A stretch of 64,000 nucleotides of DNA from Malus domestica. Lineage: Eukaryota > Streptophyta > Magnoliopsida > Rosales > Rosaceae. The DNA lies in the NCBI RefSeq assembly GCF_042453785.1, contig NC_091674.1:24196001-24260000 (forward strand), given 5' to 3'. The notes beneath the pieces were generated by a model, which saw only the letters and a program-made list of their open reading frames with translations, did no database searches and was not told the origin of the DNA. Position numbers and translations under genes: made by a program. Each line of letters starts with the position of its first letter. Position 1 is the stretch's first letter. This document shows, piece after piece, positions 1 through 64,000 of the stretch.

Positions 1-1033
1 AGGGGAAATGAGGGAGAAATGGAAGAGATAATCGGATCCCTTATGACCCGCTAACCTGACCTAGCCGGATTTTCCAATTCCAGCCACCGTTGACGACGGG
101 ACTAGTGGTAAAATGATCCTTACTTCGAACTCAATCGTTCTCCTTCCCATTTTCATCCAAAAAAATTGATGAAATTTGGTGGATTTCAAGAGAAACCATA
201 TGTAGGGGCGCGACGAGTTTGGCTTTGATTCACCAAAATCTGAAGCTAACACCGTCCGTCACCACCACCCGTAGTCTTCCCTCAATGTCAGGAACAAGGC
301 CCAAGCAATAGTTGAAGTGTCGGAGTTTGTTTTGAGGTCGAATCGAGAACACCTATTTCTAGGGTTTCCGACGGTCCAAGGCTGATTTTCAGGTGTTTTC
401 CAGCTGAATTGGACTTCGGCCCAGGTATGAAAGTTGTTCCTCTCATTGAACTCTACTTTCTTGTAAAATTTGGTAAATTTTAGAGTTAGTCGGAAAATTG
501 GGTTTCCGTTCGTTGAAAACGGGCGGGTGCGACGACATGTGGCCAGTGGGCCGACGCTGCCTTCTCATGCAAATTTTGATATTTTAAATTCGTAAATGGT
601 ACCCATTTGAGGTGATTCGATTATGAAAGTTAATGTTGAATATTTCCATTTCTAGAATATTTTCAGAAATGGATAAAAGAATAAATGGTGAAATACGAAA
701 GGCTTGATCACGTATCAAGGGTACATAGGCAGTCGAAAGGCTTTATCACACATCAAGGGTACATAGGCAATCTAACAGGGGTTAGATGTAGCCTTAAATA
801 ATTGAGATTAATCTTTTGTTGGGAATTTGATTGAAGAAGTGAAATTTTGGTGAATTATTTGAAAATTTAATCTTATGTTTTTTGTGAGTAAATTCTATTT
901 ATAGATTTTGTGACTGTTTAAGAAATTTAAATAAAGAATTATGATTAATAGTAGTTAGTTAAACAAGAGTTTAATTTGGGCCTATCATAGTAATTATCTA
1001 CCGAAATAAAATTTTAGGGACAGGGCGTTACAA
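1..1033 (+). mobile_element. Partial LTR (3' part) of a Ty3-gypsy Del/Tekay-like element
   Basis: The stretch ends in GGGACAGGGCGTTACA, a typical end for plant Del/Tekay LTRs, and no primer binding site follows, so it is a solo LTR or the downstream LTR of an element that begins outside the window. Positions 289-560 are recognisably related to the LTR at 4668-7365 (shared blocks around 'gaggtcgaat', 'tctagggttt' and 'ggtataaaagttgttc'-like text) but much diverged, so it is an older relative. Two copies of a 38-bp unit lie in tandem at 696-733 and 734-771. No coding function is seen. Confidence 0.65.
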
Positions 1034-1265
1034 ACCATAGTAATTCAATTAAAATAATAAATTATGTTTGGCCTATGACCCCTTGGCCCCCTTAGTTGGA
1101 GATGATTTTTTGTCACATGGCTCTGTTTGGTCTATGGTCCTTTGGCCCCCTCGACTGGAGATGGTAAGAAATATGGTCTGACACTGTTCATTAAAATATT
1201 AATTTCTTGGAGGGGTATAGGGCTAAGGGGAGCCCTCTGGCCCTCCTTCGATTGGAGATGGCATA
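1034..1265. repeat. Three degenerate short repeats ending in TTGGAGATG
   Basis: A GGCCCCCT..(t/g)GGAGATG motif occurs three times (around 1085-1108, 1146-1161 and 1230-1260), each preceded by similar 'tttggcc/tttggtc' text. This looks like the end of a degraded repeat family rather than a gene. The family is not identified. Confidence 0.35.
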
Positions 1266-2368
1266 AGTTCCTGTAACAACCCTAAAACTACATAGCAACA
1301 TTTCTCACTACTCTAGAGATATTGACAAAGGCATCAAAGTGGTTAGGCCGGTACCACACCGAACTCGCTGATACTACTTGTGTTCAATGTTCAAGTGAAG
1401 AGAACGGAGCTCTAGTCCTCGATAAATACCAGTTCATAACCCTAAAACCCCTGGTATTTAAGCCCTAAAATCACCGTAAACCTTTTAAAAACCACCTTTG
1501 TTAACATTGCCACATTTTTATGTTAGCAATAGTAACTAAAATGATTTTCTTTCTTCTTCTAAAATTATAAACCTTTTGTTGCTTTAAACTAGTTTACCAT
1601 AAAGTTTATATACAGTTTCAAAAGAAGGCGACTTGACGCAAGTTTAGACGTTGAATCTTTAAAAGAGGGAGATTTTACAGTGTAACTGGTAATTTGTTCC
1701 CGTCTCTATGTCTCTCATCACATTCCTATTCCGAAGATTTGCTCTAAAACAAAGGGTAAGGAAGAAAGTCGGAAATTGAGTTGTCCACATCCGACATGAA
1801 ATATGAGCATATTGGCGTGGTCGCCTTCACAAAATACATTTCGATGTGAAAACTTAAGCATGCGATAGTTAGATGATGTACTTGATGGCAAAATCTACAT
1901 GAGAAATGATGGTGGCATGGCAATGCCATGGTGCCGACATATGAAAACTACACTTTAGGATTTCTTCTTCATGGTGGTGGAGGAGTTGAACGAAAAAATG
2001 ATTGAGTGGTGATACATGCACTAAATTCATGCAGACAACACGATGTGAATTTTTATTACAATTAGAGTTCTTTAGATATAAACTCTTATAACTCTTATTT
2101 CCTAGAAAGAAAAAAATCCCAATAATTATAAACATTCAAATAAAACCCAAATTTAAAAAAGACTCCCAAATAGAAAAGTAATTGACCTATTATTACAAAA
2201 TATTTACAATTTGTACCACAATATTCAAAATAAATCAATAAATGTTATTACTCACCTTAATTACAATGAACAAATAATTATTGCACATATTATTACACCC
2301 AGCATATATATATACACATTCAAATGTCTATAGGACTACCGTAAGCTCAATATATATACATATATAAG
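1266..2368. other. Intergenic, AT-rich, no gene seen
   Basis: Only short open frames without family resemblance occur here. The text from about 1273 ('tgtaacaaccc') could be the start of another eroded LTR, but no matching partner was found in the window. Confidence 0.4.
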
Positions 2369-3207
2369 AAAAATTAGTATCTGGTCCCTAGTTACTAATG
2401 TTCATTGACTGAAACCTTATTAGTTTTCAGATTTTGATCCAAGTCCCTAACATTAATGTAATGATGAATTTACATAATTTTTTTAAATAAAATTTAATAA
2501 TTGATTTAGGATTTTAATACTCACACATTTATTAAACTCCTAACTAATTTTCAATTCAAAACATTTCCAAAATAAATAAAAAATTAGAATAAATTTGTAC
2601 CCATTAGCTTTTTATAAAATATTCTTCAATTTTTTAATCTTATATGCACCCATTCATGTAATTTTTTTCAAATTTTTAATCTTAAAATGTACCCATTCTT
2701 AAATATACCAATTTGTTATATGTAAAATGTACCTTTTTTATATAAAATATATTCAATTTTTCTCTAATCCATTTTTAAACTTATATGGGGACATTCTTTT
2801 CTTTTGATTTGAGAATGTATCCATGTCAAGTTTAATCAAAGAAATTTACTAATGTTATTAAGCCTAATATCTATTACTTTTTTTTGTGTGTGTGGTTTTG
2901 AAGAATGTACCCATGTTTTGGTACAATAATTTTTTGTTAATTTTGATGAATGTACCCATGTTTACGCGCGCGCACACACACACAATAGTATAATTTATAT
3001 TTTAATATTTTTAATCCCTCAAATTATGAGTTTTTATTTAAAATCTCATTAATATAAACAACTATAAATTTCAAATTTTAATTTAAAAAATATAGTAACA
3101 TACATATAAATAAATTATCACATTAATTTCAGGGATTTCAATCAAAAATTGAAAACCAATAAGGCTTCAGTAAAAAAATATTAATAGCTAGGGATCACAT
3201 CCAAAGT

Positions 3208-3208
<1 letters not shown>
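2369..3208 (+). mobile_element. Non-autonomous long-TIR DNA element, copy A
   Basis: The left end (about 2377-2465) and the reverse complement of the right end (about 3120-3208) match over roughly 80 bases, sharing 'ccctag.ta.taat', 'ctgaa.ccttatt.gttttca' and 'atccc' blocks. A second, inverted copy lies at 20490-21360 and aligns along its whole length. The interior is AT-rich, holds several 'gtacccat' motifs and has no transposase. The superfamily is unsure because no clean target duplication was found. Confidence 0.6.

Positions 3209-3209
<1 letters not shown>

Positions 3210-3245
<36 letters not shown>
3210..3245. repeat. (AT)n microsatellite
   Basis: About 17 AT units directly follow the right end of the TIR element. 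Confidence 0.9.
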
Positions 3246-3250
<5 letters not shown>

Positions 3251-3419
3251 ACATATAATACTAATTAATCCACCTATATGTATTTATGATGAGCAAATAA
3301 CCTTCATTGTGTAGGTATTTTATTTTGTATGTATCATCATATATATTGGTCACATTTTGTTATTATATGTACAAATAATTAATAGGTAAACTAGTGTTGA
3401 ATAAAATAATATATTTTTT

Positions 3420-3526
3420 ATGCAGGTAAATTATTTTATATATATTATGTTTGCTCTATTATGTAGGTAAATTATTTTGCATATATTGGGTTTGCTTTAT
3501 TATGTAGGTAAATTATTTTGTATGTC
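3420..3526. repeat. Tandem repeat, 41-42 bp unit, about 2.5 copies
   Basis: The string 'aggtaaattatttt' recurs at about 3424, 3465 and 3507 with similar text between, including 'ttgct(c/t)tattatgt'. Confidence 0.6.
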
Positions 3527-4230
3527 GGGTTTTATGTGGAGAAGATTAAGTTTTAGGGGCTAAAGTTATATTTTCAATTACAAACTTACAATTGTTAATT
3601 AAATTCCAACTTGAGTTTTTTTTATTTTTTTTTTTGTAAAAAAAAAGAGACCAACTAGTGGCTTCGTCATAGCAGGCTACCCTTCAGGGGGTCGGGAAGA
3701 TTCACAGAAACATTTCAACATTCCTTGACCACTATCATTCGATTTACCAACGCTAATAATCGAACACAGAACGTGTCATATGGAGTATGACCTGAAATTC
3801 ATATTATTTTTGGTAACGTATTATTTGGTGCACGACTTTAATGCATCTATCATTATTCAAAATGATTTACTTACATTTCTCAATACGTCATCGTGACACT
3901 CTAAATTAACGTAATCAATGTGATTTGACTTTTTATTGGTATGAGATGTTACGATTGCATATTAAAGAAATCTCTCTCAGGTGATGACTTATATGAAACG
4001 GTTCATTGTTATGTGATATTCTCATCTAATAACACAATATTATGTTACGTATGTTAATATATTATTGAATCCAAACAGTACAATAGCGCGTTTTATACAA
4101 GTTAGTTTTTCTCATTCGGTGAGGCGACACTTGGCAAATAATTAGAGTTTGGTCCCATGGACAGTCGCAATACAGCTGCCCACACTGACAAGTTGGTTGT
4201 TGCAGATTTAAAGGACCCCTGTCCCGCCTC
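3527..4230. other. Intergenic, no gene seen
   Basis: AT-rich sequence; the segment around 3645-3790 looks like an eroded repeat but I cannot name a family. Confidence 0.35.
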
Positions 4231-4340
4231 TGTAGCATGACGTTTGGGTAAATCTGTGGCATATGACGTTTGGGTAAATCTGTAGCATGACGTTTGGGTA
4301 AATCTGTAGCATGACGTTTTGGTAATCTGTAGCATGACGT
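4231..4340. repeat. Tandem repeat, about 24 bp unit, five copies
   Basis: The unit 'tgtagcatgacgtttgggta' plus 'aatc' is repeated five times with small changes; the last two copies are slightly altered. Short frames across it are repeat translations and not genes. Confidence 0.85.
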
Positions 4341-4667
4341 TTTTACCCCTTCAATAATCTACACATATCAACTCGTTTGGATTAATTACTAAATTATCAA
4401 CTCCTAATTAGTCTTTCTCTAAATTAATAAATTAAAATAAAAAGTTATTTAGTATGTAATAGTTTAGTAATATTCTTTTTTATTTGTAAATAAACTTTTT
4501 ATATTTTAATGTAATAAATGACGATTTTGAAACTAATTTATTTCTCTAATCTTTAAAGTAGATATATCGTTATATACAAAAATAAAAATAAACATTCTAT
4601 TTTTATCTGTTTATATTGTTTACAATTAAAGTTCCTCACAAAAACAAATATGAAGTTTGTCCTTAAG

Positions 4668-7365
4668 TGTGACAGCCCGTCCCTAATTTTAAGAATTTTT
4701 AAAGTTTTAATAAAGGATTTTACAAAAATGCCCTTCGAGGCACGCACATCATTCGAGGTTAATCGTTGTGTCGTGCCATCTAAGATTTGTTTTCTTGACA
4801 TATCCTCGTAGTACTCGTCGTTACGGACGTGTGGGCGCAGACGGTTCGTGATTTGGAGTTATATCGAAGAAGTTATTAACGTTTGAAATTTGGAATTTTA
4901 AGGAATTATAATTTTAGTAAAATATAGAAATTCTTTTATTAAAATTTGGATGGCCCAGATTAAAGGATTTTGAAATGGATGGCTGGGATGAGAAAAATGA
5001 AAGTTTTGTGTGGGTGTGTGCGTGGGAAGAACCAGAAAAACAGAAAAGAGGAAGAGAGATTGGGCAAAAACTGCCCAATCGGAGAAGAAGGAGAGAGAGC
5101 GAATCAGAGGCAGAGAGAGGAAGAAACTGACCAATCGGAACAGGGAAAGGAGGAAGGGAGAGAAGGTGAGAAGCGGAGGAAAAGAGGAAATGGGTTGGGG
5201 AGAACCCGTGGGTCGTTTCGACCCGGCGGTGCCCACGCCCAAATTCGATGGATTTCGTCCAAATTTCCGACGAATTGAGTCAAGGTACCACTCCTAATCA
5301 TCATCTAGGCCTTCCCTCTTTACGTTTCACCCCAAGAATCATTGAATTTCGTTGTGATTTCGCGAAGAACACCCCTACGGGTGCCGCGACCCTTTTGTTT
5401 AAATTCTCCAAATTTTGAAATGTTTTCTTTCAATTACTAACACCTTTAACATTCCTTTAGGACCTAGAACAAATCCCAAGAGGTAATTGAGGCGTTGGAA
5501 CAAGTTTGAAAGTCGAATTGGAAACACCCAAATTCTAGGGTTCTTCACGGTTTTGGTGAAATTGAAGCACTTCCAGGCCAAATTGGCCTTGGTCTCAGGT
5601 ATAAAAGTTGTTCTACTCATTGAGATCTTCAAATCTGCAAATTTTGGTAATTTTTGGAAATAGTTGAATTTTCCGGCGAGCCGGGGGCGGCCAACCGCCA
5701 CCCGCGGCGGCCCGCGCGGCGGCGCGTGGCCAATGGCCCGCCAATGTCATTATTAGCTTGTGATTAAGGTTCTAGGTTCTGTTTTGATAATTGATGGACG
5801 TAAATTGAATAATTGAACCTAAGTTGGTTACGATTCGTGGTTAGATGAAAATGTGAATTGACGATCCGACCGTTGGATCGTCATCAAACTTTGATACGTT
5901 GTAATACGTAATATTTGAGGATTATAGGAACTTACGGATTGGGAATCCGATTTACGGATCTTCTGGAATTGAAGTTGTAAGTTCATAAAATAGAATGTTA
6001 ACCGTCACTTAGTTTTGGAAATTGACGAAGATCCGACCGTTGGATGGTAATGAAATTTTAGGATGTTGTCCTAGAGGTATATTGTGGACCTCTGGAAGTT
6101 ACGGATTTGAAATCTGAATTGCAGATCATCCGGATCGAACTACGTAGTGACGTGTCTTATATAAGTTATGTATTCTATCGGCAGAATTTCTGAGGTTGGA
6201 TTTGATTGTTGTTCTAGGCGCTAATCGTCATGACGCCTTGATGTACGGTGCTAGGGAGTTGTGGGCGAACTCCAGGTGAGTGGGCAGTTTTGTTTTCGTA
6301 TTACCTATATACTATTGTTTTTCCCAGAAAAAATGCTTTTATGCGAAATTATGTTTTGAAAATGCCATGCATAGAATTATTTGGAAAATGTGAATTTCAT
6401 ATGAGTTATATGATTGATATATGATGCATACATGTTGCATGGTGCTGTGGAGGCACAGGTAAGTCAGGTGAGTTCGTTTATTCATTGAATTGTTGTTGTT
6501 GAGATGTTTGAGCTCATAATCTGCACCCTAGGTGTTAGTGCTTATATTATTCACCACACCGCACGCTCGCCTTGGATCCAAGTAGGTGGATGTCGTACAG
6601 ACCATGTGAGGGTTCCGACATGCCAGTCGTACAGACCATTAGAGGGGTTCCGACTGGTGGGTGACCTTAGATATGCGCGCTGATGATATGATGAGAGAAG
6701 CACTAGAGCGTATTTTACACCTTTCATCGTATAGACTACCTTACGTAGTTCCGAGTGATGTGCAGAGTAGGGCTGTATAGGTCACTGTGGTGACTCCGGC
6801 TTAGTGAGATATTGAGCTGTTGAATTAATCGTATAGGACCAACTGCAGGGTCTCCGATTGATTCCTTATTTCACCTGATTTATATTTTGATTTATGGCAT
6901 GGCATGTTTTTCTTGAAAAATGTTAAAGATTTGGGATTCAAGCTTGGAGATTTCATATGGTTATATATATATATATATATATATATATTTCTGAAAAGTG
7001 TTAAAGGTTTGAGATTTGAGATTTTTGCTTATATATATGTTTATATATATGCTATTTTCTGGGAAAGTATACAGGTTTTACGGTGAGGGGTTAGAAATGT
7101 TTTAAATGAAAAGTTTTCGAAAAACTTTGTTTTACTGACCCACTCAATTTTGTTTTGCGCCCCTCCAGGTTCAAGTTAGCAGAGCTTTGGTGGCCACGAG
7201 GAATCCAACGGTGTTCTGACAGAATTCACAAAAGTAGGACTCACCCTCGGGTGTGTTATCTTAGTAATTGGAAATTTTTTTTTTTTAAAGCTTCCGAACT
7301 GTGTAAATGGTTACGTCACTCTCACGTGACGGCCAGCACGCCCTCCTTCGGGACGGGGTGTGTCA
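4668..7365 (+). repeat. 5' LTR of the Ty3-gypsy element (2698 bp)
   Basis: Direct repeat of 11019-13712. The only difference noticed by line-by-line comparison is the number of AT units near 6962 (13 units here, 11 in the other copy). Open frames on either strand inside it occur identically in the other LTR and are not genes. Confidence 0.93.
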
Positions 7366-7383
7366 GTTGGTATCAGAGCCTAG
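7366..7383 (+). other. Primer binding site (initiator tRNA-Met)
   Basis: TGGTATCAGAGC begins three bases after the left LTR, the usual complement of the 3' end of plant initiator tRNA-Met. Confidence 0.9.
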
Positions 7384-7863
7384 GTTGCAATTCTGGACAT
7401 CTTGATAATTTCCTAGTGTCTTCTGTCAGAACTATACCGCCTCGTAGCGAGCCACGTAGTTCGGATGAGCCTAATTTCCCTGATATAGTAGTTTGGGGGG
7501 AAACTATTGCCATTGTGATTCAGTCTATTATCTAAAGGGACCTTTTGAGACTGGTTATAAGTTAAATTTGAATCCCTTAGGGATATGAAGGACCTAAGGG
7601 AGCAGATTGATGGCTTAATCAATTGGGAAAAGGCGTTTCAGATTATGCAAGGTTAAGGGAATTTTCCTCCCGATAGGTAGGTCGAGATGATTACCTAGTT
7701 TTTGAGTGATGAATCTGCATTTTGATGGAGATAGGAATGTTATCCGACAATATCGGAAGGACAACTGTTTGGAAGTTGTTTAAAGAATTGTTTAAGAAAA
7801 GTTCATTCCCCCGGCATATTGTGATGGTAGTAAACAAGAAATTGCAAATGTGAGACGAGGAAA

Positions 7864-10800
7864 ATGACGACGGATGAATATTATAGAAAGTTTACAGACT
7901 TGCCTTGTTTCCATTCTGATGTTGTTAATTCGGTCGAGGTGTTATGTCGTTTTTGGCTGGATAATAAGAAGAAGTTGCGTTCTTTGGCCACCACTATCCA
8001 TTGTACTTTTTACCAAGTGTTTACGAGGTGTTGTTGGGCTTTGAAGACTTTGAGAATATGATCAGCGAGAGTAAAGAGGAATAAGAAAGGAATGAGAATC
8101 AGAATAAGACGATAAAGTTAAAGATTCGTCATATCAAAGACCTCGGAGGACTCAGAGCTTCAAAGGAAGTGAAATTAGAGCTAATTTTCCCAGCTTAAGT
8201 TTTACTGCCACTGGTCAGAGGCGAAGTGATAGATTTACTAGTGATCCCAGATTTCTGAGACAAGATGACTCTGGTAGAGGAAATGTATAATTGTGTCAAG
8301 CTAGATTGCTATGGGGAATCAGTTAATTTTTGTTGATCCTAATAGTATGGAAGATGTAAAGATGGTTAGACATTTTCTTGGTGTATTTCCAGATGACTTA
8401 CCTAGATTGCCGCCAGGCAGAGATGTGGGTTTTATTATTGAATTGTTTTTAGGTACAAATCCTATGTTAGAGATTGGTTCAGGTTGAGTTAAAAGTTCCA
8501 TTCAACTTATTATATCACATTGGAAAAGCTCCGGGTTATTTGTGAGGAAGAAAATGGACATTAAGGCTAGGCATTGATATTATGTAATTGAATCGGGTAA
8601 CGATTGAGAGCTGTTATCCATTGTTGTGTATTGATGATTATTTGATCAGCTCTGAGGCGCCTGGGTACTTTCTGAGATTGACTTGAGGTCTGAATGATAT
8701 TAGTTGAAGATTAACAGTGGGGATGTTCATAAGACTGAATCCAGGACTCATTATGGTCATTTCAAGTTGGGAGGCCATACGGAGTGACGAATGCACCTGC
8801 TACTTTTATGAGTTTGCTGAAGGAAGTATTCCAGTGATATCTGGGCCGGGTTGTTATTGTTTGCCATTGACGAGATTGATAAGATTAGAGCAGTGCATGC
8901 TAGATATTTAAAGTTGGTGTTGCAAAGATTGAGGGAACGTTGATGTATGCTAAGTTTAGCAAATGCTAATGTTGGATAAATTAATTATATCTACTTAAGG
9001 TATTCAAATGGATTCTTAAAAGAGTAGCAACGATTGAGAATTTGGAACAATTGCGAACTGTGACTGAGGTTCAGAGTTTTCTCGGATTAGCAGGATATTA
9101 TCGATAGTTCGTCCAAGATTTTAATTATTGCTTCGCCCTTGGCGAGATTGATGAGAAAAGAGGTTAAGTTTGAGTGGGATAAAAAAAAAAATTGTGAGTA
9201 GAGCTTCAGCAAGTAAAGTATTCCCTCACTCATGCATCTGTTTTCGCACTCCCAGACGATAGTGGTAATTATGTGGTCTATAATAATACTTCTTTGAATG
9301 TACTTGGATGCGTGTTGATGCAACATGGTAGGATGATTGCCTATGCTTCATGGCCATTGGGATCTCATAAGATGAATTACCCTAATTATAATTTGGAATT
9401 AGCAGCTATCATCTTTGCTTTGAGAATTTGGAGACAATGTCTTTATGGGAAGAAAAGTGCATGATTGTTACAAATCAAAAGAGTACCCAATATCTGTTTA
9501 TTCAGAGGTATCTTAATCTTAGGCAACAAAGGTGGATTGAGTTGCTTAGTGATTATGATTGTGTGACGAGGGTGGTCAAGCTAATGTTGTGGCTGATGCA
9601 TTTAGTAGGAAGACCCCAGTGAGAATTAATGCTTGGTACGCTTGCTATGTTCATCTTCTTGTGGATTTGAAATCTACTGGAGTAAAGTTGAGTATCAAAA
9701 ATCGAGAAGAAGCCTTACTTGCTAATTTCTAAGTTGGACCCATTTGGTAGATCGTACTCGATACTCGAGCGTTTGACGAAGAAATTCAAGAATTTATTTA
9801 AAGCAAGGAATAACGGGAAAAAGAAGGACCTTAGAGTTAGAGAATCAGATGGCAAGCCTATGCAAAAGAACAAAGTGTTTATGCCTAATGGTGTGGAATT
9901 AAAGAAAGCAATTTTGACGATGTACATTATTCCACTTCTACAATGCATCCCAAAAGTACTAAGATTTATCATACCGTTCGTTCATGTACTATTGACGGGT
10001 ATGAAAAGAGGAATGGCGAAGTATGTTAGTAGGCGTATCATCAGTCATCAGGTTAAAGCAGAAAGAAATAAGTCTTTTGGAATAATGTAGTCATTTCCCA
10101 TTCCACGGTGGAAATGGGAGAATATTACTATGGATTTCGTGGACAAGCTTCCTCGTATACAAAATAGTTAGGTTGGAATTTGAATAATAATTGATCGGCT
10201 GGTGACGTCAACGTATGTTACTTCAGTATGAGAACACCAACCTTTCCAGACAAGCGCAACATTTATTTGTTTGTTTTATGGAAAAAGAGATTTGGGATCT
10301 GTTAAACTTCTTGGGTATGTTGGTCCCTTCAGTTTGTTCCCTAGAGTAACGCCATAAGGCCGTGTAAAGCTATGTCTTGTGTTTCGAAATTGTTAGAATT
10401 GGGGACGGATAGTATTCAAGGCCCTGAGTTAGTGGATGAGACTATTCGGAATATTCAAGTAATTAAGTCTAACCTGGAAGTGGACCAGGATCGGCTGAAG
10501 AGCTTAGCAGACAAACATGCCACTGACCGGATGTATATGTAGGTGATCGAATGATTTTGAAATTATCACCTTGGAAAAGTATGATTCGTTTTAAAAAAGA
10601 AAAACAAGTAAGTCCTAGATACGTCAGACCATCTGTGATCATTGAACGAGTCAGTGAAGTTACGTACGGGCTGAGTTGCCTCCAGAGCCGATGAAAGGGC
10701 ATGATATGTTTTATGTTTCGATACTTCGACATTAAACCTCATATCCTTCACGAGTGATACCTTCTCAACCTTTGGAAGTCAATATGGATTTGACGTATGA

Positions 10801-10990
10801 TGAGGAGCCAGTGCCTATCTTGTATTAGAAAGATGATGTACTGAGAAATAAGACTATGAGTTTGGTGAAAGTTTATGGAGGAATCTTTCAGTGGAAGAAC
10901 CTACTTAGAAATCAAAGAATCGAATGAGAGAGATGTGTTTCGGGCTGTTTCATGGATATTGATGGATTGTAAAGATTGTGTAAATTTCGA
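7864..10990 (+). pseudogene. Remains of gag-pol of the Ty3-gypsy element
   Basis: Recognisable pieces in order: gag-like (about 7864-8061), reverse transcriptase (about 8330-8930), the RT/RNase H junction with 'SFLGLAGYY' text (about 9070-9120), RNase H (about 9240-9600), integrase core with 'WKWENITMDFVDKLPR' text (about 10100-10160), and the integrase tail/chromodomain with 'KLSPRYVRPSVIIERV' text (about 10590-10990), closing with the usual NFEDE motif. The coding region is interrupted many times and the interior is shorter than in whole members of the family. Confidence 0.85.
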
Positions 10991-11018
10991 GGACGAAATT
11001 TCTGTAAGGTGGGTAGAT

Positions 11019-13712
11019 TGTGACAGCCCGTCCCTAATTTTAAGAATTTTTAAAGTTTTAATAAAGGATTTTACAAAAATGCCCTTCGAGGCACGCACAT
11101 CATTCGAGGTTAATCGTTGTGTCGTGCCATCTAAGATTTGTTTTCTTGACATATCCTCGTAGTACTCGTCGTTACGGACGTGTGGGCGCAGACGGTTCGT
11201 GATTTGGAGTTATATCGAAGAAGTTATTAACGTTTGAAATTTGGAATTTTAAGGAATTATAATTTTAGTAAAATATAGAAATTCTTTTATTAAAATTTGG
11301 ATGGCCCAGATTAAAGGATTTTGAAATGGATGGCTGGGATGAGAAAAATGAAAGTTTTGTGTGGGTGTGTGCGTGGGAAGAACCAGAAAAACAGAAAAGA
11401 GGAAGAGAGATTGGGCAAAAACTGCCCAATCGGAGAAGAAGGAGAGAGAGCGAATCAGAGGCAGAGAGAGGAAGAAACTGACCAATCGGAACAGGGAAAG
11501 GAGGAAGGGAGAGAAGGTGAGAAGCGGAGGAAAAGAGGAAATGGGTTGGGGAGAACCCGTGGGTCGTTTCGACCCGGCGGTGCCCACGCCCAAATTCGAT
11601 GGATTTCGTCCAAATTTCCGACGAATTGAGTCAAGGTACCACTCCTAATCATCATCTAGGCCTTCCCTCTTTACGTTTCACCCCAAGAATCATTGAATTT
11701 CGTTGTGATTTCGCGAAGAACACCCCTACGGGTGCCGCGACCCTTTTGTTTAAATTCTCCAAATTTTGAAATGTTTTCTTTCAATTACTAACACCTTTAA
11801 CATTCCTTTAGGACCTAGAACAAATCCCAAGAGGTAATTGAGGCGTTGGAACAAGTTTGAAAGTCGAATTGGAAACACCCAAATTCTAGGGTTCTTCACG
11901 GTTTTGGTGAAATTGAAGCACTTCCAGGCCAAATTGGCCTTGGTCTCAGGTATAAAAGTTGTTCTACTCATTGAGATCTTCAAATCTGCAAATTTTGGTA
12001 ATTTTTGGAAATAGTTGAATTTTCCGGCGAGCCGGGGGCGGCCAACCGCCACCCGCGGCGGCCCGCGCGGCGGCGCGTGGCCAATGGCCCGCCAATGTCA
12101 TTATTAGCTTGTGATTAAGGTTCTAGGTTCTGTTTTGATAATTGATGGACGTAAATTGAATAATTGAACCTAAGTTGGTTACGATTCGTGGTTAGATGAA
12201 AATGTGAATTGACGATCCGACCGTTGGATCGTCATCAAACTTTGATACGTTGTAATACGTAATATTTGAGGATTATAGGAACTTACGGATTGGGAATCCG
12301 ATTTACGGATCTTCTGGAATTGAAGTTGTAAGTTCATAAAATAGAATGTTAACCGTCACTTAGTTTTGGAAATTGACGAAGATCCGACCGTTGGATGGTA
12401 ATGAAATTTTAGGATGTTGTCCTAGAGGTATATTGTGGACCTCTGGAAGTTACGGATTTGAAATCTGAATTGCAGATCATCCGGATCGAACTACGTAGTG
12501 ACGTGTCTTATATAAGTTATGTATTCTATCGGCAGAATTTCTGAGGTTGGATTTGATTGTTGTTCTAGGCGCTAATCGTCATGACGCCTTGATGTACGGT
12601 GCTAGGGAGTTGTGGGCGAACTCCAGGTGAGTGGGCAGTTTTGTTTTCGTATTACCTATATACTATTGTTTTTCCCAGAAAAAATGCTTTTATGCGAAAT
12701 TATGTTTTGAAAATGCCATGCATAGAATTATTTGGAAAATGTGAATTTCATATGAGTTATATGATTGATATATGATGCATACATGTTGCATGGTGCTGTG
12801 GAGGCACAGGTAAGTCAGGTGAGTTCGTTTATTCATTGAATTGTTGTTGTTGAGATGTTTGAGCTCATAATCTGCACCCTAGGTGTTAGTGCTTATATTA
12901 TTCACCACACCGCACGCTCGCCTTGGATCCAAGTAGGTGGATGTCGTACAGACCATGTGAGGGTTCCGACATGCCAGTCGTACAGACCATTAGAGGGGTT
13001 CCGACTGGTGGGTGACCTTAGATATGCGCGCTGATGATATGATGAGAGAAGCACTAGAGCGTATTTTACACCTTTCATCGTATAGACTACCTTACGTAGT
13101 TCCGAGTGATGTGCAGAGTAGGGCTGTATAGGTCACTGTGGTGACTCCGGCTTAGTGAGATATTGAGCTGTTGAATTAATCGTATAGGACCAACTGCAGG
13201 GTCTCCGATTGATTCCTTATTTCACCTGATTTATATTTTGATTTATGGCATGGCATGTTTTTCTTGAAAAATGTTAAAGATTTGGGATTCAAGCTTGGAG
13301 ATTTCATATGGTTATATATATATATATATATATATTTCTGAAAAGTGTTAAAGGTTTGAGATTTGAGATTTTTGCTTATATATATGTTTATATATATGCT
13401 ATTTTCTGGGAAAGTATACAGGTTTTACGGTGAGGGGTTAGAAATGTTTTAAATGAAAAGTTTTCGAAAAACTTTGTTTTACTGACCCACTCAATTTTGT
13501 TTTGCGCCCCTCCAGGTTCAAGTTAGCAGAGCTTTGGTGGCCACGAGGAATCCAACGGTGTTCTGACAGAATTCACAAAAGTAGGACTCACCCTCGGGTG
13601 TGTTATCTTAGTAATTGGAAATTTTTTTTTTTTAAAGCTTCCGAACTGTGTAAATGGTTACGTCACTCTCACGTGACGGCCAGCACGCCCTCCTTCGGGA
13701 CGGGGTGTGTCA
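11019..13712 (+). repeat. 3' LTR of the Ty3-gypsy element (2694 bp)
   Basis: Direct repeat of 4668-7365, ending GTGTGTCA just before the TTAAG target duplication at 13713. Confidence 0.93.
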
Positions 13713-13717
13713 TTAAG

Positions 13718-14663
13718 TTCAAATTAGCTATGATTTTCAAGCTCTCAATTTATTTGGATAGTAAATATGATTTTTTGTTAATCATCTTGAGTAGCTTAGG
13801 ATATACGGTAAATTATATTTTTTCTCTTTAGGTTTGTATTCAATTGTAATTTCATACAACATATTTAAAACATTTCTATCTCATATATTTACTTATTATT
13901 TTATTTCAATGTCATATATCTGTCTCATTTTCCGTCAGCTCCTCCGTTATATGTCTTCATACCCCACTTCAAGCCCCAATTGCACCTACCCGATGAACTG
14001 CTAGGGTAGGCTTTCCCGCAACAAAAAAGTGGCACGTTGCACTAAACTTCCCGCGGTCACATAGGCATATAACAACTTACGAAAAATGTGACAAATGTAT
14101 GACATTAAAATGAAAATAAACATTAGTATGTGATTGAATTGTTTAAAAGATATTGTATGAGGTTAAAGTAAAATGTTATTACCCTAAAACATAATAATGT
14201 AATTGATTAATAAGGGGCTAGTAAACGATATTGGTGAAACGGTAAATTGTCGTAGTTTATGATGAATAGTTTTTAATTTTATAATTTTTTTTAACAAATA
14301 ATATTATTTACAATAAAGAGGAGGGGATGTGCTTAACCTCACAATGAACCTAAAACATCTCACTTACAAATTAAGAGGAATATCACTAGACGTTAGTACC
14401 AAGTGACTTTTTTTTTTTAACAAACTATATTTATACTAAAAGGGAGTGCGTGAATTTAACCTCATGATGAACTAGTAATATATGGTTCAAATTCACAAAT
14501 AAAATCTTTCATTTAAATTTACAGTGCAAAATATCATTCATAATAAAGAAAATATTTTGGGCCATGAAAATTAAAGTTAGAAGTGAAGTTTATGGAGTCT
14601 GACAGCGCCTACCTCCCATTCAATGGGCCTTCAAAGATGCACACTTGATTACATGCAAGTCTC
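13718..14663. other. Intergenic, no gene seen
   Basis: AT-rich. Around 14282-14520 two T-runs followed by 'aacaaa.tat' and 'ttaacctca.gatgaac' text look like two eroded copies of one short repeat. Confidence 0.35.
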
Positions 14664-15045
14664 ACGCGCTCGGCTAGCAACCCCTCTAAAGTCCAAAGAC
14701 CAAAAATTCTAGCTTCTTGGTTGTCACATTTACCGCGACCACAACTATCGCTATGTTTGAAATTTCAAAGGCAAATAACTAGTAATTGGAACGTACCAAC
14801 AAAAACATGTTATTTTTGTATTACATTGTAACGTCTCTTTCATAGAGAAGAGTTACGCGCTCGGCTAGCAACCCCTCCAAAGTCCAAACACCAAAAATTC
14901 GAGCTTCTTGGTTGTCACATTTACCGCAACCACAACTATCGCTATGTTTGAAATTTCAAAGGCAAATAACTAGTAATTGGAACGTACCAACAAAAACCTG
15001 TTATTTTTGTATTACATTGTACCGTCTCTTTCATAGAGAAGAGTT
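14664..15045. repeat. 191-bp tandem duplication, two copies
   Basis: The segment from 'acgcgctcggctagcaaccc' at 14664 is repeated at 14855 with only a few substitutions and ends at 'agagaagagtt'. It sits in intergenic sequence between the gypsy element and the SPL gene. Confidence 0.9.
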
Positions 15046-15362
15046 TTGGGCATGGCAATGAGGCCGGATAACACTCAAATACATTGAGACCTGTTTCTCT
15101 GAAGAGTGTTAACTATTCAACTGATATTAGTATCATATGACAATGCATCTATTAAAGAGTGATATGCAATATGGTACAAAAATGTGATCTCTTAGTTACT
15201 AACAGTAATATAGATTAGCCTAAGTGACCATAATGAGTGAGAAAATACATTTATGATTGTGCTAAAATTAGCTGATTTTGATTTTTCATCTAGAGTCTAT
15301 TTCTCTATCAACGAAATATAGTTTGAAATTCATTAAATTGGTGAAATTCTTCATTGTCAAAA

Positions 15363-15508
15363 GGTTGGTGCTATCCACACACTCCGCTTTACCTCCCACA
15401 TATTCTTTTGAGTTTTGGCTGTTAAATTGAATGAATTGAAAAAATCCAAAAACATAAATTAACAAGAAGTATATGAAAAGTAAAAATGGGTGCGTCAATA
15501 TCACCACC
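15363..15508. mobile_element. hAT-type MITE, copy 1 of a three-member family
   Basis: The ends are inverted (GGTTGGTGCTATCC... against ...CAATATCACCACC) and the flanks carry the same 9 bases, TTGTCAAAA (15354-15362 and 15509-15517), 8 of which fit a hAT target duplication. The interior has 'gaatgaattgaaaaaa' and 'acataaattaaca', which also mark the copies at 50851-51000 and 61990-62107. Confidence 0.8.
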
Positions 15509-15517
15509 TTGTCAAAA

Positions 15518-17340
15518 TTGTCAATTTGAATGCAACAAGACCAATTATTTGTAGTGAAATGATATCATTGACATGGCACATTCAAATAGACAAAGAGAAT
15601 TTGAATAATAGACCTTTGGCTAATTGACTCCTTGACCTAAAATTGATGTAAAGTAGTAATGTAGTTAATCAAATTCCATTGGAAATGTGATTCATACTCA
15701 AAACTAGTCCCACATTTTGCATGTTTTGCTCTCGAAGTCTTTGCTTCCAAATCTTCCTCTTCTTCTTCTTCTTCTTCTTCTTCTTGTTCGCCACCTAACA
15801 TAACATGGAAAGATCCTTCTTATAATGTCCCAAGACAGATCAGTACATATCTAGTTGACAAATGTACCATTATTTTATTTATGTTTTGGCAATTAAGGTA
15901 TGCAATTATTAATCCAAGCTATTAAGGACCCCATTCAGTACTACCCTGGAGACAGACAGCCCAGCATAAGTCTGGCACTAATAATTCTAAAGTTGCAATT
16001 CAAATGAAAGCAAAGCTTTTAGGGCCTTAGGCTCATCTCAAGATAATACCATAATGTTGTGTGAGAAAGTAAAAACATACGACATTATGTTATTGATTTG
16101 GAATATTAAGACACTGACGTATTCAGTGTAGGTAAATACTTAGAGCAGTTCCACCCATGTAGGGAGGGTAAGGGCAAGGCATTTAACTTGCTCTTACTAT
16201 AAACTCGGAATAGCACTTGCCTTTGTATACTTTTATCCGTTAGGCAAGAGCAAGAGCAAGAGCAAGGCAGATTACCATCAAAAATATTTTTTATTTTATT
16301 TTTTAAGTTGCTTTGCAGGCCTTATCCTCCACGTGTCATGAATGCCTTATATTTTCGATCAAATTTTCAAACACTCTCGTCATGCCACATGTCATTATAC
16401 ATTAATAATGTTTGCTCTGATTTTTTTTATAAGATTCTCGATTATTCATATAGTGCAACTTGTCCTTATGCAATCTTTTGGTTTCCTTATATAGTGCCAT
16501 GCACCAAACCCTCGAGCAAAGCAACATCTTTCCCAATCGACCAAATTGCCTTCTTAGTTCTCACTCATTTTTTTGATAAAAAAATGATTTGGAAAGTGGA
16601 AAACAAATATAAAAGATTGTAGTAAGAATCGATTGAGTTGTGATGTGGGGAATGAAGAACATGATTGGATTTTTATATAATAAAAAAATCCTAATTTTCC
16701 TAATTTTAGTTTTTCTACCATGAAATTTGGATCACCAAGATGTGCCACGTGGCACAACGATAGCTTCATAAAATAAATTTATTGTTGGAAATCCAACAGC
16801 TCACGAATTGCCATGCGATAGAGTCGTAGATGGTGATTGTTGGACTGTTGTAGAGAGTACCACGACAACCGAAGTTGCCGGCCCACTCGCCAAGTTCACG
16901 AGTGTATTGCCAGACAAATAAAAAATAATAATTAAACAACGTGGCTGACATCAACCTTACGCCCTAGCGCATGACCGATTATAAGTTGCTTAGGCGTCGA
17001 GCGGGCTTCACATGGCCCATCACTTTCCCTCTTCATCTAGGCTCGTTGGAGTATTTCTTTGGATTTGTACTATAACTTTATGGCCCCTATCCTTGCCTTC
17101 CACAAAGAGGTGGACTTGCTCTGAGAAGGAAGAGTCAAAGATGGGCTGCGAGTTTCCCACTCGCCAGGAGAGGAGCGTGGGGTGCACGAGAGGGGTTTGA
17201 AGTAAAAGGATCCCAAATGGAAGGACATGCCATGAAATGTGAAACACAAAGCCACATGGTTTGTTCTGAGCATCCATTCTTTGTACTTCTTTTTCTTTGG
17301 TTTGTAAAAGTCTGAAAGCCACAAACTAGCTGTCCCTATT
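15518..17340. other. Intergenic upstream of SPL gene, no gene seen
   Basis: Contains a (TCT)n run near 15757-15785 and a 'gcaaga' hexamer repeat near 16243-16267. The part 16140-17220, with 'gagcagttccaccc' near its start, looks like a non-autonomous transposon, but I found no paired ends. Confidence 0.35.
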
Positions 17341-17344
17341 CTCC

Positions 17345-17786
17345 CTTCTCTCCTCCCTCACCAATTTCATACAAACCCTAAAATGTACAAGAATAAATAT
17401 TTTTAAATAAAAACTCAAGGAGCTTGGCCCCTTCTTTCTAGTGCTGCTTTAAGCCCCTCCCCCCCCCCCCTCTCTCTCTCTCTAAAACTTCACTAACAGA
17501 ATCCTCTCTCTACACTCACATTACATTATCCACTCACTCACTCTCTCTCTCTCTCTCTCTCTCCTCTACTTTCTCTTCTGTGTTTTGTGCAGCAGACACC
17601 TTCAATGGCATTTTGCTGACAGGTACAATAAGTGATTCTTCATTTATTAACCTACACACCTAACTAATCATAGCTTTAGCTTTGTATTTTATTTCCTTGG
17701 CTACCCACTTTACTATTAATGGAATCTATGTCAGTGAATAAATGGCTGGAAAACCAGTCTTCATCTGCACCACTTATCTGTAAGTT

Positions 17787-17834
<48 letters not shown>

Positions 17835-18357
17835 GTTTGCTTTTGTTCTATTTATTTGTTTAATATGGTCTGAAATAGTAATGTTTTCCATCTTAGATTC
17901 CCAATTTCTTGGAACAACACTGCTTGCATATCATTAATTTATTGGAAAGAAAAAAAAGTCTCTTGACTTTCTAGTTTGGGGTTCTAAAAAATTGCAATGT
18001 CCAGAGCTGCATTTCTTGCTTTCCTACTTTGTGTTTTCTTTGTTATGGAGTCAATTCTTGTTAATTCTGCGTATTGCTGTTTTGTATGATATAATATATT
18101 AATACCCTTTTGAATTTGAAAGTTCATAAGCTATTCCGTGATTAGATCTTTGCCTAATTGGACTTCTGATGTGGTTAATTTGGTAATTTTACTCTGCTGA
18201 TGCTGTTTGTACTGTGGATTTTTGAAATTATATTCTTATTGAAGGTGATACAATTACAAATAGCAAGAGAGAAGCTTAATTGAGGGAAGGAGGGTGGGGA
18301 AAGCAAAAAGGAGGTAAAGTAGTAGTAGAAGCAGCAGCTTTTGAAATAAGTGCTTTT
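17345..18357 (+). promoter_or_regulatory. Probable promoter/5' leader of the SPL13-like gene with CT microsatellites
   Basis: Pyrimidine-rich sequence with CT runs at about 17470-17483, 17539-17563 and 17789-17829, common in plant 5' leaders. A potential leader exon ending near 17779 is followed by GTAAGT, so the leader may be spliced. An ATG at 17719 precedes the coding start at 18358. No clear TATA box was assigned. Confidence 0.45.
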
Positions 18358-20378
18358 ATGGACTGGAACTTGAAAGCACCTTCTTGGGATTTGTCTGAAC
18401 TAGAACAAGAAACCTTTTCCAACATGGACACTACAGTAGATGGGTCTAGCAGCCTTGGAGATCATAGGGCCTTGAAAGGAAGCAACTTTTCTGTTGATTT
18501 GAAGCTTGGTCAGTTGGGTGGCTATGGGAATAATGAGCTGGTGGATATGCTGAAGGAGCCCGTTCCGAGAACTACCTCATCATCTTCGTCTGTACCATCA
18601 AAGAGGTCTAGAGCGGCTTACAGCGGATCTCAGATGGTTTCCTGCCTCGTTGATGGATGCAACTGTGACCTTAGTACTTGTAGGGATTACCATCGGCGGC
18701 ATAAGGTCTGTGAGTTACATTCTAAGACTCCTCAGGTCACGATTAACGGAAACAAGCAGCGATTTTGCCAGCAGTGTAGCAGGTATAAGATTTTACAACA
18801 ATTTTCATTAGTCTTGTAATGTTGATTTGCATTTGATTAAGTATTTGCATATGTTGATTTGCACTTCGATTTTATTTACACAAACTGCAGATATCGAATG
18901 TTGTTTTGAAAATCGTTAGATAGGATGGCGGCTAGACTGAGCTGAATTTTTTTTGTTCTAGCTGCTAACTTGTTTGGTTATAGAACAAACTGCAGATCCG
19001 TTTTTTTGGTAGCTCCTAATTCTAGCCTAGAATAAATTCAGAGGTAAACTAACAAATGTTCAACTCATATCTATGTATTTGTAGCTCCGTTCGGATGAGT
19101 ACCCTCTGTTCAAAGCCGCAATCTGGCAAGGTCAAGTTCCTCACGCTTCGTGCGCTCTTTTGTTGCAGGTTCCATGCTCTGGAGGAATTTGATCAGGGAA
19201 AGAGAAGCTGTAGGAAACGTCTTGATGGACACAACCGGCGGCGAAGGAAGCCTCAGCCAGAACCCTTGTCGCATCCGGGGAGTTTTATGTCCAGTTACCA
19301 AGGTGAGCTGCAACCTTTCTTTGTGGAGAGCACTTTGTCGAAATTAAAGCTGTGAAAGCAGACATTTTATACAAACATCCACTTGGTTGAGTGCTTCATC
19401 AACTATGTCTGGTGGTCATGCCACAGTTGATGATCTAGGGGCCACTAGCAGATCCATCTCTTCAAATCTTTTTATTTTTTATTTTTAAGATTCTTCCAAA
19501 CTATTAATCTTACTGTCAAGTGCTGCTTAATTTCTCTGCCGTCACTCAACTGATCATAAATTACAACCTTGTTTGAGTGTTTTTAATTAAACTTTCGCAT
19601 GAATGTGCGGGCTCAAGTGAACGGATGCTGAGACGGTAAGTTGAGAAAAAATCCATGCGGATTTCTTGCACTAAAATTTGTTTTTCCACTTGTTGCAGGT
19701 ACCCCACGATTGTTGCCACTCTCTAGTACACTTGTATACCCCTCCACAAATATCATAAACCCGACCTGGGCCGGCATTGTCAAAACTGAGCCAGATTCCG
19801 GGACTCATAACAGCCAACTGCTATTGATCGATAAGCAAAACATGTTCCTTGGGTCCTCAGGCAGCACCAGCAGCAGCGGTTACAAGGGAGGAAAGCCATT
19901 CTCACTCTTCCAAAGCAGCAACAGCTCCCCAGTCCACCACAACCACCAAACATCTCATCATCACAGTGCTTCTGTCTGCCAGCCCCTTCTCAACACCATT
20001 TCATTCTCCGAAACTGGTGGTGGTGGTGGCGGTGGGACAACAAAGAGCAAGACGTTTTGTGACAGGTTAACAACTCAAACCCACGATTCGGACTGTGCTC
20101 TCTCTCTTCTGTCATCACCGCAGACGCAGCAGAGATCTGAAATAGGTTTGAGACACATTGTGCAGCAGCCTAATTCAGTCTCTCTGATGCAACAACGATT
20201 TGGCCCCGCGGGTCTACACGGAAACAGCAGTTCCATTGAGCCCATGGATTCAGTTCTGGTCCCCAATGGAAGTGGTGATGCAAACGTTCATTGTCCCGGA
20301 ATGTTTCACATCGGCTCTCAGAGCAGTGGGAATCAACACCATCAATCCCCTCAAACACCTCCATTTCATTGGCAGTAG
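18358..20378 (+). CDS. SPL13: SQUAMOSA promoter-binding-like transcription factor, SPL13-like
   Basis: Three coding exons: 18358-18782, 19169-19302 and 19699-20378, giving 412 residues. The SBP DNA-binding domain (about residues 96-171) holds the Cys/His zinc ligands (CLVDGC, C[10 protein letters not shown], CQQCSRFH) and the basic nuclear signal [17 protein letters not shown]. It is split by the intron after CQQCSR, as usual in the family. The N-terminus MDWN and the C-terminus ending PFHW match Arabidopsis SPL13. The third exon carries a miR156 site. SPL13 proteins are nuclear activators that promote the juvenile-to-adult transition and leaf and flower development. The start at 18358 was chosen because the family begins MDWN; an upstream in-frame ATG at 18280 is less likely. 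A glycine run and His/Ser-rich linker lie in the C-terminal half. Confidence 0.93.
20095..20114 (+). promoter_or_regulatory. miR156 target site in SPL13-like coding exon 3
   Basis: GTGCTCTCTCTCTTCTGTCA is the standard miR156-complementary site of SPL genes, with the single central mismatch typical of the family. In frame it encodes the conserved CALSLLS peptide. Post-transcriptional repression by miR156 in juvenile tissue is expected. Confidence 0.95.
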
Positions 20379-20489
20379 CAAAAATTATTTGTAGGATTTC
20401 TAGATCAGTTGTTTCGGAATGGAATTTAGAACCTCATTGTATGATTTTGGAGGGCTTTATTTTGTTCATGCAAACATAAATATATGGGA

Positions 20490-21360
20490 GACTCTGGATG
20501 CGGTCTCTATCTATCAATATTCTTTAACTAAACTTTGTTGGTTTTCAATTTTTGATCTGAGTTCCTGAAATTAATGTGATGATTTATTTTTATTTATGTT
20601 ACTATATTTTTTAAATTAAAAATTGAAATTTATAGTTGTTTATGTTAATGAGATTTTTTTGAAATCATGTTAATGAGATTTTAAATAAAAACCCATAATT
20701 TGTGGGATTAAAAATATTAAAATATAAATTATACTATTGTGTATATATAAACATGGGTACATTCATCAAAATTAACAAAAAATTTATTGTATCAAAACAT
20801 GGGTACATTCTTCAAAACCACACACAAAAAAAAAAGAAAAAGATATTAGGCTTAATAACATTAGTAAATTTATTCGATAAAACTTGACATGGATACATTT
20901 TCAAAATCAAAGAAAAAAATGTATCCATATAGTTTTAAAAATTGATTAGAAAAAAATTGAATAGATTTTATATAAAAAAAATTGATACATTTTACATATA
21001 ACAAATTAGTATATTTAAGAATTGGTACATTTTAAGATTAAAAATTTGAAAAAATTACATGAATGGGTACATATAAGATTAAAAAAATTGAATTTAAAAA
21101 AAAAAAGACTAATGGGTACAAACTTATTCTAACTTTTTATTTATTTTGGAAATGTTTTGGATTAAAAATTAGTTAGGAGTTTGATAAATGTGTGAGTATT
21201 AAAATCCTAAATCAATTGTTAATTTTTATTTTAAAAAATTATGTAACTGAAATGTAAATTCATTATTATATAAATGCTAGGGACTTGGATAAAAAATCTA
21301 AAATCTAATAAGGTTTCAGTCAATGAACATCAATAACTAGAGACCGGATACTAATTTTTC
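20490..21360 (-). mobile_element. Non-autonomous long-TIR DNA element, copy B (inverted relative to copy A)
   Basis: The reverse complement aligns with 2369-3208 through the ends and much of the interior (shared 'tggtccctagtta..aatgttcattgactgaaacc'-type text and 'gtacccat' motifs). It starts only about 110 bases after the SPL stop codon, so it may lie in or next to the 3' UTR. Confidence 0.65.
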
Positions 21361-21383
21361 CTAAATATATTATTTACTTATAT

Positions 21384-21677
21384 TGTAAGATCCCACATCG
21401 CCCAAGGGTGAGAATCCTGCAAACTTTATATGTATATTCTCATCTCTACCTAGCACATTGCCTTTTGGGAATTCACTGGTTTCGAGTTCCATCGGAACTC
21501 CGAAGTCAAGCAAGTTCGGGCGAGAGCATTCCCAGGATGGGTAACCCACTAAAAAGTTCTCGTGCGAGTTCCCAGAAATAAAGCTGTGAGGGCATGGTCG
21601 GAACACAAAGCGAATAATATCGTGCTATGGTGGAGTTAAGCTCAGGATATGGTGGGGACCAGGGCCAGGATGTGACA
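21384..21677 (+). mobile_element. Solo LTR of Cassandra TRIM retrotransposon with 5S-like core
   Basis: Begins TGTAAGATCCCACATCG and ends GGATGTGACA. The segment about 21487-21565 resembles 5S rRNA (CATCGGAACTCCGAAGT..., GGGCGAGAG, AGGATGGGTAAC), the hallmark of Cassandra LTRs, whose 5S part carries RNA polymerase III promoter motifs. Flanks TATAT/TATAC fit a 5-bp target duplication with one change. No internal region or second LTR is present. Confidence 0.85.
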
Positions 21678-21682
21678 TATAC

Positions 21683-23290
21683 ACTCTCCAACTATAATTA
21701 ATTATAGACTCATTTGAAAATATTTTTAAAGTGACTGAAAGTACTTTTGTAGCAAATGTTTTTTAAACCAATCCTTAGTAAAAATTCAAGGAGATATTGG
21801 AAAAGCACTTAAATCAATTCACCAAAAGTATTTTCAGTCATTTTAAAAGCACTTTCAAACAAACATGAACCATGATGGATAAAAATGCTTTTGCATTCAC
21901 AATTTCTTAACCTTCCAATCACTTTGCCAAGTTTGCATTATGAAATTGTGTTGTTTTTAAGGGAGCGTTTTTGGTACTTCAAAAAAAAAAATTATGCACT
22001 CCACTCAAGTGTATTATTTCTCTTAATTTATAGAGAAATGATAAGCGTACACATTTTTTCTTCTTCTACACTAATTATATCCATTAATTTTCATTTGATT
22101 TATTTAATCTAATGACCAGAAATAAAGAAGGATGTGCAAAAGGTTAAAAAAAGTGTTAAAAAATAGGATGCTAAAATGCTTTTGTGAGTCTTTCCGGCCC
22201 TGAAAATGATAGATAACTATGGTTTACCAACAATTGTATCTTTTTTTAGAAAGAAAAAAAAATAATGTATTCAATAGCCATAGACTATTAGTTATAACCG
22301 CAGACCATTAATTGTTGTTACGATCACTTAGTTTGTAAATTGTAAGCCTTCTATATATTTAAACTTGGTAGTTAATATTTCTGGCTTTAGTTTTTGAAAC
22401 TTTAGTGATATTGAGCTAATAACACTCAAGTGTTACTACCTTGATTTGTAGTTACACTTGTAAATGTTGGATAGAAACATGCAATTCCAAATCTTAAACC
22501 CCTAAAGCACATAATTAATCCGTAACACGCATCTAAATACATAAATCATTCATAATACACCTAAGTAAGCTCCAATCACATGTTCTTAGAGTTATGTTTT
22601 TGTAAATCATAGTGAGATTGAGCTATTAGCACTTAAGTATCATGAAGTTACACTTATACTCAAAATTTATGCACAATATGAGCCTAAAATCAAATTATTT
22701 GTGTAGAAGATTTAGACACAACTCTATAAGCATAATTACTATTTATTTAGGTTTTCTAACTTTTAATCGAAATCGACAAACGAGTTAAAACCAACTCAGT
22801 GAGTTTAGATTCGATTATTAAGTTATTTGACGTCTGTGACAAAAAAAACAAACGACTTTTATTTGAATTTAATACGACCGGGTACGCATTAACTGCGTTT
22901 CTGACATTCAGGTAAAAACCGACAAACAACTTTAAGAAAAAATCTGAGGCAATTCAATATAGATATGGTTACAATACAATCACCAACAATCACTACACGA
23001 ACACAAGCAATTTGAACCGTTCATTGATGTAGGCTCCGCTTGAACGTACGACTAAGAATAACCTAATAACACGCGGGCGGCGCTCGTTCGTAATATACTA
23101 CTCACACCGTAGTAGTAAATTTAGAGAATCACAAACCCTATTAAATTTTTTGCTTTTCCTTTTTAGCTTCACATGTAATGGATTGTTTAATTGGATTGGT
23201 TTCTTTGCAGGGTAGATAAAAAGTCTATGGTTTTCATGCAAAAAAGACATAGTCTTTTAATGCTTAACTCTTAAAGAGATGAAAATGAAA
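21683..23290. other. Intergenic, no gene seen
   Basis: AT-rich spacer between the Cassandra LTR and the first F-box gene; no coding or clear repeat structure. Confidence 0.4.
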
Positions 23291-23294
23291 CGCC

Positions 23295-23302
23295 TATATA
23301 AG
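23295..23302 (+). promoter_or_regulatory. TATA box of F-box/FIST gene 1
   Basis: TATATAAG lies about 60 bases before the first ATG (23355), at a spacing that leaves a short leader of roughly 25-30 bases. Confidence 0.6.
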
Positions 23303-23354
23303 AGGACCTCCCTCTACCACTATCACCCCAGAACAGAGCTACTCAGTAAGACTC

Positions 23355-26028
23355 ATGTTCTGTTCACATAAACGAAGCCGAGGTGGTGAGGGTAGATCGA
23401 TGGCGGCTGCACAGCTGAAAACTGATCGTGAACAAGGAGTGTTTTCTCGGGTAGACGACGACATTTTGCAGAACATTCTGGGGAGGCTACCGGGGGTTGC
23501 TTTCGCGTCAGCCGCCTGCGTCAACACAACTTGGAACAAGAACTGCAGCCACATGCTCTCTCGTCCCAAATTTGCTTCTGCCCTTTCTCTCAACTCCGAC
23601 CTGCACGTATGTCATTAAATACTCTGTTTTCCTAAATGCTCTGTTTTCCTTAAATACTCTATTTTCTTAAAATTCTATGTCTCCTGAAATGCTCTGTTTT
23701 TATTTTTGACTCTGGTGATTGTTTGTTTTTGAAGAATGCGATTGATGAAGTTCTTGTTGAGATTTTCTCTAAGCCGATTCGACCGGACTTTGTTGTCGCA
23801 TATATTGGAACAAATTTCAGCTTGGAAGAAACTCACCAACTTGTAAACTTTAGGCCTTTTTGTTATTAATTTTTCTTCATAGTTCTTAAGTTATTTAGTT
23901 TTCGGTTTTTAATTAATGGTTGTGATGCAGATTACTGAGAAGATAGGCTCTGGAATTTCGATCATTACAAACAGAGCCATGGGACTAATCGGCACAGATG
24001 TCGAAACTCATAATCTCCGCGAGGCATGTTCTTAATTTTATGAAACTTTAAAAGTTCAGTTAAGAACATTTGGCACCAATTAAGACCATGTTGAATATTG
24101 CACTATATGTTTGTGTAGGTGAACTGCGCTCATGGTAACTCTGCAAGGAACCCAGAAATCAATGGAGGCCTCGTCGTTTCCGTTGGATTTGTGCCTGGCT
24201 TGAAAGTTGAAATATTCCCCCTACCGAGTCCAAGACATGTGAGCTTTGTTGTTTTTTCAATTTGTTTTGTGAAGAGCAATTACATGACATGGAAGTGTTC
24301 GATACTCAGGCACCGCACTTGCTTATGATGGAGCATTTTGTGAGGGACATTCTGAGCTATTCGGGTCCTCTTCCGCCTTCATGCATGATGATGTTCGGGG
24401 TAAGTTGGTATTCCGTCTTCTGAGTTTTACAGGCTAAAAATTGACAGCTTGGTTTCCTTTTATTTCTTCGAACTCGGTTTCTTCCTTTCCATTGCTAATT
24501 TTTGACATGGTTGATCTAGGATAAACATTTTGACATGAACCTGGTTGTCGCAGCACTCGGTGAGTACTGTTTTCTTCTCTGATGCCGCTATTGGATGTGA
24601 AAATAAAGAACCTCGAATAATAAGTTTCGAAAAGAAAAACGGAGTTGCAGCTGTGAGAGCTCAATTTCTTTTTCCTGCAAAATCGTAGAATATCGTGTTG
24701 TAGATCATGTATTTTTATGTGTCAAAAACTTGTACATGGATCTTATGGCGGATATCTTCCGTTATCTTGCAGATGCTATTATGCCTGACAAGACTGCCAT
24801 CATCGGTGATGCAAGTGCCTCCTTTATGTACACTCGGAGAAATGAAACTGGAAATTACAGTAGCGATTTGTTCTACATTGCCGGTGCAGCACTCGTTTTT
24901 GTAAAGGATCAACACAAACCTGATTGTATGTCCCTTATGTCCCAATCAACACACATAGACACTCAGACTCGCACACATATTGTCCTATATTTTCTTAATT
25001 CAAAGTTCTGGTTTTAACAAATCGTCAATTTTATGCGCAGACATGGGGGAAATTGAGTTCCATGTCACATTGTCGCCGGGTTTGATGCCATTCGGTCCTC
25101 AAATCAAGACAATATCATCTTATGAGACGCCTACTCATAGTTCATGGATTTCCGCTGTAATGTCAGAGTTCGAAGGTGTCTTCATTGATTCCCACACCAT
25201 TCTAAGGGAGCTTCGAAGCCAGGTGCGTCGACATGAATATCTAGACCGTTATATTGTCAAACTGTCAATCTACCACAAAAAAAAAAAAAGACTAGACATC
25301 CACAGGGTTTGTACTCTCAATTCACAACTGTCAACGTAACATGATAGACTGTTAAACTCAAAACAGATTAATTTCGTTCTGACAAAAATCCGTGTTGATG
25401 CAGTTGGGCATGTCGGACATTTACGCTGGGGTCACCAAAAGAAGACAATACCACAACGGAGCAGGACCACCAGTCTCCATGACAACCTTGAATTTTCATG
25501 AAGTTAGAGGGTAAGTCATACGAACTTATGTTTTTGCCCTTGAATTTTTGTAGAGGTATATATGTATTTATATCTATGTTTATGTTTGAAATTTGTAACA
25601 GGGGATATGGGGACTACATTCTTGTTGATGGTGTGGGAATCCAACCCGATGACGTCTTCTTCTTCTACCATTCAGATGCTGCAACTGCAATGAACACCGT
25701 TGATTATGCATCTGATAACCTTCAAACTTTGGTTCACAATGATTCCGATATCCAGCGAGAGGTGTTCGGAGGGTTTATCTTCTCCAGCAACAAACGCGAC
25801 ATATCGTTGTTCAATAGATGTAATGTTGACTGTAAGTCGTTTGCTGACAACTTCCCAGGAGTTCCGGTAGCTGGAATGTTTGGAAATGGGGAGATCGCGT
25901 GTGGTGCTTTGCTTGGTGAAGAAGAAAACCAAGAACTCGGTCATCCTCGTTGTTGCGTCCATGCTTGTAGTTCTGTGTACTTGGCCATGACTTATGTTCC
26001 TCCACAAGCTCCATATTACTTGGAGTAG
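23355..26028 (+). CDS. F-box protein with FIST C domain, paralogue 1
   Basis: Ten coding exons: 23355-23606, 23735-23842, 23931-24023, 24119-24238, 24310-24399, 24520-24559, 24773-24925, 25041-25222, 25404-25510 and 25602-26028, giving 523 residues with an open phase throughout. The F-box is at about residues 31-70 (VDDDILQNILGRLP...ASAACVNTTW). The rest matches the FIST-type region of plant proteins like At5g63520, ending with the FIST_C part (VPVAGMFGNGEIACG). Such proteins are probably substrate receptors of SCF ubiquitin ligases; FIST domains are thought to bind small ligands. Intron 3 appears to use a GC donor (GAG|GCATGT). A second in-frame ATG is at 23400. The paralogue at 36016-39897 has the same exon plan. 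A poly(A)-type AATAAA lies at 26055. Confidence 0.88.
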
Positions 26029-26553
26029 ATGTTTGGTCGTTTTTCTCCCATTGGAATAAATAAAGTTGGGAGAGATTAGGGTTCTTGTGTTGTTTTAGAT
26101 AAGGTGTTGGCAGAAGTTGGTGTTCTGTCCTGTCATATGTTGTTGTAAGCGTTTGGATTATGTCCTAGGTCTAAGGCAAGCACTTCATCATGGCTTCTAT
26201 ATATATAAATAAGTGCTTGTAGTGCTTTTGTTGTTGGTAATTTAAGTTTTAGTAGTGTTATCCTATGTATCTTTGTTTGCAAGTCTTTTAAAGTGGGAGA
26301 AGCATTTCCCTTTTGTACATATGAACTCGGTTTACCCTAATTTATTTGTTGGTTTTGTGTTACATTTAAAGTCCAACAGATCTTGAACTCAACTGGCATC
26401 GCATTGATGATAAATCATAAGTTTACACTAATTAACAATCAAAACTTGGTTTATTGGTTGTCAATATTTGACAAAAAGAGGTCATAAATTTAAATCGTCT
26501 CACGTAACTTGTTACATCGATTATATAACCTGAAGAAGGGTTATTGCTAATTT
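26029..26553. other. 3' UTR and spacer after F-box gene 1
   Basis: Contains AATAAATAAA near 26055-26064, a probable polyadenylation signal. Nothing else is recognised up to the hAT element. Confidence 0.5.
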
Positions 26554-27437
26554 TAGGGCTGGAAAAAATTCTCGAAATTCCCGATCCATACCGAATCTGA
26601 ACTGAAATTATCCCGAAATTTTCGGTTTGGTTATTATCCCGAACCGCCCAATTCGGTTTGGTATTTGGTTTAACATTTGTGGATTTCGGTTTTCCCAAAC
26701 CGAACCGACTTTAGATAATTACCTCAAAAATGAGGCCCAAAGGATTCGAGCCCCTAATCTCCCCTTGGAGAATCATGGAACTTCACCACTGAGCCAACTC
26801 TCAATTTGTCAAATTATAATACAAAAAATATATTTATATGCTTAATAACTATTAGTTACTCATACTTTAACATTTTCATTAACTCTAGCCGCCTTCCATT
26901 TTTCCATTTATGCAATTTCATCTCTCTCCTCTCGATTTCAATTTTCAGAGCTGCATCTTCTCTCTTAAACTCTCTCTTTCTCTAGGTGGTTTTGCCACCA
27001 ACACTTGACTCACCAGCTTTATCTCCTCTCCTTTCACTTGCTTCTCTCTTTCTCTCAACTCCTTTCAGCCATATGGTATTACTTTTTGCAGGTTCTATCA
27101 TGCCTTCCAAATTGTTCTACCAATTTAAAAGTAAGTCATATTCTATTCCCTTAAAGAGTTGGAATTTATGGTGCAACTGCTACAAACTGAGGATTTGGAG
27201 GAAGCTTGGGTATCTTGTTTTTGAATTAGGGCTCGAATTAGGGATTTACAAATTGGGGATTTGGGGATTTGCCTTTGTTTTGGTTTGATTTGGGATCCCA
27301 AAATACTGAATTTTTTTTTTAGAATTCCGAAAATTGGGAAACTGAAATTTTGGTTTCGGTTTCGATATTCATAATCTTGTCTTGAAAGAGTTCGGTTTGT
27401 GCTTTTCGGTTCGGTATCCCATACCGAACCACCCCTA
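26554..27437. mobile_element. Non-autonomous hAT element (884 bp)
   Basis: Ends TAGGGCTGG... and ...CCACCCCTA are inverted. The 8-bp flanks GCTAATTT (26546-26553) and GTTAATTT (27438-27445) match at 7 of 8 positions, the hAT target duplication length. Subterminal regions are crowded with 'ttcggt/accgaa' motifs, probably transposase binding sites. No transposase is present. Confidence 0.85.
26727..26806 (-). repeat. tRNA-like segment (SINE or tRNA pseudogene) inside the hAT element
   Basis: Read on the minus strand it has an A-box-like TGGCTCAGTGG followed after a tRNA-like interval by a B-box-like GGCTCGAATCC, as in tRNA genes. It could be the head of a SINE or a tRNA-derived insertion. A functional tRNA is doubtful because stem pairing is poor. 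Confidence 0.4.
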
Positions 27438-27445
27438 GTTAATTT

Positions 27446-27818
27446 GCTATTATAATATAAAAAGAAGAACGTAATATTATACGGTCCGTAAGGTTTTAGG
27501 TTTGATTTTCACAAAAAATTGTGTCAAACACAATTTTAGAGGGTGTATTTAATTGAGATTTTGAAATATTATTTTTGAAATATTTTCAAAAGACTTATAA
27601 ACTCATGATGTTTAATGGAGGTTCATAGACACCATGTTAATTTTAGATGAATTCACAAAAAACCGTAGGGAGAGAGACCTCATTTCCAAAAATCTAAAAA
27701 ACACTGTAAAGTCACTCCAAATCCGTTAAAATTCATCATCTTTTAAAGTAGTTTAAAACCAAATCTTATTTGAATACACATTGAGTTTTATGAAGTACTT
27801 TAAAATCCGGAATGAATA
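27446..27818. other. Spacer between hAT and LTR element, no gene seen
   Basis: AT-rich, with no recognisable coding or repeat structure. Confidence 0.4.
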
Positions 27819-27823
27819 CACTC

Positions 27824-28176
27824 TGTTTATACCATACTTAGGGTCTCTGTATTTAGATCTCGTATAAATACTTGGGGGACTTAAATGTAATTATGTAATA
27901 AAGGAAGGGGGCAAATATGTAATAAGTGAGGAGCACTTATTCTATAAAATGACTTCTCACCCTCACAATTAGGGAGGGCCATTTCTTAAGCCCTCCTCAT
28001 CCTCTCAAAGCTTTCACTCTCATTCAGAGCTCTCTCTCTCTCTCAGAAATATAATCAGTGTGGGAGTAACCCAAACCTTGGGGTGAACCACGATACATCT
28101 TGTGTTATTTACATTTCTTGCAGATTCACGGTCGGATTTACGTTGTTCCAAGACCTCCGGTTTTTTTTCATCAACA
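27824..28176 (+). repeat. 5' LTR of the small LTR element
   Basis: Direct repeat of 30362-30711. It contains CTATAAAATGAC near 27950, a likely TATA region. Confidence 0.9.
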
Positions 28177-28507
28177 TTTGGCGCCGTCTGTGGGAATCGA
28201 TACGAAAAGCTGTGTCAGTTCTTTTTCATTTTTTTCACCTCCACCGCAAGATCTACAAAATCTGCAAAAACACAAAACTAAAAGCTCCAAAAGAATCAAT
28301 CATCAGATCCACCGTCCACGGCCCTAATTCAATCTCCTGAAAATCTCTTATCCCTTTCGCCCCAAAACAAAAGCTTTCAGATTCTCTGCATGCATCGCAA
28401 TCCGTTCGATTTTTGTATGATTGGAAATCCGAATTGATGTGTTTCTTGTCGGATCGGACGGTCAACGATTCTTCAAAGATTGGCAACAGTAATGAACCCT
28501 ATGCCAA

Positions 28508-28638
28508 GTGCGATACAAAAAAACCATCGAGACCATATGCCAACCCACAACCTATAAAGAAACCTGCCAGAGCAGCCTCGAGAAGGTGGTAGGTGACAGA
28601 ACTGACGCCAAGGACCTGATCAAGGCCGGGTTCCAAGT
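28508..28638 (+). pseudogene. Captured pectinesterase/PMEI-domain fragment
   Basis: The frame reads KKTIETICQPTTYKETCQSS and continues LEKVVGDRTDAKDLIKAGFQ, which matches the start of the pectin methylesterase inhibitor domain found at the N-terminus of plant pectinesterases, including its first two conserved cysteines. The similarity stops abruptly after about 40 residues. Lying between the LTRs of a retroelement, it is a captured piece of a host gene rather than a working gene. Confidence 0.75.
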
Positions 28639-28675
28639 GGAAGAAGACAAAGTTAACCCGAGACAAGCTAGGTTC

Positions 28676-28860
28676 CAGGCCGGGTTTCAGGAAGCTAGCG
28701 GTGAAGTTGCACCCAGACAAGCACTCCGCCTCCCCTAAGACGGAGAGAGACAGAGCCACCGTCAGATTCAAGCAGGTCTCCGAGGCCTACTTGATCCTCA
28801 TCGACGAGCGCAAGCGCGTCGACTACAATTTCCAGATCTCTCTGCAGTTGAAACAACAAG
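28676..28860 (+). pseudogene. Captured DnaJ J-domain fragment
   Basis: The frame from about 28690 reads KLAVKLHPDKHSASPKTE and then RFKQVSEAY.ILIDERKRVDYN, covering helix II, the HPD motif, helix III and part of helix IV of a J-domain of the type found in small plant DnaJ proteins. HPD is the motif that stimulates Hsp70 ATPase in intact proteins. The fragment lies in a different frame from the PMEI fragment about 40 bases upstream, and helix I is not seen. It is an acquired host exon inside the retroelement. Confidence 0.8.
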
Positions 28861-29039
28861 AAAACCACCCCCATTTGGATGTTAATTAAGGGCTTACAGA
28901 TTTGGATCTTATCAACAATCAATGAGGTGATGCATCGTTATCATCACATGTTTGAGTCAGATCACAATCAGTTCATCAAACGCCTCTTTCATTTTTCAAA
29001 TTCTGAGCGAAGGCCCATATGCCCAAAAGAGCCAGACCC

Positions 29040-29222
29040 TCTACTATCACCAACCAGGTAACCAAAAGTACGCCCAGTACTTCAAAAATTATTCGGTAAC
29101 CTGCTGCTATTACCACCAACCAGGTGATCAAAAGTACACCCAGTACTAACTTATTCAGCAGCCTGCTGCTATTACCACCAACCAGGTGATTAAAAGTACA
29201 CCATGTACTTCAAAATTATACA
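29040..29222. repeat. Tandem repeat, about 60-bp unit, three copies, inside LTR element
   Basis: 'caccaaccaggt.a.caaaagta.' followed by 'cc(a/t)(g/t)tact' and 'cctgctgctatta' recurs three times. Confidence 0.7.
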
Positions 29223-29400
29223 TGAGCACTACTCATGTCAATCATACATAAACATTCATGAGCATCACTCATATCAATCATACATAAACATTCATGAGCA
29301 TCACTCATATCAACATTCATGAGTATTACTCATGACAACATCTATGAGCATCACTCATGTCAATCAACATAAACATTCATGAGCATCACTCATGTCAATC
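29220..29400. repeat. Tandem repeat of 'catgagcatcactcatgtcaa' type units
   Basis: About seven degenerate units built on CATGAGCATCACTCAT, some with 'tcatacataaacatt' spacers. Confidence 0.75.
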
Positions 29401-29580
29401 AGCTTTAAAAGCTTCATTTACAAAAGCTCTAGCTTCAAAAGCTTCATTTACAGAGCTCCAGCTTCAAAAGCTTCATTTACAGAGCTCTAGCTTCAAAAGC
29501 TTCATTTACAGAGCTCAAGCTTCAAAAGCTTCATTTACAGAACTCTAGCTTCAAAGCTTCAACTTGCAAAGCTTCACCTA
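29400..29580. repeat. Tandem repeat of 'gcttcaaaagcttcatttaca' units
   Basis: Six or seven copies of a 27-30 bp unit (AGCTTCAAAAGCTTCATTTACA plus gagctc) inside the LTR element; the frame through it (KASFTEL repeats) is a repeat translation. Confidence 0.85.
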
Positions 29581-29760
29581 CAAAGCTTCAGTGCATGGTC
29601 TACAAAGACCGCCTCGGAACAACCGCCACTTCGGCACATACATGGATTCAATTTGAAGTCTCTAGTCAACATACTATATTGACCGAAGACTTGGGGGACC
29701 ACATTATGAACCATATATTGGGCCTCATGAAAAATACTCCGGGGACTTAACCCATTATTC

Positions 29761-30150
29761 ATGTATTGAGGAGCGAGCCCTTATTTTATAAAAGGGACTC
29801 CCTCACTTTCATTAGAGGGAACCCATCACTTCTTTATTGAGGAGCGAACCCTTATTCTATAAAAGGAACTCCCTCACTTTCATTAGAGAGCACCCATCAC
29901 TTATGTATTGAGGAGCAAGCCCTTATTTTATAAAACGGACTCCCTCACCTTCATTAGAAAGCATCGCCGCCAGCTAAGGAACCGCCTCGCCGCGAGCATC
30001 ACTCCTAACCCATCATTTATGTATTGAGGATGAGTTCTTATTCTATAAAAGGGACTCCCTCACCACCATTAGAGAGCATCAACTCTAGCTCATCATTCAT
30101 GTATTGAGGAGCGAGCCCTTATTCTATAAAAGAGACTCCCTCACCTTCAA
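29761..30150. repeat. Five diverged repeats resembling the LTR TATA region
   Basis: Each unit carries 'gagga.cgagcccttatt.ta' followed by 'taaaa.g.actccctca' and mostly 'c.ttcattaga'. Spacing is about 70, 71, 114 and 82 bases. The LTR has the similar 'gaggagcacttattctataa' followed by 'aatgacttctcaccctca', so the array seems derived from LTR promoter sequence. Confidence 0.7.
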
Positions 30151-30361
30151 CGCCACAAGCCGAGCCAACCAAGGCAACATAACCCACAAGCCGAGCAGCC
30201 TTGCAACATGTGCTACATCTAGTTGAGCCTCATTTCAGATTGAGCACCGCCTCATATCGAGCATCAGTTCAAAACAACATCTAGTTACTTCGGCCCACAC
30301 ATGGACTGAATTTCAAGTCTCCAGCCAAAAGACTCTCTTTACTGAAGACTTGGGGGACTAT

Positions 30362-30711
30362 TGTTTATATCATACTTAGGGCCTCTGTATTTAGATCTCG
30401 TATAAATACTCGGGGGACTCAAATGAAATTATGTAATATAGGAAGGGGGCAAATATGTAATAAGTGAGGAACCATTATTCTATAAAATGACTCCTCATCC
30501 TCACAATTAGGGAGGGTCATTTCTTAAGCCCTTCTCATCCTCTCAAAGCTTTCACTCTCATTCAGAGCTTTCTCTCCCTCAGAAATATAATCAGTGTGGA
30601 CGTAGCCCAAACCTTGGGGTGAATCACGATACATCTTGTGTTATTTACATTTCTTGCAGATTCACGGTTGGATTTACGTTGTTCCAAGACCTCCGGTTTT
30701 ATGCATCAACA
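30362..30711 (+). repeat. 3' LTR of the small LTR element
   Basis: Direct repeat of 27824-28176, followed by the CACTC duplication. Confidence 0.9.
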
Positions 30712-31155
30712 CACTCAAATTCATATGAAGTTTAATAAACTCTTTTAAAATCTTGATGAATACCCATGCACTTCCATAGATTCAATGAAAATCTTGGCTG
30801 AATACGTATGAATTTGTAAACTCTTTGAAAATTCTTTAATCTTTTACTTGAATATCCCCACCCCTCCAAAAATAAGTCGTTAAAAAAGACATCCTGATAA
30901 TCTATATATTAATTGAGAAAGACTTGACTCCTCAAGAATTGGGGATGAACTAGGGGTGGGCACGGGTTGAGCTGGGCCCAAAATTGGAAGGGTCGGACTG
31001 AACTCGTTTTGAAAACAGAACGGGCCAGGCCAGGCGGTAATAATTAAAAATTGAAACTCACCCTAACCCGACCTGTTTCAAACGGACTAGTTCCTACAGA
31101 TCCAAACGACTATGTCAAAAAAACATTCTTTTAATCAGTATTTTGGCCCTTAAAT

Positions 31156-32895
31156 TAGACCTGGCAGTTTCTTACACGACACGAAAATAACGGGTTTCAG
31201 ATCAATACGATAACTAATGAGATCATTATTGGGTGACCCGTTAATAACGGGTATACACGCGGGTAACATGTGGGTAACCCATTTCGACCCGTTAAGAAAA
31301 ATAAATTATAATTTTAAAGTTTAATTACTAAAAAATTTATTATAAAATACAATAGCCATATTGTATATATTGATATATTCTATATTAAATATATATTTTT
31401 GTATTATTATTCTACATAAGTTTAAAAAATTAAGTTTTATTCATTTATTTATTTGTATTATGAGAGTTTTTTATTATCATTAATAGGATAAATTTTACTT
31501 AACATGTTGTTGTCCAAAATTAAAATCAACTAGTATAGTCTTAGTATAAGCAACAAGACATCCCTACAAGTATGAAAAATGTGAAATAATATATTAACAC
31601 TCGTGATTCATCATTCCTCCACAAGTAAATAATGATTACACTTACATTATCGTTTAAATTTTTAAAACCCTCAAAACTGTCATGAATAGTGTTTTTGAGT
31701 GTAAAAGTAATAAAATTAATAATAATTATTGTAGAAGTGTGAAAAATGTTAAAAAAATATACAATCACTCGTAGTGATAAGCTTTACAACTTTCGTGAAG
31801 AGGTCAACTTCGAAATCCGACACTATAATCCATAAACCTTAAATTTTTATTTAACCGTTGATTGTCGTTGATTGTCGTTTAGGCTTTATTCTTTATATTG
31901 AATTTTATTTTTAAAATTTTCTTTTTTGAAAACATGATCTTCTGGGGGATGTAGGAAGAACGGTTCGGATCTTTGATATCACGTCCCAATATTTACGGTT
32001 AATTGAAATATGAGTCGATGTTATATAGTTTGTAGAGACTTTATAAACACCAAGCAATATTTAACCGTTCATCTTCCTGTATCCTCTAATATATCATGTT
32101 TTCAAAAAAGAAAATCTAAAAATACAAAATTTGGTGAGAAAAATGAAGCATAAATGTAAATAACAATTGACGGTTAAATTTTGATTTATGAATTATATGA
32201 TTCTAGTGGCACATTTCAAAGTTAAACCCTTCACGAAAGTTGTAAAGCTTGTCATTATGAGCGTTTATATATTTTTCTATATTTTTCACACTTCTACATT
32301 AATGAAAAAACTATTAAAGATTTTACTTAAATAATAGCCATAAGATAAATGACAAGAGAGTGCTAATGTAGAAAGCCTCGTTGAAAATATGATCAATATA
32401 ACTCTTGAAGACAATATATCAAGCCAAAATTCCAATACCGTTTCCTATGGTGATTGATGAAAATTGAAGAGTTTGATTGTAAGAAAATGTGCAAAGGTTC
32501 CAAACCTTGAAACATAACTCCCTTAATTTTGCAAATCTTTTGAACATTTGATATTTTGTAATGTTCTAATGTTTTTTTTATTTTTTATTATGCTCTTATT
32601 TTGGGTATGTAAATATGTAATACTTGAAAGACAAATGCGTTTTTATGTTTTGAATGTGATAATATGGTATGTATATACTTATTTAGTATTATGTTTTTCA
32701 TTTGATTATTTATTGGTTTAAAATATATTTTCCTTAACGGGTAACAGGTTGGGTCATATTACCTGTTAATATTATCGGGTCTGATCATTTTACCCGTTTA
32801 TTTTAACGGGTGTTACACGACACGACCCGTTAAGATATCAGGTATGACACGAAAATGACACGAACACAAAAAATACGACACAAATGTCAGGTCTA
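31156..32895. mobile_element. hAT element (inner), nested in 30951-33603
   Basis: Ends TAGACCTGGCAGTTT... and ...AATGTCAGGTCTA are inverted. The 8-bp flanks CCTTAAAT (31148-31155) and CTCTAAAT (32896-32903) agree at 6 of 8. Subterminal sequence is full of 'acccgtta/taacgggt' and 'acacgacacga' motifs. No transposase is visible. Confidence 0.75.
31729..32299. mobile_element. Foldback/MITE-like inverted repeat nested in the inner hAT
   Basis: The left arm (about 31729-31965) and the reverse complement of the right arm (about 32070-32299) share 'gtagaagtgtgaaaaat', 'aagctttacaactttcgtga' and 'cttttttgaaaacatgat'. About 100 bases separate the arms, so the single strand would fold into a long hairpin. 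Confidence 0.75.
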
Positions 32896-33611
32896 CTCTA
32901 AATACGAAACTTTTTTATTGAAAACTGTCGAACAACATCTCCACATCCTTTCCACTCCCCCTTCATCCTCCTCGAATTCTCCGCCGACTTCCACTTCTTC
33001 TTACATCTCTCTCTCCCCCTCCTCCTTGCCTCAAAACCTTGACCCCAAACCCAATCTTAGCCCCAAGCCGAACCCAAATCCTTCGCCCACTCATTGACCT
33101 CGCTGTCATCGACCTGATCAAACTCCACTTTCATCGCTCTCGCCTTATCTACAACAAGAACATGAGCGTCCTCGTTCAGTGGATCATTCCCCAGCAAAAA
33201 TGCCTCTAGGATTTGCTTTGTCGCCTTCCGCAACAGCTAATCAGGATCTGAAACTAGAAACCTAAATGCAAGAAAGAGACAAAAGAAACACAAACTTGAA
33301 GAAGGCAATGGGTCATTCCATACAGGCTTTTGGGGAAGAAAACCAGAAGAAGAAACAAAAGTTGAGAGCAGAAAAGGCATTAGATTCATAGAAAATTATC
33401 AAATGGTAAAGATTTAATCAAATGGTAGGAAATCAATGGTCCGAGCAAGAGAGTTGTTTCCAAAAATTCTTAGACCCGCCATGCCCCGTTCCACCCTGCC
33501 CCGTCACACTTTGACCTATTTTGTGTATATAACATTTGGACCTACACCGAACCGCATGAACCCGCCCCAACCAGTGGATCCATGACCCATTTTCCCACCC
33601 CTAGGATGAGC

Positions 33612-34279
33612 TCCTCCTTCAAATACCTCGTGACCTATTTATAGAACTTCGTATTTATGATCAGAATCGTTTGTGTTATAAGTCATGATGTAAAGACCAG
33701 CTCTAAAAAAAATCAATTAAAATTAAGAATGTTTGGTGATTTATAATATGAACGACTCTATTTATAAGCATAAAGCTCTATGAATAGGCAAAAAAGTATT
33801 TTGAGAAGAAAATTCACTTCAACCTTAAAGCCTTCCATATTAGTTTGTGTGAGTGTGCTACCTATGTATAGTAATCAAGCAACTTAAATTTGATACTTAT
33901 AATACTACTGCTATACTAGTGTAAGTTCAATATTTGCAAGAGTCATACTTTAGAACTTTCTAGTTTATAAGTATCATACTCACGAGTTTAATAAATTAGT
34001 GTCACACGAAAACTTTTCGAATGTGATTCCTGTATGAACTCAATATATTGGTATCACACTTGCTTTTTATGGTCAATGTGAACAGATAACACCTTCCACG
34101 CTAAACCAGAAAACTATATGTGATACCAAGAGTATATGAATCAAACTCCTATAGTAAATAAGAAAATTTGAGTATAATGATCTCATGAGTGTGATACATA
34201 TACAATAAATAGCAAAGATAAAGAAAATAAGTAGCCGATCATTAAATAAAGAAAAATTAAAAGTGGCTGGGTCCATATT
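33612..34279. other. Spacer between hAT elements, no gene seen
   Basis: AT-rich, with no coding similarity recognised. Confidence 0.4.
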
Positions 34280-35402
34280 TAGGGGTGGGCACTTGGAACC
34301 GAAAACCGAAACCGAAACATGAATCGAATCGGACCGCACCGAACGGTTTGGTTTTGCGGTTTTGAAATGGTTTCGGTTTTGAAATGGTTTCGGTTTCGAA
34401 ACCAAACCGCGGCAAAGAAAACGGTTTGGTTTCGGTTTTGGGTTTTCAAAACCGCACCGAAACCGAAACCGCACCATATATTAAATATTATGTTTTAAGA
34501 TCAAAATAATGTTGTCTCTCTGTTTTAAATTAGTTTATTGTATCATCTTAGTATAAATTCTATTGTCAAAGACTTACCAGATCAATGCTTGATCTTCTTC
34601 ACAATGTCATGAAAACCCCTGTCAAAGTTTACCTCCTGCACAACGCATAATCTTTGTATTGATCAGTATTATGCAATACAATCTGCACAACCTCTAGCTC
34701 ATGTCATGCCCCCTGACATATCCATGGTGACAGCCTAACTGCCTCATTCTTTGCAATCCTTTGGAATTCGGATCACACCATATTCTAAGTTCATCATTCG
34801 AGTGTAGTCCTTGATCATTAGCATGGCTTCAATAATTCTGATAGCATTCTTGGCTTCAAAGGCACCAGAAAATGCTAGACTAGTAGCCACCAGAAAGAGT
34901 AGCTAGTGGCCCACTTAATGATTTCATAGCAGCTTAATATTTGTAATGTGTTTAAGGTAGATGATTAACTTGCTATCCCGGGATTGCACGCTGCGTATGT
35001 AGTCTTTCATAAGAACATATTGTAATACTACGGAAACAAACTCACACTTTTCAGAATAGCATAGGGAAATTGCATGGAGCATTGTTTTGCCACTGTTTTT
35101 TGCTGCAGTTTTGCTGCATTGTTGTTGCTGTTTTTGCTACATTGTTGTTGCTACATGTTCATTAATTAATATATGAGAAAAATAAGACCGTTTTATGCAT
35201 AAATAGGTATATATTTTAAATTGTACATTTTTTTTCTCAAAAACCAAACCGAAACCGTTTGAAACCGCACCGAACCGAACCAAATTGTTTGGTTTTATTT
35301 CGGTTTTGGCTTCAAAACCGCACCGAACCGCACCGCAAAAAGTTTCGGTTTCGGTTGCGGTTTTACTCAAAACCGCACCGAACCGCACCGCGCCCACCCC
35401 TA
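34280..35402. mobile_element. Non-autonomous hAT-like element with 'ttcggttt' subterminal repeats
   Basis: Inverted ends TAGGGGTGGGC... and ...GCGCCCACCCCTA. About 220 bases at the left and 160 at the right are packed with 'accgaaaccg/cggtttcggtt' motifs. Only a shared ATATT is visible beside the ends, so the target duplication is not clean. The interior has no transposase. Confidence 0.75.
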
Positions 35403-36015
35403 ATATTTAATATATAAAACCCATCATTATCAAACTCACACTATCATGAAAATAGTGTAATACATGTTAAACTCATGGTGTCTGATTCTGAGATCAAATC
35501 TTTTGCATTTAAAATGGGTGTAATCTCTCTATGGCTCTAATAATTAACTGACAGGTATTTAAAAATTCTTTTTTTTTAAATTTGTTTGTTATTTATTTAA
35601 TATGTGTCAAATAATAATTGGAGTTAGGCCATACCTTTTTTTTTTAACGATAAATTTTGTTAGATTAATCACCGACAGACCAACATCATCATATAAAGAC
35701 CAGACCCATTTTAATCTCTCTAATTCGTACATGTAATTCCAATTTTCCAACTGAAAGGGGTCCTCTCTGAGTTCCTTACACCTAATTCTTTTTATTAAAT
35801 AATCCGGGTTCTTAAAATACGATCCAATAAATATGATAACTTTTAAAATAAATTTTTGTTTTTAGCCGTTAGATTAAATTTCAATGAATGGATTATTTGA
35901 TGAGGAAAATTAGGGAAAGGATTCAGAGGCTCCGGATCCTTTTCCAACCACACCCAAGCGTCAAACTTCTACAATCCAAAGTCGGCAGCACCTTTACGAA
36001 ACAACCAGAGCTCCG
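35403..36015. other. Spacer and probable promoter of F-box gene 2
   Basis: No TATA box was clearly assigned; no other feature seen. Confidence 0.4.
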
Positions 36016-39000
36016 ATGGACGTGGCATCGTCGTCGTCGGCGAAAAAAACCGACACAAAACGGCCCCATACGACGGCGACAGGGTTGTTTTCGCCGATAA
36101 GCGATGACCTTCTCCACAACGTCCTTTCGCGCCTACCCGCCCTAACCTTCGCATCGGCGGCGTGCGTTAGCAAATCCTGGAACCAAATCTGCAGTCGCAT
36201 CCTCAATCGACCGAAACTCGCCTCCGCCCTCTCTCTCCACCCCTCGCCTAAGGTTGGTTTAGCGTCTAGATCCCTTGTTTGGTTTCCGAGAATATCACAA
36301 GCTCAAATTTTCACGCACACTCTCTCAAATTTTGTGTTGGAATTGACAGGTTGCTGTGAATGAGGTTATCGAGAAGGTTCTGGCCGAACCGATACGGCCT
36401 CATTTCGTTGTAGCTAATATTGGAAGTGGGTTTCGATTGTATGACATTTCCAAGCTTGTATGTGTTCTTGCTCTTATATACCCTTTAATTTTAATTAGTA
36501 TTGAATTTAGATAATTTTTAATTAAGAGAAGCAAATTATGGAATTTTCTGTTGTTGTTTGTTTGAAATTGCAGATATCGAAAAAATTGGGGTCCAGTGTT
36601 CCATTCATCATTTCTACTTCAAGTGGAATTGTTGGAAGAGATGCTCTGACCCATGAAATCAAAGAGGTTTGTGGTTGTGTTTTTCGGGTGTGCCGAGTTT
36701 TTGTGCGTTACGATGTAGAAAGTTTAATTCTTTACTAATTGTGGGTAACATTTGGTTGTTTAGGTTAAGTGGGGAGAAGTTTGTGGTGATGGAAGTGATG
36801 AAGATTGCTCTATACCAGCAAAGGATGTGAACTGTGGCATCCTTTTGACTGTTGGCTTTGTGCCAGGATTGAAAGTTGATGTCATCCCGCTGTTACGAAC
36901 AACAAAGGTGCCAAATTTACAATAAAACTACTACGCTGATTTCTTTAAGAATTCCACAGTGATGGATTTCGAAATGGGAAACTTAGGACATACAGTTTTT
37001 GGTTGTTTATTGTCATTTTTGGGAATTTGTAGAGTCATTCAAGCTTTTCTGCTGTTTGAATAATGGATTTTCATGACGTGTAAATTTTTTTTAATGACAT
37101 CAGGAACCTCGAGAGGTGTTGCTTGATAAATTCATCACGGATATTATGGATTACACCGCGTCTGTTTCAGATTGCACATCCCCAGTTGGAATTATGATGT
37201 TTGGAGTGAGTGGTTGTCCTCACACTTGATTGCCTCTCTCCCTCTTTATTTGAATCAGATGTAGCTTTCCTTTACTGCATTGCTAACATGGGACATGATT
37301 GATGGTGCAGGATGGGCTTCTTGACATGAAACCGATTGTTGATGCATTGGGTGAGTACTGAGAATATAATAAAAAGAAAATATTTTGTTTGATAGCTAAG
37401 AAAAATGAGGGATGATATCTTTATCACTTGAAACATTACTGAGATAAGCCGCTGCTTCCAGATTTTGTGTTGTGATTAACTTTTCTGTTGCATGCTCATG
37501 CTGGGTCAAATTTTGTTGATTGTATCTCAATGTCTCAATTTGTTGCAGATTATACTATGCCTGCAGAAACTGTCATTGTGGGTGATGAAAGAGGTCGTTT
37601 TCTATATAGAAGTGAGAACGAGTCTAGAAATGTCTGCGGGAGTGCAAAATACTTTACAGACGCTGTTGCTCTTATATTTGCAAAGGATAAAGGCAAGCCA
37701 CATGGTAAATGTTTGGTTTGTTCATTCATTTATAAAGTACTGTTTTGCCCATATTGTTTACAACGTAGTTTTATGCTAAGTTAGCTAACATGGATGCCTT
37801 CAGAAGTGTCACATACAAAGTAAAGAAATAAAAGACGCATCATTTCTTGATAGATTGCTACTGTAGCCTTGCAAAATTAGAGCTTCTTCTGATTGTACGT
37901 ATAATTTGCAAAGCCCCATAGAAGATTGGAAACACATCCAGATCTATTCATTTGTGAAGTAATATTTTTTGTATTTAATTTTTTTTTTTTTGTAAACATA
38001 TTTAAAGCTTTCATGATTTTATAAAATTTCTTGCGCTTTCAAATTTTCAGTTACAGTATATCTCCAAATTTTGGAACCGTGTCCTATCAAAACTGCATAA
38101 TTTTAAGGGTCTCATATTTGAGAGTTGCATGCTAATCTCTACTGTTCACGAGTGAAGGTTTTCTATCACTCTTTTATGCATGTTATTTTTTCTCTTTTCA
38201 AATTGCTCTTATTTTAGTAGTTCGCTTTCCAGATCTTGTAGACCTCATTATAGGCTTGTACAGTTCTGTAGATATTTGCCTCTTAATTTTCCATTAACTT
38301 GTTTACTTCCTTCGTCCTGCTTTCATGTGGAAACCTGGGCACACTCCTTTTCACTTACTCTTAACAATGTGTATATCTATGGTGGCTTTCTTGTTCTGTA
38401 AAGTTATAATGTCAAACCATCCAACGTGTTTTGTTAATCTCTTATTTGGTTTGGTATAAATGAGAAGGTATTGGAGACATTCAATTCCAAATTGCATTGT
38501 CAAACGGAGTGTCCACAGTAGGTCCCCGGCACAAGGCTGTTTCTGTCAAAGTGAATGAGTGTGAGCGTTCTACTTGGCTTACTGCTAGAAGAGAAGGACA
38601 CCCTGAAATTCTTGATGGTCAACAAATTCTTGATGATATCAATGATGAGGTAAAACTCACAGTTAAATTCCAAGTGGTGCATGCGGAAAGTGCCAGTTGA
38701 CTTGAAATGTTTTACATTCGACTAGTGAATCAAAAATATTACAAGTGAATTTCTAAATCTGATAATTTTAGAACTGTTGATATATCATGCATTCTTACAA
38801 GTACTTGTATATGTTTTTGAAATGAATATGTGACAGTTAGGAAATCATGCTGATTCTTCTGATCTGTACATCGGGGTTACAAAACGTAGAAAAATCTCTA
38901 TCGGGTCAGAGAAGCCAAGGTGGATTACGTCCTTGGAATACCATGGAGTTGTAGGGTAATACTCATGACTACTTTCTATATTGGCTAGTAAATTGTCTTA

Positions 39001-39897
39001 TTGTTGCTGCATATGTTCTTGTAACGAAGAAATATGAATTCCTTAAAACAAGAACATCCTTCACTGTGTCCTATGCTTTGATTTATGGTTCGTCTGCTCA
39101 TCCCTGTCAAACTCCTTGCTCCATCTACCACTTCACTGTAGTTGCTGTTGTTTTCCACATTAAAATTATGAATGGTACAAGATCATTGCCGGAAAATCAA
39201 TTTAAAGAATGTAAAGTAAAAGATCTTAATTCAGACGGTACTACAATCTTAATCTACATATATTATGTTTATATCTTATCATCTGTATCTGTGTCTGCCT
39301 TCTGTGTTATTGTGCGGTCTGGTCACTGGCAATTAAGTCCTGGCTGCAGTAAAGTGATTGATTTTTGGGAAACTAGGATTCTCTTTTGATTTGAATATGT
39401 TTGATAATTTGATAAATCTTTATGATTTAAGTTTTAACACGAGGCTTTTCTGCAGAGGAGATGATCAGTACCTTTATGTCAGTGGCGTTGGCATAAAAAC
39501 TGGTGATTACTTCAACTTCTATCGTTCAGACCCCCAAACTGCATTAGCTTCATGTAGCAACATCTCTGCCAGCCTGAAAAATTTGAAGTTAGAAGAAAAT
39601 CCAAAACATCGCCGTCACATGAGTGAAGTATTTGGGGGTTTTATGTTCGCTTGTTGTGGCCGTGGTGAGCCGTTCTTTGGACGGACCAATGTTGATGGCT
39701 CTCCTTTTGTGGAGAACTTCCCCAGGGTTCCATTGGCAGGAATATTTTGCGGGGGAGAAATTGCACGTGGCTCTTCGAGGTTGACCGGGGAAGCTCAGAA
39801 GGATAATGATGCTCGTTGCACTCTTCATGTCTACAGCACCATTTATCTTGTGCTGTCATATACTCCAGCACCAGCACCAGCACCGTTGGAGCATTAG
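36016..39897 (+). CDS. F-box protein with FIST C domain, paralogue 2
   Basis: Ten coding exons: 36016-36252, 36350-36457, 36574-36666, 36764-36907, 37104-37205, 37311-37350, 37549-37704, 38468-38649, 38837-38955 and 39456-39897, giving 540 residues. The F-box is at about residues 25-65 (ISDDLLHNVLSRLP...ASAACVSKSWNQIC), followed by the FIST-type region and a C-terminal VPLAGIFCGGEIARG motif. Exons 2, 3, 6 and 8 have exactly the same lengths (108, 93, 40, 182) as in paralogue 1; exon 4 is 24 bases longer, adding an acidic stretch (CGDGSDEDCSIPAKD). The start is the ATG at 36016, which opens a Ser/Lys-rich leader before the F-box. It probably acts as an SCF substrate receptor, as for paralogue 1. 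It ends in an Ala-Pro repeat (TPAPAPAPLEH). Confidence 0.9.
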
Positions 39898-41097
39898 ATG
39901 TTGCCTGCTGCTCGTCCCTTGAATCTCTTTGTTTTATAACCTTCTAGCAGCACAGAACTGTCTATACGCTTAGGTTACGCGACACAGTCGACAATCGATG
40001 AACGGCCTGTATGGCCGTAATTTAATTTGCCGGTAGGTGTTTTTTTTTCTGCATAGAACGCGTTCATGCTATATAAAAACGGATTAATATACAGTTGATC
40101 CAGTCTATATTATGTGCAAGATTATTTTTCAAGAAAATATAGAAAGGCATGAATGGGAACGTATACGTATATGTTGTGTGTATGTACGCACATATACGAA
40201 CTAATTAGAAACAAGGGAATCTGCAAAAACAGAACTGGTTATAAACTTTTAATCAAAAATATTTCTCGACAGACTAAATATACAAAAAACCTTAAGCTGA
40301 ACAAACAATAGAAGGCCATCAACTAGTGCATGTATACGGCTTCTAATTTCATTTTCGCTCAAAAGTTTGAAACTAGTTTTATTTGTGTATGTTTACTTAA
40401 ACGCGATGAAGTGAAAAGTCAACTGTGATATTGGCACGGCTCAATCAAATTAAAGGACCCAAATTTTGAGAGATTTTATTTGATTGAACCATACCAACAT
40501 CCCACATTTTTCAGCAAACACAAGAACACAGAACCACAAAGGCATGAATCATCACTTCAACCTCCATGGATCATATCACTCTCTCAAATACCTCCTTCTT
40601 TATTTGGTTTTCGCCGTGACGCATATCGATCGCCTTGGTCTCCGCCGCGACACATATCGACCGCAAGGCAAGTCGACGGTGCAGAGGGAAAAAGGAGAGG
40701 TGATGGATGTGGAGAAGCCATTGAAGTTGCAAATGGGATAAGAGAAAGAGTGGAATTTATAGAGACGGGTTGCAAACAAATATAAGTATAAAACGGTTGA
40801 GATGTCAAAATCTTTGTTCATTTGGAAGATGGAATATATTAAATAAAAATTAGCAATTTGGTATTCCACAATGCTTAGTGGTTTATGACATTAAATTGTC
40901 ACATTAATGCACAACAAATGATGCCTTGCCTTAGTCGCAATTTCCTCCTCATTTCTAATTATAATGTTTCCATTTTTTTAGCAAGTGGTACATAGTCTTC
41001 CTCTTTAATGTATTATGTTCCGAGTTTAAAACCTCTCACATTACTTTAGTTTAGTATAACAAAGAGTTTAGTGTTCAATGAAGCATGCCATTTTATG
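39898..41097. other. 3' region of F-box gene 2 and spacer
   Basis: Open frames around 40480-40870 on both strands show no family resemblance. No repeats recognised. Confidence 0.4.
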
Positions 41098-41400
41098 CGC
41101 CTCATTCCTCATAGGAAGCTCAACCGCATGCGGAGGGAAGCAAATAGTGTTGCTCACATATTAGCAAGGATTGGGCTACAGTTGGATAACGTAAGAATTT
41201 GGTTTGATGAACCTCCTGATGTAATAAGTGATCTTCTTTTTTAGAATATAATTACTTTATATATCTGTTGGTGTGGAATACTCTTTTTTCATTCGACCGG
41301 GTTGAAATTTTTCGGCAAAGATTTTATTGAAGCCCATGTACTCGCACTCTATCCTCACCGTTTTTATGTATTCTGAACTTTAATGAATGAATATCGTACT
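41098..41400 (+). mobile_element. 3' remnant of a LINE (RNase H tail)
   Basis: The frame 41098-41244 reads RMRREANSVAHILARIGLQL and ends DEPPDVISDLLF, typical of the C-terminal RNase H-like domain of plant L1-type retrotransposon polyproteins. Then comes a short 3' tail with 'ttctgaactttaatgaatgaa' text. Everything upstream of this domain is missing, as expected of 5'-truncated LINE copies. Confidence 0.7.
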
Positions 41401-41410
41401 TGATCTCAAA

Positions 41411-42529
41411 AGGATTTTCATCACAATGGTCTTTGAGATTGATCAAACTCATCATTTTGGATCCTTACTTTCAAAATCAATCAATGTCGTCCCTGATATT
41501 TACTACCCCACATCAATTTGGTCATTTCGTTAAGATTTTGTCAATTATTCTGTTAGTTTGTATGTGGGACCCACAAATCCAATGAAATTGTGACACGTGG
41601 ATTACACAAAATAAGGGTTTTATCGCAAATGGTCCTTGACTTTGATCCAACTCCTCATTTTTGTCCTTGAGTTTCAAAAATCGATAAATTTGGTCCTTAA
41701 CTTTCACTACTGCACATCAATTTTTGTCATTCCATTAAAATTTCATCGATATTTTTCATTTGTGTGTTGATGTGGTCCCACTAATCCAATCATATGGCTC
41801 CATGTGGATGAACTATAAGAAACTATTTTTTTAAGAGTGAACCAACGGATGAGTATTCCGTGCTGACATTTTTCTCACATCCCACAACCCCAATGGAAAA
41901 AAAAAATCAATCTAAATTGGATAAAATCGAATCCAAATTCAATTCAAACTTGATAGTATTATAACCAACTAGAGAGAATGAGGAGTAGTTCAGGAGACCA
42001 AGTAGTTTAATGGTGTCATGGTGCCTTCCTTTTCTTTTTGAGCATACCCTGATGAAGACGACGATGACTTTTTTTTCTTTTAGTTTTGGTTTTTAGTTTC
42101 TTATTTTACTTTTAGTTTTAAATTAAAAAAATAGTTTCTTATAGTTAATCCACGTGGTGTCATGTGATTGGATTAGTGCAACAAAAAATTTTGACAAAAC
42201 TTTAGCGGAATGATTAAATTGATGTGCGGTATTGAAAGTCGGGGACCAAATTTATCAATTTTTTGAAACTCAAGGACCAAAATGAGGAGTTTGGTCAATG
42301 TCAGGGACTATTTGTGATAAAACCCTTATTTTGTGTAATCCATGTGTCACCATTTCATTGGATTTGTGGGTTCTACATACAAACTAACAAAATAGTTGAC
42401 GGAATCGTGACGAAATGACTAAATTGATATGCAGTAGTGAATATCATGAACGACATTTATTGATTTTGAAAGTGAGAGACCAAAATGATGAGTTTGATTA
42501 ATTTCAGTGACCATTTGTGATACAAACCC
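41411..42529. mobile_element. Long-TIR MULE-like element (1119 bp)
   Basis: Inverted arms of roughly 420 bases (about 41411-41835 and 42118-42529) share 'atggtc(t/c)ttgag.ttgatc', 'cgattttgaaa' and 'ctttcactactgcacatcaa'. A 9-bp target duplication GATCTCAAA is exact (41402-41410 and 42530-42538), the length expected for Mutator-like elements. Each arm itself contains two related half-units. The central 280 bases have no transposase. The insertion lies in the tail of the LINE remnant. Confidence 0.88.
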
Positions 42530-42538
42530 GATCTCAAA

Positions 42539-43670
42539 ATATAGAACTTAGAGTAGCCGAGAATATTCTATGAAATCATTGTCATCCGATTTAGGTATGC
42601 TCCAGTGAAGTGTTGAAATTTAAGGTCTCCTTTCTTGTTGGTAGTTGGAAAAGTTGTCATATTCGCATAATTACGGCTTTAAAATTGTAACCAAGAGGGG
42701 ATTAGAATCACACTGAAAGTTGATAGGGCAAATTGGAAGAAAATTGTTAGTTGAGCCGACAGTTACAAGTTTTTATTTTTTAAAACGATTGATATTTTAC
42801 TTTAAACTAATTTAAAATCGCAGAGTAAAAAATTCAAACTCGACTCTATTAGAAAATTACATATGATATAGCCAACGTAACTACACCCATACCTGCCAAA
42901 CCATAAGATTTTATTTGCCGAAGCCGTCTCAGTATCTTTTCACTAGAGACAGAAACCCATGAGGCCACGCACTCAATGACTTAAACCTAATTTCTTGTCC
43001 CATTTTCTCCACGATTTAGTGCATGTCTTTCAAGGGAAAATGAATATATCTAATTTATATCAAGCCTTATTGATAACGAAACAAGATTTGACCCAACAAC
43101 TACTTATAATCAAACTCGTGACCTAGTCAAGTTATATTACTTTGGCATTGCTTTTCAAGGATATGAAATCACGTTGTACTTTCGTTTTTGTCAGCAGAAT
43201 CGAACTCTTGACCTAACCAAATAATGGTTTTTTCCTTTAAAAATACGAAACCTTGCATTGTATAATCCCACATGAATCGAATCTTGCAAAGATATACATT
43301 GTATATATAACAGGGATTATTATTCTATATTTAAGGAGATTAATAAACCCGTCGCATTTAACGGGATTTTTTTAAAAGTTCGATAGAAAAAAATTGAGAG
43401 AGATATCTCTTTAGTCGCGTGCGAGGCACATCCCCTCACCATACACTCGGAATATTTATAAAAAGAGATGTTATCCCAAATAGTTAGCAATGTTGCAACC
43501 GGTAAAATGTCAAACCTTATTTCTTGGAAATATATCGATTGGGATTTGTTTGGTGCCCTTTTCCATCAATCAAAGTTCAAACCAAAAACATAAAAACAAG
43601 TTATAGCCGGCATCCGACCAATAGGAAAAATGATGGAAATTAATATACAGTCGGCAGCCGATGAAACTGA
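42539..43670. other. Spacer and probable 3' flank of gamma-CAL, no gene seen
   Basis: No recognisable coding or repeat content. Confidence 0.4.
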
Positions 43671-46600
43671 TCAAATGGAAATCCCCAAAGATTTCTTGAA
43701 CTTTTCAACCTCCAAATATACTGTGGAATACGGGAGGAATTCTTGGAAATATTCTTTGCTTAGATCGTTTATTGCGACAGCGAGTTTTGGGATCTCCAAG
43801 GTCTCTTCATGTGTCAGGGTTCGGACAAACCTTGCCGGGTTTCCAGCCCAAAGTTCACCGGTTGGAATTCTCCTCCCCGGGGGAACCACAGATCCAGCTT
43901 CAAGGATAGCGTGGGTCTCCACCAAGGAACCTTCCATTAGGATCGAATGTTGCCCGATAATGCATTCTGGCTCAATTGTGCAGGACCGCAAGAGACTGTA
44001 TGCGCCAATAGTCACAAACCTCTCAATGGATGTCTCTGCTGGAAGTCCTGAGATAGTGAAAGTGGTTGTGTATTATAAACTCAGAAAATCCCAGCAGATC
44101 AAATAGTAATAGATCCCTTACATTTCATAACAGACATAATGTACGTCAAGAAAATACATCAACAACTAATAATAATGATATACAAAAGAGTCATAATCAT
44201 CTTCTAAGATGCACAAACAACCAATGTACTTTTAAACAAACTGATGATAGTAACGTATGCTCTTTAAACAGAGCCAATGAAATAGATAGACCAGATCATT
44301 ATATCATCACAAGTTGATGCAATTAAGGTTGGTCTCTGGGTAGGACCAGGAACAATGTAGAGATCTATAGAAACTCGGCCTATATCAAATCAAGAAATAG
44401 GATGCACTAGGGTTATATGCTAAATGTTAGAACATAAGGAAATTTCAAATTCTTGAATGAAGTGAATTTACACCCCAAGTATAAACCTAAAGGTCAAAAA
44501 GTTTCACGCAAGAGATGTTGCGAGATATAAGTTCAGGAATGACCAGATTCCCAGAAACACTCAGCTGTTTTAAAACATTAAATACAAATGGCAAACTAAT
44601 CGATATTACCACTTTCTTACATATCATGTTCTACTGATCTTATCCATCACTAAGGGCTGATTTGGTATTGTTGTGCTTTGAAAAAAAAGCTGCTTCTGCT
44701 GTGCTATGAGAATAAGTAGCTGTGAAATAAAGCAGCAGAGTGTTTGGTAAACTTTTTTGTAAAAGTGCTTTTGAAAAAAAAAACAGTATTATAGTGTTTG
44801 GTAAACTTTTATGTAAAACAGATGTGAAAAAAAGCCAGTTTTTCAAAGCTGGGTTTTGCAGCTTCTTGTTTTTGGCTTTTTTTCACCCAAAACTGTGAAA
44901 AAAAACTGAAGCTAAATGTTTACCAAACACAAAAAAGCTCCCAACTTTTTTTGATACCAGCTTTTTTCAGAATCACCTCAGTACCAAACCAGCCTAATTA
45001 TCGGAACCTGCTGTTCCTCACAAAGAAGAGAAATTCTATATTGTATAATACTTGACACCCATGCCTAGCATATTTGTCTAGCCACGAATTCAGGAGATGG
45101 AGAATGAACTAAGGATAGTCTAATAGATGTTGCACGGACACTCCGAAACCCCGAAGTATCGGAGTGTTGGACACCCCGACACCCAACATGCCTCGGACAC
45201 GCCCTTGACACAGTTTGGACACGGTCCACACACAGCCGGCACTTTTTGTAAATGTAAAGACATTTTGGGGCAGTTCTGTAACTATTGAAACTTCTAAAAC
45301 CTAAAAGTTTGCCAACCTCCTCTTCAGTCATCTCTCTCCAATTAGAGGCCGTAATCTTTACTAATGACGACAATTAAGTTCAAGAAGAAATAGAAAGAGA
45401 GACTTGAATCTTGTGTTGTTTAAATTATTATGCTTGTGTTTTAATTATTATGTATGGTGAACGAATTTGATGAACATGGGTACTTTGTTATATTATAAAT
45501 TATAATATATGTAATATTATTATAAATTTATTATATTTTAATCGATGTGTCCTAGTCCTTATTTAAAGTGTCAGCGTGTCACGTATCGCCATATCCGTGT
45601 CTGTGTCCATGCAATATATAGGCCCCATATTTGAATAGAAACTCCAAATGGCAGCGGCAATTGCACACTACCTCTAGAAGAAAAAACTACACCGTGCCCA
45701 CCTTTGTTTTTTTTTTTTAAAAAAAAACCCTTCTATTTCTTTATGCCCATACTACTCAGATAATAGCCATCATACTATTGCACAAGACGGTCCCTTTCTT
45801 CCAGTCAACAAAAGCACGATGGTTCTCAAAGAACAACAAAATGCAAGAAGGAGGAAACAACTTTGATTCCCTTGACAATTTATGTCATACGTTCAAAACA
45901 ATAGTGATAAAGAATCAGATGGTATCCCAAGGTCTACCATGTGCAATAATCCAAGTACAAAAATTTGCATGGCAAGATACTCCTTCCAAATCATGGCAGA
46001 AGGATTAAAACTAGGAAATGATACCTCATCAATAACTACCTCAACAATGCTTGCATGAAACAAGGCTCAAGGATTCAAAATGACAATTTTCCAAAAGCTT
46101 TTGTCCAATCTAAATATTGCGAGGAGAAATTTATATTCATGTTAGTAAAGAAGAACACACATAACTTCCAAATCATTCAAATTCTACAAAAACTAAACTC
46201 CAACCACTCAAATAGAGAGAGCAGACACATTTGGTAGATAAGAAAAATCCGCACAAAGGAATCTTCAATCCATTTATCCTTCCAAACTATTCTTTCCAAA
46301 TCCCCACAACTCGAAGATTGGGAAGGGAGAAAATAATGAGTAACAACCTGGTGAAATTTCTTCAAAAGGACATCAACTCGAGCTTCCAACCACTATATTA
46401 CAACCTCACTATTGACACGATGCAATGACAATATGCCAACAGGAAACTTTTCTTGTTTCAGAAAGAAGTCACCATCACCACTTCACTAAAGGAGTAATAT
46501 TTTTATTTTGAATTGCCTACCCTACCGGACCCGAAAAACTAACAGCTTGTGAGTTACATTACACCTAGTGAAAGACCCAAATGCACTACAAAATTCCATT

Positions 46601-47195
46601 ACCTACTTACAAAGTACTATTTTTTCCTTCAAATTCTCAGCTAATTAACCTCAACAGCTTACCAAATACACAGCAGCTATACTCAGTGTAGCAATCCAAA
46701 ACTACAATTCAGCTATTAACACACATCAATTCGAATAATTAAAAACCAATTGTAGGATTAACAACAAATTAAGAAACCAAATGAAATATTTAAAGAAAAA
46801 GCTACAAAATTGGGGAACCTACCTGTTGGGGAAGACCAAGCGGCGTGGAGGACGCAGCGTTCCTGAACATTGGAGCAGAATCCGACGGTGATCTTATTGA
46901 GATCGCCGCGGAGGACTGACCCGGGCCAAACGGATGCTCCGTCGCAGACCGTGACCTGACCCGCCAAGACCACGTTGGGTGCCACGTAAGCGTCGACGGC
47001 GATCTTCGGGAGCCACTGGCCGAGCGGAATTATCCTTCTCTGACCTCTGTAGTCCCATTTGACCCGATCCGGTGAGGGTGTTATGGCCGCGGCTTTTGCT
47101 GCTTCGGCGGCGAAGGTGCGGTGGAAGGTGGATGGATGGGCTGAGCTGGAGAAGGAGGCTAGGGTTTTTCTGGAGACGCGAGCTATGGCTGCCAT
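43671..47195 (-). CDS. GAMMACAL: Gamma carbonic anhydrase-like subunit of mitochondrial complex I
   Basis: Two coding exons on the minus strand, 47195-46823 and 44047-43671, giving 249 residues, close to the roughly 252-256 of Arabidopsis CAL1/CAL2. The first 30 or so residues (MAAIARVSRKTLASFSSSAH...) are rich in Ser, Ala and Arg with no acidic residue, as in mitochondrial presequences. Then follow VKWDYRGQRRIIPLGQWLPK and the left-handed beta-helix hexapeptide repeats (VAPNVVLAGQVTV, SVLRGDL). Where catalytic gamma-CAs have GHSAVLHG this protein reads GAYSLLRS, so two of the three zinc-binding histidines are absent, typical of the CAL subfamily. The protein joins the CA domain on the matrix side of complex I. 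The 2.8-kb intron holds a Tourist-like MITE and other repeats. Confidence 0.93.
44654..44994. mobile_element. Tourist-like (PIF/Harbinger) MITE in the gamma-CAL intron
   Basis: Inverted ends GGGCTGATTTGGTA... and ...TACCAAACCAGCC, 341 bp, with the 3-bp target duplication TAA on both sides (44651-44653 and 44995-44997). The interior is A/T-homopolymer rich with inverted 'aaaaaagc' motifs. Confidence 0.85.
45130..45614. mobile_element. Candidate non-autonomous transposon in the gamma-CAL intron
   Basis: Ends TTGCACGGACAC... and ...GTGTCCATGCAA are inverted (11 of 12). Subterminal 'cggacac/gtgtccg' motifs recur, but no target duplication was found. The antisense frame at 45065-45373 is likely repeat translation. 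Confidence 0.5.
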
Positions 47196-48302
47196 TGGGG
47201 AGAGAGAGGTGGTTTGGGAGTGGGAGCTGGAAGGAAATGGAGGAGAGAGTGAGGTGGGGGAGTCAGGAGTCCGTTGGTTTGGATGTGGGCCGGAGATTGG
47301 GATGTATAATGGGCTAAAGCCCAGAAAGTTTATGCCGAAAAGCCCAACTATCATGGTCCAATCAAAGTAAGCCCAAAACCAACTAATTGGAATTAGAATC
47401 CTCTTGGATTCAACGATGAGAAATTTTCCCTCACATGACGTAGTGTTACCAATTCATGTATTAACATATGAATGAAAGAAAAAAGTTAACATGTCACGGA
47501 TATACAGTATAATGTTAATAAATAAATATACGTATTATAACATGAATGAATTGATAATATCACGTGACGGTGTAACAATCACACTGAAAAACTTCGCATG
47601 AATCATAACTTAAACGCTAACACTAAAAGTGAATCTATTACTTCAAAAATCAAATCGTGCTCATTTGTCTTTGGGAGGGCAATCCGAATTTGAATCTTTT
47701 AACATTTGGAAGAAAAATTCGTTAAATTAAGATTTAGTTGATAAAAAAAAATGTGTGTTTTAATCTTAGCCGTTTATTACATAATTTGGTTTGCAAGTTT
47801 ACACAGTTAATTCGTGCTTCTCTGATGCTATGGCATGATCTAGCAAGTAGCCAGTAGGTTGAGGTTCTGTGCAGAAGTACTTCTCCATCGGTACTATATA
47901 TGTATGCATGGATTGTGAATGTAACAAGAAATATTTTCTGTTTTTCTTTGTGGTGTTTTCAGTTTAGTTGATCTTAATCAGTCTAATCTGTATGAGTTCT
48001 TTCTATTGTTCTTGTTCCTCTGAAATAAGAAGACAAAAGTACGTACGTACGTAGCCAAAACAAATACAAAAAATATTATTTTTATCATTATATGGCCAAA
48101 AACTTATATGCATAACAACAATCCACATCATCATATACATAAATTTATTTCCACAAACTCCATATAGCTCGTACACAAGAAATTAGAAACTCAAGCTAGC
48201 TAGGTGCAAATATAATCTTAAGTATACATAAACAACAGCAAAAGCTGAAGCTGCTACAAGCAGGTAGCCTTTTCAAATCAGTAAGGCACTGGATGGTGCT
48301 GC
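47196..48302. other. Promoter region of gamma-CAL and 3' flank of MADS gene
   Basis: No gene seen. A CGTACGTACGTACGTA run is at about 48040-48053. The 48278-48302 segment is the likely 3' UTR of the MADS gene. Confidence 0.45.
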
Positions 48303-51300
48303 TCAGAGATCATGTTGAAGAACCCTGAATTTCAAATTAGTTCACTGCCACACAGTAAGAGTATAATTGATTAACAACAAGTTTAATTAGTGATAAACAT
48401 TATTAACATAATAATAATTTTAACAAATATATATATATATATGTGTGTGTGTGTATTATATTTTGGGTTAATCTCAATTTACTACCCTGAAGTTTCTTGG
48501 TTTTCAACATTTGGTACATAAAGTTTTTTTCATCCTAGAGTGGTACCTAAAGTCATAATTTTGAGACACTTTCATGCATCTGTTAAGGTTGCTGTTAAAT
48601 CTGCCATTAAATGGTGAAGTAGTGCCCACGTGGACAATAACTGGATGCCGCGTGAATGTTAAAAAATTAAAAAAATTGGGCTAATCTCTATCCCGCCCCT
48701 CACCCACCTCACCTTCCCCTTCCCTGATACCCACCCGCCACCATCCCTTTTCACCGTCCCTTTCCCCAAAACCCCCAAACAACCCTCCCTCCCTTCTCTC
48801 TCCATTCCAAAATTCCACCATAACCCTTTTTTTTTGTCGAACCACCATAACCCATTTCACTGTAACAATCATTCTTCTAAACAAAAATTCCACCATTACC
48901 CATTTCACCAAATCACCAAATGAGCATAAAAGAGACAAGAAAATCTTTAGAGAAACTTATAACCTCAGGAAAAGATCTTGACTTATACATTGGATCAAAT
49001 AGGTGGGATGCACGAACACCAGAAGGAAATCTCTGCAGAAAAAATCGCAATCTTGAACCCAGATGAGCACACGGAAGAATAGGGATCAAACGGCCACTCG
49101 ATTCCGTTGATCCTCAGTTGCACAATGAAATCGAACTTCTTTGGCGGTGGGTCGGCCTGTGCGTGCGCCAAGCTCTCATCTAGATCGAGAAACTCCGTCA
49201 TCTTCTCCGGAGAGACAGCGGCGTAAGTGGTGGTTCGAACAAAAGCTTGCGGCAAATCGGGTTTCTTGATCCGAGTTCGCATTCTGGGCGTTGGCTGTGG
49301 AGAAAGAAGGGAGGTAGGGTTGTTTGGGGGTTTTGGGGAAGGGGAAAGGGAAAAGGGTTGGTGGCGGGTGGGTATCAGGGAAGGGGAAGGTGGGGTGGGT
49401 GAGGGGCGGGATAGAGATTTAACCCAATGTTTTTATTTAATTTTTTTAATATTCACGTGGGCCTATATTGACACGTGACATCCAATCATTGTCCACGTAG
49501 GCTCCATGTCACCATTTAACAGCTTATTTAACATCAACCTTAACGGATGTATGAAAGTATCCCAAAATTATGACTTTAGTACCACTCTAGGATGAAAAAA
49601 AACTTTATGTACCAAATGTTGAAAACCAAGAAACTTCAGAATAGTAAACTGAGATTCATCCTTATATTTTTATACCTTGGAAATGCACTAATGCGTGCAT
49701 TTGCTCCCACAGTAGTTGTCGAGCAGGAGGCATCAGCAAAATTAAGCTCGTGCAACTTAATCTCAATTCAAAAGACAAATCAGCACATGTTAATCAAACG
49801 AAAGTGTCCAATTAATTAACTAAGCATTTCTATGATTCACTGCAATTGCAATTAATTAATAGAGGAAATTAGGGCAATATTTACTTACTCTTTTTAGCAG
49901 ATGCGTGTTTTCTTCTTGCGATGCTTTATGCTGCAGCATATTATACAACTAAATTAAAGAAACTTTGATATAAACCCAATTCACAAGCATGTCAAACCCT
50001 AATATAAACCCTATGAACTACTATTTCCGTACCTCCAAAGTAACAATTCATTTGAATTAATCGAACAACTTAAGCAGGAACCTACGAGAGGGTTGTTACC
50101 TTTCTTTTCAGCAAGCTAACGTTCTCCGAAATGATCCGTCTCTGTTAATTAATTAGATTAATCACAGATCAATTAAACCCTAGTTGTTATCAGTAACATA
50201 TAAATTAAACCAGAAATATATTAACATCATATATACCATTTTAGAGCGGATGCGTTCAACCCCAGTTTTTAACTGTCTTTCCAGCTGCTTTAGCTCTTGC
50301 ACGCCAAGCGTTGATAGCTCTTCCCCAGCCAAGTTCCTTGATATATAAGTTCATAATACCATGCTAATTAATTTGTAATATGTTGAAAATTGAAATAAAA
50401 CAACCACATATATATACACGTCACACGGGAAAAAAGTTGTAGTTGCTGCAAACCTACATCAGCCTCATTTCCAAGTTCCCTATTGATCTTCTTAACTCTT
50501 CATTTTCATTCCTCCAATACTGTCAAATATATACAGCAGATCAAAGTAATTAGTTTAACATTGCAGAGACAAGAAATTGTTGAAATATTCCACATTGATC
50601 GTATCTCTGAGAAAATAAGAGTTTAAATATCATAATCTCACTTCAACTAATACTAAGGTCTTTTGTCATAAAATCTCACACATGATGGACTGTATGAGTG
50701 GTAATTAACAAATTGGGGGACAATATTGGATATCGATGTTATTGGAAGTGACATAAAATTGAACTTTGATACAAAAGCTGTTTTTTCATGCTTTTGTAGG
50801 AGTGATTAATTACTTGCTAATTAGATATGAACTTTTATTTATTTGTTTAAGGGTGATGCCATCTGCACACCCATTTTTACCTCCCACGCACTTCTCTCAT
50901 ATTTTGGCCGCCGAATCGAATGAATTGAAAAAAATCAAAAGACATAAATTAACAAAAGGTATGTGAGAGGTAAAAAAGGGTGTATGAATAGCATCACCCT
51001 TTGTTTAATTAGCTTGGAGAAAAGATCAGAGTCATCTTATTTGAAAAGAATTAGGATGGAACATATAGGAGCCCATTTGATCCATCAAAAGAAGAAAAAA
51101 GTTAAGAGACATGTTTAATACTCTACTTGAATTCTACTTTTTAAGCTTTATACCTTAAATACTTATTTGGTAAGACTATTTTTATTTTTTTTATAAATAA
51201 ACTCAAAACTAACTTGAAAAAATTAGCCTAGTTCTAAACAACACAAAAAATAAAATTTTAAAGATTTTAAACTCCAAACCCACTACTTTCTCTCTCCTCT

Positions 51301-52794
51301 CCTCTCTTCCGATCGTTTTCTACTAGCTCTCTATCTTTATCCTGTTTTTCTCTCTACTCTCCTGATCCAACCTCTCTTTTCTTTCTCTCTCCTCCTTTCC
51401 AAATATCTCTCCTATTTCTCTCCTCTCCCTCTCATTTGACCTTCCCTTTGGATTTATCTGCTATCCAATTGAATCTAGTAGTAATTCCCGAATCCACAGG
51501 GAGTTGCTGTAGGGTTTTTTTTTTTCTTTTCTTTTTAATTATTAAAATTTTAAGAACAATTTGAATCTTATGCCAAACCAATTTTTGGATCTTAAAGAAA
51601 ATTGTTCTTAAAAATACTATCCTAAAAATCCCTACTTAGCCCTACTTAGCCCTGCTTAGGCGCTAGGCAGCTGGCCATCGCCCCAATTAATCCCTGCGTT
51701 TGAAAATTAAGAAAGTGGGCCTAGAACCTCTTAGCCGCCCGTCTAAGCACCCACTTAGGCCACAACTCTCACTTAGACAGAAAATTTATAACTTTCATTT
51801 TGCATTTTATGTTTTTAATAAATTGTTAGAGAATTGCTGAATACTTAGATTAACACTCATTATATTTTGGTTCCCCATGTTTTTTATATTTTCTAATACT
51901 TTCATATATGTCATTCTATTTTTTTAATTTATGTATCTCAATACAATTATGTGTTTTTAAGTATAAACATGCACTTAGTTATACGATAAATAATAAGTTT
52001 ACTTAAATTCACCTAGTTCATCTAGGCCCTACCTAGCTGCCTAGGCACTAGGCCTAAGTCTTATGCCTAACTAATGGCTAACGTCTTTTAGAACCTTGCT
52101 TAAAATATGTTTTTAAGAAATGTTTTGAAAATTATGAATTTTTTTTTAATACGATGCCAAATATGCCCAATGAAACTAGATTTCTGTATATATTATAATA
52201 ATAAAATTATTTACTATTACTCCATAGTTCACACTCTTGTTAGTGTCACCCATGTTATAATACATAAGTGTATTTATTTCTTAATTGTTAATACTTTAGG
52301 ACATGAAATATCAATTTTGACGTCCAATTATTTTATACCACGTGAAATAGTAACACTATGTTTAGCTATAAGCGTTAGGCCGAAAAAAAAATTCCACCAA
52401 AAAGAGCAATATATAAATATATTGTATATATACCTCCATTGTTCTGGCCCTTAAGAAGCTTGAGTTGTTGGATTCAGGCAACCCTACTTCCCTTCTATAC
52501 ATGGAAATGGTCCTAGTTATGCTGCATCACACGTTACCATAACCAATTATTATTGGGAAAGATCATCATCAAACCTAGCTAGCTAGTTTAATTACTTGTT
52601 AATTAAACGTACTCGTGGCTTGCAAATTGGTAGGCCTTGCCAGATGGAGAGAAGATGATGAGGGCAACTTCAGCATCGCAGAGGATAGAGAGCTCAAAAG
52701 CCTTCTTCAGAAGTCCATTTCTGCGTTTTGAGAAGGTTACCTGTCTGCTTGTTGGGTTCTCTATTCTCTTCAGCTCCACTTTCCCCCTCCCCAT
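48303..52794 (-). CDS. MIKC-type MADS-box transcription factor, TM8-like
   Basis: Eight coding exons on the minus strand: 52794-52613, 52512-52434, 50519-50458, 50336-50237, 50141-50100, 49930-49889, 49755-49676 and 48324-48303, giving 202 residues. Exon sizes 182, 79, 62, 100, 42, 42 are classic for MIKC genes. The MADS domain (residues 1-60, [20 protein letters not shown]...[13 protein letters not shown]) is intact, and the I and K domains follow ([31 protein letters not shown]). [10 protein letters not shown] resembles the TM8/ERAF17 clade as I recall it, a floral MADS group lost from Arabidopsis. An in-frame ATG ten codons upstream (52824) is possible, but the family starts at MGRGK. The last intron contains a Pack-MULE-like insertion beside its donor, and the last exon reads in an unexpected frame, ending RVLQHDL. 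TATATATA lies near 52850. Confidence 0.88.
48465..49661. mobile_element. Pack-MULE-like element in the last intron of the MADS gene
   Basis: An exact 9-bp target duplication TTATATTTT flanks it (48456-48464 and 49662-49670). The inverted arms extend about 350 bases with one interruption: outer part 'aatctca.tttacta..ctgaa' through 'ggtacctaaagtcataatttt', inner part 'cccgcccctcaccca' through 'aacccccaaacaac' against its complement near 49310-49420. Long arms and a 9-bp duplication are the Mutator signature. Between the arms is a non-repetitive segment (48995-49282) with a coding-like frame, as in Pack-MULEs. There is no transposase. Confidence 0.88.
48995..49282 (-). pseudogene. Coding-like fragment captured inside the MULE
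   Basis: The minus-strand frame of 95 residues begins [20 protein letters not shown] and continues with [19 protein letters not shown]. Its composition and codon choice look like a real plant exon and unlike the AT-rich surroundings. I do not recognise the donor gene. The last 30 residues are less convincing and may be intron or junk. Confidence 0.45.
50851..51000. mobile_element. hAT-type MITE, copy 2, in MADS intron 2
   Basis: Inverted ends GGGTGATGCCAT... and ...ATAGCATCACCCT with the exact 8-bp flank TTGTTTAA (50843-50850 and 51001-51008). The interior shares 'gaatgaattgaaaaaa' and 'gacataaattaacaaa' with copies 1 and 3. Confidence 0.88.
51610..52105. repeat. Transposon-like segment with CTAGGC motifs in MADS intron 2
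   Basis: Both ends carry clustered 'ctaggcgcta/ctaggcacta', 'agctgg/agctgcc' and 'ttcttaaaaa' motifs in inverted order. This resembles eroded non-autonomous DNA elements; ends and target duplication are not resolved. Confidence 0.45.
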
Positions 52795-53790
52795 TTTTAC
52801 TAATACCTTATTATATTTGTCCACTGTAACTTACTCACCGTTCCATACTATATATATAGAAGAATATCGATGTTAATCTGTAATTAATTTGGAGATTCAT
52901 TCGTGATTAGCGCATCAAGGTGCTGGTTAATAATATTTGGACTTTTGACAAGACGTCACTATAAAATTCCCCTTTTGCAATCATCCCACTCGAATTTCAT
53001 TATTATTGCCTTGTTGGTACTTGTATAAGACGAACCCTAACCATTCTACTATTTTAGTTACGTGAAGCTTCGGCCTCTTTCTCAAACCTAACCTCCTCAG
53101 TCCTGTTTGGCTTGGGGGTTAAAACTACAGCATTGTAGTAACTCAAACATGGTTTTGAAAATAAGAGATTATCTTATATCACTAATTTAGCTCATATCAA
53201 TCGTTTACTAAACGATTAGTGCACTTTTCAGCATGCGGCAAACATTTATTATTGGATGTTGACATCACTAAAACTAAAATTTGATTGAGGAAAAGGCGTA
53301 TTGGATCCTTGAGTTGTTCTATCCCCTTGCTACGTGCCCGTGTTTATGAACCCTCAAACAAAATAATGAGCATATTTATAGAAAATTATAGCGTTCTTCT
53401 AGGGTTACATCTAAAGATTTTTTGGTAGAACAATAATGAACTCTGTATACATGTTTCTTACTAAATGAGGAATAAAAAATTGGAATTGTTATTAGCATTC
53501 TAACAATTTCACTCTACACTTCTTACAAGTGTATTTTTCTTTCTAATTATATAAAATTTGAAGTGCAAAATGAGATTTTTAAAGTGTCAGTAACAATTCC
53601 CTCAAAAATTCTAATCCCTTCTAACTTTATGTCAATAGATATTATATGACCACATGATGTGTTACTAAACATCACCTATTTTGATTACATATCTACCTTA
53701 TCGTGTAAGCTAACTAGCTAATATTGTGATTTAAGAATGCAGAAATGTGATCAACAATATATAGTCAGTAATTATATGCATAATAACAAT
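52795..53790. other. Upstream region of the MADS gene
   Basis: TATATATA near 52850 is a candidate TATA box for the minus-strand gene. No other motif was assigned and no gene is seen. Confidence 0.45.
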
Positions 53791-53792
53791 TT

Positions 53793-53945
53793 GGGTGCAT
53801 TTTTATTCACTACCCTGAAGTGATGGTAATAATCAGTACCCTAAACTCATCTAACAATGATAAATAAAGTGATGGTAATAATCAGTACTCTAAACTCATC
53901 TAACAGTGATAAATAAAACGGTGGACAAAAGTGTTCGGTAACAAT
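53793..53945. repeat. MITE-like repeat with an internal 49-bp duplication
   Basis: A 49-bp unit 'gtgatggtaataatcagtac' onward occurs at 53820 and 53869. The outer text 'gtgcatttttattcactac' and 'ggtggacaaaagtgttcg' is loosely inverted and resembles the MITE at 57192-57383. Confidence 0.5.
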
Positions 53946-55309
53946 TTCTCCACTAACACACACATATATATAAATTGTGTGTTGCGATTTTACCAATCAC
54001 TAGTTGACACGTGAAACTTACTTTAAAATATTAAAAAAGGGGATGAGACATACATGGTTGTAAAATCAAAAGTTTGTGAAACCCATCAATACCTGTTGAA
54101 TAAAATAGGCGAATAAAATGAGAGGTATAAAACTTTTGTTGGGTTTGCAGGAAAATGTGGGTGACAAAGCGTCAAATTATGGATTATTTTAGGGGAGATT
54201 TATGGACATGTTAAGACAAGATTGGAGCTGTGCCTCAATGGTTGGCCGCGCCACTATGATGGTGATGGACTTATACCCAGTAGCGAAAGTGGAGGAGAGA
54301 AAAGAGGTGGGCCTAAAACCGAGGAGTGGAAAGAGAACGACTTAAATTATTATCATTATGGGGTGGAAGACTCGAGAGATAAACGATGGAATCTTCGAGT
54401 CTTCAAAATTTAATCTAATAATATTATTAAGAGATGAGAGAATTTAAAACTATCCTTATAAATTTGAGAATGAGGAAATTTAGAATCGGGAACGCATAAA
54501 TGAAAATTCAACACTTTATCCACTATAATATTAGAACATATACAATCTAATATTTAATTAAATATAATATTAAGGAGACCAAATTTCACTTTATTTGCAA
54601 ATCAAGTAATGTGTCATCAATATGAAATAAGTACTTTAATCAATACTTAAGTAATAACTTAATTATCAACAACTACATCATTCCGTTTACAAAATTTAAT
54701 TTAAAATTTTGATATACCTAACATTACCCTTTAATTAAATACATAGTTGAGTGTTTAAGACATATCAAGTTTTGTATAAAAAATAGATCTCTCTTCTCTT
54801 GGTACGTCCATGTTTAATATGTTTTAAAGCACTTTATGCAAAACTTTTATTTTAAATGTAAAAAAACACTACTGATCATTAGACATGATACGTTAATAGT
54901 CTGTCCCTCAATATGTTTACAAGGATTTGCACTCTTAAACGAAGTTAGACTCCAACTCGCAACTCACAAACTTAAAGTGAAATCCAAACCATAAAATTCT
55001 CAAGTGACCAATATCTCATTTATCAATCACTTTGTGTGTTTTAATTGCTCCATCTAGTCATAACACGTGACTTAAGAGAGAAATGCCGACATGTCTTTCA
55101 TATTTTCCTTTCCATGTCTCTTCCCTCAGCTAACCAATAATCAAGTCAAAAGCTTTACTATTTTCTTGTATGGTTCTTTCTAACAGTTAATCGAACGTGG
55201 TTTAATGTCCTTTCGTGTTGCCCTACAAGTTTAAGCATTTGGCTAAATTAGATTAATGATTCCCGTGGTGATAGGGTAAATGGAAGACAGCCTCGTGGTA
55301 AAAAAAAAA
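53946..55309. other. Intergenic, no gene seen
   Basis: AT-rich; the frame at 54222-54413 shows no family resemblance. Confidence 0.4.
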
Positions 55310-55369
55310 TTCAGATTTAAACTCTCGTGGTGAAGTCTGTTAGGATTCAAGCACAAATTAATATTTATG

Positions 55370-55475
55370 TTAAGTCTCATGGTATTCCTCTTCACTTGTA
55401 AGTGAGAGGTCTTAGGTCCGAAGACGAACTCTTCTCTCTTTTCAATGTAAAATATATCGTTGTACTCATAAAAAA
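55370..55475 (+). repeat. SINE-like repeat, copy 1
   Basis: 'cttcacttgtaagtgagaggtcttagg' then a degenerate B box and a tail 'aatgtaaaatatatcgttgtact' followed by an A-rich end. The same tail and a similar head occur at 59690-59840. Confidence 0.5.
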
Positions 55476-57183
55476 AATGGTTGCAAAAAATTAAAGTTGG
55501 GAGGAAAACAAAAGTGGTAGACTCTGCAAATAGTTTTATATTCTTGTTTGGATTTTTCATATTAGCCCTGTTTTTATTTTCATGGCAGACGAATTGTATT
55601 TATATAGCCTATGTTACGAAGTAGTCACTGCATCAAAGACAAAGATGAATTTCATCAATGGCACTGCAGACCTTTTTGTTGGTGTTGGAGAGTTGCAGAC
55701 CTAAATGGCAAAAGGGGAAGATGGAGGCTAGATCCATTTTAACTTCACAAAATTCCCTTATCAAAATATTTTATTTGAAGTTTATTTTCATTGTCACGTC
55801 ATTTAGTACTCATCTTAACTTTTAATTAAAATCGTTAAATGTAAATAGATCCAAGGGCTTATAAAGTGTGAAATTATTTGACAAATGTTTGTCCTTTGAT
55901 CTATCTCATTTTCTAATACCCTTTTTAATGAGTGCTACTATGTCCACCCATAGTCTTATATTTTTCCAATCCACTTGTATTGCTAAAATATCCCTAACAA
56001 TTATAGTCCTAAATAAAATAAATATAAAGGATGATTGAATATTGAAGATTTTACAAAAATGGATAAGCCATGAACGTCCCCGCCCAACCCAGTCTAAAGT
56101 AACCACAACCAGACACCACATATGACGGCGGCAACTCCTTTTCTCTTTGCCGCTGAAAAAGTTATCTTCCTTTCTTTTTCTTCTCCTTTGTATGTTCCTC
56201 TCTATCCTTTTGTGTCTCCTTCTACCAGATATGAATTTAAGATTCATATCTATATTTATTATCGAATTCCAATTTAGAATTAAGGGTTGAAAAGTAGGGA
56301 GAAAAGAAGAGGTTGAATTTTTTTTGGGGGGGGGGGGAGTGGGGGTAGGGGACGAAAGAGAGAGAAGATGGAGGGGGACTAAAGAGTTGGAAAGAGCTAG
56401 GTGAATTAGAGACAAAATAGGAAGGTTTGATTCGTTTCTCATTTTTAATTTTTTTTTTTTACCACAAAGAATATATAAGATGATTAATTTTTAACGGAGT
56501 TTTTAAAGTCTTCTTACATAATGTTAAATTTGATATTATAATTTTCATTAAAAAGTGAGCGGAAATATAAGACTATGGAGTGAGGATACCAGCACTATTT
56601 TTTATTTACATTTAGAGGTAAAATATATACTTTTCATGTTTATTTTTTAGCCGTAGTATGCAGGGTGAAGGTTTTATAAATCATTTCCTTACGAGTCTCA
56701 TGCAATTTTACACCAATTCTAACTTGCAAGGGCCCAAGGGATTGCAAACGGACCAACGCAGTCTGAAACAACTCAATAGCGACTGACCCAAATTCTTGTA
56801 TCCCATGAATAATTTTCCACCCGGCACGCGTTAGACAACATTTACCTTTGGGTTTGACCAAAGGAATAAGATTCTATGTCCTCTTATTCTTCTTCTCTCC
56901 TCTCCTCTCCTCTCCTCACACATTTTTCATTTTGTGTCTCCCTTTATTAAAAAAAATTAATATAAGATGTTGACGTGGTTTAATCGTGACCGTTCAAATA
57001 GGAGGAACGGAGAGAGGAAAAAAAAGGGGAGAGAATCCTACTCCTTGCCGAAATGTTGTTTTACCCCTACCTGTCATGCGATTGTCAATTTGCCAATATG
57101 TGATAGTTCAAAGATAAAACGACAATTTGCTGTTCACATAACGTTACCTCCGAATTGTCACACGATTGTCAGTTTACCCTGCA
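55476..57183. other. Intergenic, no supported gene
   Basis: Contains a G-run near 56326-56338 and a (CCTCT)n run near 56893-56917. The minus-strand frame at 56640-56861 (73 codons) was considered but not accepted. Confidence 0.4.
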
Positions 57184-57191
57184 CTTATTTA

Positions 57192-57383
57192 GGGAGTGCA
57201 CTTTTGCTCACCACCTTTAAGTGGTGATATTGCTTATCATCCTACTTATTACCATTATATGAATTTAAATTTTGAGATTTATGTCTATTCACCACACATA
57301 TTTCGAAATTTAAACTCATCTAACGATGATAATAGAATGATGAGCATCACCGTCACTTGAGCGTGGTGAGCAAAAGTATTCCC
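57192..57383. mobile_element. hAT-type MITE (192 bp), second family
   Basis: Inverted ends GGGAGTGCACTTTTGCTCACCACC... and ...GTGGTGAGCAAAAGTATTCCC with the exact 8-bp flank CTTATTTA (57184-57191 and 57384-57391). The two halves are complementary over most of their length. Confidence 0.88.
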
Positions 57384-57554
57384 CTTATTTAGGTCTCGGA
57401 CTGTACCAAAATATCCCACATGTGATGGGTCAGAGGTAAAACGACAATTTACACTTAGACTTATGTAAAATTCAAATTACTATCATAACATGATGTAAAT
57501 GCGAACTAATATGTTGAAATAGACTAAGGATTTTCTTATGAACCCCAATAAAAT

Positions 57555-57790
57555 GAAACTCTATAAGGAGCATTTTTGCGCATCACCTTAAATTGTGATG
57601 TATGCTCACCATACATCTCATTATTCACCATGTATCATTTCACCTAATCATGATTAACTTTCATATTACACGTTCCATTTTAAATTTTGAAAGAAAAATA
57701 AAATCATGATTAGATAAAAAGATACGTGACGAATAATGAAGCGTATAATGAACATACATCAAAGTTATCGCAAGTGTCCCGTGTTATAAA
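57555..57790. mobile_element. Probable related MITE
   Basis: Starts 'ggagcatttttgcgcatcacctt', close to the family at 57192, and shows internal complementarity ('aatcatgattaac' near 57648 and 'ttaatcatga'-type text further on). Ends and duplication are unresolved. Confidence 0.4.
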
Positions 57791-58284
57791 ATTACCCCAA
57801 CAATCCACGGTATGTTTTCTTAGTCGCGTCAACGGTTATACGAGAGTACCTCTCCAGATCCAGTGTGTATTGAACTCTCTCACAAATGTGGGTAAAGCCC
57901 CCCAAGTAAATGTCACTAGCAATTTATTAGAATTTAGAAGCATGAACATATCAAAATGCATCAAGTATCCAACCATTTCAACCCCAACAATGCTTCTAAG
58001 TTCTACCTCTATTGTCATCGACATTCGAACTTGAAACCTCTTTCAAACATTTCTTTTAGCAAACCCTCACTCAAAATATTTTGAAAGAGAAATTCCGCTA
58101 GACTAAGAGCCAGTTGGTTCAAAATGCGTATAAAACACACAAAGCTTCATGATTAAATATAAAGAAACAAGATCAATACCAAATCAACAATACATTATAA
58201 TAGACAAGCTAATTACACAATTAATACAAGATTAAAATTTTAATTGAGTGCACACACTTTATTAATCTAATCACTCACTCATAC

Positions 58285-58316
<32 letters not shown>

Positions 58317-58321
58317 ACAGC

Positions 58322-58537
58322 TTAATCAGCATCTGTATAGATGTGAACTCCGATGGCAATAAGGAAGATGGTGATGAGGCCAAAGTAGATGACGGAGTGT
58401 ACCAGAATGGAAGCGCCGCTGGTCTCCATGTTCCCGAACTCCACCAACCTCCCATGGCCGGGTATCTGAAACAAAAGCCCGGGTGTCAACAGCACAAACA
58501 GCATCACCGCTATCACCACCGGACCCCAGTCTGCCAT
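58322..58537 (-). CDS. DUF3339 small membrane protein, copy 1
   Basis: 71 residues, MADWGPVVIAVMLFVLLTPG through LIAIGVHIYTDAD. Two hydrophobic spans (about 7-24 and 44-67) flank a short loop with the conserved PGLLFQIPG and VEFG motifs of the plant DUF3339 family. The biochemical role is unknown. The ATG at 58537 was chosen because the family begins MADW; the frame upstream of it is leader sequence with a likely 5' UTR splice acceptor (TTTTGCAG) near 58556-58563. A poly(A) run on the plus strand sits a few bases beyond the stop. A paralogue lies at 61093-61302. Confidence 0.9.
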   Translation of the reverse strand: MADWGPVVIAVMLFVLLTPGLLFQIPGHGRLVEFGNMETSGASILVHSVIYFGLITIFLIAIGVHIYTDAD

Positions 58538-58675
58538 TTTTGCCCCCTGCTCTCCTCTGCAAAACCAGAACAAAGACGAGGAGAAGAAGGAGAAAGTAAA
58601 AGATGGGTTTCGAAGATCAGAGAGGAAGGTCGGTGGGTTTTGGAAGTTTTCGAAGAAATTTGAGGTTGGGAACAT

Positions 58676-59689
58676 AAATGCATTGGCACCATGTGTTTTT
58701 CTCGTGAAAATGGACGAGTTAGGATCTTGACTGTTGGATTTCGACGGCTGTGATCGTCTTGAGGAGGATGAGGATGAAAAAAGTTGGGGACCTTTTTGGT
58801 GGGACTAATAATTTGTTCTACCAAATTCACCCAAACACTTAATTCGGGTTCTTGAAATTTGATTAAACGGTTAAAATTATTATAACTTTTAAAGAGATTC
58901 TCTATTTGTAACTGTTAGATCAAACTTTAAGAGTTCGAATTTATTAATTGGGTAAATTTAATAAAAGAGATCGGGAAATGATTCATTTCCTAATTTGTGC
59001 GTTTAAATTTTACAAAGTAAATTGCTTTTTTAGAATTTGTCGTCACACGGCATATTGGTACACATTTCTGGACAAAAGAAATTAATGTCAATCAATTTTA
59101 GGAGTGGGCATGTCCACCAATTTTTGGGGAGGGGAGATTTTTTTTAATATTTTCGGTACACAAAGAAGTACGTTATATGTTATTATACAAGTGAAAGATA
59201 AGTATTTTTTTAAATATCTTTTCATTTATATAATAATATATAATGTATGTGTCTATGTACCGCACACACTAAAAGATATCTCGAGGTTTAGATCATAAAA
59301 AGTGTTTTTTAGTTTAAAAATTGGGTTAACCAAAGTAAAAGACTGTCCTGTTATTATTTTTGGATATAAACAGAATTGTCCAATACAAAAACTTGAATCA
59401 AAATTGAAAATCTTTCATTTTTTCTAATTTAGCAAATTTATCGTTTGACCAACAAACACACACACACAAAAAAAACAAAAAAAAAAAACATATGCCGCAG
59501 TAGACTCGTATGTTCGGATTTACCCCTTGTTAGAAAAAAAAAACAAAAAAGTGTTTCGTTTTTGTTAAATTTACTTTTGAAATTGGGTATTTAGGCCTGC
59601 CTTGAAGTGTGGATACAAGTTGGGCCTTGACCTAATAACGGTTTATGATCCAACGATAGTTCTACTTTATGTTTAAAAATAAATAAATA
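58676..59689. other. Spacer, no gene seen
   Basis: AT-rich, with A-runs around 59460-59560. Confidence 0.4.
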
Positions 59690-59840
59690 AAACTTCATAT
59701 TCTTCTTCACTTGCAAATCAGATATCTTAGGTTCGAATATCGTGAATAGCGAATTCGATATCAAATTAGGTTGCCCATTGTATGGCTTAGTCTAATTCCC
59801 CATCTCCTTAATGTAAAATATATCGTTGTACTGAAAAAAA
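59690..59840 (+). repeat. SINE-like repeat, copy 2
   Basis: 'ttcttcacttgcaaatcagatatcttaggtt' with B-box-like GGTTCGAATAT and a tail 'aatgtaaaatatatcgttgtact' followed by A-rich sequence, as in copy 1. Confidence 0.55.
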
Positions 59841-60247
59841 TAAAAAATAAAAAAAATGTGCCCATTTGAAAGATTCTACTACAAAATCAATTAGCAATAT
59901 CAGGAGTAACTCAACTACTTATAAATTCATGCAAAGTCTCTTCTCTTATCGATGTGAGATGCATTCTCATCAGAGCATCACCATTGACTAAATAAAAATT
60001 CTATCATTTAGTAGAAAAATAAAGATTAATTAAGACTGGCCATTTTTCTATCACAAGAAGCTCACATAAAAATATTTACGATCTAATAATATTCTTCTAC
60101 TCGTTTACTCCTTAGTCTAAAGGTCTAAATATATCACTGTATACAAATATATAACTTTGTTTTTTGCCTCATTTTCTTACCAATATTTCTTCTTAACTAA
60201 TGGTGCTCTATGGAAAATCTAAGTTTATAACTTAATTTGAGCATTTG

Positions 60248-60853
60248 TGTCACATCCCAATTTCGATTCTGCCGTAGCACGATATTGTTTCTTTGGGACC
60301 AGACTACGCCGTCACGGTTTTGCTTTTGGGAACTCAGACGAGAACTTCCTAGTGTATTACCCATCCTAGGATTGCTCTCGCCCGAACTCGCTTAACTTGG
60401 GAGTTCCGATGGAACCTGAAGCTAGTGAATTCCCAAAAAGCCTCGTGCTATAGGGAGGGGAGCATGTACATATAAGGCACATTACCCCATCTCCGTTTGT
60501 CGATGTGGGATGTTACAATCCAGCCCTCTTAGGGGCCCGACATCCTTGTCGGCACACTCGCACCACACGGCATAGTGGCTCTGATATCATTTTGTCACAT
60601 CCCAGTCTCGACTCCGCCGTAACATGATATTGTCTGCTTTGGGCCTCGGCCACGCCCTCACGATTTTTTTTATATGAACTCAAATGAGAACTTCTCAGTG
60701 GGTCACTCATCCTTGGATTGCTCTTGCCTAACTTCGGAGTTCTGATAGAACCCAAAGCCAGTGAGTTTCCAAAAGGCCTCGTGCTATAGGGATAGGAGTA
60801 TGTACATATAAGGCAAATCACCCCCTCTCCATTGGTCGATGTGGGATGTTACA
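60248..60853 (-). mobile_element. Complete Cassandra TRIM retrotransposon
   Basis: Two LTRs (60248-60517 and 60593-60853) read TGTCACATCCCA... to ...GATGTGGGATGTTACA on the plus strand, that is, the element runs on the minus strand. The exact 5-bp duplication ATTTG flanks it (60243-60247 and 60854-60858). The 75-bp interior has GGCTCTGATATCA, the complement of the initiator tRNA-Met primer site. Both LTRs contain the 5S-rRNA-like core (minus strand, around 60360-60425 and 60700-60760). No protein is encoded, as is normal for TRIMs. Structurally it looks whole. Confidence 0.92.
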
Positions 60854-61092
60854 ATTTGCATCTCAAATATTGGCTTAAAATGCATAGTAAAAGAAAGGAA
60901 ACAAAGGCTAACCAGTTCAACTCCAATCAGGACATGAAAAAGAAATTCCAAATCAAGAGAAAGTAAAATTTTGAAGATACACAAATACTGAGGAGGAAAA
61001 ATGAAAGAAAAATATAATATGAAATGCTCTTGTTGATTTTGCGTTAAAACTCAAAGCCAGCAGGTCTTGAGCTCAACTAGCACCCGGTTGAA

Positions 61093-61302
61093 TCAGCCTG
61101 TGTGGATTTGGACTCCCACTGCCAAAATGAGGATGGTGAAGATGCCAAAGAAAATAAGAGTGTGAACCAAAATTGCTTTGCCATTTGTGGTGAAGCTTCC
61201 AAACTCTACATGCCTGGAATTTCCTGGTATCTGGAACAAGAGGCCTGGGGAGAGCAGTATGAACAACAACCACCCCATTAAAATTGGTGCCCAATCTAAC
61301 AT
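61093..61302 (-). CDS. DUF3339 small membrane protein, copy 2
   Basis: 69 residues, MLDWAPILMGWLLFILLSPG through ILAVGVQIHTG, with the same PGLLFQIPG and VEFG motifs and two membrane spans (about 6-24 and 43-66) as copy 1. Identity between the two is about half, so the duplication is old or one copy has diverged. Residue 2 is Leu where the family usually has Ala. The ATG at 61302 was chosen by alignment with copy 1; an upstream in-frame ATG at 61362 would add 20 residues that have no family match. Confidence 0.88.
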   Translation of the reverse strand: MLDWAPILMGWLLFILLSPGLLFQIPGNSRHVEFGSFTTNGKAILVHTLIFFGIFTILILAVGVQIHTG

Positions 61303-61989
61303 TTTTGTTACGTGCTTGTTGAAATAATTGGTAAAATGAAATTTGAATACTCTAATCCACAAGGAACATGAGTTTTATACAACACGTTTTAAAGAAAAGT
61401 GGATTCCTATGAACTATTTTAAGCTCCAATCAGGCTAGCTTTAACCCTTTAATTCTCTTTTATTTTTTGTTGGAATTTCATTCATAAATGCTATCTATTC
61501 TCGACACTTTAAAATAAGCGCAACTATCATGATTTGGCTTTTCCAGCTAACCGTTTAAAGATGTCATTTTGTACTTTATATGTGTAAAAATACAAAACAA
61601 AACTTTTATAAGAATCAGTGCAGAGTGGCATTTTTCAGGTGCGATAACATCCACTAATCCACGTAAATTTCGCTATTTCTTTTTGTAATGTTTGATTTGG
61701 TTTCCAGATCATGACAGGTTGCAGGATAGTATAGCATGTCCAAATAACTCCAAAGCCTCCAGAGGTAACTAATTAGGGCAACTTTTGCTTTTATACATTT
61801 CAGTTTCTGAATTATAAATCCAACACCACCACATTCTTGTAGAGAAGTTATATATAGAATCTTGAATATTAAGGGCAAAATTCGCACGCAATGGGCCTTT
61901 TCTTTTCTACAAAGAAATGCATCGTTGATGCTTTGCACAAACCTTACTATTAGAATTTAGAATCTGAGTATCAAATCATAATTTGTTAA

Positions 61990-62107
61990 TAGTTGTGCTA
62001 TCCATACATCTATTTTAAATCTTTCAGATATTTCTCTTTCTTCGATCGATGAATTGAAAATGATTAAAGGACAAATATTAACAGGAGATGTGTGGATAGC
62101 ATCGCCC
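61990..62107. mobile_element. hAT-type MITE, copy 3
   Basis: Ends 'agttgtgctatcc' and 'ggatagcatcgccc' are inverted, with 8-bp flanks TTTGTTAA (61982-61989) and TTTGCTAA (62108-62115). The interior shares 'gatgaattgaaaatgattaa' and 'aaatattaaca' with copies 1 and 2. It is the shortest of the three. Confidence 0.75.
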
Positions 62108-62533
62108 TTTGCTAAAAGTCCTAACTTGTTTTTAGTCAATACAAAATTGCCTTCATAATCTAGTAAATAATGTCTTCAACTAACCACAATCACAAATAGC
62201 CAATATAAATCTTTTGCGTAAAATCAATAGACTTAGTTAAGAACATTGTCGATGCAAATTTCCACCGTCTCTTGCTTTGACGAAAATGCACTTGCAAAAT
62301 AATCAACACTTTCGATCAAAGACCTAAGCCTTACATGCCCACAATGTGGGGGATTCGGCCAATGGATCTTTGATGCCTAAGGTAGTTTCTCTAAAAAGAG
62401 TATTGTTTAGAGCTTTTATGAGTAGCAAAAGCTTACCAAAATTTGGTAGAATTTGAGATATATATATATATATATAGGGGGAGAAAGCCGGCCATGGTGT
62501 TAGGGTTTTACCCTAGACATGGCGGCATCCTAT

Positions 62534-62725
62534 TGCCCAATGTTTATGGAAATAATATTCTCAAGATATTAAATAGGAAATAATATTTTGAGATAATGAT
62601 GTAAATATTCTCTAATATCTTGAGATATTGGCCGATGTTTATGGAGATAATATTCTCAAGATATTAAATAGGAAAGAATATCTTGAGATAATCGTGTAAT
62701 TATCTCTAATTGATTTAAATAGGGA
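62534..62725. repeat. 95-bp tandem duplication
   Basis: 'atgtttatgg.aataatattc' with 'tcaagatattaaatagg' occurs at about 62540 and 62635 with few changes. An (AT)n run lies at 62457-62476. Confidence 0.8.
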
Positions 62726-62859
62726 TTACTTACTTGAATGGAGTCAATCTTCTATTGGGAATGTATTACATATAGAATTTGGGTAATTAATTCTTATCTT
62801 TAATGTTTTTATTTTTAATTTTCCTTGCCATGGGCAGTTGATCTGTGGGCAGTCGTATT

Positions 62860-64000
62860 TAGGGGTGGGTTCGGTACGGTTACCGTACCAAAACCTTTGT
62901 ACCAATTACCGTACCAAACTTTCGGTTTGGTAAAATTTATTACCATTACCGTACCAAACTTTCGGTATACCGAAGTTCGGTATTGCCAAAAGTTTGGTTG
63001 GCATGGTATGACAATGGTAATTGCCATTTTGTTTTGGGACAAAATATGTTTTTGTTTTTTTAACCCAATTCAAGGGCAAAACTTTTTTTTTGTACCTTTA
63101 TCTCATACCTTATAGATTAAATTCATCTATTATTCATCATTCACAATTCACACACATAATAATTCAAATGAAGCATCAAGATTCATCATGAAAATTAATC
63201 TTACAATCCAAATAAAAGTTACGAACCAAAACAAATAGAAGTTAACAATCAAAATAGAAATTAAAGTTTCAAACCAAATGAAAATTGGAAGTAAACTTCA
63301 AAAAGGAGAATTCATTGATCAATTATTCAAGCTTGAGATGTCGAAGCTTTTGGAGGAGGCATTGAACTTGTAGAAGATTGAGTTTGTGTCAAGCTTACAT
63401 TACAAACAAAGAAAACATATTAATTAGTATCAAGAAGAATTAAAGTTGAAAACCATTTAATAACAAATTTACTAAAAAAATTAAAGCATATCTTTCTTGT
63501 TTTCTCTTCTTCTATTTCCTTGTAAAATTGAAGCATATATTCCGTTAGTCATTGTAGAAGTTTATTTCACCTGCCCTAAGCCAATCACTAGTACACACTA
63601 GTGCCTCAATTATTTTAGGAGTCAAGGATACCCTAAAAGGGTTCACAACCCTCCTCCCTAGACTAAATGCATTTTCACTAGCAACAGTAGAAGTGGGGGT
63701 TACAAAGATATTTTGGCTATTTGTGAAATAATTAGGAACTCTTTTGTGTTTGATTTCCACAATTTTAAGAGATCAAAGTCACCAACAACAATGCTAATAT
63801 AAGTAGGGTTTTATTTTCAAATTATTGGAATATTATAAATATGTGTTATATAATTATGTATTATATAAATTATAAATTATAAATTATATTGTATTTTCGG
63901 TATGGTACGGTAATACCATGGTAATGGTATCCATTACCAATACCGTACCATGAAATTTCGGTATGGTACAATACCGTACCATTACCGATTGGTACAAAAA
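62860..64000. mobile_element. hAT element, right end beyond the window
   Basis: Begins TAGGGGTGGGTTCGGTACGG with dense 'ggtaccgtacc'-type motifs, which reappear near 63900-64000 in inverted form. A hAT transposase C-terminal remnant lies at 63545-63760, which supports the hAT assignment of this and the other TAGGGGTGGG elements in the window. Confidence 0.8.
63545..63760 (-). pseudogene. hAT transposase C-terminal dimerisation domain fragment
   Basis: The minus-strand frame contains STVASENAFSLGRRVVNPFR followed by SLTPKIIEALVCTSDWLR, the conserved core of the hAT dimerisation domain. The upstream match continues into another frame near 63720-63770 (WKSNTKEFLIIS-like text), so the gene is frameshifted, and no N-terminal zinc finger or catalytic core is visible nearby. 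Confidence 0.8.

What the first reader, a model, noticed from the sequence alone, without database searches (positions are those of the whole stretch)
28508..28860. LTR retroelement carrying a chimera of two unrelated host gene fragments (PMEI and J-domain)
Between the LTRs of a small element with exact CACTC flanks lie, within 350 bases, the first part of a pectinesterase/PMEI domain and a J-domain piece with its HPD motif. The two families are functionally unrelated, so at least two separate captures are needed. The element lacks gag and pol, so it is a non-autonomous carrier. Host-gene capture is known for Pack-MULEs, Helitrons and some LTR elements, but this particular combination is not one I know. 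If transcribed from the LTR it could make antisense or small RNA against pectinesterase and DnaJ genes.
Basis: partly seen in the sequence, partly recalled or inferred. Interest (0 to 1): 0.75.

Follow-up and report, generated by a model that had tools for sequence, protein, structure and literature searches.

The report
Retroelement carrying two host gene scraps
A small, gene-less plant jumping element has picked up short pieces of what look like two unrelated plant genes, a pectin-enzyme inhibitor domain and a chaperone J-domain; it is another example of a kind of gene capture already known in plants.

Summary
A 2,888-bp LTR element (27824-30711) has 353- and 350-bp LTRs (K2P 0.063), TG...CA ends, CACTC target duplications, a primer-binding site and a polypurine tract. 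Between the LTRs, 28520-28657 resembles the start of a PMEI domain (Pfam E 7.3e-6, 26.6 bits, under the 29-bit curated cut-off). 28683-28835 resembles the last two thirds of a J-domain with HPD (E 5.4e-12, 46.1 bits). Two reversed peptides and ten control ORFs gave nothing comparable.

The pieces lie in different frames, neither open frame has a methionine, and both are sense to the LTR transcript. A protein product or direct LTR-driven antisense RNA is unlikely. Best reading: a non-autonomous carrier of host coding scraps, probably joined by template switching during reverse transcription, some 2-16 million years old by assumed rates, now inert. 'At least two captures' is not proven. No exact direct repeat of 8 bp or more brackets the pieces; a 7-bp one does, as expected by chance.

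Multi-gene capture is precedented by maize Bs1 and soybean TRIMs. No host genome is held, so donors, copies and small RNAs were not checked. A new member of a known kind.

The parts
27819..27823 (.). target site duplication CACTC, left
   Evidence: sequence
27824..28176 (+). 5' LTR, 353 bp, TGTTTATA...CATCAACA, with a TATA-like stretch CTATAAAAT
   Evidence: the TATA label is recalled motif knowledge
28179..28200 (+). primer-binding site, 17 of 22 bases complementary to a plant tRNA-Asp 3' tail
28520..28657 (+). fragment of a PMEI domain (first part, C-x8-C), no methionine in its open frame 28496-28738
   Evidence: PF04043 E 7.3e-6 for the core; the C-x8-C label is recalled
28658..28682 (+). 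unassigned joining stretch; with the first bases of the J piece it repeats AGGCCGGGTT (28677-28686) of the PMEI piece (28623-28632)
28683..28835 (+). fragment of a J-domain (from helix II through HPD to its end), different frame from the PMEI piece, no methionine in its open frame 28620-28889
   Evidence: PF00226 E 5.4e-12 for the core; helix naming recalled
29041..29590 (+). tandem repeats of 62, 36/25 and 29 bp
29660..30150 (+). LTR-like block: a second PPT/LTR-start-like stretch and five copies of an LTR TATA-region segment
   Evidence: five copies score 50-55, 0 of 500 shuffles of each reach that (best shuffle 35-50); longer alignment 104, best of 500 shuffles 50
30346..30361 (+). polypurine tract AGACTTGGGGGACTAT
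30362..30711 (+). 3' LTR, 350 bp
30712..30716 (.). target site duplication CACTC, right

Best explanation
This is a non-autonomous LTR retroelement, probably Ty3/gypsy-derived judging by its tRNA-Asp-type primer site, in which no gag or pol was found and which carries two uninterrupted scraps of host-like coding sequence, a PMEI piece and a J-domain piece. Shown: element structure, the two similarities, shared strand, different frames. Inferred: the scraps came in as RNA packaged with the element's RNA and were joined by template switching during reverse transcription. The element was then copied in trans by an autonomous relative and inserted here some 2-16 million years ago. It now has no coding function; at most it feeds siRNA production together with the rest of the element.
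For: LTRs, target duplication, primer site and polypurine tract are present. Pfam hits with clean reversed controls and weak random ones. GC of 28496-28860 is 0.53, reached by 0.85% of 365-bp windows; apart from this segment these lie at 35878-36400, 46741-47426 and 49022-49442, the first overlapping an F-box ORF and the second an ORF with a sub-threshold hexapeptide match. No exact direct repeat of 8 bp or more and no exact inverted repeat longer than 8 bp around the pieces. Precedents: Bs1 with pieces of three host genes (review passages) and TRIMs such as soybean GmaRetroS15 with exon-only pieces of several genes and 5-bp target duplications (section read).
Against: Donor genes are unknown, so intron loss, the mark of RNA capture, is not tested. 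The PMEI score is under Pfam's curated cut-off and no solved PMEI chain is matched. A 7-bp direct repeat brackets the pieces, though at chance level. The lineage rests on 17 of 22 matches to a recalled tRNA; there is no pol to classify. DNA-level capture, by recombination or gap repair, is not excluded.
Confidence: 0.75

Rival explanations
1. The two scraps came in together on a DNA transposon (Pack-MULE, CACTA, Helitron) or as one retroposed piece that inserted into the LTR element.
For: Pack-MULEs and Helitrons carry host gene pieces, some as chimeric transcripts (review passages). An 8-bp inverted match (28442 / 28856) and a 7-bp direct match AAAACCA (28520 / 28861) flank the pieces.
Against: Such matches occur in 136 (inverted 8-mer) and 486 (direct 7-mer) of 1000 shuffles. 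No exact direct repeat of 8 bp or more and no exact inverted repeat longer than 8 bp between 28430-28530 and 28840-28930. Helitron ends and imperfect repeats were not tested.
Confidence: 0.1
2. The pieces are chance similarities in a GC-rich stretch.
For: PMEI is below the curated cut-off; stray hits down to E 7.8e-4 occur elsewhere in the element; solved PMEI chains are not matched.
Against: The J-domain is far above its cut-off and matches many solved J-domains. PMEI models of two libraries hit the same region, one of them weakly. Reversed peptides gave nothing and ten sampled ORFs nothing better than E 0.043.
Confidence: 0.04
3. The host regulates pectinesterase and DnaJ genes through small RNAs made from this element.
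For: Unique small RNAs map to 12.6% (rice) and 60.5% (sorghum) of LTR-captured genes (passages read).
Against: Both pieces are sense to the LTR transcript, so antisense RNA would need a second promoter or an RNA-dependent polymerase. Identity to the donors is unknown; no expression data.
Confidence: 0.06
4. The element makes a new chimeric protein, as Bs1 does.
For: Open frames of 80 and 89 codons cover the two pieces.
Against: Different frames; neither open frame contains a methionine, and none of the six ATG ORFs of 30 aa or more on the interior's + strand reads a piece in its frame. A run of 89 codons or more appears in 791 of 5000 shuffles.
Confidence: 0.02

Closest known systems
Bs1 retroelement of maize
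   Same: LTR element with segments of three unrelated host genes (review PMC13317346, passages read)
   Different: Bs1 is described there as forming a transcribed and translated chimeric gene; here the frames are not joined and have no methionine
Gene-carrying TRIMs, such as GmaRetroS15 of soybean
   Same: Small LTR element with exon fragments of several genes and a 5-bp target duplication (PMC4717578 section 13)
   Different: Those TRIMs are 1,172-1,449 bp; this element is 2,888 bp with long tandem repeats; exon-only origin is not tested here
LTR-captured genes of rice and sorghum
   Same: Host genes inside full-length LTR elements, 672 and 1,343 cases (PMC3726574, passages read)
   Different: The example legend seen there is of full-length captured genes; here two short scraps are joined; 'pectinesterase' and 'dnaj' do not occur in that main text
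Retand lineage of plant Ty3/gypsy
   Same: Tandem repeats before the 3' LTR; non-autonomous members exist (PMC11963269, abstract and passages)
   Different: No pol family in the 16 ORFs scanned, TRP28 not looked for by name; lineage not provable

Membership tests
LTR retrotransposon | two direct LTRs with TG...CA ends | tested here: met
LTR retrotransposon | 4-6 bp target duplication | tested here: met
   CACTC on both sides
LTR retrotransposon | primer-binding site and polypurine tract | tested here: met
   17 of 22 against a recalled tRNA-Asp tail
autonomous LTR retrotransposon | gag and pol | tested here: not met
   16 of 49 ORFs scanned, none gag or pol; the other 33 not scanned
TRIM | very small size, about 1.5 kb or less | tested here: not met
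   2,888 bp; size limit partly recalled, 1,172-1,449 bp for gene-carrying TRIMs
Retand/Tat lineage | reverse transcriptase phylogeny | not testable with these tools
   no pol found
LTR element with captured host genes | host gene sequence between the LTRs | tested here: met
   by protein-profile similarity only; PMEI below its curated cut-off
LTR element with captured host genes | exon-only pieces of identified donor genes | not testable with these tools
   no genome held
Pack-MULE or other TIR transposon | long terminal inverted repeats and 8-9 bp target duplication around the pieces | tested here: not met
   exact repeats only; 7-bp direct and 8-bp inverted matches at chance level

The most novel reading that the evidence does not exclude
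The pieces were joined in a single reverse-transcription round by switching at short matches between the two host RNAs (the 54-bp-offset AGGCCGGGTT similarity at the junction), and the joined cassette has been spread by the family and supplies small RNAs that act on both donor gene families at once.
Probability: 0.04. Interest if true: 0.6.

Novelty: new member of a known kind. Interest (0 to 1): 0.25.

Why it matters
It adds an example of a non-autonomous LTR element carrying scraps of two unrelated genes, with a readable junction that could show how reverse transcriptase joins host RNAs. As it stands it looks like an inert by-product.

Tried and rejected
Own-genome search: none held for this window. 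Exact 22-base LTR pattern in viral contigs and genome contigs: 0 matches each. Element against phage records: no match. Donor search inside the window: no second PMEI- or J-like stretch; the best off-target tblastn hit was E 3.8. tRNA genes: none by ARAGORN. TGTT/AACA Rosaceae subfamilies (PMC5659011, part 1 of 7 of the text read): rejected because those end TG-TT or AA-CA, whereas this element ends TG...CA. Ubiquitin as rival for the PMEI piece (E 0.6-0.9): not significant, and Pfam lists only PMEI for that frame at E 1 or below. A bacterial promoter scan of the LTR has no meaning for a plant and was not used. Searches for this combination in print, papers listed of papers found: 4 of 5, 20 of 24, 20 of 67, 20 of 25, 20 of 38, 20 of 28, 4 of 4. 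No listed title or abstract start names it. I opened five papers, in passages or sections only. Most subscription journals are not held.

Full report
The window is plant nuclear DNA by its gene content (SBP, F-box, FIST_C and DUF3339 matches above their cut-offs; a MIR171 hairpin). No host genome is held, so the species was not identified and all evidence is from the window, profile libraries and papers.

The element. LTRs at 27824-28176 and 30362-30711 align with 14 transitions, 7 transversions and 3 gap columns, K2P 0.063. At assumed rates (recalled) of 1.3e-8, 7e-9, 4e-9 and 2e-9 per site and year this is 2.4, 4.5, 7.9 and 15.7 million years. Ends are TG...CA, flanked by CACTC. A primer site at 28179-28200 matches a recalled tRNA-Asp tail at 17 of 22 bases, and AGACTTGGGGGACTAT precedes the 3' LTR. 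These fix the element's direction as +. The interior is 2,185 bp. No gag or pol family appears in the 16 ORFs scanned of the 49 of 30 aa or more listed for 28160-30380; the 33 others were not scanned.

The two pieces. 28520-28657 reads as 46 residues with the C-x8-C pattern that I recall as typical of PMEI domains. Pfam PMEI hits it at E 7.3e-6, 26.6 bits, under the 29-bit cut-off, and NCBIfam's PMEI model hits the same region weakly (E 0.021). 28683-28835 reads as 51 residues with HPD; Pfam DnaJ hits it at E 5.4e-12, 46.1 bits, cut-off 27.8, and the best solved J-domain matches the longer frame at E 1.9e-7. Reversed peptides: 0 of 2 hit anything at E 1 or below. Ten ORFs sampled from 72 of like length: best E 0.043. 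Stray hits in the element: down to E 7.8e-4. Against: no solved PMEI chain at E 10 or below. The segment's GC of 0.53 is reached by 0.85% of 365-bp windows.

The join. The PMEI match ends near 28657 and the J match starts near 28683. AGGCCGGGTT occurs in the PMEI piece (28623) and again at 28677 across the start of the J piece, and AGACAAGC at 28661 and 28715, both 54 bp apart. Over 52 bases 30 agree; 5 of 1000 dinucleotide shuffles give an ungapped score as high and 9 of 1000 a gapped one. I saw the similarity before testing it, so the figure flatters it. It fits switching at short matches but does not prove it.

Flanks of the pieces. Between 28430-28530 and 28840-28930 there is no exact direct repeat of 8 bp or more and no exact inverted repeat longer than 8 bp. 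There is a 7-bp direct match, AAAACCA at 28520 and 28861, and an 8-bp inverted match at 28442 and 28856; 486 and 136 of 1000 shuffles have such matches. The 7-bp pair brackets both pieces closely, so a small later insertion is not strictly excluded, but nothing raises it above chance.

Product. The pieces lie in different frames. The two open frames (28496-28738, 80 aa; 28620-28889, 89 aa) contain no methionine, and none of the six ATG ORFs of 30 aa or more on the + strand of the interior reads a piece in its frame. Runs of 89 codons or more arise in 791 of 5000 shuffles, so openness says nothing. Both pieces are sense to the LTR transcript, so antisense RNA would need another promoter or an RNA-dependent polymerase.

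The 3' half is built largely of tandem repeats. It includes five copies of a segment that resembles the LTR's own TATA region (scores 50-55; 0 of 500 shuffles of each reach its score, best shuffles 35-50), and a longer stretch that resembles the PPT and LTR start (score 104; best of 500 shuffles 50). This suggests earlier recombination or template switching with a related LTR, which makes switching a plausible habit of this lineage; that is inference.

Known kinds. Bs1 of maize carries pieces of three host genes. TRIMs such as soybean GmaRetroS15 carry exon-only pieces of several genes with 5-bp target duplications. [quoted passage not shown] The present case is the same kind, with a combination not named in the titles and abstract starts listed by my searches.

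Noticed in passing
4668-13712: A young LTR element: 2.70-kb LTRs 99.85% identical, target duplication TTAAG, TGGTATCAGAGC after the 5' LTR (tRNA-iMet type, recalled); about 3.65 kb interior with one ORF of 110 aa or more lying wholly inside, no Pfam hit at E 0.01 for it, so apparently non-autonomous too.
   Followed up: partly
29660-30150: Internal block of this element repeats its own LTR's TATA region five times after a second PPT/LTR-start-like stretch.
   Followed up: partly
40415-40511: MIR171 hairpin, 83.6 bits on the - strand; also 60.7 bits on the + strand at 40417-40513.
   Followed up: no
25492-26025 and 39358-39894: Two FIST_C-type ORFs on either side of the element, 42% identical over 146 positions, the first under and the second over Pfam's cut-off, with an F-box ORF at 35914-36360: perhaps an old local gene duplication.
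   Followed up: partly
2360-3222 and 20476-21368: Inverted pair of about 0.9 kb, 85% identical, perhaps two copies of one transposon.
   Followed up: no
48470-48804 and 49298-49656: Inverted repeat arms of about 0.35 kb, 85% identical, close together.
   Followed up: no
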